From Hygrophila difformis (lineage: Eukaryota > Streptophyta > Magnoliopsida > Lamiales > Acanthaceae), in contig JAOANR010000003.1 in assembly GCA_030278955.1 (NCBI GenBank), positions 27,357,227 to 27,421,226 on the forward strand: a stretch of 64,000 nt of DNA, read 5' to 3'. Every line of letters starts with the position of its first letter. Within the stretch, counting starts at the first letter, position 1. The notes beneath the pieces were generated by a model that was not told where the DNA came from, ran no database searches, and saw only the letters and a program-made list of their open reading frames with translations. Made by a program: the position numbers and the translations under genes. Shown piece by piece: positions 1 to 64,000 of the stretch.

Positions 1-1006
1 TTGTTAGGCCTTTGACAACATCAACCCAAGATTGAATGCATTTGGGAACATAACTCAAAAGAAAGAAAAATGCTTCGGAAATTGGGGAGATAGAGATTAG
101 AGCAGCAAGTTAAAGAGATGAAAAAGGGATAACACTCTAGCAGAAAAATGGGGAAAGAGGGCAGCAGATAAGAGAAATGAATTGTAGTAAAAGAGAAATG
201 GGGACATCAGTGATTTGACATTTGATAGCATTTGCCAGAGGGGGCGGGTCTCGAAGAATGGGATATGAGAGATTAGGGCAATAATTTATGGGAAGTAGGA
301 AATTTGAGAGTTCCAGAATCTTTATAATTAAAGAAACAATTAACATACCACATAACTATCACATACAAACAACAAATTCATATATTTAGTATGGAACTGA
401 ATCAGCTCTTAAACCACACCCACCTAGGCAGGCATAAGATCAAACAATTTGTGGGCCAACCGGTTGGAATGTGCAGCAGTTACGACCGAATAAATGCAAA
501 CATCTATATTTCGAATTGTAATTAGAGACTAATTATTAAGTGAAAAAATGGAGTATCCATTAAAAGCTCTCCAAAATTTGGCACCACATTAGTCACGGAT
601 AGAACGGGGAGCAATTGATTCCCAAGTTCAAAATCAAGAAATTCAGTATGTAGGTACGAATGATGAATTGAAATATAGGATCTACTTGGAGTTTTCGGAA
701 ATTGAGAGAGTTCCATAACTAGATCCCACGGGCACGTCCGGCCGAGGTGGGTAGATGCACCACACGCGCGGCTGTGAATCTAGCAGATATTGCGAAGACT
801 GGCGGCGGCGCGAGCGGGGATAATTGTGGAGGCGAGAGAATAAGAGTTGAGGAATACAAGCTACTCCACCAATATTAGCGGCGGTACACAAGTGGGGACC
901 ACCCGGCAGCGGCGCTCGGAATGGGCTGTTGAACACAAAAGGCATGCTTGTGGCGCAGGCTGAATCAGAGCCAGCCGGAGATGCGAGGCTGCCAAGGGGA
1001 GGGGGG
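1..1006. other. Host flank left of the copia insertion; possible minus-strand exon at 682-1006
   Basis: This is non-repeat-looking sequence immediately left of the copia duplication gtttg. On the minus strand, about 1006 to 682 is open and reads as a Ser/Pro/Arg-rich stretch that resembles a plastid-type leader. The reading frame cannot be followed across the insertion site into 17165 without meeting a stop, so a gene is only a possibility. The remainder (1-680) is AT-rich with only short open frames and no domain I recognise. With the two nested insertions removed it would be contiguous with 17165-17542 and then 42647-42843. Confidence 0.25.
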
Positions 1007-1011
1007 GTTTG

Positions 1012-1285
1012 TATTGAGTGTAGCTCAGCCTCCATGCAAGCCAAGGAGAAGAAGGAACAACTGAAATCGGCTAAGTCTTAGTGGGCCAGAGTTTTTGTTT
1101 TAGTTTTGGGCTTTATTCTTTTATGAGTAATGGGCCTTCTTTGTACATTTTGTTTTAGCCCATTTTTCCCATGCGCAGTTTTGTATTTATGCCTCTCACT
1201 TTGTATTTGTTCTGTGTAACCAAATTAGTACGAAATATACAGAATACATTTTTCTCTCAATTGCTTGTTTCTCTCAAACTTCACA
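1012..1285 (+). repeat. 5' LTR of the copia element
   Basis: This 274-base direct repeat matches 16883-17159. It starts TATTGAG and ends CTTCACA, so it does not have the common TG start. The start is set by the gtttg duplication and by where the two copies begin to match. Differences between the copies include a small A/G-rich indel near the start and several substitutions. Confidence 0.92.
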
Positions 1286-1297
1286 TGGTATCAGAGC
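1286..1297 (+). other. Copia primer binding site (initiator tRNA-Met type)
   Basis: TGGTATCAGAGC directly follows the 5' LTR. It is the standard plant copia primer site, complementary to the 3' end of initiator tRNA-Met. Confidence 0.93.
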
Positions 1298-1415
1298 TCT
1301 TCCGCTCCTGAATCGTTCGCTTCCATCAATTTTTACCTCAATTTTGAGCTAATCTTCCTGATTCAGCTCGTTTACCTCAAATCTCAATCCTAATTTTTGC
1401 TTTGAACGTGATTGG

Positions 1416-1771
1416 ATGGCTCCAACCACCGATGAGGATGCTACTGCTACTCCTCCAACCTTTTCTTCTCTACCAACGGAGCTGGTGCTTGCAGCTTCCG
1501 ATCAACCTCATTTCAAGCTCGCTCCAGTCCTACTCAATGGTTTTATTTGGAATTCCTGGAGAATTGCCGTGCGGAACACTCTCCGCATCAAAGCTAAACT
1601 CAAGTTCATTGAAGGTACTTATACCTGTCCTGCTAGTGATGATGCGTTATATGATGAATGGAATGGAGTAGATTGTATGATACACTCCTGGTTGCAAAAC
1701 TCTATTTTTCCTAAGATTACTTGTCAGTATCTGCATTTTGAGACGTCTTATAGCTTGTGGAAAGAGTTGGA
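1416..1771 (+). pseudogene. gag: Copia gag, N-terminal part, cut by the nested chromovirus
   Basis: From the ATG at 1416 the frame encodes the start of a copia gag polyprotein: a low-complexity Thr/Ala/Pro leader, then the typical region with WNSWRIAVRNTLRIKAKL and, near the break, SLWKEL. It ends where the LTR of the nested element begins at 1772; residues after that point are translation of LTR. The rest of gag resumes at 12922. The family normally forms the virus-like particle. The last 42 bases here (1730-1771) occur a second time at 10253-10294. Confidence 0.88.
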
Positions 1772-4398
1772 TGTAACACCCCGGTTTTTGGTCACCCAGG
1801 TCGGGATGTCACCGCCACACCTCCCTAGTAAGACACGGTTTCTCCGGCTTACTAAAGAGATGCAAGGCTAGGTATTGCAGTATTTAAACATTTAAAGCAT
1901 TCAAAACAGTCCATACAATATAGTTCGAAAATATTAATATCATAGCGCAGCGGAAATAATATTTAAGTATAGTATTGCAGCGGAAAATGTGAATAGGGCC
2001 GACATGGCCAAAACACGGGTTAAACAGGCCCGCTCATAATATAGTCTAATGTACGAATTTAAAAAAAAACAAAATAATGTTTTCCCAAAATCCCATGCAT
2101 GAATCGTGCTCATACATGCTCACTCTACATACTCTGTAAGAAAAGAAAATAAAAAGAAATGGTTTGGTCAGCACAACTTGCTGAGTAAGTTAACACATGC
2201 ATGATCGTAGGGTTTAAAAGCCATTAATTTAATAATTAAATAAAAGCATGATAATAACATAATATTCAATTTAATCTAATCAACTATTCAATGGCATAAT
2301 TTATTTCAGGGCTTTATTTAACAACACATTTCGCATGATTTAAAATAATAGCCATAATTTAAATAAAGCGTTTAAATAATTTAATTGGGCAACAACATAA
2401 TTTAATCTAATTTAATTTAATTTAATATCCCCATTACATCCCAGATTTTGTATTTCAAGTATTTCACGATTGCATCGCAATCTCAACAAGTCTAGCCGGT
2501 AGCCCGGCGGCCGCAACCGTATAAGCCATACCCAGTACCACTTCGGAGCCTCGGGAAACCCATGTGGATATTCTCGAGAGTGTAGGCTCTATATCTCATG
2601 CTGTTTTGGCAATATCATATCTCAAGTTTAGCGTGCGGGGTCACCATCGTCCATTAAGGCACGAAGTGAATCGTCAGGGGTTACCCTGCAGAGCACTCAC
2701 CCCTAATTTTAGTTTATCAAGTTTGTAAGGGGATTTAATTTCAAAAATCTGATCTCAATTATATTTATTTAAGAATAATATCTCAACTCATTTCAACCCT
2801 AAAGGTTAATTTCATGTTTCAACAAGATTTCAAGATTTGATTTCCGGTAAACCACAGTTGACTCTAAAATTCGTCTAAAATCAGATTTAATTCCAAAAAT
2901 TCCAAAATTTCGCTACTAACTCAGAAACGTCGCGATCTACAACTTTTGTGTTTTAACTTTTTCAATCCAAGACACCGAAATAGGTCAAAAACACTAATTT
3001 TCACAGAAGCACAATTCTGTCCGAATTTCATATGTCACAGTTTAAAGATTTCGAATTCTACCATAGCAATTCAACTCCAAATTTGATGAAATTTTACAGA
3101 GACTATCTTAAGACAATTATCTACAACTTTCATGTTCGGCCAAAGATCTAAATCGGTCTGGAACCTATGTCAAAAACGTGATCAAGATCGGACCTAAGTT
3201 CTGTCAAGAATTTCAAGATCCAGATTCAAGCAGTTCGGTTTCGGTCGGTTTTCGCATATCAAATCCTCTCTAAAAATTATGAAAATTTTACAGTAGATAG
3301 ATCTAAGCCTTAGGAACGTTTTTTGTGTTTTAATCTTTTCCATTTGAAGTCGTTTTAAGGTTCGGAAAAATTCGTCAAAACTGTTGCGTCGGTAGAAAAC
3401 ATAAGTTGGCAGATTTACGATTTCTTGTTAAATCTTTTAGTTTCGAACGTTTTAATTTCTCCCAAAACCATGTAAGAGTTAACTTACTGATTTGTGAACG
3501 TCCGGGATGTCTATTTCGAAGGCGTGGCTTCCAGTTCACCGTTTCTCCTCTCCGTTCGTCGGGTTCCTCGTTCTAGATCCGATTCGGGGTTTAAAGAAAA
3601 GAGAAACGAGGTTAGAATCCGTTTTCGGATTGAAACGAACAAGGATTATTCAGACTAGGGCTTACCACACGTTGGAGATCTCCCGATTTTCGTCCAACAG
3701 CCGCTGTCTCGGTCTCTTGGTGCCTCCGTTGACTCTGGGATTACGACTTTTGTGTTTAGAGAGTGTCGTAGGGTTTTGAAAAGGGTTTAGGGTCTCTGAA
3801 GGGGTTTATTTATAGATAGCTAAGTCCTAGGGCATCCAAAATCTGACCCTAAGGGTCTTGAGTCGAGAGACGTTCAACCGAAAGTCGAAAAATCCGCGTT
3901 CGGGCGAGAGATTCACGCAACGGGCGAATCTGTCCTTTGGCGCGGGGTTGGCGCGCCTTTTCCCATATTAGCGCGCGGACAGCGTGCGGCCTACGCCTGG
4001 ACTTCGGTCCGGGCGGGTCGTGCGATCCGTCGTGCTTTTCCGCCTCTCTTTCGGGTTTCTATCCCTCTATGCTCACAGATTCCAATTTCCGGACTCTCTT
4101 CGGGTTCCTATTTCGTGTCGTTATTTCTTTCGGATCTAATTTTACGTTTCGGCTCGAATTCTCGAGTTCATTTATATCGGATACCCGTGTATCGACTTAT
4201 TTAACTTTTTCTAATTTCTTTTGTTTAATTAAATCTCTTTTTAATTAATTTCATTTCTCATTTCTTCTATATTTATTATTTAATGTATATACTGATTTAT
4301 TTGTTTATTTATTTATTTATTATAGTTATGTATTTATTTATTTATTTATTGTATTTATTTATTTATTTATTTATGTTGTAAAATTCTCGGGTATTACA
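1772..4398 (-). repeat. 3' LTR of the Tekay-like element (plus-strand left)
   Basis: On the plus strand it runs from TGTAACACCCCGG to CTCGGGTATTACA. It matches 10295-12916. Visible parts include a TATA-like box on the minus strand at about 3803-3814 (CTATAAATAAAC), a GC-rich patch at 3935-4030, and TTTA microsatellite runs at about 4290-4376. Open frames inside it on the plus strand are antisense and carry no recognisable domain. Confidence 0.93.
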
Positions 4399-4414
4399 GT
4401 CTACCCTCCTTAAG
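4399..4414 (-). other. Polypurine tract of the Tekay-like element
   Basis: On the minus strand, cttaaggagggtagac directly precedes the 3' LTR. It is purine-rich and in the position expected for plus-strand DNA priming. Confidence 0.8.
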
Positions 4415-4641
4415 AATCAACTTCGTCCTCGAAGTTGTGTTTCGGCTTTTCTCGTGCTAAGGTCTTTTGTTTATTTTATTATTTTGTGACTGAACTTAGA
4501 ATTAAGACCTCTAAGCTGCCTACGTACCCGGTGAATGGATCAAGTCATGACGTAGTTCAAAACAATTTGAATTTGTTTGTTTGATTACAAGAATGTATGC
4601 AAGATACACGGTATGACATCCTCTCTCCCTTAAGATTGCAG

Positions 4642-5454
4642 TTATGTCCCCATAACTGTGTCGGTACCGGTTTGGAATAATGTCGGGTAGCGTTCTCTCA
4701 TGTCGGATTCTACTTCCCAAGTTGTCGTCTCACTTTCGTTGTTCGACCAAAGAACCTTGATCATTTTGACGGTTTTGTTCCTCGTTACTCGTTCCTTAGT
4801 GTCGAGAATACGCACTGGGACTTCTTCATAAGTCAAATCTTCATCGAGTTCGATTATTTCGGCTTGAAGGACATGTATCGGGTCCGGCACATACTTCTTT
4901 AGTTGTGAGACATGGAAGACATTATGAACTCGATCTAATTGTGGCGGTAAAGCCAATCGGTAAGCTAGAGTTCCGACTCGTTCTAGAATTTCGTAAGGTC
5001 CTATATATCGAGGACTTAACTTTCCTCGCTTGCCAAAGCGCATCACCCCCTTCATGGGTGATATCTTAAGCATGACCCTATCTCCCACTTGAAATTCTAG
5101 GTCTCGTCGTCTCACGTCGGCATAACTCTTTTGGCGGTCTTGAGCGGCTTTCATTTTTCCTTGAATCACTTTGATTTGTTGAGCCATGTCTTGGATAAGT
5201 TGTGGTCCCACTACCACCGACTTATCGTTTTCTTCCCAGCTCAACGGGCTTCGGCACTTTCGTCCATACAATGCCTCGAATGGTGCCATGCCAATGCTAG
5301 CATGGTAGCTATTATTATAGGAAAACTCAATTAAGGGTAAATGAGATTCCCAATTCCCTTTGAATTCCAACACGCACGCCCTCAGCATGTCTTCTAGTGC
5401 TTGAATTGTCCTCTCGGTTTGTCCATCCGTCATCGGGTGGAATGCGGTGCTCAT
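4642..5454 (-). pseudogene. pol: Integrase C-terminal half plus chromodomain-like tail
   Basis: The frame starts inside the integrase core (STAFHPMTDGQTERTIQAL, the region with the catalytic Glu) and continues through the GPY/F-type module (RYIGPYEILERVG). It ends with a chromodomain-like tail around residues 205-262 (YEEVPVRILDTKERVTRNK, then a TTWEVE-type end). The tail is characteristic of Tekay/Del chromoviruses and in the family targets integration to chromatin. The frame is separated from the upstream integrase by a one-base deletion near 5524-5528. Confidence 0.9.
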
Positions 5455-5837
5455 TTTGATTTGAGTACCGAGAGCTTTTTGTAACTCCGTCCAGAAATGA
5501 GAGACAAATCTACTGTCTCTATCGGAATGATATCATGTGGTACTCCATGTCGTCGTACCACATTATTAATGTAGGCTCGGGCCAATTGGTCCATAGTCCA
5601 CGTGTCTTTCATTGGGATAAATATGGCTGTCTTTGTCAGCCTATCCACAATCACCCAAATCTTGTTCATGCCTTTAGGTGATCGGGGTAATCCCGAGACA
5701 AAGTCCATTGAGATGCTATCCCACTTCCAACTTGGAATCTCTATTGGTTGCATCAGTCCTAGGGGTTTATGTCGTACTGCCTTGACCTTTTCGCAGGTGA
5801 GACATTTTGCCACGAAATTTGCCACTTCCTTCTTCAT
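5451..5837 (-). pseudogene. pol: Integrase zinc-binding end and core, first part
   Basis: This encodes the integrase stretch from the CLTCEKVK half of the HHCC zinc module through the first catalytic Asp (WDSISMDFVSGLPRS, VIVDRLTKTAIF). After HGVPHDII the frame is lost by a one-base deletion at 5524-5528 (plus-strand GGAAT), and the last 20 or so residues are out-of-frame translation. Upstream it is separated from the previous frame by a stop in a Trp codon (plus-strand cta at 5844-5846). Confidence 0.88.
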
Positions 5838-5843
5838 TCCCGG

Positions 5844-6311
5844 CTACCAATAGATCTTCTTCAGATCTTTGTATAGCTTGTCACCTCCGGGATGTACGGA
5901 ATATGGAGTGTTGTGCCCTTCTTCCATCAACTTTTGTTTCAATTCGGCACACTTAAGGGGCACGCACCATCTCCCTTTGAAACGAATGCTTCCATCCTCG
6001 TGGACAGCAAACCCTATTGCCTTTCCTTCGGCAATATACCCCCTTATCTTCTCGAGTTTCGCATCGCCCGGTTGGGCAAGCTTAATCTCGTCCAATATTG
6101 GAGTTTCTACGACCATGGCATTGATCGTTTCTCTCACTGTGCCAGGATGCACAAGTTCTAACTCCAATCTTGCTAACTCCATGTACAATGCCGGCGGAAT
6201 TACCAACGAGTTTGTCACGTGTTGGGTTTTCCGACTTAGGGCATCGACTACCACATTCGCCTTCCCCTCGTGGTAGGCTATCTCTAAATCGTAGTCTTTA
6301 ATAAGCTCCAA
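5844..6311 (-). pseudogene. pol: RNase H end and integrase zinc module start
   Basis: The start (YDLEIAYHEGKANVVVDALS) is the C-terminal end of gypsy RNase H. The linker leads into the HHCC region of integrase (HNTPYSVHPGGDKLYKDLKKIYW). It is in the same frame as the RT frame above (6321-7667) and is parted from it only by a CAG-to-TAG type stop at 6321-6323 of the plus strand. A second stop at 5844-5846 ends it. Both stops are single-base changes typical of C-to-T decay. Confidence 0.88.
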
Positions 6312-6320
6312 CCACCTTCG

Positions 6321-7667
6321 CTATCTCAAATTCAACTCCTTCTGAGTGAATATATATCTCAAGCTCTTGTGGTCGGTGAACATTCGACACTTTCGCCCAT
6401 AAAGATAATGTCTCCATATCTGTAGAGCGAAAACGACCGCTGCCAACTCCAGGTCATGTGTCGGATAATTATCCTCGTGAGGTTTTAGTTGGCGTGATGC
6501 ATACGCTACGACTCTCGAGTCTTGCATCAAGACACAACCTAAACCTTCCTTCGAAGCATCGCTATAAACTTCGAAGTCACAATTCTCTGATGGTATTGTT
6601 AATACGGGGGTGGTTGTGAGTCGTTTCTTCAGCTCTTGAAACGCAGTCTCACACGCTTCGGTCCACTCGTATTTTGTTCCTTCCTTCAGTAGCTGGGTCA
6701 AAGGACGTGCAATCCTTGAAAAGTCCTTCACAAATCGTCTATAATAACCAGCTAATCCAAGGAAACTCCTTATCTCAGTTTGGCTCTTTGGGGTTGCCCA
6801 TTCAGTTATGGCAGAGACTTTTGCCGGATCCACTGATACTCCATCAGCGGATACTATGTGTCCGAGAAATGCCACTTCTTTCAACCAGAAATCGCATTTC
6901 GACAGCTTGCCGTATAGCTGATTGCTTCGCAAGATTTCTAACACTTGATGTAAGTGTTGGGCATGCTCTTCCTCGCTCTTTGAGTAGATCAGGATGTCGT
7001 CGATGAACACTACGACGCACTGATCTAACAGCTCTCGAAATACATTGTTCATGAGGTTCATGAACATTGCCGGAGCATTTGTTAACCCAAAGGATAACAC
7101 CGTGAACTCGTAGTGACCATATCGAGTTCGAAACGCCGTCTTCGGAATGTCTCGAAACGCCGTCTTCGGAATGTCTTTCTCGGCAATTCTCAACTGGTGA
7201 TACCCAGATCGTAAGTCAATCTTCGAGAATACTGAAGCTCCCTTCAGTTGATCAAATAGATCCTCTATTCTCGGCAGAGGGTATTTATTTTTGATGGTCA
7301 CTTGGTTTAGTCCTCGGTAATCTATGCAAAGACGTAGTCCTCCGTCTTTCTTCTTAACAAATAAAACCGGTGCTCCCCAGGGGGAAGTACTCGGCCTTAT
7401 ATATCCTTTTCCTAACAACTCCTCGAGTTGGTCTTTTAACTCCTTCATTTCCAGTGGTGCCATCCGGTACGAAGCTTTTGAGACAGGCTCTGTGCCCGGA
7501 ATGAGATCTATAGTAAACTCAAGATCTCTCTCAGGTGGCATGCCCGGGATGTCTTCAGGAAACACATCCGGGTATTCTCTTACCACTGGTATGCTATCAA
7601 CCTTGTTCTCTTCCTCCTCAAGGTTGTGCACATAGCACGCATATAGTTCATACCCCTTACGCATCAA
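6321..7667 (-). pseudogene. pol: Reverse transcriptase and RNase H of the Tekay-like element
   Basis: The frame carries a clear gypsy [22 protein letters not shown], then [10 protein letters not shown], and the catalytic [10 protein letters not shown]. It is followed by RNase H ([16 protein letters not shown] to [11 protein letters not shown]). About residues 166-181 contain an eight-residue motif twice in a row (DIPKTAFR), caused by a 24-base in-frame tandem duplication at about 7134-7182; this lies in the RT and probably harms it. The frame is offset from gag-protease by a one-base deletion in a G run at 7711-7715 and is closed by a stop at 6321-6323. Confidence 0.93.
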
Positions 7668-7672
7668 GTTAC

Positions 7673-9376
7673 TTAGTTTAAGTGCACTAACGATTTTGTT
7701 ACTCTTCTTAGGGGGCTGAGATAAAAGATAACTCTCTTTCCCCTACTTTTTGACAAGGTGATCTTTTGTTTTTGGCATTCGATCACCGCCTTATACTGGG
7801 ATAACCAATCCATCCCCAGTATGATGTCAAAGTCTCTTAAGTTAAATTCTACTAAGTTCGCGAAGAATTCTACGTTCTTTATCACTATAGGAATTCCGTT
7901 ATATCGTTTAGAGCAAGATACTACTTCTCCATAAGGCAATTGAATTCCTAAGCTAATTCTCTCGCACTTAGGTAGATCTAACTCAGGCACTATCCTTGAT
8001 GCTATAATCGAGCTACTAGCTCCAGAATCAAATAGAATTCTAAGGGGCGTATTCAAAACATGAAATGTACCTGCCATCACTTCTCCCTTAGCAGGCACGT
8101 CCGCTTGATTAACCACGTTAAGCCTCCCCACAGGGCGTCCCTGATTGCCCTGCTGATTCGCATTCGGCTGCTGATTTTGCTGTTGGTTTTGGTTCTGAGG
8201 GGGCGGAGGTCGTTGGTTCTGATTCTGGTTCTGTGGCCTATTTTGAGGGGGTCTGTACCCCTGGTTATTTCCGTTCCGCCCATTTTGATTTTGAGGCTGT
8301 TCTTGCCCCGTGACCAAATCGTCCCTTCTCGTTATGTTCTCGACCCTGGTTCGGCAATCCCGTCGAACGTGACCCATTCGACCACATCGGTAGCATGCAC
8401 CCTGTTGCGGGCATCCCCTCGCCAGATGGGGTCGTCCACATCTTGGGCAGGGTGGTACCGGATCTTCCTGGTTGAACCTCCTCCCATTGTTGTTTTGTTG
8501 GGGCCTATTCGGCCCTCTCCGCTGTTCGTTCCTTCCAGTGTTGTTCTCGCTTCTCGAGTCCCGGTTCCTCTTATCTTGGGGACCCCTGCTGGACTCCCCA
8601 CCCACCCTTCTCTTCAGTTGTTGCACACGCGCTACCGCCACAGCGCGGTCATACATAGTTTGCAAATCGGGGTAGTGTACCCCCGCGATCACCTCGCGCA
8701 CTGACAGGTTCAGTCCCATCTCGAGCTTTTGAGCCTTCTCCGCATCAGTGGGTACGAGTCGTGGTGCGAACCTCACCAGCTCCTTGAAACGTGTGTAGTA
8801 TTCTTGCACAGTTTGGCCTCCTTGCTTCAGCGACATGAATTCCTCGTACATCGCTGACTTGGTACTCAGGGGATAGAATCGATCCCTGAGCATCTCCATC
8901 ATTTCCGCCCATGAGAAGGGCTCGTCATCCTCCGTCAGTTTGGCTTGCGTCGCCTGCCACCAGTCGTCAGCTTCGCCTCCCAAGTAGTATGAGGCGACAT
9001 GCACTCTTTCTCCTTCCGGACATTTAACTGCTCCCAGCAGCTTGTCGAAGGTCCGGATCCACTCCTCCAGTTTAGCTGGATCCTCCTCACCAGCGTAGTG
9101 GGGCGGCTGGTAAGGATTCACCATCGCCAGGTAGTTAGGGCGAGCTTGGGGCGGAGGTACCGCCGCAGCTTGACCCTGGTTGACTTGCGCGTTTCCGAGC
9201 GCAATCAACACCTTCTCTATCGTCCTAAGACGATCGCCCACATTGTTCGGTGCGGGGGCGTCCTGTGCACCTCGGGGTTGTTCCTCCTCAGGTTGAATCG
9301 GTTCCGTGACGTTTGGTAGTGTCTCAGTAGGAGTTTGGGGAACAGGTTGGGCTCTCGGTCTTCCTCTGGGTGCCAT
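7673..9376 (-). pseudogene. gag: Gag and aspartic protease of the Tekay-like element
   Basis: I take the start at the ATG read from 9376 (MAPRGRPRAQP); upstream residues to 9457 are probably leader. It encodes a capsid-type core (YYLGGEADDWWQA, YEEFMSLKQGGQTVQEYY), a basic region, two zinc knuckles (CPRCGRPHLARGC and CYRCGRMGHVRRDC), a long Asn/Gln/Pro-rich linker, and a protease with DSGASSS and ILGMDWL. The frame is correct to about 7716 and is then lost in a C run (plus-strand G run 7711-7715), so the last 16 or so residues are out of frame. The family makes capsid, RNA-binding nucleocapsid and the protease that cuts them. Confidence 0.92.
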
Positions 9377-9675
9377 TCTGTTACAAATGGTATAGATTAG
9401 GACATAGTAGTGTTTGGTTAAGCAAGAAGATCTCAAATTTGTTTCTATCTTCTTCACATAATGCTCGATTGAGCTAATTTAAAATGTAGAAATTAAGTTC
9501 TCTTTTCTTTTGTTTCTTTCTTTTTTTTTTTCGAATTTAAATTTATCTAAATAGATAAATCTTGTATTTTATTTCCTTAAAAGAAATTTTTAGTACAAGT
9601 GATAGGATATACCAAAAATAGTAATGTTTCCTTAGCAAAAATAGTAACTACTACAAATAGAAATTCCTATCGTCT

Positions 9676-10002
9676 CTAAGCGTCCTCCGGCACAGTGGTA
9701 GGATCCTCCTCCGGATCTTCCTCCTCCGAACTTGGCGGCAGCAGATCGTCAAAGATAGTGTTCAAGTCCTGCCCGTGGGCATCGATGTGTTCCTTTAGTA
9801 TTAGGTTTTGTGTAGTGAGGGTTTGGACTTGGCGTTCGAGTTGGTTTATGCGGTGGTGATCCGCCTCTCTCAAGTTGCCCATGTGGTGCAAATTGGCCTC
9901 CAATTGAGCCATACAGTACTTCATTTGCTCTAGGGTTTGGTGGGAATCAAGATGAACGCTCATCATCCTGATCATCAACTGCATCACGTCTTGACTAGCC
10001 AT
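9676..10002 (-). CDS. Small coiled-coil ORF in the leader, upstream of gag
   Basis: A 108-codon ATG-to-stop frame lies between the leader repeats and gag. It has a Met/His-rich start, a heptad-like middle (about residues 25-75; HRINQLERQVQTL) that should form a coiled coil, and a strongly acidic end (PSSEEEDPEEDP). I do not recognise a family. It is unbroken while the neighbouring pol frames are broken, although at this length that is weak evidence of selection. It could be a leader-encoded accessory protein, a remnant of captured sequence, or chance. Confidence 0.4.
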   Translation of the reverse strand: MASQDVMQLMIRMMSVHLDSHQTLEQMKYCMAQLEANLHHMGNLREADHHRINQLERQVQTLTTQNLILKEHIDAHGQDLNTIFDDLLPPSSEEEDPEEDPTTVPEDA

Positions 10003-10020
10003 CTAGCGGAAGCAAGAGAT

Positions 10021-10143
10021 CTAAGTTAATATTCGCCAAGATTCTAAGTTCAATTTCGCCAAGATTCTAAGTTCAAATTTTCCAAGATTCTAGGTTCAAA
10101 TTCGCCAAGATTCTAAGTTCAAGTTCGCCAAGATCCTAAGTTC
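10021..10143. repeat. Tandem repeat of about 24 bases, five imperfect copies
   Basis: The unit is about TTCGCCAAGATTCTAAGTTC plus three or four bases. Five imperfect copies run head to tail in the leader between the leader ORF and the right LTR. The copies differ by a few substitutions. There are no unique spacers, so it is not CRISPR-like. Confidence 0.85.
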
Positions 10144-10252
10144 ATAGAAGAGATGCAATATGCAAATGCAAATGATGATCCCCCCAAAAATAATTTAATG
10201 CACCATATATATATATATTTTTTTCCATGGGTTTTAAAAAAAATAAAATTTT

Positions 10253-10294
10253 TCTGCATTTTGAGACGTCTTATAGCTTGTGGAAAGAGTTGGA
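10253..10294 (+). repeat. Extra 42-base copy of copia gag next to the right LTR
   Basis: These 42 bases repeat 1730-1771, the copia gag sequence just left of the insertion, including the ttgga duplication. They sit inside the chromovirus, directly against its right LTR, where the primer binding site should be. Sequence left of 10253 is chromovirus leader with no similarity to copia. Confidence 0.93.
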
Positions 10295-12916
10295 TGTAAC
10301 ACCCCGGTTTTTGGTCACCCAGGTCGGGATGTCGCCGCCACACCTCCCTAGTAAGACACGGTTTCTCCGGCTTACTAAAGAGATGCAAGGCTAGGTATTG
10401 CAGTATTTAAACATTTAAAGCATTCAAAACAACCCATAAAATATAGTTCGAAAATATTAATATCATAGCGCAGCGGAAATAATATTTAAGTATAGTATTG
10501 CAGCGGAAAATGTGAATAGGGCCGACATGGCCAAAACACGGGTTAAACAGACCCGTCCATAATATAGTCTAATGTACGAATTTAAAAAAAACAAAATAAT
10601 GTTTTCCCAAAATCCCATGCATGAATCGTGCTCATACATGCTCACTCTACATACTCTGTAAGAAAAGAAAATAAAAAGAAATGGTTTGGTCAGCACAACT
10701 TGCTGAGTAAGTTAACACATGCATGATCGTAGGGTTTAAAAGCCATTAATTTAATAATTAAATAAAAGCATGATAATAACATAATATTCAATTTAATCTA
10801 ATCAACTATTCAATGACATAATTTATTTCAGGGCTTTATTTAACAACACATTTCGCATGATTTAAAATAATAGCCATAATTTAAATAAAGCGTTTAAATA
10901 ATGTAATTGGGCAACAACATAATTTAATCTAATTTAATTTAATTTAATATCCCCATTACATCCCAGATTTAGTATTTCAAGTATTTCACGATTGCATCGC
11001 AATCTCAACAAGTCTAGCCGGTAGCCCGGCGGCCGCAACCGTATCAGCCATAACCAGTACCACTCCGGAGCCTCGAGAAACCCATGTGGATATTCTCAAG
11101 AGTGTAGGCTCTATATCTCATGCCGTTTTGGCAATATCATATCTCAAGTTTAGCGCGCGGGGTCACCATCGTCCATTAAGGCACGAAGTGAATCGTTAGG
11201 GGGCACCCTGCAGAGCACTCACCCCTAATTTTAGTTTATCAAGTTTGTAAGGGGATTTAATTTCAAAAATCTGATCTCAATTATATTTATTTAAGAATAA
11301 TATCTCAACTCATTTCAACCCTAAAGGTTAATTTCATGTTTCAACAAGATTTCAAGATTTGATTTCCGGTAAACCACAGTTGACTCTAAAATTCGTCTAA
11401 AATCAGATTTAATTCCAAAAATTCCAAAATTTCGCGACTGACTCAAAAACGTCGAGATCTACAACTTTCGTGTTTTAACTCTTTCAATCCGAGACACCGA
11501 AATAGGTCAAAAACACTAATTTTCACAGAAGCACAATTCTGTCCGAATTTCATATGTCACAGTTTAAAGATTTCGAATTCTACCATAGCAATTCAACTCC
11601 AAATTTAATGAAATTTTACAGAGACTATCTTATGACAATTATCTACAACTTTCATGTTCGGCCAAAGATCTAAATCGGTCTGGAACCTATGTCAAAAACG
11701 TGATCAAGATCGGACCTAAGTTCTGTCAAGAATTTCAAGATCTAAATTCAAGCATTTCGGTTTCGGTCGGTTTTCGCATATCAAATCGTCTCTAAAAATT
11801 CTGAAAATTTTACAGTAGATAGTTCTAAGCCTTAGGAACGTTTTTCATGTTTTAAGCTTTTCCGTTTGAAGTCGTTTTAAGGTTCGGAAAAATTCGTCAA
11901 AACTGTTGCGTTGGTAGAAAACATAAGTTGGCAGATTTACGATTTCTTGTTAAATCTTTTAGTTTCGAACGTTTTAATTTCTCCCAAAACCATGTAAGAG
12001 TTAACTTACTGATTTGTGAACGTCCGGGATGTCTATTTCGAAGGTGTGGCTTCCAGTTCAGCATTTCTCCTCTCCGTTCGTCGGGTTCCTCGTTCTAGAT
12101 CCGATTTGGGGTGTAAAGAGAAGAGAAACGAGGTTAGAATCCGTTTTCGGATTGAATCAAACAAGGATTATTCAGACTAGGGCTTACCACACGTTGGAGA
12201 TCTCCCGATTTTCGTCCAACAGCCGCTGTCTCGGTCTCTTGGTGCCTCCGTTGACTCCGGGATTACGACTTTTGTGTTTAGAGAGTGTCGTAGGGTTTTG
12301 AAAAGGGTTTAGGGTCTCCGAGGGGTTTCATTTATAGATAGCTAAGTCCTAGGGCGTCCAAAATCTGACCCTAAGGGTCTTGAGTCGAGAAACGTTCAAC
12401 CGAAAGTCGAAAAATCCGCGTTCGGGCGAGAGATTCACGCAACGGGCGAATCTGTCCTTTGGCGCGGGGTTGGCGCGCCTTTTCCCATATTAGCGCGCGG
12501 ACAGCGCGTGGCCTACGCCTGGACTTCGGTCCGGGCGGGTCGTGCGATCCGTCGTACTTTTCCGCCTCTCTTTCGGGTTTCTATCCCTCTATGCTCACGG
12601 ATTCCAATTTCCGGACTCTCTTCGGGTTCCTATTTCGTGTCGTTATTTCTTTCGGATCAAATTTTACGTTTCGGCTCGAATTCTCGAGTTCATTTATATC
12701 GGATACCCGTGTAACGACTTATTTAACTTTTTCTAATTTCTTTTGTTTAATTAAATCTCTTTTTAATTAATTTCATTTCTCATTTCTTCTATATTTATTA
12801 TTTAATGTATTTACTGATTTATTTGTTTATTTATTTATTTATTATAGTTATGTATTTATTTATTTATTTATTGTATTTATTTATTTATTTATGTTGTAAA
12901 ATTCTCGGGTATTACA
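10295..12916 (-). repeat. 5' LTR of the Tekay-like element (plus-strand right)
   Basis: It matches 1772-4398 with many scattered substitutions. In the element's direction this is the upstream LTR. A TATA-like box lies at about 12326-12337 on the minus strand. TTTA runs are at about 12815-12893. It is followed on the right by the ttgga duplication and the remaining copia gag. Confidence 0.93.
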
Positions 12917-12921
12917 TTGGA

Positions 12922-13404
12922 GGACTGCTATGGGCAAACTAGTGGTCCAAGGTCATTATGCTTAAGAAACTGCTAGCTAACCTCACTCAGGGAAATAGAT
13001 CTGTTATCAGCTACTATAGTGAATTGAAATCTCATTGGTTTAACCTTAAGGCTTTGAAATCTTTTCCTAAGACCTGCAGTTCAGAAACCTTGATGGCTCT
13101 TAATGATGCTGATGAATATGAGTTGTTAACTCAGTTTTTGATGGGATTAAATGATGAATTCACTCACGTCAGTAACCAGATTCTGCTAATGGATCCTCTT
13201 CCTACTCTTAGCAAGGCTTATGGAATGGTATGCAATATTGAATCTAAAGGAGGAGGAAGTACACTCAATGGTAATGATTCATCCAGCTTTGCCTTAGCTG
13301 CTGCTGCTGACAAAGGAATTGGAGATAGATCAGGTGGACGCTCATCTAGTGTTACATGCACCTACTGCAAGAAAACTGGTCACACAAGAGAGAAATGCTA
13401 CTAG
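12922..13404 (+). pseudogene. gag: Copia gag, C-terminal part with first zinc knuckle
   Basis: Copia gag resumes after the nested element. The productive frame is visible from 12958 (MLKKLLANLTQGNRSVISYY), so there is a one-base frame change between 12922 and 12958. The gag core (LMGLNDEFTHVSNQILLMDP) leads to a CCHC knuckle (CTYCKKTGHTREKC). A TAG at 13402-13404 interrupts the frame; translation would continue in the same frame in the next segment. Confidence 0.9.
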
Positions 13405-14064
13405 TTGGCCAACAAGAACTCATACTGTGACCACTGCAAGAAAAATGGTCACAGTAGAGCTAATTGCTTCATGGTTTCAGGTGTTATACCTGAATGGTAC
13501 AAAGCTCTTGGTGAGAAAAGGAAAACCAAGATGGTTGCTGGTGCAGTGATTACTGGTAATGGATCTGGTTCCAGTAACACGTACACTACTATTGAAGGGA
13601 GGATTCTTTCTAAGATTGAGGCTAAGCTGGAGGAATTTGCTAAAGCACACAGTGTTCCAACTCCTATGGATTTTGCTGGAGGAGTGTTTGATATGACAGG
13701 TAGTCTCTCTGGCTCTGAACATCTCAATGGTTCTTGGTTGTTAGATTCGGGTGCTAGTTGCCACCTCTGTGCTGATCTTAAATCTTTGCTTGAACCTCAG
13801 CCATTCTCTTCCAATCACTCCATCTATCTGCCAGATGGCACCATTAAACATCCTACACACATTGGATCAGTTAAGGTCTCCAATGATCTTACTGTTCCAA
13901 ATGTGTTATTTGTTCCAGGATTGATACTCAATCTTCTTTCCATCAGTCAATTGACTAAAGATCTAAGAGGATACTTCTTCAGGGTACTTTGCTTAATAAA
14001 CTCTACACCTTCAATTGTTCTAAATTCAATTCCCTTAATTGTTCTTCTGCTCTTGCTGTTATGA
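13405..14064 (+). pseudogene. pol: Copia second zinc knuckle and aspartic protease
   Basis: Same frame as the segment before, after the TAG. A second CCHC knuckle (CDHCKKNGHSRANC) is followed by the protease with WLLDSGASCHLC and VLFVPGLILNLLSISQL. At about 13965-13985 the frame is lost and some sequence seems to be missing between protease and the pre-integrase region. Residues after that are not homologous to copia. Confidence 0.88.
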
Positions 14065-14680
14065 ATAAGTCTGGTAATTTCGATTTATGGCATATGATAC
14101 TTGGTCACCCCTCTCCCTTAGTGATGTCCAAATTAGGATTTGCACCAGACAAAGATAACAATGTTCCCTGTGATATTTGTTCCATTTCTAAAGTACACAG
14201 GCTTCCCTTTGCTTCTAGTGACTCTCATGCTTCATCTTGCTTTGATTTAATTCATTGTGATCTCTGGGGTCCTTTTTCTATCTCGGATAGATCCAAATAT
14301 AGATATATATTAACCATTGTGGATGATTGCTCTAGAGCAACATGACTATACTTGCTACAAAACAAATCTGCTACATCTACTCTGCTTACTAATTTTCTTG
14401 CCTATGTGAAAACTCAGTTTAATGGAGTTGTTAAAATCATTAGAACAGACAATGGGAGTGAGTTTTGTAACTCAACATGTCAAAATCTATTCTCTTCCTT
14501 AGGTATCATTCATCAAACTTCTTGTGTTTACACTCCACAACAAAATGGGAGGGTAGAAAGAAAGCATAGGCACCTTATACAGGTAGCCAGAAAATCTCTT
14601 GCTTACCTAATCTGTTCCAAAGGTTTATTGGGGGGATGCAATGCTTTTTGCAGCCTATTTGATCAATAGACTTCCCACCT
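13989..14680 (+). pseudogene. pol: Copia GAG-pre-integrase module and integrase core
   Basis: The module begins with the LWHMILGHPS and CDICSISK zinc region. The core has the three catalytic acids in sequence: IVDDCSR, IRTDNGSEF and GRVERKHR. A TGA at 14343-14345 falls where a Trp is usual. Near 14600-14640 the frame shifts again, so the C-terminal end (INRLPTSVLKW type) is read in another frame. The copy is inactive. Confidence 0.9.
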
Positions 14681-14690
14681 CAGTCCTTAA

Positions 14691-15074
14691 ATGGCAATCC
14701 CCTGTGAAGTCTTACATAACCAAAAACCAGACCTGTCTTCACTTCATTGTTTTGGATGCCTCTGTTATGTCAAAACTCCTGTCTCTCTGGGAAAATTAGA
14801 TGCCCGAGGTATGAAAGGGGTATTTCTTGGTGTTGCTACTGATAAGAAGGGCTATAAAGTCCTGATTATTGATAGCAAAAAGGTTGTCATCTCAAGAGAT
14901 GTTATTTTCCATGATACTGTGTTCCCTTTCAGCCAGTCCAGTTCATCCTCCTCACCTCCTCATTCCAACCAACTTATCACCTCTACACCACCTAAACTCC
15001 CTTATTATTCCAGTGTGTTGCCCACTGCAACTCACCAAAGTGCTACCTCTCCTGTTGAGCCTACTGCTCCATAG
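14691..15074 (+). pseudogene. pol: Copia integrase C-terminal linker
   Basis: It contains the usual copia segment after the integrase core: LHCFGCLCYVKTP, then KGVFLGVATDKKGYKV and VVISRDVIFHDTVFPF, followed by a Ser/Pro-rich spacer. A TAG near 15072 breaks it; the same frame then continues into the RT segment. Confidence 0.88.
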
Positions 15075-16949
15075 GCTATACAACACTCTCCTCTGATCTC
15101 TCACAGATCAGTGAGACACACTTCCAATGCAACCTCTCCTGTTCCTCCCACTGAGGGGCAAGGTACATCAAACTCCATTAAGTTGTCTCTGAACAACTCA
15201 ACTTCAGATTCTCCATCTCCTATGGACAATCAGCCTTCAACTGCTTCTCTTTCCAGCACCAGAGTGGCTCCTATTCCTGAAGCTCCAACCAGACCAAAGA
15301 GAACCATAAGGAGACCAGAGAGATACAAGGACTTTGTCTGTTCTTCTGTTGATGATTCTACAGATGTCCCTCATACATTTGAGCAAGCATATGGTATTCC
15401 ACAATGGGACAAGGCAATTGCAGATGAGCTTGATGCACTTGAGAAGAATGGTACCTGGGATATAGTTTCTTTACCTAATGGTAAGAAACCTATAGGATGC
15501 AAGTGGGTTTTTAGGGTTAAATACAACCCTGATGGATCAGTGAATAAACACAAAGCTCGACTAGTGGCCAAAGGTTTCCATCAGAAGTATGGAAAAGACT
15601 TCTTTGAAATTTTTGCACCTGTGGCAAAACCCATCAGTGTGAGAACTGTTATTGCTCTTGCAGCCTCTCATCACTGGAGTTTATCACAAATGGATATAAA
15701 TAATGCTTTTCTACATGGCCATCTTGATGAGGAAATCTACATGGTTTGTCCTGAGGGATTATCTTCTTCTTCAGGACAAGTATGTAAACTGAAGAGGTCT
15801 TTATATGGCCTAAAGCAAGCTCCAAGACAATGGTATGCTGCTCTGAAGACTTTTCTCTTATCCACTGGTTTCAAGTGCACCTATTCTGATCCTTGTGTCT
15901 TTTATAAATTTACCAACATTGGAATCATCATTTTAGTTATATATGTTGATGACATACTCATTACTGGAGATGATATTGATGAAATCTCTGTTGTCAAGAA
16001 GCAACTTCATCAGCAGTTCACTATTAAAGACCTAGGTGATGCATCATACTTTCTTGGTCTAGAGATTACTCGATCAGCAATAGGATATCATGTTAGCCAA
16101 CACAAGTATGCTATGGATATTATCTCAGAAGTGGAATTGCCTTCTACTTCCAAAGTTCATGTTCCTTGCATCCCTCATCATCAGTTTGACACCTCAGGTC
16201 CTTTGTTTGACAAGCCACAGCTCTTTAGAAGATTGGTTGGTAAATTGCTATATCTGGGCTTTTCAAGACCTGACATTTGCTTCAGTGTTCAGCAGCTAAG
16301 CCAACATATGCATGAGCCCACAATTAACCACTGGAATGGAGTTCTTCAGGTTCTTCAATATATTAAGAATACACTCAACATTGGTTTGCACTATCCATTT
16401 GGGCTTTCCCTTGACTTGAAAGGGTACTGTGACTCGGACTGGGGCAATTGTCCTACATCAAGACGATCTCTTACTGGCTTTTGTATCTTCCTTGGTGACT
16501 CTCTTATCTCCTGGAAGACCAAGAAGCAAGAGGTGGTGTCAAGGAGCACCACAGAGGCTGAATATAGAAGTCTTGGAGCAGCAGCAGCTGAACTCATGTG
16601 GCTTGGTTCCCTGTTTAAAGAGCTGCAGATTCCTTTGCCAACTCCCTATCCACTGTATTGTGACAATATGTCTGCTATACAACTTGTCAAGAATGCTATT
16701 CACCATGAGCGTACTAAGCATCTGGATGTTGGGTGTCATTATGTTCGAGACTATTATCAACAAGCTCACATTGATCAACTCTTTGTTCCCACTACTCAAC
16801 AGTTAGCAGATGTCTTTACCAAGGGGTTGACTCCGAAGCATTTTCAATTGTTTTGTTCCAATGCTTCAGCTTGCGGGGGGGATATTGAGCGTAGCTCAGC
16901 CTCCATGCAAGCTAAGAAGAAGAAGAAGGAAGCAGCTGAAATCGGCTAA
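15075..16949 (+). pseudogene. pol: Copia reverse transcriptase and RNase H, uninterrupted segment
   Basis: The open frame carries a full copia RT (CKWVFRVKYNPDG, MDINNAFLHGHLDEEIYM, LYGLKQAPRQWY, catalytic YVDDILITGDD) and RNase H (GYCDSDWGNCPTSRRSLTG, STTEAEYRSL, CDNMSAIQLVKN, TKHLDVGCHYVRD). All landmark residues are present. Because upstream gag, protease and integrase are broken, no polyprotein could be made; this is one undamaged stretch of a dead element. The frame runs through the polypurine tract into the 3' LTR before its stop. Confidence 0.95.
16871..16882 (+). other. Copia polypurine tract
   Basis: ttgcggggggga directly precedes the 3' LTR start at 16883. Confidence 0.88.
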
Positions 16950-17159
16950 GTCTTAGTGGGCCAGAGTTTTTGTTTTAGTTTTGGGCTTTATTCTTTTATG
17001 AGTAATGGGCCTTCTTTGTACATTTTGTTTTAGCCCATTTTTCCCATGTGCAGTTTTGTATTTATGCCTCTCACTTTGTATTTGTTCTGTGAACCAAATC
17101 AGTACGAAATATACAGAATACATTTTTCTCTCAATTGCTTGTTTCTCTCAAACTTCACA
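16883..17159 (+). repeat. 3' LTR of the copia element
   Basis: This 277-base copy matches 1012-1285 and ends CTTCACA, followed by the duplication gtttg at 17160-17164. Confidence 0.93.
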
Positions 17160-17164
17160 GTTTG

Positions 17165-17542
17165 CGATGGGCGATAGCTTCAGTTGCAGGCAACGAGGAT
17201 GGCGGCGACATAAACTGCCTTCGTAATGCTATGGTTCTTCCTAAACAAGGTCAAGAAGCACCCAAAATCAAATGGTTATACATAACATTGCACATAATCA
17301 AACACAACGAGCAACAATAAACCGACGAACGGAATTACTACTGAAGTGACCTCCTCGGGATATCACTTCTCGTCGAGGAATTGCGTTGCGACCTAACCTG
17401 CAGCTTGTTGAACATGGTGGAGATCAATGGCAATGGACGCAAAAACAATCTACGACATTAATTCCTACGGCGGGAAGCTGCTGCCCACACCACAGTGGGA
17501 CGACAACGGTCGTTTTCGCAGGCACGACCATGGAGGACCTAG
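17165..17542. other. Host sequence between the two insertions
   Basis: A short GC-richer stretch of unique sequence lies between the copia and Athila-like insertions. It contains short open frames on both strands (for example a plus-strand frame from the ATG near 17434) but no recognisable domain. It was once contiguous with 1-1006 and 42647-42843. Confidence 0.5.
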
Positions 17543-17547
17543 CTAGC

Positions 17548-20500
17548 TGAAGCTTTGAGGTAAAACCCCGCTGCAATGCCCCCCGACAGCCTTTACACTA
17601 TAACTCCCATAGGGCTGTTAAAAAGCTTGCCTAGTTTTTCCTACCGAAAGCGCACGGTATCAAGCTGCAATATTTATTTTTATTGTCGGGATCGTTCAAT
17701 AGAGAGTTACACGATAGAAGTGTTTTAATAGAATTATTAACTCTAGAATCTGTCTCTACTCTTGATTTAAGAATGTTGTAATGATGATTACTAAAGAATA
17801 CTGCTGAATGGTAAATGCTCAAAGCTTTAAACAGAGTAAAGAAAGCAATTAAAATGATGTCGAACATTATGGTTATATTCATGTGTTTAAAATGTCACGG
17901 ACCAAATCAAATGAAATAAGAATATGATGAGAATATCATACTTCATTGGCTAAAACATAATGAAAGTCCATTGAGATAGAAAAATCCTTTATACAACTTA
18001 ATCAAATCTTCATGTCTTAAATCACTTCCCAAGACAGGTACTTATGATTCAGTGTCATGACATTCTAAGCTCTGAAATCATGGAATACCATCATCACAGA
18101 ATGATCGGTCAGACTCTTTCTGTGATAAAAGCTCTTCAGAATTGTCACTTAATCTTTTTCTTTCAAACTCAGATTAAGACTTTGACAACTCGAGGTCACT
18201 TCTAAATCATACTATATTTATCTGAACTTGAAGTTGTTCTTTTTATTACTCTGATCAAATTGATCTTATGACCCTGTGTTGGATGTCCTCTACAATAAGT
18301 GAAAAAGCTAGTATTTAAATCTATCATCCAATGTCTTCATAAGACTTGTTTCCTCAGAGTAATTCCTGCAAGCATTCGTAAGGAATAATTGTCTTGTAAG
18401 TATATCAAGATGAAATTGCTATTCAAATTCCTTGACTTATCCAGACTACTCAGATTTGTATGAATGATTCAGCTCGAGAAATCTCTGTAAACAGTTCCAA
18501 ATATCCATGATTTAACTCAGGATTAGCAGACTGTAAGAGAAATATTTAATCTCCTACTCATAGCATATAGCGATAACTATAAGGCCATGAACCCTGGAAA
18601 TTAATCTTCCTGATACTCTACTAATTATTAGGACAAAAGATGGTTTTTGAAACATCTTTCCCTTTTAAACGACAGGTACTAAATGCCCAACTAAAGAACG
18701 AGTTTGTTCTTCATTAGTCCTGAGTAAATAATGATTGAGAAAACCTATATCATCATCTTTCTCAGTGTACCAGTTAATAATACGAATTGCAGATATGAAT
18801 TGTGAGTCTGTAATTATGAAGTAAGATTACTCATCATAGACTGGAAGTATCCCAAAATATTATATGTATATGTAATATTATATGTATAAAGAAATGTTGA
18901 GGGTTCTGAATCCTCTTAATCAAAATGCAAGGGTGTTTCCAAAATATACATCGGAAACTAGACAGAATTAGGAAATAACTTTCCCAAGAAAAATGATTTG
19001 AGAAATAATTCTGCAAAATAAATGTCCAAAGTAGCTCGCAGTAACTACTTTGGATTTCAAACTATGAACATTCCAATTTTCCGCATGCTATGTCTGTACA
19101 GCGTGGAGGGAGTTAATATTCAAAGAATGTTCCTCAGATTTTGTTTATACAAAGAACTGAATGCCTCGCGGTAATTTCTGTAAGAATGCGGCAAGGTACT
19201 CAATTCCTACTTATAGATAGGGGTTATATATGTATAAGAAGTAAAAGTGGATGATTGATACCCTGTAAAATGGATATCAAATCTATTGCTATTATAGATT
19301 GGTCCTCTCGCTTTGTCAGATTGACATCGCGTGAGTATTAGAATAGCCTTTGTCACAGCAGATCTATCTGGATATTTCCTCGCGTCATCTTTTAGGATGA
19401 AGCGAGGGTTTACCCTTATTCGAAGTAAATGATCAGAATTTATAACTGTCATAACTACCTTCTGGGATTTCCGTTTAGAAAATTATGAACATAGAATCTT
19501 TTGCATCCAAATTCATGAACTCAGAGCTATTGATTCTTAAAGATTATCAAGCGATGATTAACACTGCATGGGTCTCTAGGTACCTTTTAGAGTTCTGAAC
19601 ATTAAACGCTATGATTCTCTTTTGTGAACATAACAATATTGACAGAAATTCGAGTAAATTCATAATTCTGCCAGATCATACCTAACTCGATTACAATATC
19701 CAAACTTCTTGCGTAATTGGAACGAACAATTTACGAATTAAAAATGTGGAAGTGTTATGATCTTTGAGAATCGAATTAGAGGTATGATGCGAAATCCAAA
19801 TTGAATATCGGAGTTGAGGTTTATACTCTGCTGAAACAGAATTAAGAAATGGAAATGGAAACCAGAAAGATAAGAAATTCACAATCTGATAACTGATCAT
19901 TCTTCATGTATCTCAAATAACAAAGAATTAAAAACGAATACACCTGGAAATCTGATTGCTATCAGAATAATGCAAAGATGAACGAACAAGTCGGAAGTTA
20001 GATGATGATCGTCGTGATGGATGAACAAGCGATCCGAAAGCAACTCTCCTCCCAGGGTATCCTCAAGCTAATCTACAGCTAATCTTAAAGAAATCTACTA
20101 CGAAATCGAATTAAATATCTATGAAATCAAATTACAATTCTACGAACTCAAATTACAAATCTGAAGAACTCGAAGTAAATTGCAGGGAAAATTAAATCCT
20201 AACCTACCTACTAAACTCTAAAAAGTGGACTGGAGAGTAAAATCGAGCTATTCTCTTCAATCTCCCGCCTGCTGAGCTGATTCCCCCAAGGGTCTTATTT
20301 ATAGATGGGTGTTGTAACTGCTTGAGCCTTGGATGATAACCGCTCGCATCAGAATAACTCTCCTCTCGCTTTGTCCAGTTCCTTCAAAGCGAGAGTTCAG
20401 AAACTTAATCATCTTTCTCAACAAGGCGAGGTCCTTCAATTTCTACAAAGAATTTGCTTCTCGCCATGATGGATAAAACTTTCTGTCTTGCACAGATTTT

Positions 20501-20892
20501 CTTCCCTCGCGATGTCAAACAATCATCGCGTGGACTTTAGCATCTGCACATTTTCCTTAATCTTTTCCTGATTTCAAAAACAAGCCCTCGCACCATTCCT
20601 TTTCTTTCCTCGCTATGTCCTTTCCTCCTACTGCTGCTTTCCAGCTTAACTTCCTGATAAATGACAAAGCGTGGATCAGTTCAATAGAAACACAGCGTGC
20701 GAGACTTGCAAAGAAAACTTAGAATTTCAAGCCATTTTCAGTGTAATTCCAACTTCTTCACAATCTTAATTCTTCTTCCATCTTTTCTGATCCTCTATGA
20801 ATATTCATCAAAAATCAATGGAATTAAGAACAAAAGAACATGACTAAGACACTAAATTGGACGCAAATGACAGTCATAAAAGGCTGTCATCA
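17548..20892 (-). repeat. 3' LTR of the Athila-like element (plus-strand left)
   Basis: It runs from TGAAGCTTTGAGG to GGCTGTCATCA on the plus strand and matches 39298-42641 nearly base for base. A TATA box on the minus strand is at 20294-20304 (CTATAAATAAG). Many short inverted repeats built on CGCTTTG or CTCGC and their complements lie at 20340-20710 and 19080-19410. The short open frames in it occur in both LTRs and have no recognisable domain. Confidence 0.95.
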
Positions 20893-22072
20893 CCATCCTC
20901 ACATTTAGAAACACTTGTCCTCAAGTGGTAAGAAACTTGTAAAGTTTCAAAGAATAAGTCCAATTAGTGGCTTCTAGAATTTAGATGTTCATGTAAGATT
21001 CCACTGGATCACTACCTTCTCTTTTCCAGCCATCTCAAGCTCAACTCTTTCAACTGATTGATGCTTCATACCTGACTTTGAATTTACCATGTTCATGAAA
21101 ACATTAACAAAAGTGATTTGAATTTATGTGAATTATTGTTCTACTCCTTAGTTAGTCAGACTTTTCTTCTCACGCTCAATCCTGTCCAACTCATGTGCAT
21201 ATCTTGTATTCTTAAATGAAATACACTCTCTCTTTTTATCAAGGGGTGGCCTTCCGTGGCTTTCAATAGCTTGGTTTCACATTATTAGGAGGAGTCGCAT
21301 GGCCTGACATTGCAGATGAAACTTCAACTCCCCTGCCCTTGATTCTGTTTTTTTTTTTAAAGTTCTTCAACTTATAAATCAGAGGGGCAGCTGTGCCAGC
21401 TACTTATATCCACATTATTTTACCACGTCTGTTTCTGAAATTTCCCTTGCTCTCTTTTTCTCTCTTTTTTTTTTTTTCAAATATGCACACTCATCTTCCA
21501 AGAGAGACTAGATTAGATCAATCCTCTTAACCTTTTGCAGTTGTTGTTTATAGTATGCAAATCACTAAGATTAATATAATCATAAAACCTTCAAACTATT
21601 TATCCAGTAATGACATCAATCAATCTCAGGGCTTACAGCTAAAAACAGTTTTCAAGAGCGGCTCATGCTTGCAGTGAAAATCTATAAAGTAAATGTCTCC
21701 ACAGGAACCACTTTTAAACTCATCTTCTATTCCTTCATCAGTTTATTAGCCTCCCTGAGTTTATTACATTTTTTTTTTATATGATCCTAGCTTGAAATTC
21801 AATACTATGATACAACTTCATATTAATTCTATCCTAAGTTATATTAGAATGAATGGAAACATGAAAGAATTAAAGAAAAAGAGACTGCAATTAAAAAGAA
21901 GAAGAAGGTTTCAGAAAACTCCCCTGTGATCTCAGGATGGTCCTGCATCATTGTCTGGATCTTTGGGTGGTATGGATGGAGATTTCTTTAGATCCGAGAC
22001 TAGGTTGGCAAGGATGTCTACCAATCTCGTACTATTATACTGCTCCTGCCTCCTCAGCTCCATATCCCTTTC
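20893..22072 (-). other. 3' untranslated region and polypurine tract
   Basis: About 1.2 kb lies between the end of the env-position region and the 3' LTR. On the minus strand aatgtgaggatgg (20893-20905) touches the LTR and is the likely polypurine tract. Three long T runs on the plus strand (near 21350, 21466 and 21770) read as A runs in the element. No open frame of note. Confidence 0.7.
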
Positions 22073-23002
22073 TCATTCCTGTCTTCTTTCTTCAAGTTCT
22101 TCTCTTCTCAGCCTTTCAAATCTTTCCATCTCTTCCCTTCTCATTCTTTCCTGTCTATCCCATTCTTCCTTCCTTATCTGTTCTTGCCTCTCCATCTCCT
22201 CTTTCCTGAGTTTTTCCTCAGTTTGAATCCTGACATGCTCAAGTTCAATCCTCTTCTGCTCCATTTCTCTTTGAACATGCTTGTCTTCTGACATAGTTTT
22301 CACTAGCATCTCCATGGACTGTGCAAAACTTTGGATTGAAGTACTCATATTCTGAGATTTATCCACAGATACTGTGTTCCTCATTGGTTGTCTCAAAGGT
22401 TGAGATGGTGCAGAAGTGTTCTCAAACTCCTCATCCTCTGGAATAGGATTCAATGCAGGAGATGGAGTTACAGTCTTTGTCCTTTTTATTGCGGCTCTTG
22501 GCTGATATGATCTTGATTTTGAAGGAAGATTGACCCTTTTTGTCTTAGGAGATGGCACCTTTGATCCTGATCCCTCGGAAGTTTGTTCCTCTAAATCCGG
22601 CATTTGGTAAACCAACTCTCCCCTCAAAGTGTCTTCTGGTAATGGAATAGGAGGATCTATCTTTATGATCTCTGGTAAAAATGGTGTGATTGAAACTCCT
22701 TGTTTCTCACAGAGTCTTCTGATTAAATTTGGATAGGCCAATGCTGCATCTTCTCCGACTCTTGACTTAATAACATTGAGGACATGGTGTGCAGCACTGC
22801 ATTTCCTTCCTGACCATAATAATGCAAATCCCTCGAAAGTTCCGGCTGAAGGTCCTTGAAAATTTGTAGTGGGTCTGAGCTTTGAATAGTAGAAATCAAG
22901 TGTTGGCAGGTACTCAGGCTTCAAATTCTTCAATGGAATCTTATTCTGCTCAGTTCCTCTGTGTTGAACAGAATCCCAGTGCCATTTTTCTAGCATTAAC
23001 AA
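22073..23002 (-). pseudogene. Env-position region, C-terminal part (transposon-protein-like domain end and coiled coil)
   Basis: The true frame enters at about 22985-22989, an A run in which one extra base separates it from the upstream frame. It completes a domain resembling Pfam 'putative plant transposon protein': landmarks here are FEGFALLWSGRKCSAAHHVL, then YPNLIRRLCEKQGVSI. A Ser/Pro/Lys-rich linker follows, then from about residue 205 a very regular Glu/Arg-rich helix (EEMERQEQIRKEEWDRQER) to the stop, a strong coiled-coil candidate. No signal peptide or membrane segment is visible, so it does not look like a true envelope protein. Function unknown. Confidence 0.6.
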
Positions 23003-24089
23003 GTTTATTTCCTTGATTTTTCTTCCTCAAAAGAACCTCAGATCTGACTTCTGGCTGTTCTAACAAAGGTGCCTGTATCAGATCATTTAGAGTTTCTACA
23101 GTGACTTGCACTGTTTTCCCTCTAATCCATGTTGTTTCTGCCTCAACATCAAAGTTAGCATAGAACTCCCTGGTTAGTTCCACATAACCACATTTGTTAT
23201 TGTGTCTCATGAAAATGTCCCATTCATTGATCCTCGTCCAGTAGCTGATACACTTATGATCCAGCCACTTGGGATGAAATCCTTTGTCCGGAACAATCAT
23301 TTTGGACATCCCCAAGTAGTTCTCCAATGCCTCCTTTCTTCCATTAAACTTAACCTTGATTTCTTCTTCTGTGAATTCAGTCCTCTTTTCAATGCTATCA
23401 GGGATTGACAACCTCACCTTTGGACTATTCTTCCCCCAATAAGTTGAAGGTAGCAATTCTAGAACATCTTTTCCGGGGGATGATCCTTCAGACGTATCTG
23501 ATTCATTTCCATCGGATTCTTGTGCTTCTTCCTGCTCATCCCCAACATTCTCATTTCCTTCTTCTTCTGTTTGGCCTCCTTCTCGAGCAGGTTCCACGTT
23601 TTCTTCATGAACTTGTTCTGGGTTTTGTTCATGGTCAGGCTCTGGATGTTCTTCTTGAACTCTATCAGTGTCATCATATTGTGAATTGCCTATACCTGAA
23701 TCATGTATCAATGACGTGCTAGTATCTACCTTCTCAGTAACTTCCAGGCTATGCTGATTTAAGATCTCTGTGGGATCTTCCTGTACAGGTTCATTCAGTA
23801 GAAGAGGAATAGCAGTAGGTTCTGAATCTAGAAGTCCTTTGACTCCAAAATATTCTTCTACTTTCTTCTTCTGTTCTGCGGCCCATTCAGGATCATTCAT
23901 CCTTGCAATTGCTCTCTGAACTACTTCATCCCTGACTTGAGGTGGAAGGAGCCATTGATTCATTTGATTTTCAGCATTCGTCTGTGTTCTGAGATATTGA
24001 CTGACAGTGTCTTCTACAAAATATTTTCTCTGGTGAACTTCTTGAGTTTCATTCCTCTGCACTTCTTCTTCATAAGCTTGAAGTTCCAT
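22985..24089 (-). pseudogene. Env-position region, middle part with acidic stretch and transposon-protein-like domain start
   Basis: It begins at an ATG that overlaps the end of the preceding frame by about 20 bases. A charged N-terminal half has a very acidic region (about residues 125-205, rich in Glu/Gln/Asp with EEGNENVGDEQEEAQESDG). The second half has the start of the 'putative plant transposon protein'-like domain: LDHKCISYWTRINEWDIF, ELTREFYANF, then WIRGKTVQVTVETLNDLI. The domain continues in the next frame after a one-base change in the A run at 22985-22989. I infer one former coding unit with 22073-22988. Confidence 0.6.
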
Positions 24090-26526
24090 GCAAGTTCATA
24101 TCTTCAAAAGTTTGCAAATCTTCAAGTGACTGTTCCTGAAATGTGTCCGCCACTGATTTCTCAATTTGATTCACAAATTCTTGCTCATCTGCAGCTTCTT
24201 CTGGTGGTACATCTTGTTCAGTTTCTTTTTCTGAAAATCCTTGTAAATCAATCTGACTTTGAATAATATCTCTGTTAACCTGAGCTTGCTGATCTTCATC
24301 TTGCTCTTCTCTATCATCTTTTTCAGCAATCTGAACCTGTTGGAGATCAGTGCTCGGTCTAGTTGATCCTTGTTCATCAGGTTGATGTTCTTCAATACAT
24401 GCTCTCCAGCCCTCTGGATCTATATCCCCCACTTCCAAATTAGTATAAGGAGTGAGCTCCAACCTCTCTGTGTAGGGAACTATCCCTAGAGTTGGTTCGA
24501 CTTTTTCTTCTTCAGAACTGGTGTCAGGTACCACATACTTAGGCTTCCTGGCTTTCATCTTTATCCTGAATTTCTTAACAGGTTTTTCAGGTTCTTTTTC
24601 TTGTTGCTTTTCTTGCTCAAGAGTGATTTCCAATTGTTCTACATTCTCCAGAAAAGACCCTTGCTGCTTAAGTTCTTCAGGATCAGTTTCCTTCTGATTA
24701 GAGAGCAACTTTCCTCTCCTTTTATAAGTAACAACTTCTTTCTTTTCTTGGGCTAATTGTAGAATCTCAACATCTTCGTCCATCAAGTCCTTTGTCAAAT
24801 CCAAAATTTCCTTGGCTGCCAGGTCATCTCCATTTTTCCTCTTCTTTGGAATTCGGCTAGTCTCCTTAGATCTGCTTGTCTCCACCTTCCTCCCAGTCCT
24901 TTTCTTAGATATTGGTACTTCATCTGAAGTGCTCGAACTGAGATTGTGTGACTTTCTCTTTTTGGTGGATACTTTCTTTTTACCTTTCTTGTCTTGAGTT
25001 CTCATAAGTTCCTCCCATTCACGATCTGCCTTTCGTTTGTTTGCATAATAGCAATCCATACTTTCTTGCAGAATCGGATGAATTTCATTATTTTCCTCAT
25101 TCTTTTCTCCCACAATAGTTGTAACCTCATCAACTACTCTCATCTTCTCAATTCTTTGCTCATCATCTGTACTGTCTTCATCTGAATCGTGCTTCTTAAC
25201 ATAGAAATTCTTGCCCAATCCTTTCAGCATGATATTCATTCCCTTTCTATTCAGATATTTCTCATTCCATGCATCCCAATCATCAATAATTACCTGCTGA
25301 ATTCTTCCTTGTGTTTGATCAGTATAGGGTCTATGCTCCTTGTATGCATTTTCCCTGCACATAGCATCATACATGACATACTTCTCAATGAATTCTTTCT
25401 TCCTCTCTTGGACATATCCATGAACTTCCTGTTGGAGAGTTGGGGGTAATCTCTTCATGATCTTATTGGGTCTATCTGCAATGAGAAGATCTGCATCCGC
25501 TGGTGTTATTGATGGGGCTGAAACTTTTCTGAAATTCGCTACGGGTTCCAGTCCTTCATTAACAACTGATTCTCTGAAAATGTTCCTTACTATATTTTGT
25601 GGTGTCTGTTTTGCATCTGATCTCTGCTTCCTGTTTTTGCCTAATCTCTCAGCTTCTCTTTCCTCTGCATCCTTAATCCATGCTTGCTGCTCTGACATCA
25701 AATCAGCAAACTCCTCCAAAGGAAATTCCTCATCAGGTTTCCTTATCAACCCTGGTTTAAGAATCCTTTTCCTTAGATCTGTCCCTTTAGACCAGTTATT
25801 CATATACCTGATCCAGGTATTCCTAGCTTCCTGAATAATTCTAATGACATCTTTCCATACCATCTTACCTTGTTTAGCTTTCTTGAAATAAGGCTCTAGG
25901 TCATGCCTTAAGTTTATCCGAGCATCAATAATTCTATCAAGGGCCAGATTTGTCAAGAAATTATGTTCAACGGGTCCCTTCTTGTTCAGGAATGTTGGAG
26001 GCATGTATGCAGGGAGTGCCTGCTGAGCATCATAGACTCTAGCATTCCGGATTTCATTAAGTTTGCAGCAATATCTGGTGAGTCACTTCACATATTTTGG
26101 TAGTGGTTGAGGATCAAAGTAATCCAACTCCAGACCTGTTTGATCTTTCGGATTGATAATTCTGTAGCATTCCTGATTCCACTCAGCCATGCACTTCCTT
26201 TCCCTTTCCAAAAGTCTTTCCAGTCTGATTTCATTAGGCAGGTGCCTGTCATTGATCAGAATTATCATTTGATCATCCCAAAATCTATTTATCTTATTCC
26301 AGAATGCTTCTTCTAAATCAATCCTCAATGATTCCTTTTCCTTGTCTGGTATATGTTGAAACATGAATGGATTGATATAAAAGTCTGGAGGTGAAATTTG
26401 CATTCCTGTCCATCCACTACTTTTCCGAATAGTTTCTACCATGTTAACCGTTTTCGCCTTTGCCAAGAATGATTTCTCTTTCTTATCCGATTCTATACTT
26501 CAAGCTTGAAGTTCTTCATAGGTCAT
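24070..26526 (-). pseudogene. Env-position region, N-terminal part, highly charged
   Basis: One reading frame runs from the ATG at 26524-26526 to the stop at 24070, interrupted by TGA at 26500-26502 and at 26083-26085 of the plus strand. After the second stop it is open for about 640 codons. It is rich in Lys, Glu, Gln and Arg, with basic clusters around residues 340-400 of that open part (KKGKKKVSTKKRKS, KKRTGRKVETSR), which resemble nuclear localisation signals, and long acidic Gln/Glu stretches. I do not recognise the family. It overlaps the next frame with an offset, which could be a lost base or a real overlap. No membrane segment is visible. Confidence 0.55.
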
Positions 26527-26578
26527 CTTATGAATCCTTAAGAAACAAGAACAACTGGTAAGTTAGTGTCACCATACT

Positions 26579-26605
26579 CACATTTAGAGCTTGACTCTAA
26601 ATGTG
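26579..26605. repeat. Hairpin of the PPT-like repeat, copy 1
   Basis: Perfect 11-base arms cacatttagag and ctctaaatgtg enclose a five-base loop. On the minus strand the left arm and what follows it read ctctaaatgtgagtatggtga, close to the 3' LTR junction (tttctaaatgtgaggatggtga). Confidence 0.8.
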
Positions 26606-26678
26606 CAGATGATAAAAAGAAACATAATACCAGATTTCCTTTTTATATTCATCATTCTATCCATGATATCACCATACT

Positions 26679-26705
26679 CACATTTAGAGGTTTGCTCTAA
26701 ATGTG
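26679..26705. repeat. Hairpin of the PPT-like repeat, copy 2
   Basis: The same 11-base arms as copy 1 with a different five-base loop, starting exactly 100 bases further on. About ten flanking bases to the left are also shared. It lies between FB5 and the env-position region. Confidence 0.8.
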
Positions 26706-26859
26706 AAGATTTCAATGCTGACTAAGTCTACTTTAATGTAGAAAATAGCAGAAAACTTAAACTCAAAACATCATTAATCAAAAGCAAAACATAGAATTCA
26801 TCAGATTCAAAATATGGAATTACAAAGCATGGTGTTTCTTATGACATTCAACCTATCAA

Positions 26860-27607
26860 TTACAAATGAGGAGGTGTCTCTGCCTCAATTCCAAATCTGA
26901 GGAACAGATTACAATGCTCAGAGACTAAGCACCTCATACAGTAAATTGACACGACTCCATAGGTATTCCTTGAAGGACCGTGATTGTTATCATAATAGCT
27001 CCTAAGGTCACAAAGTCTCTTCTTGGGTTTTCCTTGAAAGGGTGAGATAAATTCCTCATAACTTGATAACCACCCTCTGACTTGAAGTCGAAGATCCTTG
27101 AGTCTTCGTCTATTCTTGCACAGAGGAGCGAAGAGCCAAATTCCCTTCTCTTGTTCTTCCCTTTCATCCTTACTTAAGAGCATAAGAGCTTTTACATAGA
27201 TGGATGGGGGGTGATTATCAGTGATTGCAGGTTTCAAGAGTTCAAATGCTGCTTGTTCATTCTTGTCTTTAACGAACAAACGCAATGCCTCATGTAACTG
27301 GTACATCCAATTTCCTGCATTTTTGCAGGTTTCAAGGAAAACGCTCTGTGTCTCTTCAAAAGTTCCCCATCCCCATGCTGAAAAGTCTTCAAGAGAAGCT
27401 TTTTTCAAGACTAAAGGATGATGAGTAGCTTTTTCGAGCTCTTTGCAGAGTAATTTACAGTTAAAGACAGTCTCAAGGTGGTCAAATGCCAATCTTGATA
27501 AAATGTTTCCAAGAATCTCATAAGGAAGATCTGTGATCTGAGTTTCCCCCGATCCAGATTTCATTATTGAAGTCCTTGGTTGCTTTGATGAAGTTCCAAT
27601 TTCATAG
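26860..27607 (-). CDS. FB5: F-box-like protein, second exon
   Basis: Exon 2 starts at 27607 after a good acceptor (pyrimidine-rich stretch, then CAG). Added to a 17-base first exon of the type used by FB2 and FB3 it stays in frame and gives about 254 residues. The F-box starts at ITDLPYEILGNILSRL. A helical middle follows with AAFELLKPAITDNHPPSIYV, resembling the Sel1-like tail of plant F-box proteins of the At2g35280 / At1g67623 type. Then come SPFQGKPKKRLC and a CMRC pair near the end. No first exon or TATA box is seen directly upstream, so it may be spliced from an upstream exon or be silent. The open frame itself is undamaged. Likely role by family: SCF substrate adaptor. Confidence 0.7.
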
Positions 27608-27770
27608 CTGAATAAGATTAAAAACAAAAATAGAATTAAAAACTAAAGAATGCAATTCATTAATCGAAGAAGGGATGTACAGTTTTGAATCATCCACATA
27701 ATTCTTTGTCCCAAGGCAAAAAGCACAAAAGATTACAAGCAAAGAAACTATGAACCGCTTAATTTCTAAA

Positions 27771-28524
27771 TCATTCTAATTCTAGCAGTTCTTCTTCATT
27801 CTGATCTTCCTCTCCATTGTTCCATTGCTCCCATTCAAATAATATGCCTAGTTCGCCACTTGCTCTTCTATATTGCTTGACATAATCAAACAGTTCACAT
27901 GGAATACACTCCATCCTTTCATTGAAAGGTAGTTGCTGTCGCTCTTGGATGGAGTGATTCTTACAAAAACTCCTTTCCTCTTGATCAAGGAATGGGTTAG
28001 GGAATTTTTCACCATAAAGGAGCCAGTGGAGAACACTCATTTTTAAGAATTAAAGTTCAAAAGGATCCTGAGTCACAGATTTGATCAACTGAATTCCTTC
28101 CTCATCCAGCTGTGGATCTTGTTTGGAAAGCATTAAAAGGGATCTTATGAAAGTAGTTGGTTTGTGTTTATCATCTAATCCGGGCTTAAGAATTTCATAA
28201 GCTTTTTCCTCATTTTTATCTTCCACAAAGGCTATCAATGCAGGCACAATATTAAACATATAATTGTCTGCATCCTGACATCTTTTAATGAATCTGACTT
28301 GGTTACTTGGGTAAGCATCTCCTCTCCAAACAGCACATGTTTCCAAATTAGCTCTCTTTAGAGCTAACGATGATCTGCTTGCTGAGTAGAATTGCTTAGA
28401 AGTTTCAAATGCTCTAAAGAGTGCCTTTATGCTCTCCGTTCCCAATCTTGACAGAATGTCTCCCAATAACTCAGTTGGTAAATCAAGTATTTGAGTTTCC
28501 AAGAGTTGAGGGTTTTCGACATTT
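27771..28524 (-). pseudogene. FB4: F-box-like gene, second exon with one in-frame stop
   Basis: It starts after an acceptor (TTCTTAG) at 28524 in the same phase as the other copies. The F-box is ILDLPTELLGDILSRLG; then KRCQDADNYMF, AYEILKPGLDDKHKPT, and after a TAA at 28050-28052 the same frame continues with FPNPFLDQEERSFC and CIPCELFDYVKQY. With a 17-base first exon the total is a multiple of three. It is clearly closest to FB2. The stop would remove the conserved Cys-containing end, leaving an F-box plus helical middle. No first exon, TATA box or upstream motif is seen between it and FB3. Confidence 0.7.
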
Positions 28525-28713
28525 CTAAGAAGAAAAGGAGGAAAAACACAGAATAAAGAGTTAAACTCAACATTTATGCAGTAATGAGATTAGATTTTAT
28601 TATCAAAATCAGGCTGCATTACATAATACAAAAGATCTGATCTAGTGACAGTTTCAAAGTAAAAAATTAGAAGACGTCACATGCATCAATCTCTTCCTCC
28701 TTCATCCAAAAAC

Positions 28714-29655
28714 TTATTCATTAATGCTATAGGTGTCATATTCCTCCCCTACTGCCATCCTAAAATCAGCTATGGCTCTATTTGTGTCACAGCAGAGATA
28801 GCAGACCTGATCGGCTGTATAGTTAAAGTATAATGGCCTATGGAAAGTTTCCTGATCATGAACTTCTATAATACAGAATTCCCTCTTTTTCTGCCCTAAA
28901 AATGGATTCGGGACATATTCCCATTCTGAAAGTAGGGTGAGAAGATTATATCGAAACTCATAGCTGTTTAATCTATCACTTAGAATTGGAATAATTAAGC
29001 AAAGTCCAGCATCTATCTCTTCTCTAGAAGTTCTACTTAAACAGCATAAAGCTTTAAAATATTGAGAAATCTTGAAGTTATCTTCTATTCCTTCATCCAG
29101 GATTTGGAATGCCTTGAATCCTTTCCCTTGTGTAAACAGTTCCATAGCCTTTGATAGATTCAGAATATGATTCTTAGCCTCTCTACAGGCATGTAGAAAC
29201 TTGATTTTACCAGTGGATTCATTAGAGATTCTTTTAAAGGCTGGATCCTCTACATTAAATCTCCGGAGAACAATAGGGTATTCTGAGACTATTGTAAATG
29301 TTGAACAGATTTGTTTGCACTTGAGCAAGTCTTCAAAGCTGCTCTGCCCTACTCGTGACAGAATCTCCCCAAGGACATCCAATGGAAGATCAGTCAGGTG
29401 TAAAGCAGAGGACTCAGAAGCCTGCTCCTCACTGTTATTTAATCGAATTTTAAAAGAAGAAAGATCAGTTAAAATTATACTCCAAGTTTTCTAATTAGGG
29501 AAGAATGAGAGTGGATGAAGAGAATTTGCACGAAATGAAAAAAACTTAAACCCTAGTATGAATAAAACACTATAATGCAGAATGTAACAGCTTGAAACAT
29601 CTGGAAGAAATGCGATGAAAAATGAACGGAGAGCTTACGGGTTGTTGCTCGCCAT
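28714..29655 (-). CDS. FB3: two-exon F-box-like protein
   Basis: Exon 1 is 29639-29655 (ATG, coding for MASNN plus two bases), the donor is GTAAGC, the intron is 207 bases, and exon 2 is 28714-29431 after an ACAG acceptor. The joined frame is open for 244 residues. The F-box reads LTDLPLDVLGEILSRVG. Then come FLHACREAKNHIL, FQILDEGIEDNFKIS, VPNPFLGQKKREFC and YLCC near the end. A TATA box lies at 29798-29808, about 143 bases upstream of the ATG, and ACAAAGCGAGG at 29975-29985. All coding landmarks are intact. By family it would bind SKP1 through the F-box and a substrate through the rest; the substrate is unknown. Confidence 0.75.
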
Positions 29656-29797
29656 TAGGATTGTTCCTGAAGTTGAATGATTCTGAAGAAGGGTTTCGCA
29701 ATGGAAGAAGAAGAAGAACTTAAAAATGGCGGTTTCTTCTCGAGAGAAAATATGAAAAGGTATGAGAATGATTTGAAAGGATAAGGAGGTTATAGGT

Positions 29798-29808
29798 CTT
29801 ATATAAAA
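29798..29808 (-). promoter_or_regulatory. TATA box of FB3
   Basis: TTTTATATAAG on the minus strand, about 143 bases before the FB3 ATG. A palindrome-type motif half, ACAAAGCGAGG, is about 167 bases further upstream. Confidence 0.6.
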
Positions 29809-30403
29809 CAATGGGCTGGCCTAGTTAAAGAATAAAGAGTAGGGTACTCAAGTATTTATTTAGATTGTACTCATTCATTCTAGACCTGCCACATCAGTGC
29901 GTCTGGTTATTGGTTTAAAAATTGAGTTTATAAACCCGAACAACCATGTATTGGCTAAAATTAGATTGGCTTAAACAAAGCGAGGGGCAAACATTTGAAA
30001 AGGATTAAGACTTCTAAATTGTATATTAAGTCTGGTTAAATCTTCTTCACCAAATTCATCTTAATGCCTAACAAAAATCTACCCTTAACTTCTTTATTTT
30101 AAGATTACCAATTCTTTCATCTCATTTCCTGATTTTACTTCCTCTTTTAGTCTGAAGAATATTCAGTGGAGTGTTTGATCTAAGTTTCCTCTGATCCAGA
30201 CTCCTTTGATAACATTCTCAGTTTCAAGAGAAACTTCCAGTTTCATCTTTAATTCATGTTTGAATTGAATAAAGAAACTGATCAAACAGGATAGAAAGTA
30301 GGGGAATTATAATACATAAAGTTTAAACGGTCCAAAATACATCAAAAGATTCCAGGAAATGCAAACATACATAATACTATAGAATTTCCTAGCTCTGGAC
30401 TGC
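29809..30403. other. Spacer between FB2 and FB3
   Basis: AT-rich and without an open frame of note. It holds the FB3 upstream region, including ACAAAGCGAGG at 29975-29985, and the presumed 3' end of FB2. Confidence 0.5.
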
Positions 30404-31502
30404 TCAAGGGTCAATTTCCTCATCATCGGAGTCGGTCCACATAAACTCATCAGGAAACACCTCACCACAATACAATCTAAACTGCCTCACCATGTCAAAG
30501 AATTGACAAGGGATACAGTCCATCCTGATGTGTGGTGGTAATAAGACTCGAACCTGCAAAGTATGATCCTTACAATAACTTTTCTCTGGTTGCCCTTGAA
30601 AAGGATTTGGGATTTGAGGAATATGGATGAGCCAATGAAAAAGGTAAAGTTTAATGAAAACCACTTCTAAAACATTAGAAGCTACTGTTTGGATCAACTC
30701 TAATCCTTCTTCAATCAACTTATCCTCTTGTTTTGTTAAGAGGAGCATCGTTCTGAGCAGAATAGTGGGTTCATGCCCATCATCTAGTCCTGGCTTGAGG
30801 AGTTCATATGCCTTCTTCTCATCTTGTTCCTCCACAAATGCCTTCAATGCAGGTTCAATGTTGAACATGAAGTTCCCTGCATTCTGACACTCTTGAATGA
30901 ATCTTTTCTGGTTGTCAGGATAAACATCTTCTCTCCATCTCATACATGATTCCAAGTCCACTCTCTTGTATACAAGATGAGTTTTGCTTGCTTGATAAAA
31001 TGATGGAGAGACTTCTGCTACCCTGAAGAGCTCTCTAACATTATCTTTTCCAATTCTTGACAGAATATCCCCCAACAACTCGGTGGGTAAATGAGTTATC
31101 TGAGTTCCAACACGCTGTGGATTCCTAGCATTTCTGTTTCCAGAAAATAATACGATAAGGAAAACAGGGGAATATTTTATCTAGAATGATGGAACCAGAA
31201 ATTCGAAAATGGGGTTTCATCCTATTGTGAAGTTCCAAAGGTCCCATTTGGATAATGCGTCAGTTACAAACTAAAGATTTCAGAGAAGACTCTCTGGATT
31301 AATGAGTGTAAAGAAACGGCTCTTAGTTAATGAGGAATCTTAAATGTTTAATGTTTCCGTTTTCTACAGCCATTCCCTGAAGAATATAGAATCATGAACC
31401 CTAGGTCTAGAAATGCAATCCGACAACAAACTTTGCAAAAAAGAACTAAAAATAAAAGAAAGATAGGATAAACTAGATTGCTTACGGATTGTTCTCAGCC
31501 AT
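30404..31502 (-). CDS. FB2: two-exon F-box-like protein
   Basis: Exon 1 is 31486-31502 (MAENN plus two bases), the donor is GTAAGC, the intron is 352 bases, and exon 2 is 30404-31133 after an ACAG acceptor. The joined frame gives 248 residues. The F-box reads ITHLPTELLGDILSRIG. Then come FIQECQNAGNFMFN, AYELLKPGLDDGHEPT, IPNPFQGQPEKSYC and CIPCQFFDMVRQF, ending in an acidic tail. A TATA-like box is at 31661-31673 and GAAGCGAGG at 31827-31835. No stop or shift is seen, so it could be expressed. FB4 is its nearest relative here. Family role: SCF adaptor; substrate unknown. Confidence 0.75.
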
Positions 31503-31660
31503 TTTCTTCGTCGATAGGTTTTCTGAATGATCTTGCTTATGAGAATGATTGAGAATGACAAAAATGGTGAATGGCGATTTCTTCTTGAATAAGAGAAGAA
31601 AATCTGATGAAAAAGTTTCGAAATGACAACTGAGAGGAATGACTACAAGGACAGAGACGC

Positions 31661-31673
31661 CCTATTTTTATCT
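31661..31673 (-). promoter_or_regulatory. TATA-like box of FB2
   Basis: AGATAAAAATAGG on the minus strand, about 160 bases before the FB2 ATG. The motif GAAGCGAGG lies about 154 bases upstream of it. Confidence 0.5.
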
Positions 31674-31896
31674 AAGGACTGCAGAGGTCAAGATAGTAAA
31701 TCTTGCTCTCTGCAGAGAGTAATGATTAAGCCTAGAATAAACCTATTTTGAAAATTTTATTTAAAATGACTCAGATAAAAATCTAATGCAAAAGATAAGA
31801 TCAAATTGTTTCCTTTTTGGAAGAATGAAGCGAGGAGTACATATCAACATCAAAGGACTTAGAATTTATATACAAATTAAGAGATTACATAATCAT

Positions 31897-32635
31897 TCAA
31901 TTTGAATCTGGATCAGTTTCTAATTCTGACTCAGATTCAATTACATGTTCATTAAAATTTTCTCTTAATCTCCTAATCAAACTAGTAACCTCACAACACA
32001 AACAATCAATGTTTGTGGCACCATAATTAAAGTGTGGAGGTTCCCTAACTAAGTCCCTACTATGTGGCGCTAAATAATCACAGTACTCGCGATGTCCTTG
32101 TCCCCGAAAGGGATTAGGCTCTTCTTCACTTTCGTTGAACAACTTGCTGATCTTCGCCTCAATCTTGCGAATATGATCTTCATCTTTAAGGATTGATCCA
32201 AGAAGATACAATCCTTCATCAATTTCTTCAAGGCTCTCCGAACTCAGAAGAATGAAGGCCTTGATAAAGATTGAAGGGTGATGGTTGTCATCGATTCCAG
32301 GCTTAAGGACTTCAAAAGCGGCTTCCTTGAGCCCTGTGTTGCAGAATCTCGAGAGTGCAGGTTCTAGTTTTAGCATGAAATTCCCCGCCTCTCTGCATCT
32401 TCGAAGTATTTGGACGTAATGAGAGTCAAGTGTCCTCTCTGCAGTCATCCGCCTTTCTACATTAGCTCTCCTCCATACTACAGGCGCCTTACTTGCTCTG
32501 GCGAACTTTTTGCAAGTTGGGGCTAACCTGGCTACATCCTTCATTTCCTCTTCCCAGCCTTGAGAGAATATCTCCCAAGATTTCATCAGGAATGTCTAGA
32601 ATGGATGTTCTAGCATTGGGAGCTGCTGCGGCCAT
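31897..32635 (-). pseudogene. FB1: intronless F-box-like gene with one frameshift
   Basis: The ATG at 32635 opens MAAAAPNARTSILDIPDE, which lines up with the spliced start of FB2 (MAENNP, then NARNP) but with no intron. The F-box continues to ILSRLG and the frame then needs a one-base change within about 32546-32556. After that the second frame runs to the stop at 31897 with CRREAGNFML-type and AAFEVLKPGIDDNHHPS segments, EPNPFRGQGHREYC and CLCCEV. Total length is one base more than a multiple of three. A TATA box is at 32715-32725. It is first in the F-box row after integrase. The shift may be real decay or a sequencing slip. Confidence 0.7.
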
Positions 32636-32714
32636 TCTGATTTCTGATAAAGGTTTTAGGATAATCTCTTAGGGAGGAAAATGTTTGAGATGAAAGAAGA
32701 TGAGGATTCGACTA

Positions 32715-32725
32715 GATTTTATAGG
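32715..32725 (-). promoter_or_regulatory. TATA box of FB1
   Basis: CCTATAAAATC on the minus strand, 80 bases before the FB1 ATG, with a cluster of CGCTTTG-type palindromes starting about 137 bases further upstream. Confidence 0.6.
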
Positions 32726-32861
32726 CAGAAAACTAAATTCTGCCATAATTACTAGCGATTGAAACGACGTGTGATGGTTGGTGTAAGAGAAGAAGAAGAG
32801 TCTGAAAAGGGTATTTTGGTCTTTGGGAAGTTTGAAAATCTATCCGTTCAATATTCCCAGA

Positions 32862-33135
32862 CTCTCGCTCTGTCAATTGTCATCGCGTGGCTATAAAAAT
32901 CCTTTCTCGCTTTGTTAATTACAACGCGAGAAAACATTCTTGAACAATTTCCAGAGTAAAATGGTCTCGCTTTGTTTTTCAACAAAGCGTAGACATCAAA
33001 CTCTTATTACTTAACAACTTATCAGATTTAACAGGATAAGAATTTGAACTGATCACCTCGCATCATAACTTTTATAAAGCGTGAGCAAGAGTAATTCCTT
33101 TTTAACTCACGCTTTGACAAAACTACAGGAGCGTG
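32862..33135. repeat. Cluster of CGCTTTGT / ACAAAGCG-type short inverted repeats
   Basis: At least five imperfect or perfect palindromes follow one another: 32862-32890, 32909-32932, 32964-32993, 33056-33085 and a perfect 10-base stem AAAGCGTGAG (33076-33085) with CTCACGCTTT (33106-33115). The same word types occur upstream of the TATA box in both LTRs of this element. Confidence 0.75.
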
Positions 33136-33328
33136 GCCTTAGAATTCATTCATACTTAATTTCCAAAAACTTAACACTCAAAAACCTGGTTGAAGATTCT
33201 TATCTCATCCTCCTTCATTCCATCACAGCTTCATTTCTCGAATTCCTGAAAATAAAGAATAAAAGAATTAGAGATGGAAAATAAATCTAAAGAAAAGGGA
33301 AATACTACTCAGTTAACCTGGGTAGCAT

Positions 33329-33353
33329 CCACCCCCCTATTTTTTTTTTTTTT
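33329..33353 (-). other. Internal polypurine stretch after integrase
   Basis: On the minus strand a run of A, then TAGGGGGGTGGA, begins about 20 bases after the integrase stop. It has the form of a polypurine tract but does not touch an LTR. Confidence 0.5.
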
Positions 33354-33374
33354 AAGAATTAAGAAAACAGAATA

Positions 33375-34613
33375 CTAAGGATTATCCAAATATTCAGTTT
33401 GGATATTTAAATCTTGTTGACCAATATATTCCTTTAGCCTGTGTCCATTCACAGTCTTTTCTCCTTCATTGAGCATAATTGTAACTGCTCCATTGTCATG
33501 AACAGCTACAACAGGAAATGGTCCTGTCCACCTTGATCTGAGCTTACCTGGAAATAATTTCAAACGAGAATTATAAAGCAGAACCAATTGACCAACAGAA
33601 AATTCCTTATGTTTAATTTTTGAATCATGAATTTTCTTAGTTCGATCTTTATAAATCTTGCTGCTTTCATATGCTTCCAGTCTCATCTCTTCCAATTTAG
33701 ACAGATCAAACTTCCTCTTATCTTGTCCTGACTGAAAATCCATGTTGAGCATTTTAATGGCCCAATATGCTCTATGTTCTAGCTCAACTGGGAGATGGCA
33801 TGCTTTTCCAAAAACTAATCTGTAGGGAGACATTCCTATAGGAGTTTTAAAAGCAGTTCTGTAAGCCCATAAAGCATCATCTAGCTTCTTTGACCAGTCT
33901 TTTCTTGTGATATTCACAGAAGCTTGTAAAATGTGCTTGATTTCCTTATTAGATACCTCCACCTGTCCACTTGTCTGAGGATGATATGGTGATCCAACTT
34001 TATGATGAACACCATACTGCTTCAGTAATTTCTCGAAGAGTTTATTCACAAAGTGAGATCCTCCATCAGATACAATGGCACGAGGGGCTCCAAACCTGGT
34101 AAAAATATTCTTCTGTAGAAATTTAGTAACTTGTTTAGCTTCATTATTGGGTAAGGCTACTGCTTCTACCCATTTTGAGACATAATCAACAGCTACTAGA
34201 ATATAATGATTCCCAAAAGATGGGGGAAATGGTCCCATAAAATCAATTCCCCAAACATCAAATATCTCTACTTCTAAAATCCCTTTTTGAGGCATTTCTT
34301 CTCTCATTGAAATGTTTCCCAGTCTTTGGCATCTGTCACACATCTTTATAAGTTTCTGGGAATCCAAAAAGATAGTTGGCCAATAAAACCCACAGTCTAA
34401 AACTTTTCTAGCAGTCCTAGCAGGACCATGATGGCCTCCGAAAGGGTTCTCATGACACTTTCTAACAATTTGGAAACCTTCTTTTTTCATGAACACAGCG
34501 CCTAATAACCTGATCGGAACAAAACTTGAATAAAAAGGGGTCATCCCAATAGTATTTCTGAATTTCTCTGAAAAATCTTGACTTCTGATGAGAGTCTTTA
34601 AACTTTGGGACAA
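33375..34613 (-). pseudogene. pol: Integrase of the Athila-like element
   Basis: The productive part begins near 34487, where an extra base in a T run (34482-34487) separates it from the RT frame. It has the zinc module ([11 protein letters not shown] to CDRCQRLG), the core with catalytic acids in [24 protein letters not shown] and [15 protein letters not shown], and an Athila-type C-terminal region ([28 protein letters not shown]). Length and motifs are normal for the family. Apart from the frame change it looks intact and ends just before the internal purine stretch. Confidence 0.92.
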
Positions 34614-37600
34614 TCTTGCAAGCTAGATAATTAGCAAAATCTGAAAACCAAGGACAATCAAATTGATGCAACTGCAAAGCATACAATTGTTCATCTGGAA
34701 ATTTATCATTTACAACTTCATCCTTCTCTGTTTTCTCCTCCAATCTAGAAAGATGGTCTGCTACTCCATTATCTTTTCCTTTTCTATCCTTGATAATAAT
34801 GTCAAATTCTTGTAGAAGTAAAACCCATCTTATCAGCCTCGGTTTGGCTTCTTGCTTTGAGAAAAGATATCGTAATGCAGAATGATCTGTGTAAACTATA
34901 GTTTGGGCTCCAATAAGATACTGTCTGAACTTGTCAAAAGCAAAAACTACAGCATACATTTCCTTTTCTGTAGTAGTGTAGTTTATCTGAGCATCATTAA
35001 GAGTATGACTAGCATAATAGATAACATGATGTTTGCCTTCTTTATGTTGCCCCAAAACTGCTCCTACTGCATTCTCACTTCCATCACACATAAGCTCAAA
35101 GGGTAGACTCCAATCAGGAGACTGAACTATAGGTGCAGTGATTAATTTCTCCTTCAAAGTCTTAAAAGCTGTCAAACAATCTTCATCAAAGCTAAATGTC
35201 ACATCCTTATGAAGAAGATTACATAAAGGTCTTGCTATCTTAGAAAAATCCTTAATAAACCTTCTATAAAAACCAGCATGACCAAGAAAACTCCTTACTG
35301 CCTTAATTGTTTTGGGTGGTGGTAGATTTGCTATTACAGAAACTTTAGCCTTGTCTACTTCTATTCCTGCTCTAGATACTTTATGTCCTAGAACAATTCC
35401 TTCCTGAACCATGAAATGACACTTTTCCCAATTAAGAACTAGGTTAGTGTCCTCACATCTCTGCAAAATTTTTGACAAATTTTTTAAAGAATCTTCAAAG
35501 TCAGTTCCATGAACAGTAAAATCATCCATAAACACTTCAATGCATTTTTCAATAAAATCAGAGAAAATACTCATCATGCATCTTTGAAACGTAGCAGGAG
35601 CATTACATAATCCAAAAGGCATTCTTCTATAAGCAAATGTTCCATATGGGCAAGTAAAAGTTGTTTTCTCATGATCCTCACTAGCAATTACTATTTGATT
35701 ATAACCTGAATAACCATCTAAAAAGCTGTAAAATGGTTTACCTGACAGTCTTTCTAACATTTGATCAATGAATGGTAAAGGAAAATGATCTTTTCTTGTG
35801 GCAGTGTTTAATTTTCTATAATCAATGCAAACTCTCCAACCAGTTACTGGTCTTGTTGCTACTTCATCACCATGTTCATTGGTCACAATACAAATCCCAC
35901 CCTTTTTGGGTACAACTTGTGTTGGACTCACCCATTTACTATCAGAGATAGGATAGATTATACCTGCATCAAGTAGCTTGATTACCTCCTTCTTGACAAC
36001 TTCCTGCATTGGTGGATTTAGCCTCCTTTGTGGTTGTCTGGACGGTTTGTATTCATCCTCCATCAGAATCCTATGCATACAAATGTGTGGACTGATGCCT
36101 TTGATATCTGCTATAGTCCAAGCAATTGCCTGAATATGATTTTTAAGAGTACCTACTAGAGCTTGTTCTTGTTCTTTACTCAATTTGGATGAAATTATTA
36201 CCGGAAGCTTCTTTTTGTCTGCCAAAAAGGCATACTTAAGATGTTCTGGTAATACTTTAAGCTCAAGCTCAGGTGGATTTTCTATTGATGGAATTAATTT
36301 GCTTCGAGTTTGCACTTCCATCTTTAAATCAGATCCTTCATCAGAAGGGTCTGTTTTATCAATGTCATCCTCAGATTGCTCTGAAGATGGCATATCCTCA
36401 CTTTCTGATCCATCCTTGATTTCACCAGTCTCAGGATCAGCGAATCTAACCGCGCACAAGTAAGCAAAAGTAGCATCTTTAGCATTTGTGAGTGGGGTGA
36501 GATTGTTCTCAGTTACATCAGTAGTAAAGAGATTATAGTAATAAAAAAGATTTCCCCCCTCCATAGTACTAGCATCTAATTCCTTCCCCGCTACATTGGT
36601 TTCAAAAGCGTTAAAAGGATATGTTGACATCTTCATCATGTCGAAAGTGACCTCGTGGTTATCAACATGAAGTTTCACTATGCCATTCTTTGCATCAATC
36701 ATGGCTCCCGCAGTCACCAGAAAAGGCCTCCCTAATATGATAGGAATTCTAACATTTTCGTCGATATCAAGAATGACAAAGTCAGCTGGAAAACAAAGGC
36801 CTCCTGTCTTTACTATAACAACTTCAATGATCCCTTCTGGTCTGGTGCTCGATTGGTCAACAAAGAAGAGGGTCATATTAACTGGCCTCATCTTTCCCAA
36901 ATCCAAACGTCTCGCCATGGCAAGTGGCATTACATTGATGCTGCTTCCTAAGTCACAGAGTCCTCGCCCAGCTTCTTTACAGTTGATAATCAGAGGTAAA
37001 GTGAAACTCCCTGGATCTTCAAGCTTTGGAGGAATCCTTTGTTGAAGAACCAAGCTACAATTTTGATTTAAGACCACCATTTGCTGCTCTCCTGCACTTC
37101 GTTTCCCTGAAATTAATTCTTTCAGAAACTTAGCGTAAGTGGGCATTTCAGCAATTAATTCAACCAAAGGGATTGATATTTCAATGGCCTTAATCTTTTC
37201 AAGAAGTTTCTTAAATTTAATTTCTTGAAGATCGTTTTTGAGTCTCCCAGGATATGGTATCCTGGGCATGTGTTCATCCAGTGAATCCTTTTTGTTACCT
37301 GTAGAGTTAGGATTATCATTACCTCCCTCTTTTTCCTTCGGAAAGGAATATCCTGAGACATTCTTTTCCAAACCCTTATCCTCAAGTATCTGTCTTTGTT
37401 CAGGGTTATCATCTTCTTCCATTGTTTGAACATCCTTGAACTTTTTCTGCTGCAGCAACCTATCTCTTTTCTTTTCAAATTCAGGATCAACAACCTCTTT
37501 TCCTCCCCTCAATGTAACTGCCTTACATTGTGGGTTTGTTTCAGAAGAACTTGGTAATTTTCCTTTTTCTCTCTGCTGTAGTAATTTGGCCATCTCTGTT

Positions 37601-37920
37601 ACTGAATTCTCAACATTCTTGATTGAAGCCTGCAGTTGGTTATTCGTCTCCGTCTGCTTAACAATGAACTCCTTCAGAGCATTCTCCACCTTTAAAGAGT
37701 AAGTATTATCTTGGGCAACAGGATAAGGTTGTTGTGGAAAGTTCACCGGGACTGGTGCAAACTGTCCAAATGGCCTATTCTGTTGGTTCATCTGTTGGAA
37801 AGGTCTCTGTGGGTACATCTGTTGTTGTGGATAAAATGGTTGTGGAGGACGAAACTGCTGCTGATTTTGTTGTTGTGGGTTCAGAAGATGATGCATTTTG
37901 TGCGTTCTGAGTATTACCAT
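34488..37920 (-). pseudogene. pol: Gag end, protease, RT and RNase H of the Athila-like element
   Basis: A long open frame of about 1150 codons. It starts in the Gln/Pro-rich end of gag, which overlaps the gag frame at 37775-37920 with an offset. The protease has the Athila form CDLGSSINVMPL (about residue 320). RT shows VCIDYRKLNTATRKDHFPLP, YSGYNQIVI and the catalytic VFMDDFTVHG. RNase H shows LMCDGSENAVGAVLG, TTTEKEMYAVVFAF and YTDHSALRYLF, then KGKDNGVADHLSRLE. All catalytic landmarks are present. The frame is lost at the T run 34482-34487 before the integrase zinc module. Confidence 0.95.
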
Positions 37921-39184
37921 AACTCAGATTCGGGTGTTTATTCTGAAATCCGGTGTAGTTACAACTCTCATCTTGCTTTGGGGCTTCCTGAATTTGTGGA
38001 CACTGATCATTGTGATGTGGCCCTGAGCAAATTCCGCACTGATACACCGGTTCCATTGGAGCAGGTTGAAGGATCATCACTGGTTGCTGTTGTTGTTGAT
38101 GCTGTTGATTTGTTTGCTGAGCCAACTGTAGTTCAGCAATCTGCTTAGTGAGTGCTGCAAATTTCTCTTCATTCTTGTCTGTATGGATGACAAGACTCTT
38201 TCTGGTAGGAGATGGTGGATCATCATCTTGGAGGACTGCTCTGCTAGCTGTCATGGTGTCTATTGTTGACCACGCTCTATCAAGTGGCATCTGAAGTAAT
38301 TGTTCCCCTCCAGTGGCATTAATCATCATCTGCCAAGTGTGAGTGAGTCGAGTGAAGAAGATCTTTAACAGTCTTCTTTCTGTTATGCCATGCTGTGGGC
38401 ATCTCTTAAGCATGTCAAAGAATCTGTCCCGAGCATCCTGCAGAGACTCTCCTTTTCTCATCTTGAAACTAGGGATCTTGTCTACCCACTCATCTACTTT
38501 GCTTTCAGGAAAATACTTGAGTAGGAAGTTCCTGACTAATTCTGGCCAAGTAGCCTTCTGTTGAGCATTCAATGAATCATACCATTCTTTCGCTGAGCCA
38601 TCCAGAGAGAATGGAAACATAGCCAATTGAATGGTTTCCCTTGAGGCTCTTCCTTTCTTCACTGTCTTACTTAGTTCAACAAACTTTTTGAGATGTAAAT
38701 GTGGATCTTCAGCACTCATTCCATAAAAGGCTCTAGACGATGCTAGGTTTAATATACCAGGCGGTATATCAACCTCCTCATCCGTTCGAGCCAAATATTG
38801 ATCGACATTAGGCTGCCATGGGTGATATTGCTCTTCTTGAGGATTCGGAACAGGATTAGCAAAATTTGGTGGAAAATAGTGTTGATGAATAAATTGTGGT
38901 GCAGCAGCCCTCTGCGGTGCTTGAAAAGGTCCTCGAAGTGGAACATTTTGCTGATTATCTGGTTGTCCGTTTGGTAAGTTTCCAGGTCCGTCATTCTGTC
39001 CATTGTTAGCCATCCTAGTTATGGTTGAAAGATTTCCTTCTGCAAGATCTCTCTGTCTCCTTCTTGCACTTGCTCTAATCAGCCTTGCTGTTCTCTCAAG
39101 TTCACAATTAAAAGGAAGCAAAGGTGGTCTTGAAGATCGAGTTATTCTCTCGCTCATAAACTGTTGAGACTTCTCTGTGAACAA
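37775..39184 (-). CDS. gag: Gag of the Athila-like element
   Basis: About 469 codons. After an Arg-rich start there is a Pro/Gln/Asn-rich stretch, then the Athila capsid core (MSAEDPHLHLKKFVELSKT, ETIQLAMFPFSLDGSAKEWY, ATWPELVRNFLLKYFP) and a zinc-binding motif CGICSGPHHNDQC. Near residues 430-440 the reading passes into the other frame, where the normal gag C-terminus continues (Gln/Pro-rich). The last 35 or so residues here, rich in Thr and Ser, are probably out of frame. Either a base was lost or gag and pol are joined by frameshifting; single-frame gag-pol is usual in Athila. Confidence 0.88.
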   Translation of the reverse strand: MFTEKSQQFMSERITRSSRPPLLPFNCELERTARLIRASARRRQRDLAEGNLSTITRMANNGQNDGPGNLPNGQPDNQQNVPLRGPFQAPQRAAAPQFIHQHYFPPNFANPVPNPQEEQYHPWQPNVDQYLARTDEEVDIPPGILNLASSRAFYGMSAEDPHLHLKKFVELSKTVKKGRASRETIQLAMFPFSLDGSAKEWYDSLNAQQKATWPELVRNFLLKYFPESKVDEWVDKIPSFKMRKGESLQDARDRFFDMLKRCPQHGITERRLLKIFFTRLTHTWQMMINATGGEQLLQMPLDRAWSTIDTMTASRAVLQDDDPPSPTRKSLVIHTDKNEEKFAALTKQIAELQLAQQTNQQHQQQQQPVMILQPAPMEPVYQCGICSGPHHNDQCPQIQEAPKQDESCNYTGFQNKHPNLSYGNTQNAQNASSSEPTTTKSAAVSSSTTILSTTTDVPTETFPTDEPTE

Positions 39185-39279
39185 AATGAAAGAATTTATG
39201 AATTTATTATGGTGTAAAGTAAATAATTACAATTAAACCAAAGAGTATCTACAGTTCTAAAATTCATAACGCTACACGA

Positions 39280-39297
39280 TCCCCGGCAACGGCGCCA
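39280..39297 (-). other. Athila-type primer binding site
   Basis: On the minus strand TGGCGCCGTTGCCGGGGA directly follows the 5' LTR. This is the primer site form typical of Athila elements. Confidence 0.92.
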
Positions 39298-42200
39298 TGA
39301 AGCTTTGAGGTAAAACCCCGCTGCAATGCCCCCCGACAGCCTTTACACTATAACTCCTATAGGGCTGTTAAAAAGCTTGCCTAGTTTTTCCGACCGAAAG
39401 CGCACGGTATCAAGCTGCAATATTTATTTTTATTGTCGGGATCGTTCAATAGAGAGTTACACGATAGAAGTGTTTTAATAGAATTATTAACTCTAGAATC
39501 TGTCTCTACTCTTGATTTAAGAATATTGTAATGATGATTACTAAAGAATACTGCTGAATGGTAAATGCTCAAAGCTTTAAACAGAGTAAAGAAAGCAATT
39601 AAAATGATGTCGAACATTATGGTTATATTCATGTGTTTAAAATGTCACGGACCAAATCAAATGAAATAAGAATATGATGAGAATATCATACTTCATTGGC
39701 TAAAACATAATGAAAGTCCATTGAGATAGAAAAATCCTTTATACACTTAATCAAATCTTCATGTCTTAAATCACTTCCCAAGACAGGTACTTATGATTCA
39801 GTGTCATGACATTCTAAGCTCTGAAATCATGGAATACCATCATCACAGAATGATCGGTCAGACTCTTTCTGTGATAAAAGCTCTTCAAAATTGTCACTTA
39901 ATCTTTTTCTTTCAAACTCAGATTAAGCCTTTGACAACTCGAGGTCACTTCTAAATCATACTATATTTATCTGGACTTGAAGTTGTTCTTTTTATTACTC
40001 TGATCAAATTGATCTTATGACCCTGTGTTGGATGTCCTCTACAATAAGTGAAAAAGCTAGTATTTAAATCTATCATCCAATGTCTTCATAAGACTTGTTT
40101 CCTCAGAGTAATTCCTGCAAGCATTCGTAAGGAATAATAGTCTTGTAAGTATATCAAGATGAAATTGCTATTCAAATTCCTTGACTTATCCAGACTACTC
40201 AGATTTGTATGAATGATTCAGCTTGAGAAATCTCTGTAAACAGTTCCAAATATCCATGATTTAACTCAGGATTAGCAGACTGTAAGAGAAATATTTAATC
40301 TCCTACTCATAGCATATAGCGATAACTATAAGGCCATGAACCCTGGAAATTAATCTTCCTGATACTCTACTAATTATTAGGACAAAAGATGGTTTTTGAA
40401 ACATCTTTCCCTTTTAAACGACAGGTACTAAATGCCCAACTAAAGAACGAGTTTGTTCTTCATTAGTCCTGAGTAAATAATGATTGAGAAAACCTATATC
40501 ATCATCTTTCTCAGTGTACCAGTTAATAATACGAATTGCAGATATGAATTGTGAGTCTGTAATTATGAAGTAAGATTACTCATCATAGACTGGGAAGTAT
40601 CCCAAAATATTATATGTATATGTAATATTATATGTATAAAGAAATGTTGAGGGTTCTGAATCCTCTTAATCAAAATGCAAGGGTGTTTCCAAAATATACA
40701 TCGGAAACTAGACAGAATTAGGAAATAACTTTCCCAAGAAAAAGAATTTGAGAAATAATTCTGCAAAATAAATGTCCAAAGTAGCTCGCAGTAACTACTT
40801 TGGATTTCAAACTATGAACATTCCAATTTTCCGCACGCTATGTCTGTACAGCGTGGAGGGAGTTAATATTCAAATAATGTTCCTCAGATTTTGTTTATAC
40901 AAAGAACTGAATGCCTCGCGGTAATTTCTGTAAGAATGCGGCGAGGTACTCAATTCCTACTTATAGATAGGGGTTATATATGTATAAGAAGTAAAAGTGG
41001 ATGATTGATACCCTGTAAAATGGATATCAAATCTATTGCTATTATAGATTGGTCCTCTCGCTTTGTCAGATTGACATCGCGTGAGTATTAGAATAGCCTT
41101 TGTCACAGCAGATCTATCTGGATATTTCCTCGCGTCATCTTTTAGGATGAAGCGAGGGTTTACCCTTATTCGAAGTAAATGATCGGAATTTATAACTGTC
41201 ATAACTACCTTCTGGGATTTCCGTTTAGAAAATTATGAACCTAGAATCTTTTGCATCCAAATTCATGAACTCGGAGCTATTGATTCTTAAAGATTATCAA
41301 GCGATGATTAACACTGCATGGGTCTCTAGGAACCTTTTAGAGTTCTGAACATTAAACGCTATGATTCTCTTTTGTGTACATAACAATATCGACAGAAATT
41401 CGAGTAAATTCATAATTCTGCCAGATCATACCTAACTCGGTTACAATATCCAAACTTCTTGCGTAATTGGAACGAACAATTTACGAATTGAAAATGTGGA
41501 AGTGTTATGATCTTTGAGAATCGAATTAGAGGTATGATGCGAAATCCAAATTGAATATTGGAGTTGAGGTTTATACTCTGCTGAAACAGAATTAAGAAAT
41601 GGAAATGGAAACCAGAAAGATAAGAAATTCACAATCTGATAACTGATCATTCTTCATGTATCTCAAATAACAAAGAATTAAAAACGAATACACCTGGAAA
41701 TCTGATTGCTATCAGAATAATGCAAAGATGAGCGAACAAGTCGGAAGTTAGATGATGATCGTCGTGATGGATGAACAAGCGATCCGAAAGCAACTCTCCT
41801 CCCAGGGTATCCTCAAGCTAATCTACAGCTAATCTTAAAGAAATCTACTACGAAATCGAATTACATATCTATGAAATCAAATTACAATTCTACGAACTCA
41901 AATTACAAATCTGAAGAACTCGAAGTAAATTGCAGGGAAAATTAAATCCTAACCTACCTACTAAACTCTAAAAAGTGGACTGGAGAGTAAAATCGAGCTA
42001 TTCTCTTCAATCTCCCGCCTGCTGAGCTGATTCCCCCAAGGGTCTTATTTATAGATGGGTGTTGTAACTGCTTGAGCCTTGGATGATAACCGCTCGCATC
42101 AGAATAACTCTCCTCTCGCTTTGTCCAGTTCCTTCAAAGCGAGAGTTCAGAAACTTAATCATCTTTCTCAACAAGGCGAGGTCCTTCAATTTCTACAAAG

Positions 42201-42641
42201 AATTTGCTTCTCGCCATGATGGATAAAACTTTCTGTCTTGCACAGATTTTCTTCCCTCGCGATGTCAAACAATCATCGCGTGGACTTTAGCATCTGCACA
42301 TTTTCCTTAAATCTTTTCCTGATTTCAAAAACAAGCCCTCGCACCATTCCTTTTCTTTCCTCGCTATGTCCTTTCCTCCTACTGTTGCTTTCCAGCTTAA
42401 CTTCCTGATAAATGACAAAGCGTGGATCAGTTCAATAGAAACACAGCGTGCGAGACTTGAAGAAAACTTAGAATTTCAAGCCATTTTCAGTGTAATTCCA
42501 ACTTCTTCACAATCTTAATTCTTTTTCCATCTTTTCTGATCCTCTATGAATATTCATCAAAAATCAATGGAATTAAGAACAAAAGAACATGACTAAGACA
42601 CTAAATTGGACGCAAATGACAGTCATAAAAGGCTGTCATCA
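39298..42641 (-). repeat. 5' LTR of the Athila-like element (plus-strand right)
   Basis: It matches 17548-20892. As the upstream LTR it would drive the genomic RNA; its TATA box is at 42044-42054 on the minus strand, with the CGCTTTG-type palindromes upstream at about 42090-42460. Differences from the other LTR are mostly single substitutions plus a few one- to three-base indels. Confidence 0.95.
42044..42054 (-). promoter_or_regulatory. TATA box of the Athila-like 5' LTR
   Basis: CTATAAATAAG on the minus strand, conserved in both LTRs. It is followed by pyrimidine-rich sequence and preceded by a dense set of short palindromes. Confidence 0.65.
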
Positions 42642-42646
42642 CTAGC

Positions 42647-42843
42647 GGAGGTCAGGTGAAGAGTCGATGGGGAGTCGTCGGAGAGGAGGGCCAGGACCAG
42701 GTAATGGCATTAAAGTTGGGATCGGGGCGGGAATTTTGGGTAGGGTCCGGAAGATGGATGGTGGGCAAAATAAATAAGGATTTCATGAATCATGTGAGTG
42801 GTTGACTGGTTGGTTACTATCGTTTATTTTGCCCATCGTTTAT
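42647..42843. other. Host sequence right of the Athila-like element
   Basis: Unique, first purine/GC-rich then AT-rich. A short plus-strand frame could cross the repaired insertion site, but it is too short to call. It includes the repeated phrase tatcgtttattt, which occurs again after the MITE. Confidence 0.4.
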
Positions 42844-42846
42844 TTA

Positions 42847-43305
42847 GGGCCCGTTTGGATTGCCTTTTGAAAAAAGCAGAACCCAAAAGCAGAAGTAGAA
42901 GTGAAAGCCAAAAGCAGAAGCGGGTAACTTTTGTGTTTGGATGAAATATTTGAAAAGCAGCTTTTATTCAATAATGTGTTTGGATGTGTAAAAGTAAAAA
43001 GTGCTTTTAAAATGTGTAAATTACCAAAAAGGATATGCTATTTATATAGGATAGTAGTATTTATAGTGTAATTTAAATAAATTAGTAGGGAAATTTATGA
43101 CCATTCACACATTACTAGGTGTTTTTGGCTTCTGCTTTTCGGAGAAGCAACCCCTGGGCTGCTTCTCCCAAAAGCACTTTTGCAGCTTTTCGAGGTGCTT
43201 CTGCTTTTTCAAAAAAGCCAAACCAAACGTTTCTTTTTCCCTAAAAGTTCTTTTGGCAGAAGCAAAAGCCAAAAGCACATTGGTAGAAGCCAATCCAAAC
43301 ACCTC
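42847..43305. mobile_element. Tourist-like MITE (PIF/Harbinger type)
   Basis: The 459-base element has imperfect terminal inverted repeats: GGGCCCGTTTGGATTG at the left, and CCAATCCAAACACCTC at the right. TTA is duplicated at 42844-42846 and 43306-43308, as expected for the Harbinger superfamily. The inside is full of AAAAGCAGAAGC-type words and their complements, so it can fold on itself. The right part (about 43118-43305) starts and ends with matching inverted ends and may be a smaller hairpin unit. No coding capacity. Confidence 0.75.
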
Positions 43306-43308
43306 TTA

Positions 43309-43945
43309 CTATCGGATGATCCTTATTTTGTTGAAAAATACTATCGTTTATTTATATGCGTGGTTACATCCCCAATTTTTACCTAACTTTGCCGATTCCT
43401 TTTTAACAAAATGCTAGATTTTTTTGCCCGCTGCGCATGAGTGTTGAACTTATATGAGTTTACAAAATGATAATATAATTTGTTTTTTTGGATTACATGA
43501 GCTCAACAACAAACATTGCCAAAAATAATTCTTCATCAATCTTTTATAACATAGCTTGCTACATCAGTATCCTTTTTGTTCTTCAGCTCCCAGTAGTCGG
43601 TTATGTTGTTCTTCAACCATGTTGACAACGTCATCACAACCTCTATTATCTTCACAATTCTATCGAAACATAGACCTATCAATATCTTTAATTTGCATTA
43701 TTAAGTTTCTAAAAAATATCAATTTACTTGCTAATATGTTGTCCATTTTGACTACTATAACTATCCCTATAGTTTTTAAAGAATACTATTAGTTATGTAT
43801 TTTGGGCTTATACCGTGTATCTCCATACCACATTGGATCTAAGAGTAATTCCTTAAAGATCTGGTGGGTATTTAAGTGTTGTCTATCCCAAAGCATAATT
43901 CTGCATATATACACAAATCAAACTAATTCTAAGATTGTTTTGGGG
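43309..43945. other. AT-rich intergenic sequence
   Basis: I see nothing recognisable here; only short open frames without domains. Confidence 0.5.
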
Positions 43946-43951
43946 ATTTAG

Positions 43952-44130
43952 AGGACGGCGGGCTTGGCCTAGTGGTCATGTCCCCGAACTCCTAACCTAC
44001 GGGTTGGGGGTTCGATTCCCCACCCAGCCCCTATCTGACTATCCCACCCGTTTCACATTTGTAATTTTTGTGCTATGGGCTCCTACCATCTATTTCCTAG
44101 CTTGTTTAGGCTGTTAAGCAAAAGAAAAAT
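43952..44130 (+). mobile_element. tRNA-derived SINE, copy 1
   Basis: A tRNA-like head with pol III box A TGGCCTAGTGG (43965-43975) and box B GGTTCGATTCC (44009-44019) is followed by a body (tttgtaattt, tgctatgggctcctacca, ttcctagcttg) and a short A-rich tail. The arm pairing is partial, so it is a SINE rather than a working tRNA. The body matches copy 2 at 44281-44441. Target duplications are unclear; attta occurs near both ends. Confidence 0.72.
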
Positions 44131-44280
44131 TTAATAATTCACCATGCATTATTTAAACTTTTTTTTGTCATCTTTTCATTCATTAAATCTTATACATGGA
44201 TTTTAAATTTTTGTTTCAATTAGTTTCTATGGACTAATCTTAATTTTATAATTAATAAATTTTAATTATATTTACTTTTT

Positions 44281-44441
44281 TTTATGAGCCATTTAAGGCC
44301 TAGAAAAGGGGTGGTGGAAGCCCATGCCACACAATTACAAAGGGGAATAAAAGGTAGGGATAGAGGCCGGTGGGGATTCGAACATCAACCTTCCATTGGA
44401 AGTTAAGGGATTTAACCACTTGAGCTAAGTCATCATCCTCA
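44281..44441 (-). mobile_element. tRNA-derived SINE, copy 2
   Basis: On the minus strand it has box A TAGCTCAAGTGG and box B GTTCGAATCCCC, then the same body type as copy 1 (tttgtaattg, catgggcttccacca, ttttctaggcc). Direct repeats of 19 bases with one mismatch (ttaattata, then t or a, then ttacttttt) flank it at 44262-44280 and 44442-44460, with the T run on the plus strand at the tail side. This is clear evidence for retroposition. Confidence 0.82.
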
Positions 44442-44460
44442 TTAATTATAATTACTTTTT

Positions 44461-44965
44461 GATTATACAATAAGTTTCAAAAATATTATGGAGATTATGA
44501 AAATTTTTGGTAGTGATTATAGGAATTAGTGTTTACTATAATATTTTTAAGTTATTATCAGTATGTATTTTAATTTAATGATAAATAGAAATATAACTCT
44601 CAAAACTATAAAATTTTTAGTTCATATACCAATCTGGCAATCAGATGGTTGTCGTCGGGCTGCAATCAGTTCATGAATGTAATGTAGGTCATAAAATTTT
44701 ATTCAGTCTTGCATATTAATCTTTACCATAGTTCGGTCATCTGCAATTGGTGCTACTTTCGTGTAATTTGTCATCAATATTTTTAGTTGTCAAACTTTGT
44801 GCACTTCAGAATTTTCTTGACGTATGATTTGATTGAGAAATTTTTTATAGAGTAACTTTTTCTTTCTTCAAAAGAATCATAAAGGTGTGCATATGATTTC
44901 ACCATATACAGAGATGCATCTGATCATACTGTTATATTAATCATTATGTCAATATTGTAATATAA
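44461..44965. other. AT-rich intergenic sequence
   Basis: Nothing recognisable; no open frame of note. Confidence 0.5.
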
Positions 44966-45052
44966 AAACTGCTTATTTATTTATTTTTTGGTGAAACAGC
45001 CTGAGAAGGCGAGCAAATGAAAAGAAAAATAAAAAGAAAAAGAAAGCGACAA

Positions 45053-45556
45053 TTAAATCAAGCGATCATAAGAAACTCCCGCAGCATCTTTATCAACAAG
45101 TAGGCGAACTTCATCCGGAGGGTACACCCAAACAGTGAAGAAATCTTCCAGGCACACCGCCTTCCGAGCTAGACCATCAGCAACCTGATTGCCCTCCCTA
45201 TAGACATGGCGAAGCTTACACCCCGCCATTGAACGCATCATGACCCTCACTTCATGCACAACCGGCCATAGAGAATGGCGCCTGCCCACAAGGCTTTCAA
45301 CAAGACGAACAACTTCCATAGAATCAACCATACAAGCCATTAAAGTCACACCAAGCTGCCCAGCCAAAATCAAGCCAAACCGAAGCGCCAAAAGCTCTAC
45401 CTCCAGGATCGATCTGTTCCCCAGACTACCGCCACAACCACCCACCCAATTACCTTCTTGAGTGCGGGTAATAGCAACATATCCAGTTCTAGAAGTCCTT
45501 CCAAAACACAACCGTCCGTATGAAGAATATTCCCCTCCATGTCGTCCTGCTTCCAA
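45053..45556 (-). pseudogene. LINE RNase H domain
   Basis: The domain of the plant RVT_3 type: GNWVGGCGGSLGNRSILEVE, LLALRFGLILAGQLG, CMVDSMEVVRLVESLV and HVYREGNQVADGLARKA. It is read in a different frame from the end of the zf-RVT part, with the change near 45480-45510. In family members it removes RNA from the RNA:DNA hybrid. Some plant L1-like LINEs carry this domain after RT. Confidence 0.85.
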
Positions 45557-46779
45557 CAGACTTGGCGCAAAACCTTTTCCCTACTGCCAACACCCAATGC
45601 ACACTGAAGATGGAGTTGGAGCCGTGCAGCCTTCATCACAAGGGTGTCCCTACTAAGATCTTTCCCCCGAAAAACCCTATCATTCCGTTGACACCATACA
45701 ACCCATAGCATGGAGAGGAAACGAGCTCCCCATGTCCTCCAGGCCCACTCAAGCCAGTGTCGGCTCGATTGGCCATCTAGCTCCTCCACCGAACGTTGGA
45801 GTTGGAATCCCCCTCGTCGCCAAACTTGGTCGGCCCATGCGCATAGAAAAAGCGCATGCTTCCAATCTTTGACCTCCTCTCCACAAATAGAGCATAACGG
45901 AGACGTAGCAATCCCCCGATGATGGCGTAGATCATTGCAAGGCAAGGCGCCATGACAGATAGTCCATAGAAGAACTCCAATTTTTTCCGGTATGCAATCT
46001 TTCCTTATCCAAGACCATCCAGTGTCCGGGCGGTCACGTGAGTCAATCCAATGATAGCCCGAGGAAACACTGTAACATTCCTTAATATCTCCCCTCCAGT
46101 GCATGACATCCGGCATTCTTGGATTTAAGAACGGAGCCGGTGAAGCATTAATCTTGTTCTTCAATTCTTCCGACAACCAGGAATAAACAATCCCTAAATT
46201 CCATCGGCCATTATCAACCACATCTTTAATGCGAAGCGAAATGTCATGGATATCCACGAAAGGCACTTGATCAGCAAGAGATTGACTCTCCCACCAAGGT
46301 GTATACCATAAAGAACTAGTTCCATTCCCTATGCGAACTCCATAAGCCTCTCGGAACACTTTAGCAACCTTAACCAACGAGCGCCATACCTTGGTGCCTC
46401 GATAGTGATCACAAGGTAATAATCCTGGAGCAGTCCCATACTTCGATCGAAGCACACGAACCCACAGCTTATCCATATCAGTAGAGTATTCCCAAAGCTT
46501 CTTCCCCAACAATGCCAAGTTCATTTGATGACTTTTACGAAGTCCCAACCCCCCATATTTCCTTAGCCGAGCCACCACATTCCAATTGACAAGGTGCAAT
46601 CCCCGACCAGTAACACCCTTCCAAATCCAACGCCGCACCAGTTGATCGATCCTGGAGCAAACACCAAGAGGTAACATGTGAACTTGCATAATATAAATAG
46701 GGAGAGAGCATAATACTGCACGAGCAAGTGTTATACGCCCTGCTTTGTTCAACAAGACGGAGGACCAAGAGTTGAGCAT
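45480..46779 (-). pseudogene. LINE ORF2, post-RT region with zf-RVT
   Basis: It begins with the stretch that follows RT in plant LINEs (LNSWSSVLLNKAGRITLARAV, LPIYIMQVHMLP, YGGLGLRKSHQMNLALLGKK). It continues to the zf-RVT domain (IPEKIGVLLWTICHGALPC, CSICGEEVKDWKHALFLC, W). It ends near the start of RNase H (NILHTDGCV), after which the frame is lost. It is separated from the RT frame by a frame change around 46840-46870. Confidence 0.88.
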
Positions 46780-46835
46780 GTCCTGGATCTTTTTAATGAA
46801 GTAATCAAAATGCGAAATCCGAAGCCGACCATGAA

Positions 46836-48150
46836 TTATAGGAAATCCGAGATAGCAGTCAAGCTTTCAATATCCGATATCCCCAAGTAGGAATTCAGCC
46901 AACTCGTTTCCATCTGAGTGGCGTTGGGAGAACAATATGCAGAGGACTTAGCAGCATTCATGTACAGTCCAGATCGAGTCCCAAATCGCTTCAGTACCGA
47001 AGCCATCGTGCGAACACTTTCCTCCTCCAACGCAGCACAAAAAATGAGGTCATCGGCGAACATAAGATGAGAAATGCCAATGCCGTCAACACTTAATTGC
47101 AAAGGTTTCCAAACCCCAGCGGCAACAGCATCAATAATGGTGCAAGACAATTTTTCCATGACAATTACAAAAAGATAGGGCGATAACGGGTCACCTTGGC
47201 GTAGACCTCTCCGGGCTTTGATGTTTCCTATCGGCTCACCATTCCATAGAATAGAGAAACTGGACGAAGAAACGCAAGTCATAATAAGCTCCCGACAAGG
47301 CCCTGAAAGATTCAATCCTCGAAGGCATTCTTCAAGAAATTCCCAACTCACCATATGAAATGCCTTGGCAAGATCTATTTGAATAACCACTCCACGATGA
47401 GACGAACACGGACTCTCCAAGGAACTAATCATTTCCTGAAGAAGAATTCCATTATCCGAAGTGCCACGCCCGGGCAAGAAGGCCGACTGGAATAGCCCTA
47501 TAACATCACATAAAATAGGGCGAAGCCTATTTACCAAAATTTTAGTGATGACTTTGAATGAAACATTACACAAAGTTAGAGGACGGAATTGTTTGATCGA
47601 GCAAGGGACATCCACCTTCGGGAGGAGGCAAAGGAAAGCATGCGCCAAGCCATCCGGGAGCTTCCTGTCACGTATAGCATTCTGAATTAAGGCCAGAAAA
47701 GGCCCTTGAATAACATCCAAATAAGCTTTGAAAAAAGCTGCTGGAAATCCATTCGGACCCGGGGCGGAAAGAGATTTCATTGAATATAATGCCTGTTCAA
47801 TCTCCCTAGCACCAACATCAGCTTCCAGATCCATTACCTGTTCAGCCGAAAGGGCCTGAAGAGGTGGTAATGCGTCTCCAACATGAGCGACCTGGAGAGG
47901 AGCAAAAATTAAAGAGAAGTATGAGATCGCATGCTCTTGAAGAACAGCCTGATCTGTCACACAGTCGCCAACGTCAATTTTAAGAGAGTAAATCTTATTT
48001 TTCTTCCGATGAATCTTCGTCTTTGCATGGAAGTATTTGGTATTTTTGTCGCCCGTCTGAACCCAACTAACCCGGGATTTTTGTTGCCAAAGGAGTTCCT
48101 CTTGGAAAAGGACCTCGGAGAGTTCCTGGCGAATCTCTCCATCTAATCTT
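46836..48150 (-). pseudogene. LINE ORF2 reverse transcriptase
   Basis: The frame is open from about 48150, with the pre-RT segment SWVQTGDKNTKYFHAK, to 46836. RT landmarks: SLSAPGPNGFPAAFFKAY, FRPLTLCNVSFKVITK, FLPGRGTSDNGILLQEM, GLRQGDPLSPYLF and the catalytic LMFADDLIFCA. Near 46840-46880 the end is disturbed: the conserved YLG-type phrase occurs twice in different frames about 35 bases apart, so a small insertion is likely. Confidence 0.9.
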
Positions 48151-48179
48151 CAGAGCCAAGCAGAATCAACTCTCACTAG

Positions 48180-48865
48180 TCATTTCTCCACACCAAGAAG
48201 GCAATTTTTGAGTTTCCGTTTCCTCGTCCGGATGTTGCCAAACACCTCTTTATTAAAAGTAAGGGATTGCTCTTTCACTTCTTTTAACACTTCCAGTAAG
48301 TTGTTCCCACCCCTTGTACAACCTGCTTGGACAACATCCTTATATTGGGCATGTTCTTTCCACATATTTTTCCATCGAAATGGCCCATCTACCCGAGCAA
48401 CAGGGAAGTCGCCACAAACTAATTTCAAAGGGATGTGGTCCGATCCCGTGCAGGGTAAGTGGGAAATTCTTCCGTTCTCAAACATGTCAATCCAACTCAA
48501 GTTAACCATACCACGATCTAATCTTTTGCTTATTCGTCGGCCAGCGCCCGCCATCCTTGACCAACTAAACTCCGGACCAGTGGTAGAAACCCCCACCAAG
48601 TGACAATGATCAAAAAGTTCCCTGAGCTCTTCCGTGCGGTCATGTAGGAATACACCGCCCTGCACTTCCTCCTCACAAGCAATCTTATTCCAGTCTCCCA
48701 GAACTATCCATGGTATATCCACCAAATTAGCAACCAATTTCAATGACTCCCAATTAATTTTGCGCCGTTGATAATTCGGATCAGCATAAGGAAAGTAGAA
48801 GCCCAACGGCTCATCCCTTTGGACAATTCCAAAGTGATCATCCTCACCCTGTTGTCCAAGATACT
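48180..48865 (-). pseudogene. LINE ORF2 endonuclease, second part
   Basis: An APE-type endonuclease C-terminal half: IPWIVLGDWNKIACEEE, then FSWSRMAGAGRRISKRLDRG and GSDHIPLKLVC, which holds the catalytic Asp-His pair. It continues in a linker to RT. It is separated from the first part by a frame change near 48865-48880 and from RT by a stop near 48150. Confidence 0.88.
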
Positions 48866-48870
48866 AAAGT

Positions 48871-49176
48871 TCAAGATATATTACGCGAGTGCAATACCCA
48901 AAGTCCGCCACCCATACCAATAGCCTCTTGAATGCATATCGGGAGATAACCCAGCCTGTTAAAAAAACCACTAGCTCTAGAGAAAAGGCCCCTAGGCTCG
49001 AGGACACAAAAAATGTCGGGCTTCTGCTCTCTAAGAAGATCAGCAACCCATCTTTGAGCCGTGCGACTCATCAAACCACAAACATTCCACACAATGATAT
49101 TAAAGTCCGTAAAATCCATAAAAGTAGGATGGGGTTGAATCAAATACCTATTGAGATCCACCATATTGTGAACCTC
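48871..49176 (-). pseudogene. LINE ORF2 endonuclease, first part
   Basis: The start of ORF2: a short leader, then FNIIVWNVCGLMSRTAQRWV and PDIFCVLEPRG (the catalytic Asn and Glu). It overlaps the end of ORF1 in another frame, as in many plant LINEs. I take the start at the ATG near 49176 because it leads directly into the domain; an upstream GTG-type start is not needed. Confidence 0.82.
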
Positions 49177-50602
49177 CATCCTCGGCGTCCAACCAGCCCT
49201 CACTCTTCTTGGAGTCTATCTCTTCACCGTCCTGGAATGCCTCGCCTGACATATGTTGGAGTAGCAAAAACTGGTTGGCAGTAGCCAACCCTTTCGATGA
49301 CTCCCCCTTCTCTTGCAACTTGTGCGCTTGGTCGGTTCTTGGCCGTTTCACACCATGAGGAGTAGCAGCCTTCCGACCTCTAGCTCCGTCATATGGAGTC
49401 ACCGCAAGAGCTGTAGTCCCATAATCCTCAACAATGATAGGTTGTGGAACCACAGCTGCTCCCTTCCCCTTAACACCAGGATCCTTCTCACCACTATCTT
49501 TGGTCTCCTCGACAGGCTCACTAACCTCCTCAGTCGTATCAGGCTTAGGATCCTCAAACTTTTGCCGTGGGGGTCGAGGCTTCCTATTGCCTTCCCGAAC
49601 CACTTTAAGCCACTCACCAAACACAGGCTCCTGACTATACTCATCAACCTCATGCATCCCCTGGTCCTCGCTCGCGTCCTCACCAGGAGGCTGTTCATTA
49701 GAGGCCTCCGGCCTGTCAACTGCAGCCTCCTCATCTCCCTTCGACTCTTGCACATGAGTGCAATTCCTATCAAAGTGGCCGTATCTACCACATTTGGTGC
49801 ACAGAAGGTGCAATCCTTCATATGATATTGTTATCCACTCATCGTTCACCAATATTTTTCCCGTAACAGGCTTAGTTAAATCAAGCGCAACACAGACACG
49901 AGCAAATCGTCCCTTTGATGCATCACGTGTGCTATTATCAAACTTTATGACGTCACCGATACCAGATGCCAATTCCCACAAGATGTCTTCACGGAACCTA
50001 TGCATTGACATTCCATTCATCCGCACCTAAACCAGGGTTTTGTTCACCTGTGTCGTACGTGGATTAAAATCGCGCGTCCAAGGCATGACTGCAAGGTAGT
50101 GATTTAAGATCATCTAGGGACCGCCATTCACAATAGTTTCCCGATCCGATAACAGTTCAAATCGCACGACAAAGCATCCTGAGCCAACATCAATTAGGGT
50201 CATTGTCCCTTCAATCTTCCACATGCGCTTAAGGCGGTCATGCAGCGCCATATAACCGACGTACGTGCCGAGCGGCTTGATAACTAGTGCGTCCTCCCAC
50301 TCCTTGCTGGCATCAACTTCAATTTCTTCGGCAATGGTGAATTTTGGAATCGATTGGTTCGGTCCAACAAAAGACTTCGTAATCAAGCCTTCAGCAATAA
50401 GATCTCGACGAACTTTCACAGGGTTGGATGGTTGTCTCGCACCCTTCAAGAGATCAGTGAAGGACGGAGTAGCCCCCCCGGGATCATGAGGCGCCTGCGC
50501 CGCCGCTCCTTGCGGTGCTCCAACAAAATCGGAAGGCTGGACGGGAGACGTGGGTGGCAAGGCAGCCGCCCCAGGCAGAGACGGAAACCCTAGAAAATTC
50601 AT
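49148..50602 (-). pseudogene. LINE ORF1 with DUF4283-like domain and zinc knuckle
   Basis: It starts at the ATG at 50602 with a Pro/Ala-rich leader. A DUF4283-like RNA-binding region follows (IKPLGTYVGYMALHDRLKRM, MTLIDVGSGCFVVRFELLSD). Two TAG stops in one frame at about 50114 and 50029, each where a Trp is expected, interrupt it. It continues with RFARVCVALDLTKPVTGKI, a CCHC knuckle CTKCGRYGHFDRNC and a long charged tail to 49148. The usual role is binding LINE RNA. Confidence 0.85.
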
Positions 50603-50633
50603 CTTTTTTTCTTTTTTGGAAACTGTTTATTTA

Positions 50634-52209
50634 GATGTGATTATGTAGGAAATTATTATATTGTCACATTAACATAAAATAATAATAACATGCTATGATT
50701 TTCAATTCTTTATTTCATAATATAATGTAACTGTCCCGTAAATGAATCACTCTTACAATTCTCCAATCATATTTATTTTATTGAGTGAATCCAAACTATC
50801 ATACTTTATTATATTCGTCATTTCTATTAAATTTGAATAATGATTTAATATTGGAGAATGAATCCAAAAATGAGTTATTAATCATTGAATATAAAATTAT
50901 TGGATAATAATTTTATTGATTACTGTCCTAATTATTATAATTAGTTATTTCGGTAAAGCAGTGGCCACTTTTTATGCTTATATTTTAAATCACAGTAGCA
51001 ATCTATTGAGCTATTATAGAATGATCATTCATCGTACTTTCTCTTTTTCTTGCTAATATATCGTCCAACATATTTTTGGCACATCATTATAAGTATAATA
51101 CATATTTTTAATGCTATGCATGCTTCAATGCAAAGAAAAACTCTATTTGACAATCATATAATTAACCTTTTGGGTCTTCATATTTTTCTTGGCAATAGAT
51201 CAACATATGACACGTAAAATCGACTAATACATGTGCTGACCTTTTGATAAACTTAAAAATATAAAATTTAGGATATTGTTCTTAAGTAGTTATTTTCAAA
51301 GCATCAAAAGAAATTTGGATTCTAAAAAGTTATAAATTTAGAATGGGATGTAATCTAAATCTTATATTTCTAAATCTAAGTGGAGTCTAGGTGGACTCCC
51401 ATAAAATCTCCAAATGAAGATTTAGATTTAGATTATACAATATGGACTCTACGTGGAGTCCATAGAAACGAATACTTTCTAAATCAACAAACTCTACCTT
51501 GATTGATATTTTTTTCATAAGAATGAAGATAAAGATATAAGATACAATAAGGACAATACAGTCTGCACATGCCAAAAAGTATATAGGATTTATTGTATAG
51601 ATTTTATCATCCCCTGAAGAAAAGAGCGTTCATTAAATTCTATTTTCAAGTTCTATTTTTTCATTAAAAAAAATCTTTCCAAGTATTAATTCTTTTCAAG
51701 AATTGAAAAAAGAAATTGAAGAGCGTTATTTACATTTCAATCAACTTTACTCATGCAAATACATGTAGTATAATCGCAAAAGCAGCCCATTCACTATACG
51801 GAACATAGTCAGATCGGTCGGTAAGGGCCAAAAATGGTGGCTAAGGCCATCTCCATTAGATCCCCTAGCTATTTCACTTTTTCCTTCCATATTATATTCT
51901 CTTTCTTTCACATCATCAATCAACTTCATTCCATTTTCGTCTTCAATAAAACAACTCAATCTTTTCCACATTATTATTACAAAGAATTTAGAAAGAAAAT
52001 ATAATAAAAATCTTTTTAATTTTTTTATAGGATTACTTAATTAATTATAGTATTTTAAAATTTTAAAAATGAAAAAGAAAAGAAAAAAAAACAAAGAAAA
52101 AAAATCCAGACATAAAGTTGCCGGCCACCGTGCCTGACAGAGCAGTTCCCCATGAAAGTTGCAAAATCCACATCAGCAGTTTTTGTGATTCAAATTACAT
52201 CCGTAACGT
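50634..52209. other. AT-rich intergenic sequence with a small hairpin unit
   Basis: No gene is visible. Around 51343-51470 there is a nested set of inverted repeats: taatctaaatct (51352-51363) with agatttagatta (51424-51435), ggagtc with gactcc, and tggactc with gagtcca. Otherwise AT-rich with short meaningless frames. Confidence 0.5.
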
Positions 52210-52580
52210 ATGCAGTTTATGGCCATTACCTTTTGACAACCTTGGAACTATAGTTTCAATGTATCCCAAGCATCTTTAGCTTTCTTGATTCCAAAAATTC
52301 TTGGGTAAATATATTTGCTCACCCCTTGTTGAAGACATCGCAATGCATTGCATTTTTCTTTACTATGTTTCTCTGTACGCTGCAGTCATTTCCTCCGGTG
52401 GCTCGGTGAGACCTTCTTCCACGACATCCCACAGGTCTTGTGAAATGAAGATAGTTTCCATTTGAGAGCACCAGTAGTCGAAATGCTCTCCATTGAAAAT
52501 AGGGATTTGGTTGCTTGTGTATGAGAAAACTAAGTTTTGGTTTGTATCCATCTTCTTTGGAAACCAAAGCTCTGATACCA
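52210..52580 (-). pseudogene. gag: Copia gag fragment
   Basis: On the minus strand the frame starts MDTNQNLVFS and has the copia gag start region (IPIFNGEHFDYWCSQMETIF, SQDLWDVVEEGLTEPPE). Soon after it is broken by stops, but words of gag (FPRIFG-like, KKAKDAWDTL-like) can be traced to about 52240. The TGGTATCAGAGC primer site lies at 52569-52580. The rest of the element is missing. Confidence 0.82.
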
Positions 52581-52584
52581 AATT

Positions 52585-52834
52585 TGTTGGGGATTGGAGA
52601 TGAAGTGAAAGAAGTAAACTGAACAATGAATTTTTTTAAGACAAGGCTGTGGCCTTTTTTGTTTTGCTGAATATTTCTCGGATACAATCACTTGTGTACA
52701 ACTCTTCTTATAAGTGCAATTACAAGGGATGAGATAATTAAAGAAAACATATACAATAAATATTATTGAAGGCAGCCTGCTACTTTGGAAAGAACCCAAG
52801 AGTTTGTCTGGGAATTACAAATTAACATTTAACA
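52585..52834 (-). repeat. Likely LTR of the copia remnant
   Basis: On the minus strand about 250 bases from TGTTAA to CCCCAACA end four bases before the primer site. A TATA-like TTATAAG lies inside. There is no second copy in the window, so the outer boundary is only approximate. Confidence 0.55.
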
Positions 52835-54056
52835 GTTAGTGCCGTCGCAAGCAAATCCACGATCGAAAACTCCGGTCGCAAGTTGGGCGAAAATCTTGTA
52901 GTGATTGTTATAATTAATAGATGTATGAATTCTAAACAACGGCACAACCACAAAACCCAATCATTTTCCATGAACAATATAAGCTAGTAGCTAGTGTATT
53001 TGTATATTGAAATTTGATTATTGCGCCGACAAGGACTTCTGTGTGTTTGTTTTCTTGACATCTTTCTTGAAATTATCTAATGATAGGAAAAAAATTTCAA
53101 GAATATGTATCCAGATTTACAAATACTTTGTGTATAAAAAAATACACACAACATATAGAAGTAAAATTATGGTAAAAACATAATCCTAAACCGTAACCTA
53201 ATACTTACGTGTTGGAGTGAAGTACAATTATAGTAGCTGCATCATTCTTTTTGCAGTTTACCTTGGAGATGTTGGTTTTTGTCAAATACTGACTTTTTAA
53301 AGGGGAGCGGCTATAGTGCAATTATCTGCACATTACAGCTATGATGTCATAGGAGTTTTTTGTGATGTATATTGAATGTGTGATGGCCACTGTTCTTTTC
53401 GTGATGTGGATTTATTAAGTCAATAAAATTCTCTTTTTCTTTTCATATGTATAGTGATGTTATACTGTGATGATTGATGTTTCCTCTATGTATATGTGAT
53501 GTCTGTGTTTAATTTTGTGATGGATACAAAATAATAATACAAACATCACAATATTAAACTTGAACACCACATCTGCACCTGCAGTTGTAGTTGTAGTCTG
53601 CACAGTAACTATGTTGTTTTTAAAGAATGGATAAATATTGCATTATTAACTCAGGAAACACAATGTGAATCCATTTATGTTGTTCATTTATGTTTGACAA
53701 GCCCTTGATAAAGAAATTGGAGGATCCATTCGAGAATGTTTATTTAGGAATCTCCTCCAGAATCTCCGATTGGTCTTCATGAAAATGAAAATACATATTG
53801 ATTATAATTATGTCTAGTTGTTCTTATGATTTATCTCTACACTAGGATAGAATTCTAATAAAATACCACTTTTGTAGGTAATTAATACTATCTGTAGATA
53901 CAGTCTTAATTAGGTAAAAAGTTTAAAAGTCCTTTTTCTTTTTAGTTTCTCCAAATTCATCCTCGATAAATTTTTGGCCCAATATCATCCTTTATCTTTC
54001 TTAATTAAATCCAAGAATACGTTAATAAATTTTTGGGGAATTCTTTGAAATATACA
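52835..54056. other. AT-rich intergenic sequence
   Basis: No gene seen. 53310-53600 repeats the word tgtgatg many times in both orientations and could be part of an old mobile element, but I cannot assign it. Confidence 0.4.
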
Positions 54057-56142
54057 TGTAATACCCGAGAATTTTGTCACATAAATAAATAAATACATAA
54101 AGAAATAAATAAATAAATAAATAAAATGAAGATGAAAAGAGAAGGGGGAATTTAATTCAAAGGTTAAAAGGGAATTTAATTTCCAAGAACCCGTGAAGAC
54201 GAAGGTAATTTAATTTAATTAAATTATTGCACGGGAACCAAATACTAATGGACTTAATATTTCGAACCCGAAATTAATTTTGAGATCCCAAATGAATTTA
54301 AAATAGGATTTAAAGTCCAAGAGATAGCCCAAGGAATAAGCCCAAGAAAATAGAAGGAGAAAGGCCCAAAAGAGAAGGACAAAGGCTCAAAAGAGAGGAG
54401 GAAAAGGAAAGGCCCAAAGGGATAGCATGGCCCGGCCCAGACCGCGGCCCAGCTTGGGTCTGCGCGGTCTAGAGCAATACCGTGCCAAGACCGCGCCAAG
54501 AGACAGGATGCGATCATATTGCGGATTTCGACGATTTCTTACCTTATTTTCGACCCCGACTTTGGTAACTCAATCCTGATCGAGGGAAAGAGTATATGGA
54601 CGGATTGTGGAGTCTTGGGACCATTAAACTCGTCCAAATCAAACCCTAGCAGCCTCCATTATTTCCATTCTCTCCAAACTTCTTCCAAAACCCGAAATCA
54701 CCAAGTTCTTACTTTCCAATCACTTTCCGGCGACGAAAATCGATCAAGGAGGCGTGGAGAACAAGAACTCTAGTATTCCATATTGTGGTAAGTCGTTCAT
54801 AGGTTTTCGTTTAACTTTTCGAACCCGAAAATTCGATCTAACTCTAGATTTCTTCCTTCGATTCGAATTCGTGGCCAAAGGTGGGAGATTCCTGTTGAGG
54901 AGATCCATTCGTAGCCATCCAGAGATTCCGGGATGACCCCGAGGCTGTTTAGAACTCATATTATGTAAGTTAATTCTTACATACGGTTTTTGGTGACTAA
55001 AAATCGACCAAACATAAGATTCAACACAAGAACTTAATAAAATATGTCAATAGAGGTTTCACAAACGCGCAACATTTTCGGATGAATTTTTCGAACCCTT
55101 AAACATCTTCAAACGAGAACACTCAAAACATAAAAAATGTTTCTAAGACATAGAACTACATGCTGTAAAATTTTCATAATTTTTCATTAAGGTTTGTTGC
55201 CCGAAATCGGGGTCTGAACACCTCTGAATAATTTTCGAACTTAGAACTTTGGCAGATTTGACTCTCGATCTTGTTAGCCATTTTGACCTTGGATCTAAGC
55301 CGAATTAGGACTTGTGCTAAACATGAAATTTATAGATCTATAAGTCTTGAATACCTCTATAAAACGTCATGCATTTTCATTACGATTTGATACCCCAAAT
55401 TGCGTCGAACATTTTCTGTGATGTATGAACTTTTCAAAAATCGTGACAGATTACATGGTCGAATTTGATGTGCATTTTCCTATCACTTGTGATCAAAAAC
55501 TAATCATTGGTGAAAACATAAAAGTTGTGAGAAATGTCTTGAGAATATGTCTGTAAAATTTCGTGCATTTTCATTAACGTTTGGATAGTCAAAACCCATT
55601 TTGAATACAATATGTCCGAGAAGGAAAAGTCGACAGATTTTAAGACCGAACTTAGTGGATTAATCTGACTTAATCTGTGATGAATTTGCATAATTTGCCT
55701 CTAATAAAACTTGTTTATTTTGGTGTCTTTTAAGTGCCTGTAGAAAACTCTTTTGAATGTCGTTTGCTAGGTCAAAAACTCTTTTGAAAATCAGTGCGCT
55801 GTTTTAGAAAAGTTGGCAGATTTTGTATCTTGCAAAGATTGTAAAAGTTGACCCGTTTCCTCAGATAATTTCGTAAAACTTAAAACACAAAAGTTGTTCG
55901 TTAGTGTGTTTTTGAGTTACTATAGAAATTTCAAGTCGATTGCCCTTGAAATAAATTTTTAAACTGAGAAGGCGTGAACAACGACACTGTAAAACTCTAT
56001 CTTTGAAATCGGTCTTTGTAAACAAAGAGATGGAAATTCTTTTAATACATTGTGATGTGTGACCAAGTTGGATACTATCAATATTGACTATGTGGCTTGT
56101 GGACATAAGGGCCCAAGCGTATGTCTAACGGACGTAAGAGCC
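54057..56142 (+). repeat. Chromovirus-type LTR body, plus orientation
   Basis: It starts TGTAATACCCGAGAATTTTG, the reverse of the end of the Tekay-like LTRs at 4398 and 12916. A TAAA microsatellite is next, as in those LTRs, then GC-rich palindromes (AGACCGCG with CGCGGTCT, near 54440-54475). Then come long stretches similar to the reverse complement of 2880-3480. It lacks a normal 3' end: at 56143 the sequence turns into the start of an LTR in the other orientation. Confidence 0.65.
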
Positions 56143-56225
56143 TGTAACACCCCGGATTTGATAACCCAGGCCGGGATGTCACCGCCACACCTCCCTAGCA
56201 AGGCACGACTTCTTCGAGCTTGTTA
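54500..56225. repeat. Tandem duplication, copy 1
   Basis: About 1.73 kb, repeated at 56234-57943 with a few percent difference. It starts GAGACAGGA and ends CGAGCTTGTTA. It includes the inverted LTR join at 56143. The two copies are parted by eight bases. Confidence 0.9.
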
Positions 56226-56233
56226 TTTTTGAC

Positions 56234-57943
56234 GAGACAGGAGGCGATCATATTGCGGATTTCGACGATTCCTTACCTTATTTTCGACCCCCGACTTTGG
56301 TAACTCAATCCCGATCGAGGGAAAGAGTATATGGACGGATTGTGGAGTCTTGGGACTCATTAAACTCGTCCAAATCAAACCCTAGCAGCCTCCATTCTCT
56401 CCATTCTCTCCAAACTTCTTCCAAAACCCGAAATCACCAAGTTCTTACTTTCCAATCACTTTCCGGCGATGAAAATCGATCAAGGAGGCGTGGAGAACAA
56501 GAACTGTAGTATTCCAGATTGTGGTAAGTCATTCATAGGTTTTCGTTTGACATTTTGTACCCCAAAATTCGATCTAACTCTAGATTTCTTCCTTCGATTC
56601 GAATTCGTGGCCAAAGGTGAGAGATTCATGTTGAGGAGATCCGTTCGTAGCCATCCATAGATTCCGGGACGACCCCGAGGCTGTTTAGAACTCATATTAT
56701 GTAAGTTAATTCTTACATACGGTTTTTGGTGGCTAAAAATCGACCAAACATAAGATTCAACACAAGAACTTAATAAAATCTGTCAATAGAGGTTTCACAC
56801 GCGCGCAATGTTTTCGGATGAATTTTTCGAACCCTTAAACGTCTTCAAACGAGAACACTCAAAACACTAAAAGTGCTCCTAAGAGAGAGTTCTAAATGCT
56901 GTAAAAGTTTCATAATTTTTCGTTAAGTTTTGATTCCCGAAATCCGAGTCTGAACACCTCTGAATAATTTTCAAACTTAGAACTTTGGTATATTTGACTC
57001 TCGATCTTCTTAGCCATTTTGACCTTGGATCTAAGCCGAATTAGGACTTGTGCTAAACATGAAATTTGTAGATCTATGAGTCTTGAATACCTCTATAAAA
57101 CTTCATGCATTTTCATTAAGATTTGATACCCCAAATCGCGTCGAACATTTTCTTTGATGTATGAACTTTTCCAAAATCTTGACAGATTACATGGTCGAAC
57201 TTGATGTGCATTTTTCTATCAATTGTGATCATAAAAGTTGTAGATAAATGTCTTGGAAACATCACTGTAAAAGTTCGTGCATTTTCATTAAAGTTTGGAT
57301 AGTCAAAACCCATTTTGAATACACTGTGTCCGAGAAGGAAAAGTCGACAGATTTTAAGACCGAACTTAGTGGATTAATCTGACTTAATCCGTGATGAATT
57401 TGCATAATTTGCCTCTAATAGAAATTGTTTATTTTGGTGTGTTTTAAGTACCTGTAAAATTTCATAAATTTTGAAGGTCGTTTGCTAGGTCAAAAACCTT
57501 TTTTAAAATCAGTGCGCTGTTTTAGAAAAGTTGGCAGATTTTGTATCTTGCAAAGATTGTAAAAGTTCACCCATTTTCTCAGATAATTTCGGAAAACTTA
57601 AAACATGAAAGTTGTTCGTTAGTGTGTTTTTGAGCTACTACAGAAATTTCAAGTCGATTGCCATTGAAATGAATTTTTAAACTAAGAAGGCGTGAACAGC
57701 GACACTGTAAAACTCTATCTTTGAAATCGGTCTTTGTAAACAAAGAGACGGAAATTCTTTTAAAACATTGCGATGTGTGACCAAGTTGGATACTATCAAT
57801 ATTGACTATGTGGCTTGTGGACATAAGGGCCCAAGCGTATGTCTAACAAACGTAAGAGCCTGTAACACCCCGGATTTGATAACCCAGGCCGGGATGTCAC
57901 CGCCACACCTCCCTAGCAAGGCACGACTTCTTCGAGCTTGTTA
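56234..57943. repeat. Tandem duplication, copy 2
   Basis: About 1.71 kb, matching 54500-56225. It includes the second inverted join at 57861. After its end, LTR sequence continues in the minus orientation. Confidence 0.9.
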
Positions 57944-58519
57944 GAGAGATGCAAGGCTATAGTTTTTCAGATTTTAAAACATACAAACAACCCATTGTAA
58001 TATAATTTGAAAATATTATTATCTAAGTTGCAACGGAATGTAATATTTACATAGATATAATGCAGCGGAAATTTAAATTGGGCCAACATGGCCAAACCAC
58101 GGGTTAAACAGGCCCGTTTATGCAAGTCATAATTAAAACATAATTTAAAGATATTTCCCAAATAATCCCACGTATGTATATGATGATGCATATTCTTCAT
58201 ACTCTGTAGAAAAAGAGAAAAATGTGGTTTGGTCAGCAAAAACGTGCTGAGTAAGTTAACACATAGTATGATCAAGGGGTTTCAAAGCCTTTGATTAAAT
58301 TTAATAAAAGTATGCGTGTAGGTAATATACAATTTAATTTATTCATCCACTAATAATTAAATGGCATAATATAAAACAAGGATTTCCACATGATCATAAT
58401 TCAACTTACATGGTAAAATAATTGCAAGGCATACTTTAAAGGCATAATTTAAATAAGGAAACATTCAAGTCTTATCATTTCCCCGTTACTTCAGGATTAG
58501 GTATTTCAGGATTTCATTC
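57861..58519 (-). repeat. Chromovirus-type LTR fragment, minus orientation
   Basis: It begins TGTAACACCCCGG and can be followed against 1772-2470 (gagagatgcaaggctat, tgcagcggaaat, gccaacatggccaaac, tggtttggtcagca). It is clearly more diverged than the two LTRs on the left. It stops at 58519, where the next element is inserted. Confidence 0.8.
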
Positions 58520-61096
58520 TGTAACACCCCGATTTAATTAACACATGATTAATTTAATTAATTGTGGTTAATTTACAAAGAATTTATTATATGGATATTT
58601 TGTATGTATGATTTTAATGATGTGGAAGAATAAGTGGGTTCAAACCCACAAGAGAATAAGAGCTCAAGTGCTCAAGTGAGTACATTATGGCTTATGTGGC
58701 TCAAGACAAGTGGAATAACCCATTTTCTGACCCGGCCCACGACCCATGACCGACCGGGTCCATTTGAGAGATAAAAATCTGGTCTGAGTTGGAAGAATAA
58801 TTTTCACTCTTTAAGTTTGCCCTCATTCCCGTCACTTTGCAAAGAGGAGCTAGGGTTGATACCAAATGCCCTTAAATACATGATTTCTAGCTCAAATCAA
58901 GTGGGGGTTTCATTATACTACCTAAAGTAAGTAATTTCCACCAATTATTTCATGTTCTTGAAGAGTTTTGAGGTGGGTTTTGAAGGGTGCAAAAATAGTG
59001 GCGGGATTAAGTGATTTTGGTTGGATCTTTTGTAGATTGGTTTGTGTGTGAGCTTGAATCCTTGCTTGAGGCTTGCAAATTAGTTGTGGGAGTTGAGGTA
59101 AGTCTTTAGCTTGCTTTTTGTGGTGGTAATTTCAGTTTTGAAGTCTCCATGGGTGCATGTTGGAAGAACTCTTGTTCTTGGGTGGATTTTGATGTCTTGG
59201 TATTGATTTTTGAATTGTAGCATGCAATTGGTGTTGGGGAGCTTTGGAGGACTGCTATTGAAGACTTTTGGTCATCTAAATCCAAGACAAGTGTAGGATT
59301 TAGCTCAAAGTGGGGGAAAAATGGGAGAAGTATCGAAGGGGAACGCAGCAAACAGTTTGCTGTTCTGTTTGCGCTCAGACTGGGCGCCACCAAGCCTTGG
59401 CGGCACCCAGAAACGATCCGGAGCGCCAATTCGACGCCCCTGTTCACTGGGATTCAGATCCAGGCACCATCATGCCTGGGTGGCGCCTAAATGTGGTCTG
59501 AGGCGCCACCCTGGCGCCTCCTGTGCGCTCAAAAACTCACAAACTTGAATCGGCTCTAACTTACTCGTTTCTAATCCGATTTTCGCAAACCATATATGAA
59601 TCTGACTCTACTCGGAATAAGCATTTCAAATATGCAATCGAAATTCAGAGATAACGAATCCTTCAAAAATTTAAATTAGGAAATTATAACCCGAGGGTGT
59701 CCCCTGCGTGTCGATTCGTTGTTTTCTTCCATTTTTCGTTCCCTTTCGTACTTTATCAATTCTCACTCGTTTCTAGGCTACGAAAACTGTTCTAAAATGG
59801 TCTAAGCCTTGTTGGTATTACAGTTATGATGATTGGTATAGGCTTCGAGAATCTACCATACCTTAGAAACTTGGGAGATGTGAATGACCTAGAACTTAAC
59901 TTTTGTAACAGAGTTGCGAGCCGATATGTGGGGTTTGGCTAACCCGGAATCTAAATCTTAGTCATGGGACTTGGAAATTATCTTATTATGCTTCCGAATC
60001 TTGAGATTGGGCATGTGAATTATGGTTGTGCGAATTATGTGACTTATGCTTTCGAAGATACAAATATCATGTATATGCTTTCGAGTGTTAACTGGGCACG
60101 CTTGATTATTTGATTATCTTGGGCATATTATTATGCTGATTATGTGTTTATGCTTTCGAGAACTTAGTTCTGGGTATGTAAGCTTTCGAGAGCGAGATGC
60201 TCTGGGCTCTACCCGCTGTCTGTGGTTCGATCCGTGGGGATGCCACTTCGTAAGTCCACTTACCCCTTTATGCATGTAGTGTCCGCGGCGGTGGCACTGT
60301 AGGCATCTCTTTCGATCATTAAGGAGAGGTGGATCCTTAATGGGAAAGAATGTCGGCCATGGTATTAGGATGCGCGCTAGACATCTTCTGTGCTGCATTT
60401 AGGATAGATAGGCACTTAGGTCATTGCATTCCATTCATCATTCATACTCCTATTATTATCTGTTTTGCAGTGTATGACGTGGTTGAATCACCGGTATGGG
60501 ACGGTGTGATGTTTTATTTATGTATTCAATCATACAACTCTATAAATTGTTATTTAACTGCACTAATCTCGTCCCCCCTTTGTCCAGCTGTTCCTACTCT
60601 TGCTTAGTACTTTATGTACTGACACCTTGCATTTTGTCTTTCTTATAGATACTCCCGAGGAGGACGCAGAGCATGATCATGGTGATGGGTTAGGGGCTGT
60701 GTGATCTAGTATGACTGCATTATTATGTTGTCAACTAACATGCTGTATTGGACCATATGTTATCTTTCTGTGGCTTGTCTGATATTTCTGAGTATTACTA
60801 TGAATGGGAGTTGGTCTGTGAACCAATCATTTGTCATTCCTCCTTGTACTTGATATTTTGGTAGGTAGATATGAGTACCGAGGTGAGGTATTGTATGAGG
60901 CTTGTAGCCGAGATGTTATGATTATATGATGGACTTATTTCTGTTGCTTACTCTGTTACTCTGATATTATGTTGTGTTGGATTTTCTGATTACCAGGCTT
61001 CGTGTTATCAAACTTAAATTGATTGGCCAATAGTTTAAGGGAGATAACACGGCAGTGACGTTACAAAAATTGGTTTAAAACTTTTGGGGCGTTACA
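58520..61096 (+). repeat. Putative 5' LTR of the right-hand gypsy element
   Basis: From TGTAACACCCCGATTTAATT to GGGGCGTTACA, about 2.58 kb, directly before the primer site region. GC-rich palindromes lie at 59380-59520, including a perfect 10-base stem GGTGGCGCCT (59479-59488) with AGGCGCCACC (59501-59510). No coding. Confidence 0.72.
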
Positions 61097-61099
61097 TGT

Positions 61100-61111
61100 T
61101 GGTATCAGAGC
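61100..61111 (+). other. Primer binding site of the right-hand gypsy element
   Basis: TGGTATCAGAGC three bases after the putative LTR end; tRNA-Met type. Confidence 0.85.
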
Positions 61112-62240
61112 CATGTGTGCTCTTATGTGCTTAGAATTTTGACACAAGCATGTGGTGAGGTGTGTGGGGGAATGCATATAGTATAGGAAGTGCATCTGAT
61201 TATGCTTATATTCATGTTACTTTGCATTATTTTTGGGATAACTGCGTACCTTATGGGATTGAGTTTTGGTTTGTGAGCCAAACCACGATCAATCCAAAAG
61301 GATATCCTGGGAGATCTATACTTAATTGATATTCGGTATCATTATCGAATATTACTCAATGGTGTGTTATGTTTGAGTACAGGATACCGTCACGCAGAGT
61401 TGGAAACTGAGAGGCGGAAAAGGTCTCATTGAAATTCGGACCAATAATTTGTGATGATGGGCAGTATAATGTCGGTGAAAGAATGACCTCACTACAGAGA
61501 AGGGCCTTCATTCAGATGAACTATTGGGAGTTGATGGGGGACTTCACCATGAGGACGAACCAGTTTCACCACCACTGCCACTAAGGCCTATGCCTTTGGA
61601 TTCCGTTCAGCTTATGCCACAGATGTTATCGGTTATGCAGAACATGAATCATGGACAGAGAGTCGATCAATTTCATCCCAATAGGCATCTTGTGGGTTCA
61701 GCGCTACGTTGATGGCGAACTTGTGAGAACGAGTTTGCGAAGAGATCAAGATTCACTTGGGAGGTGATCTGATATGCCTTGCGATCTCATTCTAAATTCC
61801 TTAGATGATGGATGTCAAGAGGAGTTAGTTCCTCACTCTGGAGCAAGTGGGGACATGGCAGTTCAGAATATTACCAGCGCTAAGTGGAGCATGCTCTGTT
61901 ATTGCAAGTCATTATGAGGATAGTGCCACATATTGTTGAATGTGTAGGTACTATACTTGTTGACAACGTGCTAAACTCGGACACCGTGTTCACTTATGTC
62001 CTCAGATATGATATCCGAACACTGGATGGGACCTTTGATGACTTATCATCTTCCTGTGTCCATCTGGTGATATAATACAAAGAGAACGGATGGGACCCAA
62101 TGCACGTATAACTATAAAGGATTCGGGAGTTCAACACTGATCTCATGGTGCTAGACTTGGCGAATTCCGATCTCATACTGGGAATGGATTGTTGTCCAAG
62201 TACCAGGCGAGGTTGGATTTCAGAGTACCAAGAATATCAT
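61112..62240 (+). pseudogene. gag: Gag and protease remnant of the right-hand gypsy element
   Basis: Only short open pieces are seen. Near 61570-61712 a Pro/Met/Gln-rich stretch looks like a gag start, and at about 62155-62190 [11 protein letters not shown] is the end of a gypsy protease. About 1.1 kb is left where an intact gag-protease would need about 1.7 kb or more, so much is lost. Confidence 0.6.
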
Positions 62241-63330
62241 TCGTTAATCAAGAAGGTGAGGAAGCGGTCTATTACCCTAATGTTCGAGTTGTATCCTCTG
62301 TGTCTTTTGTGGTATTAAACAGAAAGGGGTACCCGGTGCATATCTGCTATGTGCATGAGATCACACCACCTACATCAAGGCCAGCAGTGTCACCAATTCC
62401 TATCATCTCGGGATCTTCCGATGTAATTCCGATGAGATACCCAGGAGGTAGAGTTGCCATAGGTTTGGTGCCAGGCGCAACGCTCTTTGCCAAGGCTCCC
62501 TATCATATGGCTCCTGCAGAATCGAGGGAGTTGAAGGAGCAGCTTAAGGAGTCACTTGATAAAGGATACATTTAGCCAAGTAGTTCACCTTGGGGAGCAC
62601 CGGTAATCTTTGTGAAGAATAAGGATGGGAGTTGCGGATGTGCATCGATTACCGCAGACTTAATCAGGTGACGGTCAAGAACCGGTATCCAATACCAAGG
62701 ATTGACGACTTGTTTGATCAACTGAAGGGCACTTCAATGTTTTCTAAGACCGGTTGAAGACTCGGGTATCATCAGATTCGAGTAGCGAAAAGAGACCGCG
62801 AGAGAACATCCTTTCGAACACGTTATGGTTATTTGGAGGTTACGGTGATACCGTTCGAATTGACCAATGCACAAGCGGTCTTCATGAAATTGATGCACGT
62901 TGTGTTGAGACCATGGCAGGAAGTGTGTGTGGTTTATTTCATCAAAGATATCTTGGTATACTCTCCTGATTTACAGACGCATAAGGAGCATCTCAGAACA
63001 ATTTTGCAGGTGCTCAGGGAGCGTAAGTCGTAAGCCAAGCTTTCGAAGTGTGAATTTTGGCCGGATAAGGTGGTTTTTCTTGGACATATCATTTCTGAAG
63101 AAGGAATTTATGTGGGTCCAGCTAAGGTGGAAGCCGTGTTGGAGTGGAATCCACCCACTAATGTCAGTAAGGTATGCAGTTTCCTTGGGTTAATAGGATA
63201 CTCCAGGAGGTTCATTGAGGGTTCGCAAGTATTGCTAGACCCCTGACTCAGTTGTTGAGGACAGATGTACCTTTTCAGTGGAGTGAGGATTGCCAGGAGG
63301 CGTTTGACCTATTAGAGGAAAAAGGTTACA
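62241..63330 (+). pseudogene. pol: RT remnant of the right-hand gypsy element
   Basis: Pieces of RT occur in several frames: [18 protein letters not shown], the [18 protein letters not shown] phrase near 62640-62680, IPFELTNAQAVFMKLM, and the catalytic region near 62930, which reads YFIKDILVYS; a Lys stands in place of the first Asp of the DD pair. Stops and indels separate the pieces. Confidence 0.85.
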
Positions 63331-63972
63331 TAAGCTCTAGTTTTGGTGTTGCCCGACGAATCTGGGGAATATGAGGTATACACCGATGCTTCTCATCGAG
63401 GACTTGGATGTGTACTTATGCAGAATGGCAGGGTGATTGCATATGCATCTAGGCAATTGAAGCCTCATGAACTAAAATACCCGACTCACGACCTGGAGGC
63501 TGCAACGGTCGTGCATACATTGAAGATTTGCAGGCATTATCTTTATAGAGCTAAGTGTCAAATCTATTCGGATCACAAGAACCTGAAGTGTCTCCACACT
63601 GTAGATAAGATGAGTGGGAGACAACGAAGGTGGTTGGAGTTCTTGCAGGATTATAACACTAGCATCCAGTACATTGAGGAAAATGCGAACCGAGTAGCTG
63701 ATAGACTTAGCAGGAAGGGACATTTGCTGAACACTATTACCCTCCCATGGCATTTGAGGCAAGAATTGAAGAAGCAGGAAATTGTGGCAATCCCTTATGG
63801 TGTGAAGGCGAGATCAAATGCTATAACAGCGATGCCTTCACTACTTGAGGAGCTCAGATTGAGCCAAGCTTTGAGTCAAGAGATGATGCACTTGAGAGCT
63901 AAGATTCGACAAGGCGAGGCAGACGGATTCACGACTGATAGCAGAGGTGTGATCAAGCTTGAGGATCGTTAG
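63331..63972 (+). pseudogene. pol: RNase H and start of integrase, right-hand gypsy element
   Basis: An open frame of about 210 codons: [58 protein letters not shown] and [13 protein letters not shown] are RNase H. The rest leads toward the integrase zinc module and stops at 63970-63972. It is the best kept part of this element but belongs to a dead pol. Confidence 0.88.
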
Positions 63973-64000
63973 TGTGTGCCTTCCGAGGATCATGCATTAA

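Follow-up and report, generated by a model that had tools for sequence, protein, structure and literature searches.

A block of five F-box-like genes (FB1 to FB5) is a permanent component of a high-copy Ty3/gypsy element lineage in Hygrophila difformis. We show that the FB genes are multiplied with the element and that their proteins are under selection within this lineage. With a probability of about 0.62, judged from sequence, the genes would form a stable and selected accessory cassette (FB5-FB4-FB3-FB2-FB1) of host-derived genes with shared-leader splicing, coding for likely SCF substrate receptors directed against host restriction factors.

Architecture of the element and its F-box genes

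The analysed stretch of DNA, called the window, comprises 64,000 nt of H. difformis (assembly GCA_030278955.1, contig JAOANR010000003.1, positions 27,357,227-27,421,226, forward strand). The window harbours a gypsy element of 25,094 bp with the following features, given in window coordinates.

17543..17547, no strand: target site duplication CTAGC, left copy
17548..20892, minus: 3' LTR
20890..20909, minus: polypurine tract and 3' LTR start (TCTAAATGTGAGGATGG followed by TGA)
22073..24095, minus: 3' ORF region, PF20167 (putative plant transposon protein) below cut-off, split across two frames here
24070..26499, minus: 3' ORF region, long open frame with one in-frame stop here, without Pfam match above cut-off
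26569..26688, minus: polypurine tract/LTR-start motif, twice, 100 bp apart, immediately downstream of FB1
26860..27607, minus: FB1, exon 2 type, acceptor 27608-27610, F-box, TPR_27 and Cys end, in-frame ATG 27564
27771..28524, minus: FB2, exon 2 type, F-box without preceding ATG, in-frame stop here
28714..29655, minus: FB3, exon 1 29655-29639, intron 29638-29432, exon 2 29431-28714
30155..30246, minus: relic on the downstream side of FB4, like FB1 in its 5' portion, a weak match (E 1e-5 in a small search)
30404..31502, minus: FB4, exon 1 31502-31486, intron 31485-31134, exon 2 31133-30404
31897..32635, minus: FB5, single exon, F-box and TPR_27 below cut-off, frameshift here
33375..34622, minus: integrase (rve, Integrase_H2C2)
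34462..37923, minus: reverse transcriptase and RNase H frame
37775..39226, minus: gag (Retrotrans_gag)
39277..39297, minus: primer binding site TGGCGCCGTTGCCGGGGATCG, putatively of the tRNA-Asp type
39298..42641, minus: 5' LTR
42642..42646, no strand: target site duplication CTAGC, right copy

The LTRs (17548-20892 and 39298-42641) are 99% identical, possess TG..CA ends and are directly abutted by CTAGC on both outer sides, in agreement with the original prediction of an LTR element with a shared target duplication. Their divergence amounts to a K2P of 0.0078, with 26 substitutions and 4 indel events. The TG..CA LTRs, the 5-bp target duplication and the order gag-RT-RH-INT are those of Ty3/gypsy elements. 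A single RNase H region (913-1040 of 1153) is followed by the integrase; an extra RNase H separating RH from INT, described as a mark of Ogre and Retand and as absent from Athila (PMC6317226), was not present. Pfam gave no match to the Athila ORF-1 domain (PF03078) in the window element, a domain that is not required for Athila and is reported in 16% of Athila elements. The lineage of the element is probably Athila. Rfam returned nothing at the gathering threshold. CpG depletion is common to the FB block and the element ORFs, an observation that is only suggestive.

FB1 to FB5 are all located on the element's strand within 26860-32640, between the integrase and the 3' ORF region, and their mutual similarity (best E per pair 2e-19 to 2e-84, tblastn) confirms the predicted row of five related genes. 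Pfam domains were reported at E<=1, with curated cut-offs given separately. At E<=1, F-box-type and TPR_27 (PF23310) matches were found in FB1, FB2, FB4, and FB5; FB3 had F-box matches under the threshold only and no TPR_27 match. The F-box passed the curated cut-off in FB1 (21.1, cut-off 20.5) and FB2 (21.4, cut-off 20.5), both PF00646, and in FB4 (25.6, cut-off 24.3; PF12937), and scored below it in FB3 and the frameshifted FB5. The TPR_27 cut-off of 27 was passed by FB1 alone (49.5, E 3.8e-13), while FB2 (26.5), FB4 (26.9), and FB5 (22.6) remained under it. The Cys-containing end, predicted for all five, was found in each of them as C..C.

Copies of the block across the genome

In the species' own 915-Mb genome, full-length copies of the FB block number at least 21, counting that of the window, and are spread over 12 contigs (27 of 968 candidates scored). 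Integrase, block and 3' ORF follow each other uninterrupted in 18 of 20 copies that were fetched; the remaining two show a break in the match between integrase and FB5, with an integrase segment found at a distance of about 5 and 11 kb. Of 40 places scored among 2516 candidates, 36 had an intact integrase-FB5 junction. Among the integrase places ranked next after that of the window, FB5 followed the integrase in 20/20 further members, down to 70.5% nucleotide identity. At places of another lineage, it did so in 0/8. A TPR_27 match 4.1-8.5 kb downstream of the integrase on the same strand was found at 42 of 101 integrase places, and none upstream or on the opposite strand, among the places and matches listed. 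The polypurine tract/LTR-start motif pair downstream of FB1 is present in 21/21 copies.

Target duplications were sought in 10 further copies, with both ends recovered for three. Those read at both ends were CTAGC (window), AGGAT, and ATACC, the last around a three-LTR array, so that they differ where both ends are readable, as expected from the original prediction. Its claim that the block belongs to the element is borne out by the copies at other loci, which hold the block between integrase and 3' ORF. A local accident, in which host DNA was inserted later into one element copy, has a negligible probability: it is refuted by the dispersed full-length copies, the intact junctions and FB5 at all 20 further integrase places, and the block edges lack a terminal inverted repeat (TIR) or direct repeat beyond shuffles.

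Selection on the FB proteins

Of 150 scored TPR_27 matches, 119 have a frame that stays open for exactly 260 codons, like FB1 of the window. The in-frame stop of FB2 is restricted to the window copy (0/20 other copies examined), and the FB5 frame of the window is unlike that of 20/20 other copies, 17 of which possess the full 246-codon FB5.

Variants of all FB genes in the 21 copies were compared, as relative N/S, with shifted-frame and non-coding controls. Variants shared between copies (S93 N46) gave 0.17, the differences of a 90-92% pair (S81 N51) 0.21, and singletons (S128 N179) 0.47, whereas controls gave 0.97-1.82 for shifted frames and 0.82-1.11 for non-coding DNA. Antisense frame 2 looked constrained too (0.33 and 0.37, singletons 0.66), as is expected since third positions coincide. 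Singleton counts of the integrase C-terminus are invalid because two copies, L012 and L018, carry unrelated sequence there. The weakest constraint was that of FB3 (0.47 for subfamily differences). For FB5, one member against 19 others gave dN/dS of 0.06-0.25 at dS of 0.06-1.78; a few close pairs gave 0.36-0.44, and the comparison of L057 with L063 was saturated. The frames kept readable from copy to copy suggest that the element makes use of them, and given strong purifying selection within the lineage, the element seems to gain from the FB set.

Plants often have F-box genes in tandem clusters, and a relic gene lies within the block; both would suit a passenger host gene cluster from one ancient capture, functionless for the element. 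Such a passenger, moving by retrotransposition alone, should decay, and this reading is very unlikely in view of the relative N/S of 0.17-0.21 against 0.82-1.82 in controls and of the FB5 dN/dS of 0.06-0.25 at dS up to 1.78. The N/S tests, controlled by shifted frames and non-coding DNA, reject such decay, and the block does not show the one or few, decaying copies of a captured-gene passenger. Selection could also act on the host side, with the element spreading F-box genes whose copies act as host genes, and Thlaspi is reported to possess F-box genes that are retroduplicated and LTR-borne (PMC8764390). We regard this as very unlikely here: the constraint is seen in variants common to dispersed copies that retain the integrase and/or 3' ORF neighbourhood, a reading that left out four partial block matches on C13, C231, C2, and C140.

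Splicing and a likely shared leader exon

A complete intron was found only in FB3 and FB4, whose donor GTAAGC is present in 21/21 copies. FB5 is intronless, and FB1 and FB2 possess a splice acceptor without a recognisable first exon, so that the predicted intron-containing family applies in full to FB3 and FB4 only. Directly upstream of FB2 or FB1, a phase-2 first exon from ATG to GTRAG was absent in 21/21 copies. The FB2 stretch upstream of its first ATG showed S11 N8 (shared and subfamily variants, only 19 in all), with a neutral expectation of 2.7 N per S. The acceptors kept in FB1 and FB2 without a recognisable first exon point to a leader exon, likely shared among FB genes. FB3 and FB4 have a first exon of their own, whereas expression of FB1 and FB2 would most likely require a first exon from further upstream to be joined to their acceptors.

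Age and origin of the block

A deep relative retains the order FB5-FB3-FB2-FB1 and lacks FB4, the interval from FB5 to FB3 being too short to contain it, so not every paralog is indispensable. This member shows dS 1.09 and dN 0.19 for FB3, and dS 0.77 and dN 0.06 for FB1. The splits between the FB paralogs are old (dS >=1.8, mostly saturated).

At the block edges, neither a TIR nor a direct repeat stood out clearly from shuffled sequence: the best one-mismatch inverted match had 15 bases, and the longest in 30 shuffles had 14. Insertion of the block by a DNA transposon or Helitron was rejected on this ground. Two hairpin plus CTRR matches were seen at the edges, read without a control set. The block may have been inserted once into an ancestral element.

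Among the matches listed, PF23310 matches in the genome are mostly FB1-like. No host source gene emerged from them: the single odd match, a TPR_27 gene read outside element DNA (C10:34089231; element DNA absent from the 1.2 kb read), shares just 29% identity with FB1 across 55 residues. The FB genes would derive from the host TPR_27 F-box family, of which a member may have been captured and then amplified.

In a search by exact shared words of a set of 5.8 billion proteins, which includes plant integrases, the FB alignment had no match at 1e-5 and FB1 alone none at E 10. No relative was detected in viral_contigs with the integrase-side frame or in genome_contigs with the FB alignment. Foldseek with the predicted FB4 model gave nothing significant (best E 0.56).

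Proposed role of the cassette

The cassette of F-box/TPR_27 genes, stably carried between integrase and 3' ORF by an Athila-type lineage, would most likely supply substrate receptors for host SCF ubiquitin ligases. F-box proteins tag other proteins for degradation. From their domains, the F-box would dock on SKP1, and the TPR-like helices with the Cys-containing end would bind the target. The likeliest targets would be host factors restricting the element, several paralogs perhaps addressing several targets. More tentative is a retrovirus-like accessory cassette, selected over deep divergence, in which one locus would yield several F-box proteins through a shared leader and alternative last exons, each of them bringing about the degradation of a host factor in defence or chromatin.

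Instead of acting on host defences, the FB proteins might serve the element's own cycle, through turnover of Gag or integrase or through nuclear entry. The constraint data fit this too, and position and sense are fixed relative to the integrase. We consider it rather unlikely, as several divergent old paralogs would point to an arms race or to more than one host target rather than to a single internal target, although this argument is weak.

Comparison with known systems

P0 of Polerovirus, a virus protein, is not known to contain TPR_27. It is described as an F-box-like silencing suppressor (PMC6593998) and is similar to the FB proteins, by description only, as an F-box-like protein coded by a mobile agent of plants.

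The 25-kb Ty3/gypsy elements of Phalaenopsis carry a 2-ODD (AlkB) m6A demethylase ORF, with a proposed part in the contest with host surveillance (PMC9289625). Similar to the present element, they are large, multi-copy gypsy elements with a host-type extra ORF retained over replication rounds; unlike the five paralogous F-box genes here, two with introns, theirs is a single enzyme gene, and F-box is not mentioned in the main text (PMC9289625). Plant elements in which sense ORFs lie between pol and the 3' LTR, Athila among them, share position, strand, long LTRs and spacers, and a 3' ORF region with the window element (PMC7264820, PMC6317226). Athila ORF-1, plant mobile domain, and Transposase_28 are described there as their most prominent domains, and the main text of PMC6317226 does not contain the term F-box.

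Genes captured by LTR elements in rice and sorghum, catalogued at 672 and 1,343, are likewise host genes within such elements, and part of them are expressed and subject to purifying selection, but the main text describes no multi-gene F-box row and contains no occurrence of F-box (PMC3726574). Giant retroelements are similar in size and extra ORFs; according to a review on them, the inter-LTR stretch rarely exceeds 10 kb, against 18.4 kb here, and F-box does not occur in the available text (PMC6431247). No report of F-box genes carried by Athila elements was found in the titles and abstract openings listed.

Significance

Most extra genes in plant LTR retrotransposons have no known function, and they are often viewed as passengers. 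Here, an element lineage permanently carries an entire set of genes for likely ubiquitin-ligase adaptors. F-box gene counts in such genomes are possibly inflated by element copies. Through the binding partners of the FB proteins, the question of counter-defence proteins in plant retrotransposons becomes directly testable.

Host element

The window harbours one complete LTR element, which carries five related F-box/TPR_27 genes (FB1 to FB5). The relevant features are:

17548-42641, minus strand: complete LTR element, 25,094 bp
32635-26860, minus strand (the element's strand): five related genes, FB5 to FB1, between integrase and the 3' ORF region
26569-26688: two copies of the polypurine tract (PPT)/LTR-start motif, 100 bp apart, just after FB1
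20890-20909: PPT/LTR-start motif at the 3' LTR

The LTRs, of 3345 and 3344 bp, possess TG..CA ends with CTAGC on either side. In agreement with the original prediction, coordinates and LTR ends place the row on the element's own strand, from the integrase side to the env position, inside CTAGC-flanked LTRs. The LTR pair differs by 26 substitutions and 4 indel events (K2P 0.0078), corresponding to an insertion age of about 0.3-0.6 million years at rates of 1.3e-8 to 7e-9 substitutions per site and year.

The domains follow the gypsy order Gag, RT, RNase H and integrase; no second RNase H was found ahead of integrase in the window element, and the primer binding site presumably resembles the tRNA-Asp type. 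The element is probably of the Athila type. Pfam analysis detected PF20167, below its cut-off, within the 3' ORF region (22073-26499, minus strand), and could not detect PF03078 in the element. Upstream of PF20167, the frame at 24070-26499 comprises about 800 charged codons with no Pfam match over cut-off, and has one in-frame stop in this copy.

Three occurrences of the motif over the true PPT and LTR start were counted in the window, against 0.05 expected. All 21 examined copies of the block (the row of five genes) contain the internal pair, which might either prime plus-strand synthesis internally or be left over from an older 3' end. A short hairpin lies beside each internal copy.

Other repeats were present in the window. 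At 1012-17159, a copia element (repeats at 1012-1285 and 16883-17159, 96%) is interrupted by a gypsy element, whose LTRs (1730-4398 and 10253-12916) are 97.5% identical. LINE-type frames (RVT_1, zf-RVT) lie at 45053-50626 on the minus strand. Two 1.7-kb tandem repeats at 54500-57943, 92.6% identical, show partial similarity to the LTR of this nested gypsy element (1730).

Domains and gene structure of the F-box row

All five genes had been described as sharing an F-box start, a helical middle and a Cys-containing end. The helical middle and Cys end are indeed common to all five. FB1 exceeds the Pfam cut-offs for both F-box and TPR_27, and FB2 and FB4 that for F-box or F-box-like; FB3 matches weakly, and the window copy of FB5 carries a frameshift. 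The AlphaFold model of FB4, from a five-row alignment, forms a run of helices (pLDDT 67.8) compatible with an F-box and TPR-like repeats. Foldseek with this model gave no significant match.

The family was also described as intron-containing, which holds for FB3 and FB4 only. Both possess a 17-nt exon 1 (ATG...CC), after which come GTAAGC and a phase-2 intron; at exactly this position FB5 is uninterrupted. FB2 and FB1 open with a splice acceptor, which lies 189 (FB2) and 163 (FB1) bases past the preceding gene's stop, and in 21 of 21 copies these stretches contain no ATG-to-GTRAG first exon in phase. FB2 has no ATG earlier than codon 89. Ahead of this ATG, shared and subfamily variants comprise 11 silent and 8 amino-acid-changing changes (neutral expectation about 2.7 changing per silent), a small base of 19 variants. 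From the missing first exons and this constraint, we infer that an upstream first exon may be spliced onto FB2 and FB1.

No report of such an F-box row appeared among the titles and abstracts listed in literature searches. One screen covered 121 angiosperm genomes; its main text lists PMD, G-patch, AIR1 and 2-ODD among others and has 0 occurrences of F-box (PMC9289625). F-box is likewise absent from the main text of a second survey, whose extra-ORF cut-off of 250 codons would overlook FB-length exons (PMC6317226).

Distribution of the block in the genome

In the own genome (GCA_030278955.1; 915 Mb, 246 contigs), the block query gave at least 29 matches (27 of 968 candidates scored). At least 21 of these are full-length; they include the window, show 96-100% identity and are spread over 12 contigs. 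Twenty copies were fetched together with 1.2 kb of flanking DNA, namely two relatives of 90-92% identity and 18 of the 20 full-length copies beyond the window. Integrase end, gap, five genes and 3' ORF start are contiguous in 18 of the 20. Two copies depart from this: between their integrase and FB5 the match is interrupted, at window positions 32975 and 33031, with integrase parts about 5 and 11 kb off and overlaps of 12 and 6 bases, as expected for nested insertions.

Of the 40 places scored with the integrase-FB5 junction query (2516 candidates), 36 had the junction whole. This query favours block-bearing members, therefore the integrase protein alone was also used (101 places scored of 27114 candidates). 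At the 20 places that rank next after the window's own, 600 bp were examined at the expected downstream position, and FB5 was present in 20 of 20 (70.5-96.5% nucleotide identity). Among the matches listed, a same-strand TPR_27 match lies 4.1-8.5 kb downstream at no fewer than 42 of the 101 integrase places, and none lies upstream or on the opposite strand within 12 kb. The remaining 59 were not counted as misses, because both lists give only the best matches. As a contrast, an Arabidopsis integrase query recovered another lineage (87 of 27697 scored), with F-box similarity in pieces downstream of its integrase at 0 of the 8 top places; other parts of those elements may still contain an F-box gene.

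The prediction that the block would recur between integrase and 3' ORF at other loci, with different target duplications, is thus borne out by at least 21 full-length copies on 12 contigs and by CTAGC, AGGAT and ATACC where both ends are legible. This was so in 3 of 10 further copies: AGGAT in one, and ATACC in a pair with a common middle LTR. The pair consists of adjacent copies at C7:25528000-25576000 with ATACC at the outer ends, and seems to be a three-LTR array.

For 15 of the 101 integrase places listed, the surrounding open frame measures exactly 1951 codons (for one of them an internal stop is also listed), so some members retain a long, unbroken gag-pol frame. The element family appears to have been recently active.

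Conservation of the FB frames

Relative to the window frame, no stop or frame change was found in 17 (FB4 exon 2), 15 (FB3), 17 (FB1), 18 (FB2 first part) and 21 (FB2 second part) of the 21 copies. Of the 20 copies other than the window, 17 retain the full 246-codon FB5 frame from its ATG. Among the 21 copies, the FB2 stop occurs in the window alone. The window's FB genes carry one nonsense change and one indel (0.8 and 2.2 expected at the LTR rate), a number that fits decay since insertion.

Relative N/S was 0.17 for variants in at least two of the 19 main copies (S93 N46), 0.21 for differences common to the two relatives (S81 N51) and 0.47 for singletons (S128 N179), which are mostly post-insertion. 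Shared variants and subfamily differences are far below neutral (p 7e-25 and 2e-18, respectively), and both also fall below singletons (Fisher, p 8e-7 and 2e-4); these p-values are not strict as the copies are related. Among the genes, the subfamily value is lowest in the first part of FB2 (0.04) and highest in FB3 (0.47). Controls gave 0.97-1.82 (shifted frames), 0.99-2.18 (antisense frames 0 and 1) and 0.82-1.11 (non-coding block); antisense frame 2 is low (0.33-0.66) because third positions coincide.

Age of the association

The FB paralogs are old, with pairwise dS of at least 1.8, mostly saturated (pN/pS 0.38-0.70). FB5 of 19 members, compared with one reference member, reaches dS 1.78 with dN/dS of 0.06-0.25; some close pairs show 0.36-0.44. 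The deepest member compared, C13:35834305, has the order FB5-FB3-FB2-FB1. Its FB3 is 69% identical (dS 1.09, dN 0.19), its FB1 87% over 157 compared codons (dS 0.77, dN 0.06) and its FB2 73-79% (tblastn). The 654 bases that separate the FB5 and FB3 sequences read, partly taken up by FB5, are too few to accommodate FB4. At 52-56%, FB2 and FB4 are less alike than this; their split is therefore older, and FB4 was probably lost in this member.

In a genome-wide TPR_27 search, 150 of 150 scored matches were above cut-off (5039 candidates), 119 of them in a 260-codon frame exactly as in FB1. One match outside element DNA (C10:34088700-34089900), 29% identical to FB1 over 55 residues, apparently has an intron within the TPR region that is absent from the FB genes; it is a possible host relative.

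Proposed role

The row is a multi-copy cassette that occupies a fixed position, bears splice signals and is constrained at the protein level within the element lineage. The genes would stem from a host TPR_27 F-box family. Alternatively to an action on the host, the FB proteins may serve a role inside the element's own cycle. F-box-like proteins of plant viruses that act on silencing are described precedents for an action on the host. The FB proteins would act as SCF substrate receptors, and the element's gain would be the removal of host factors.
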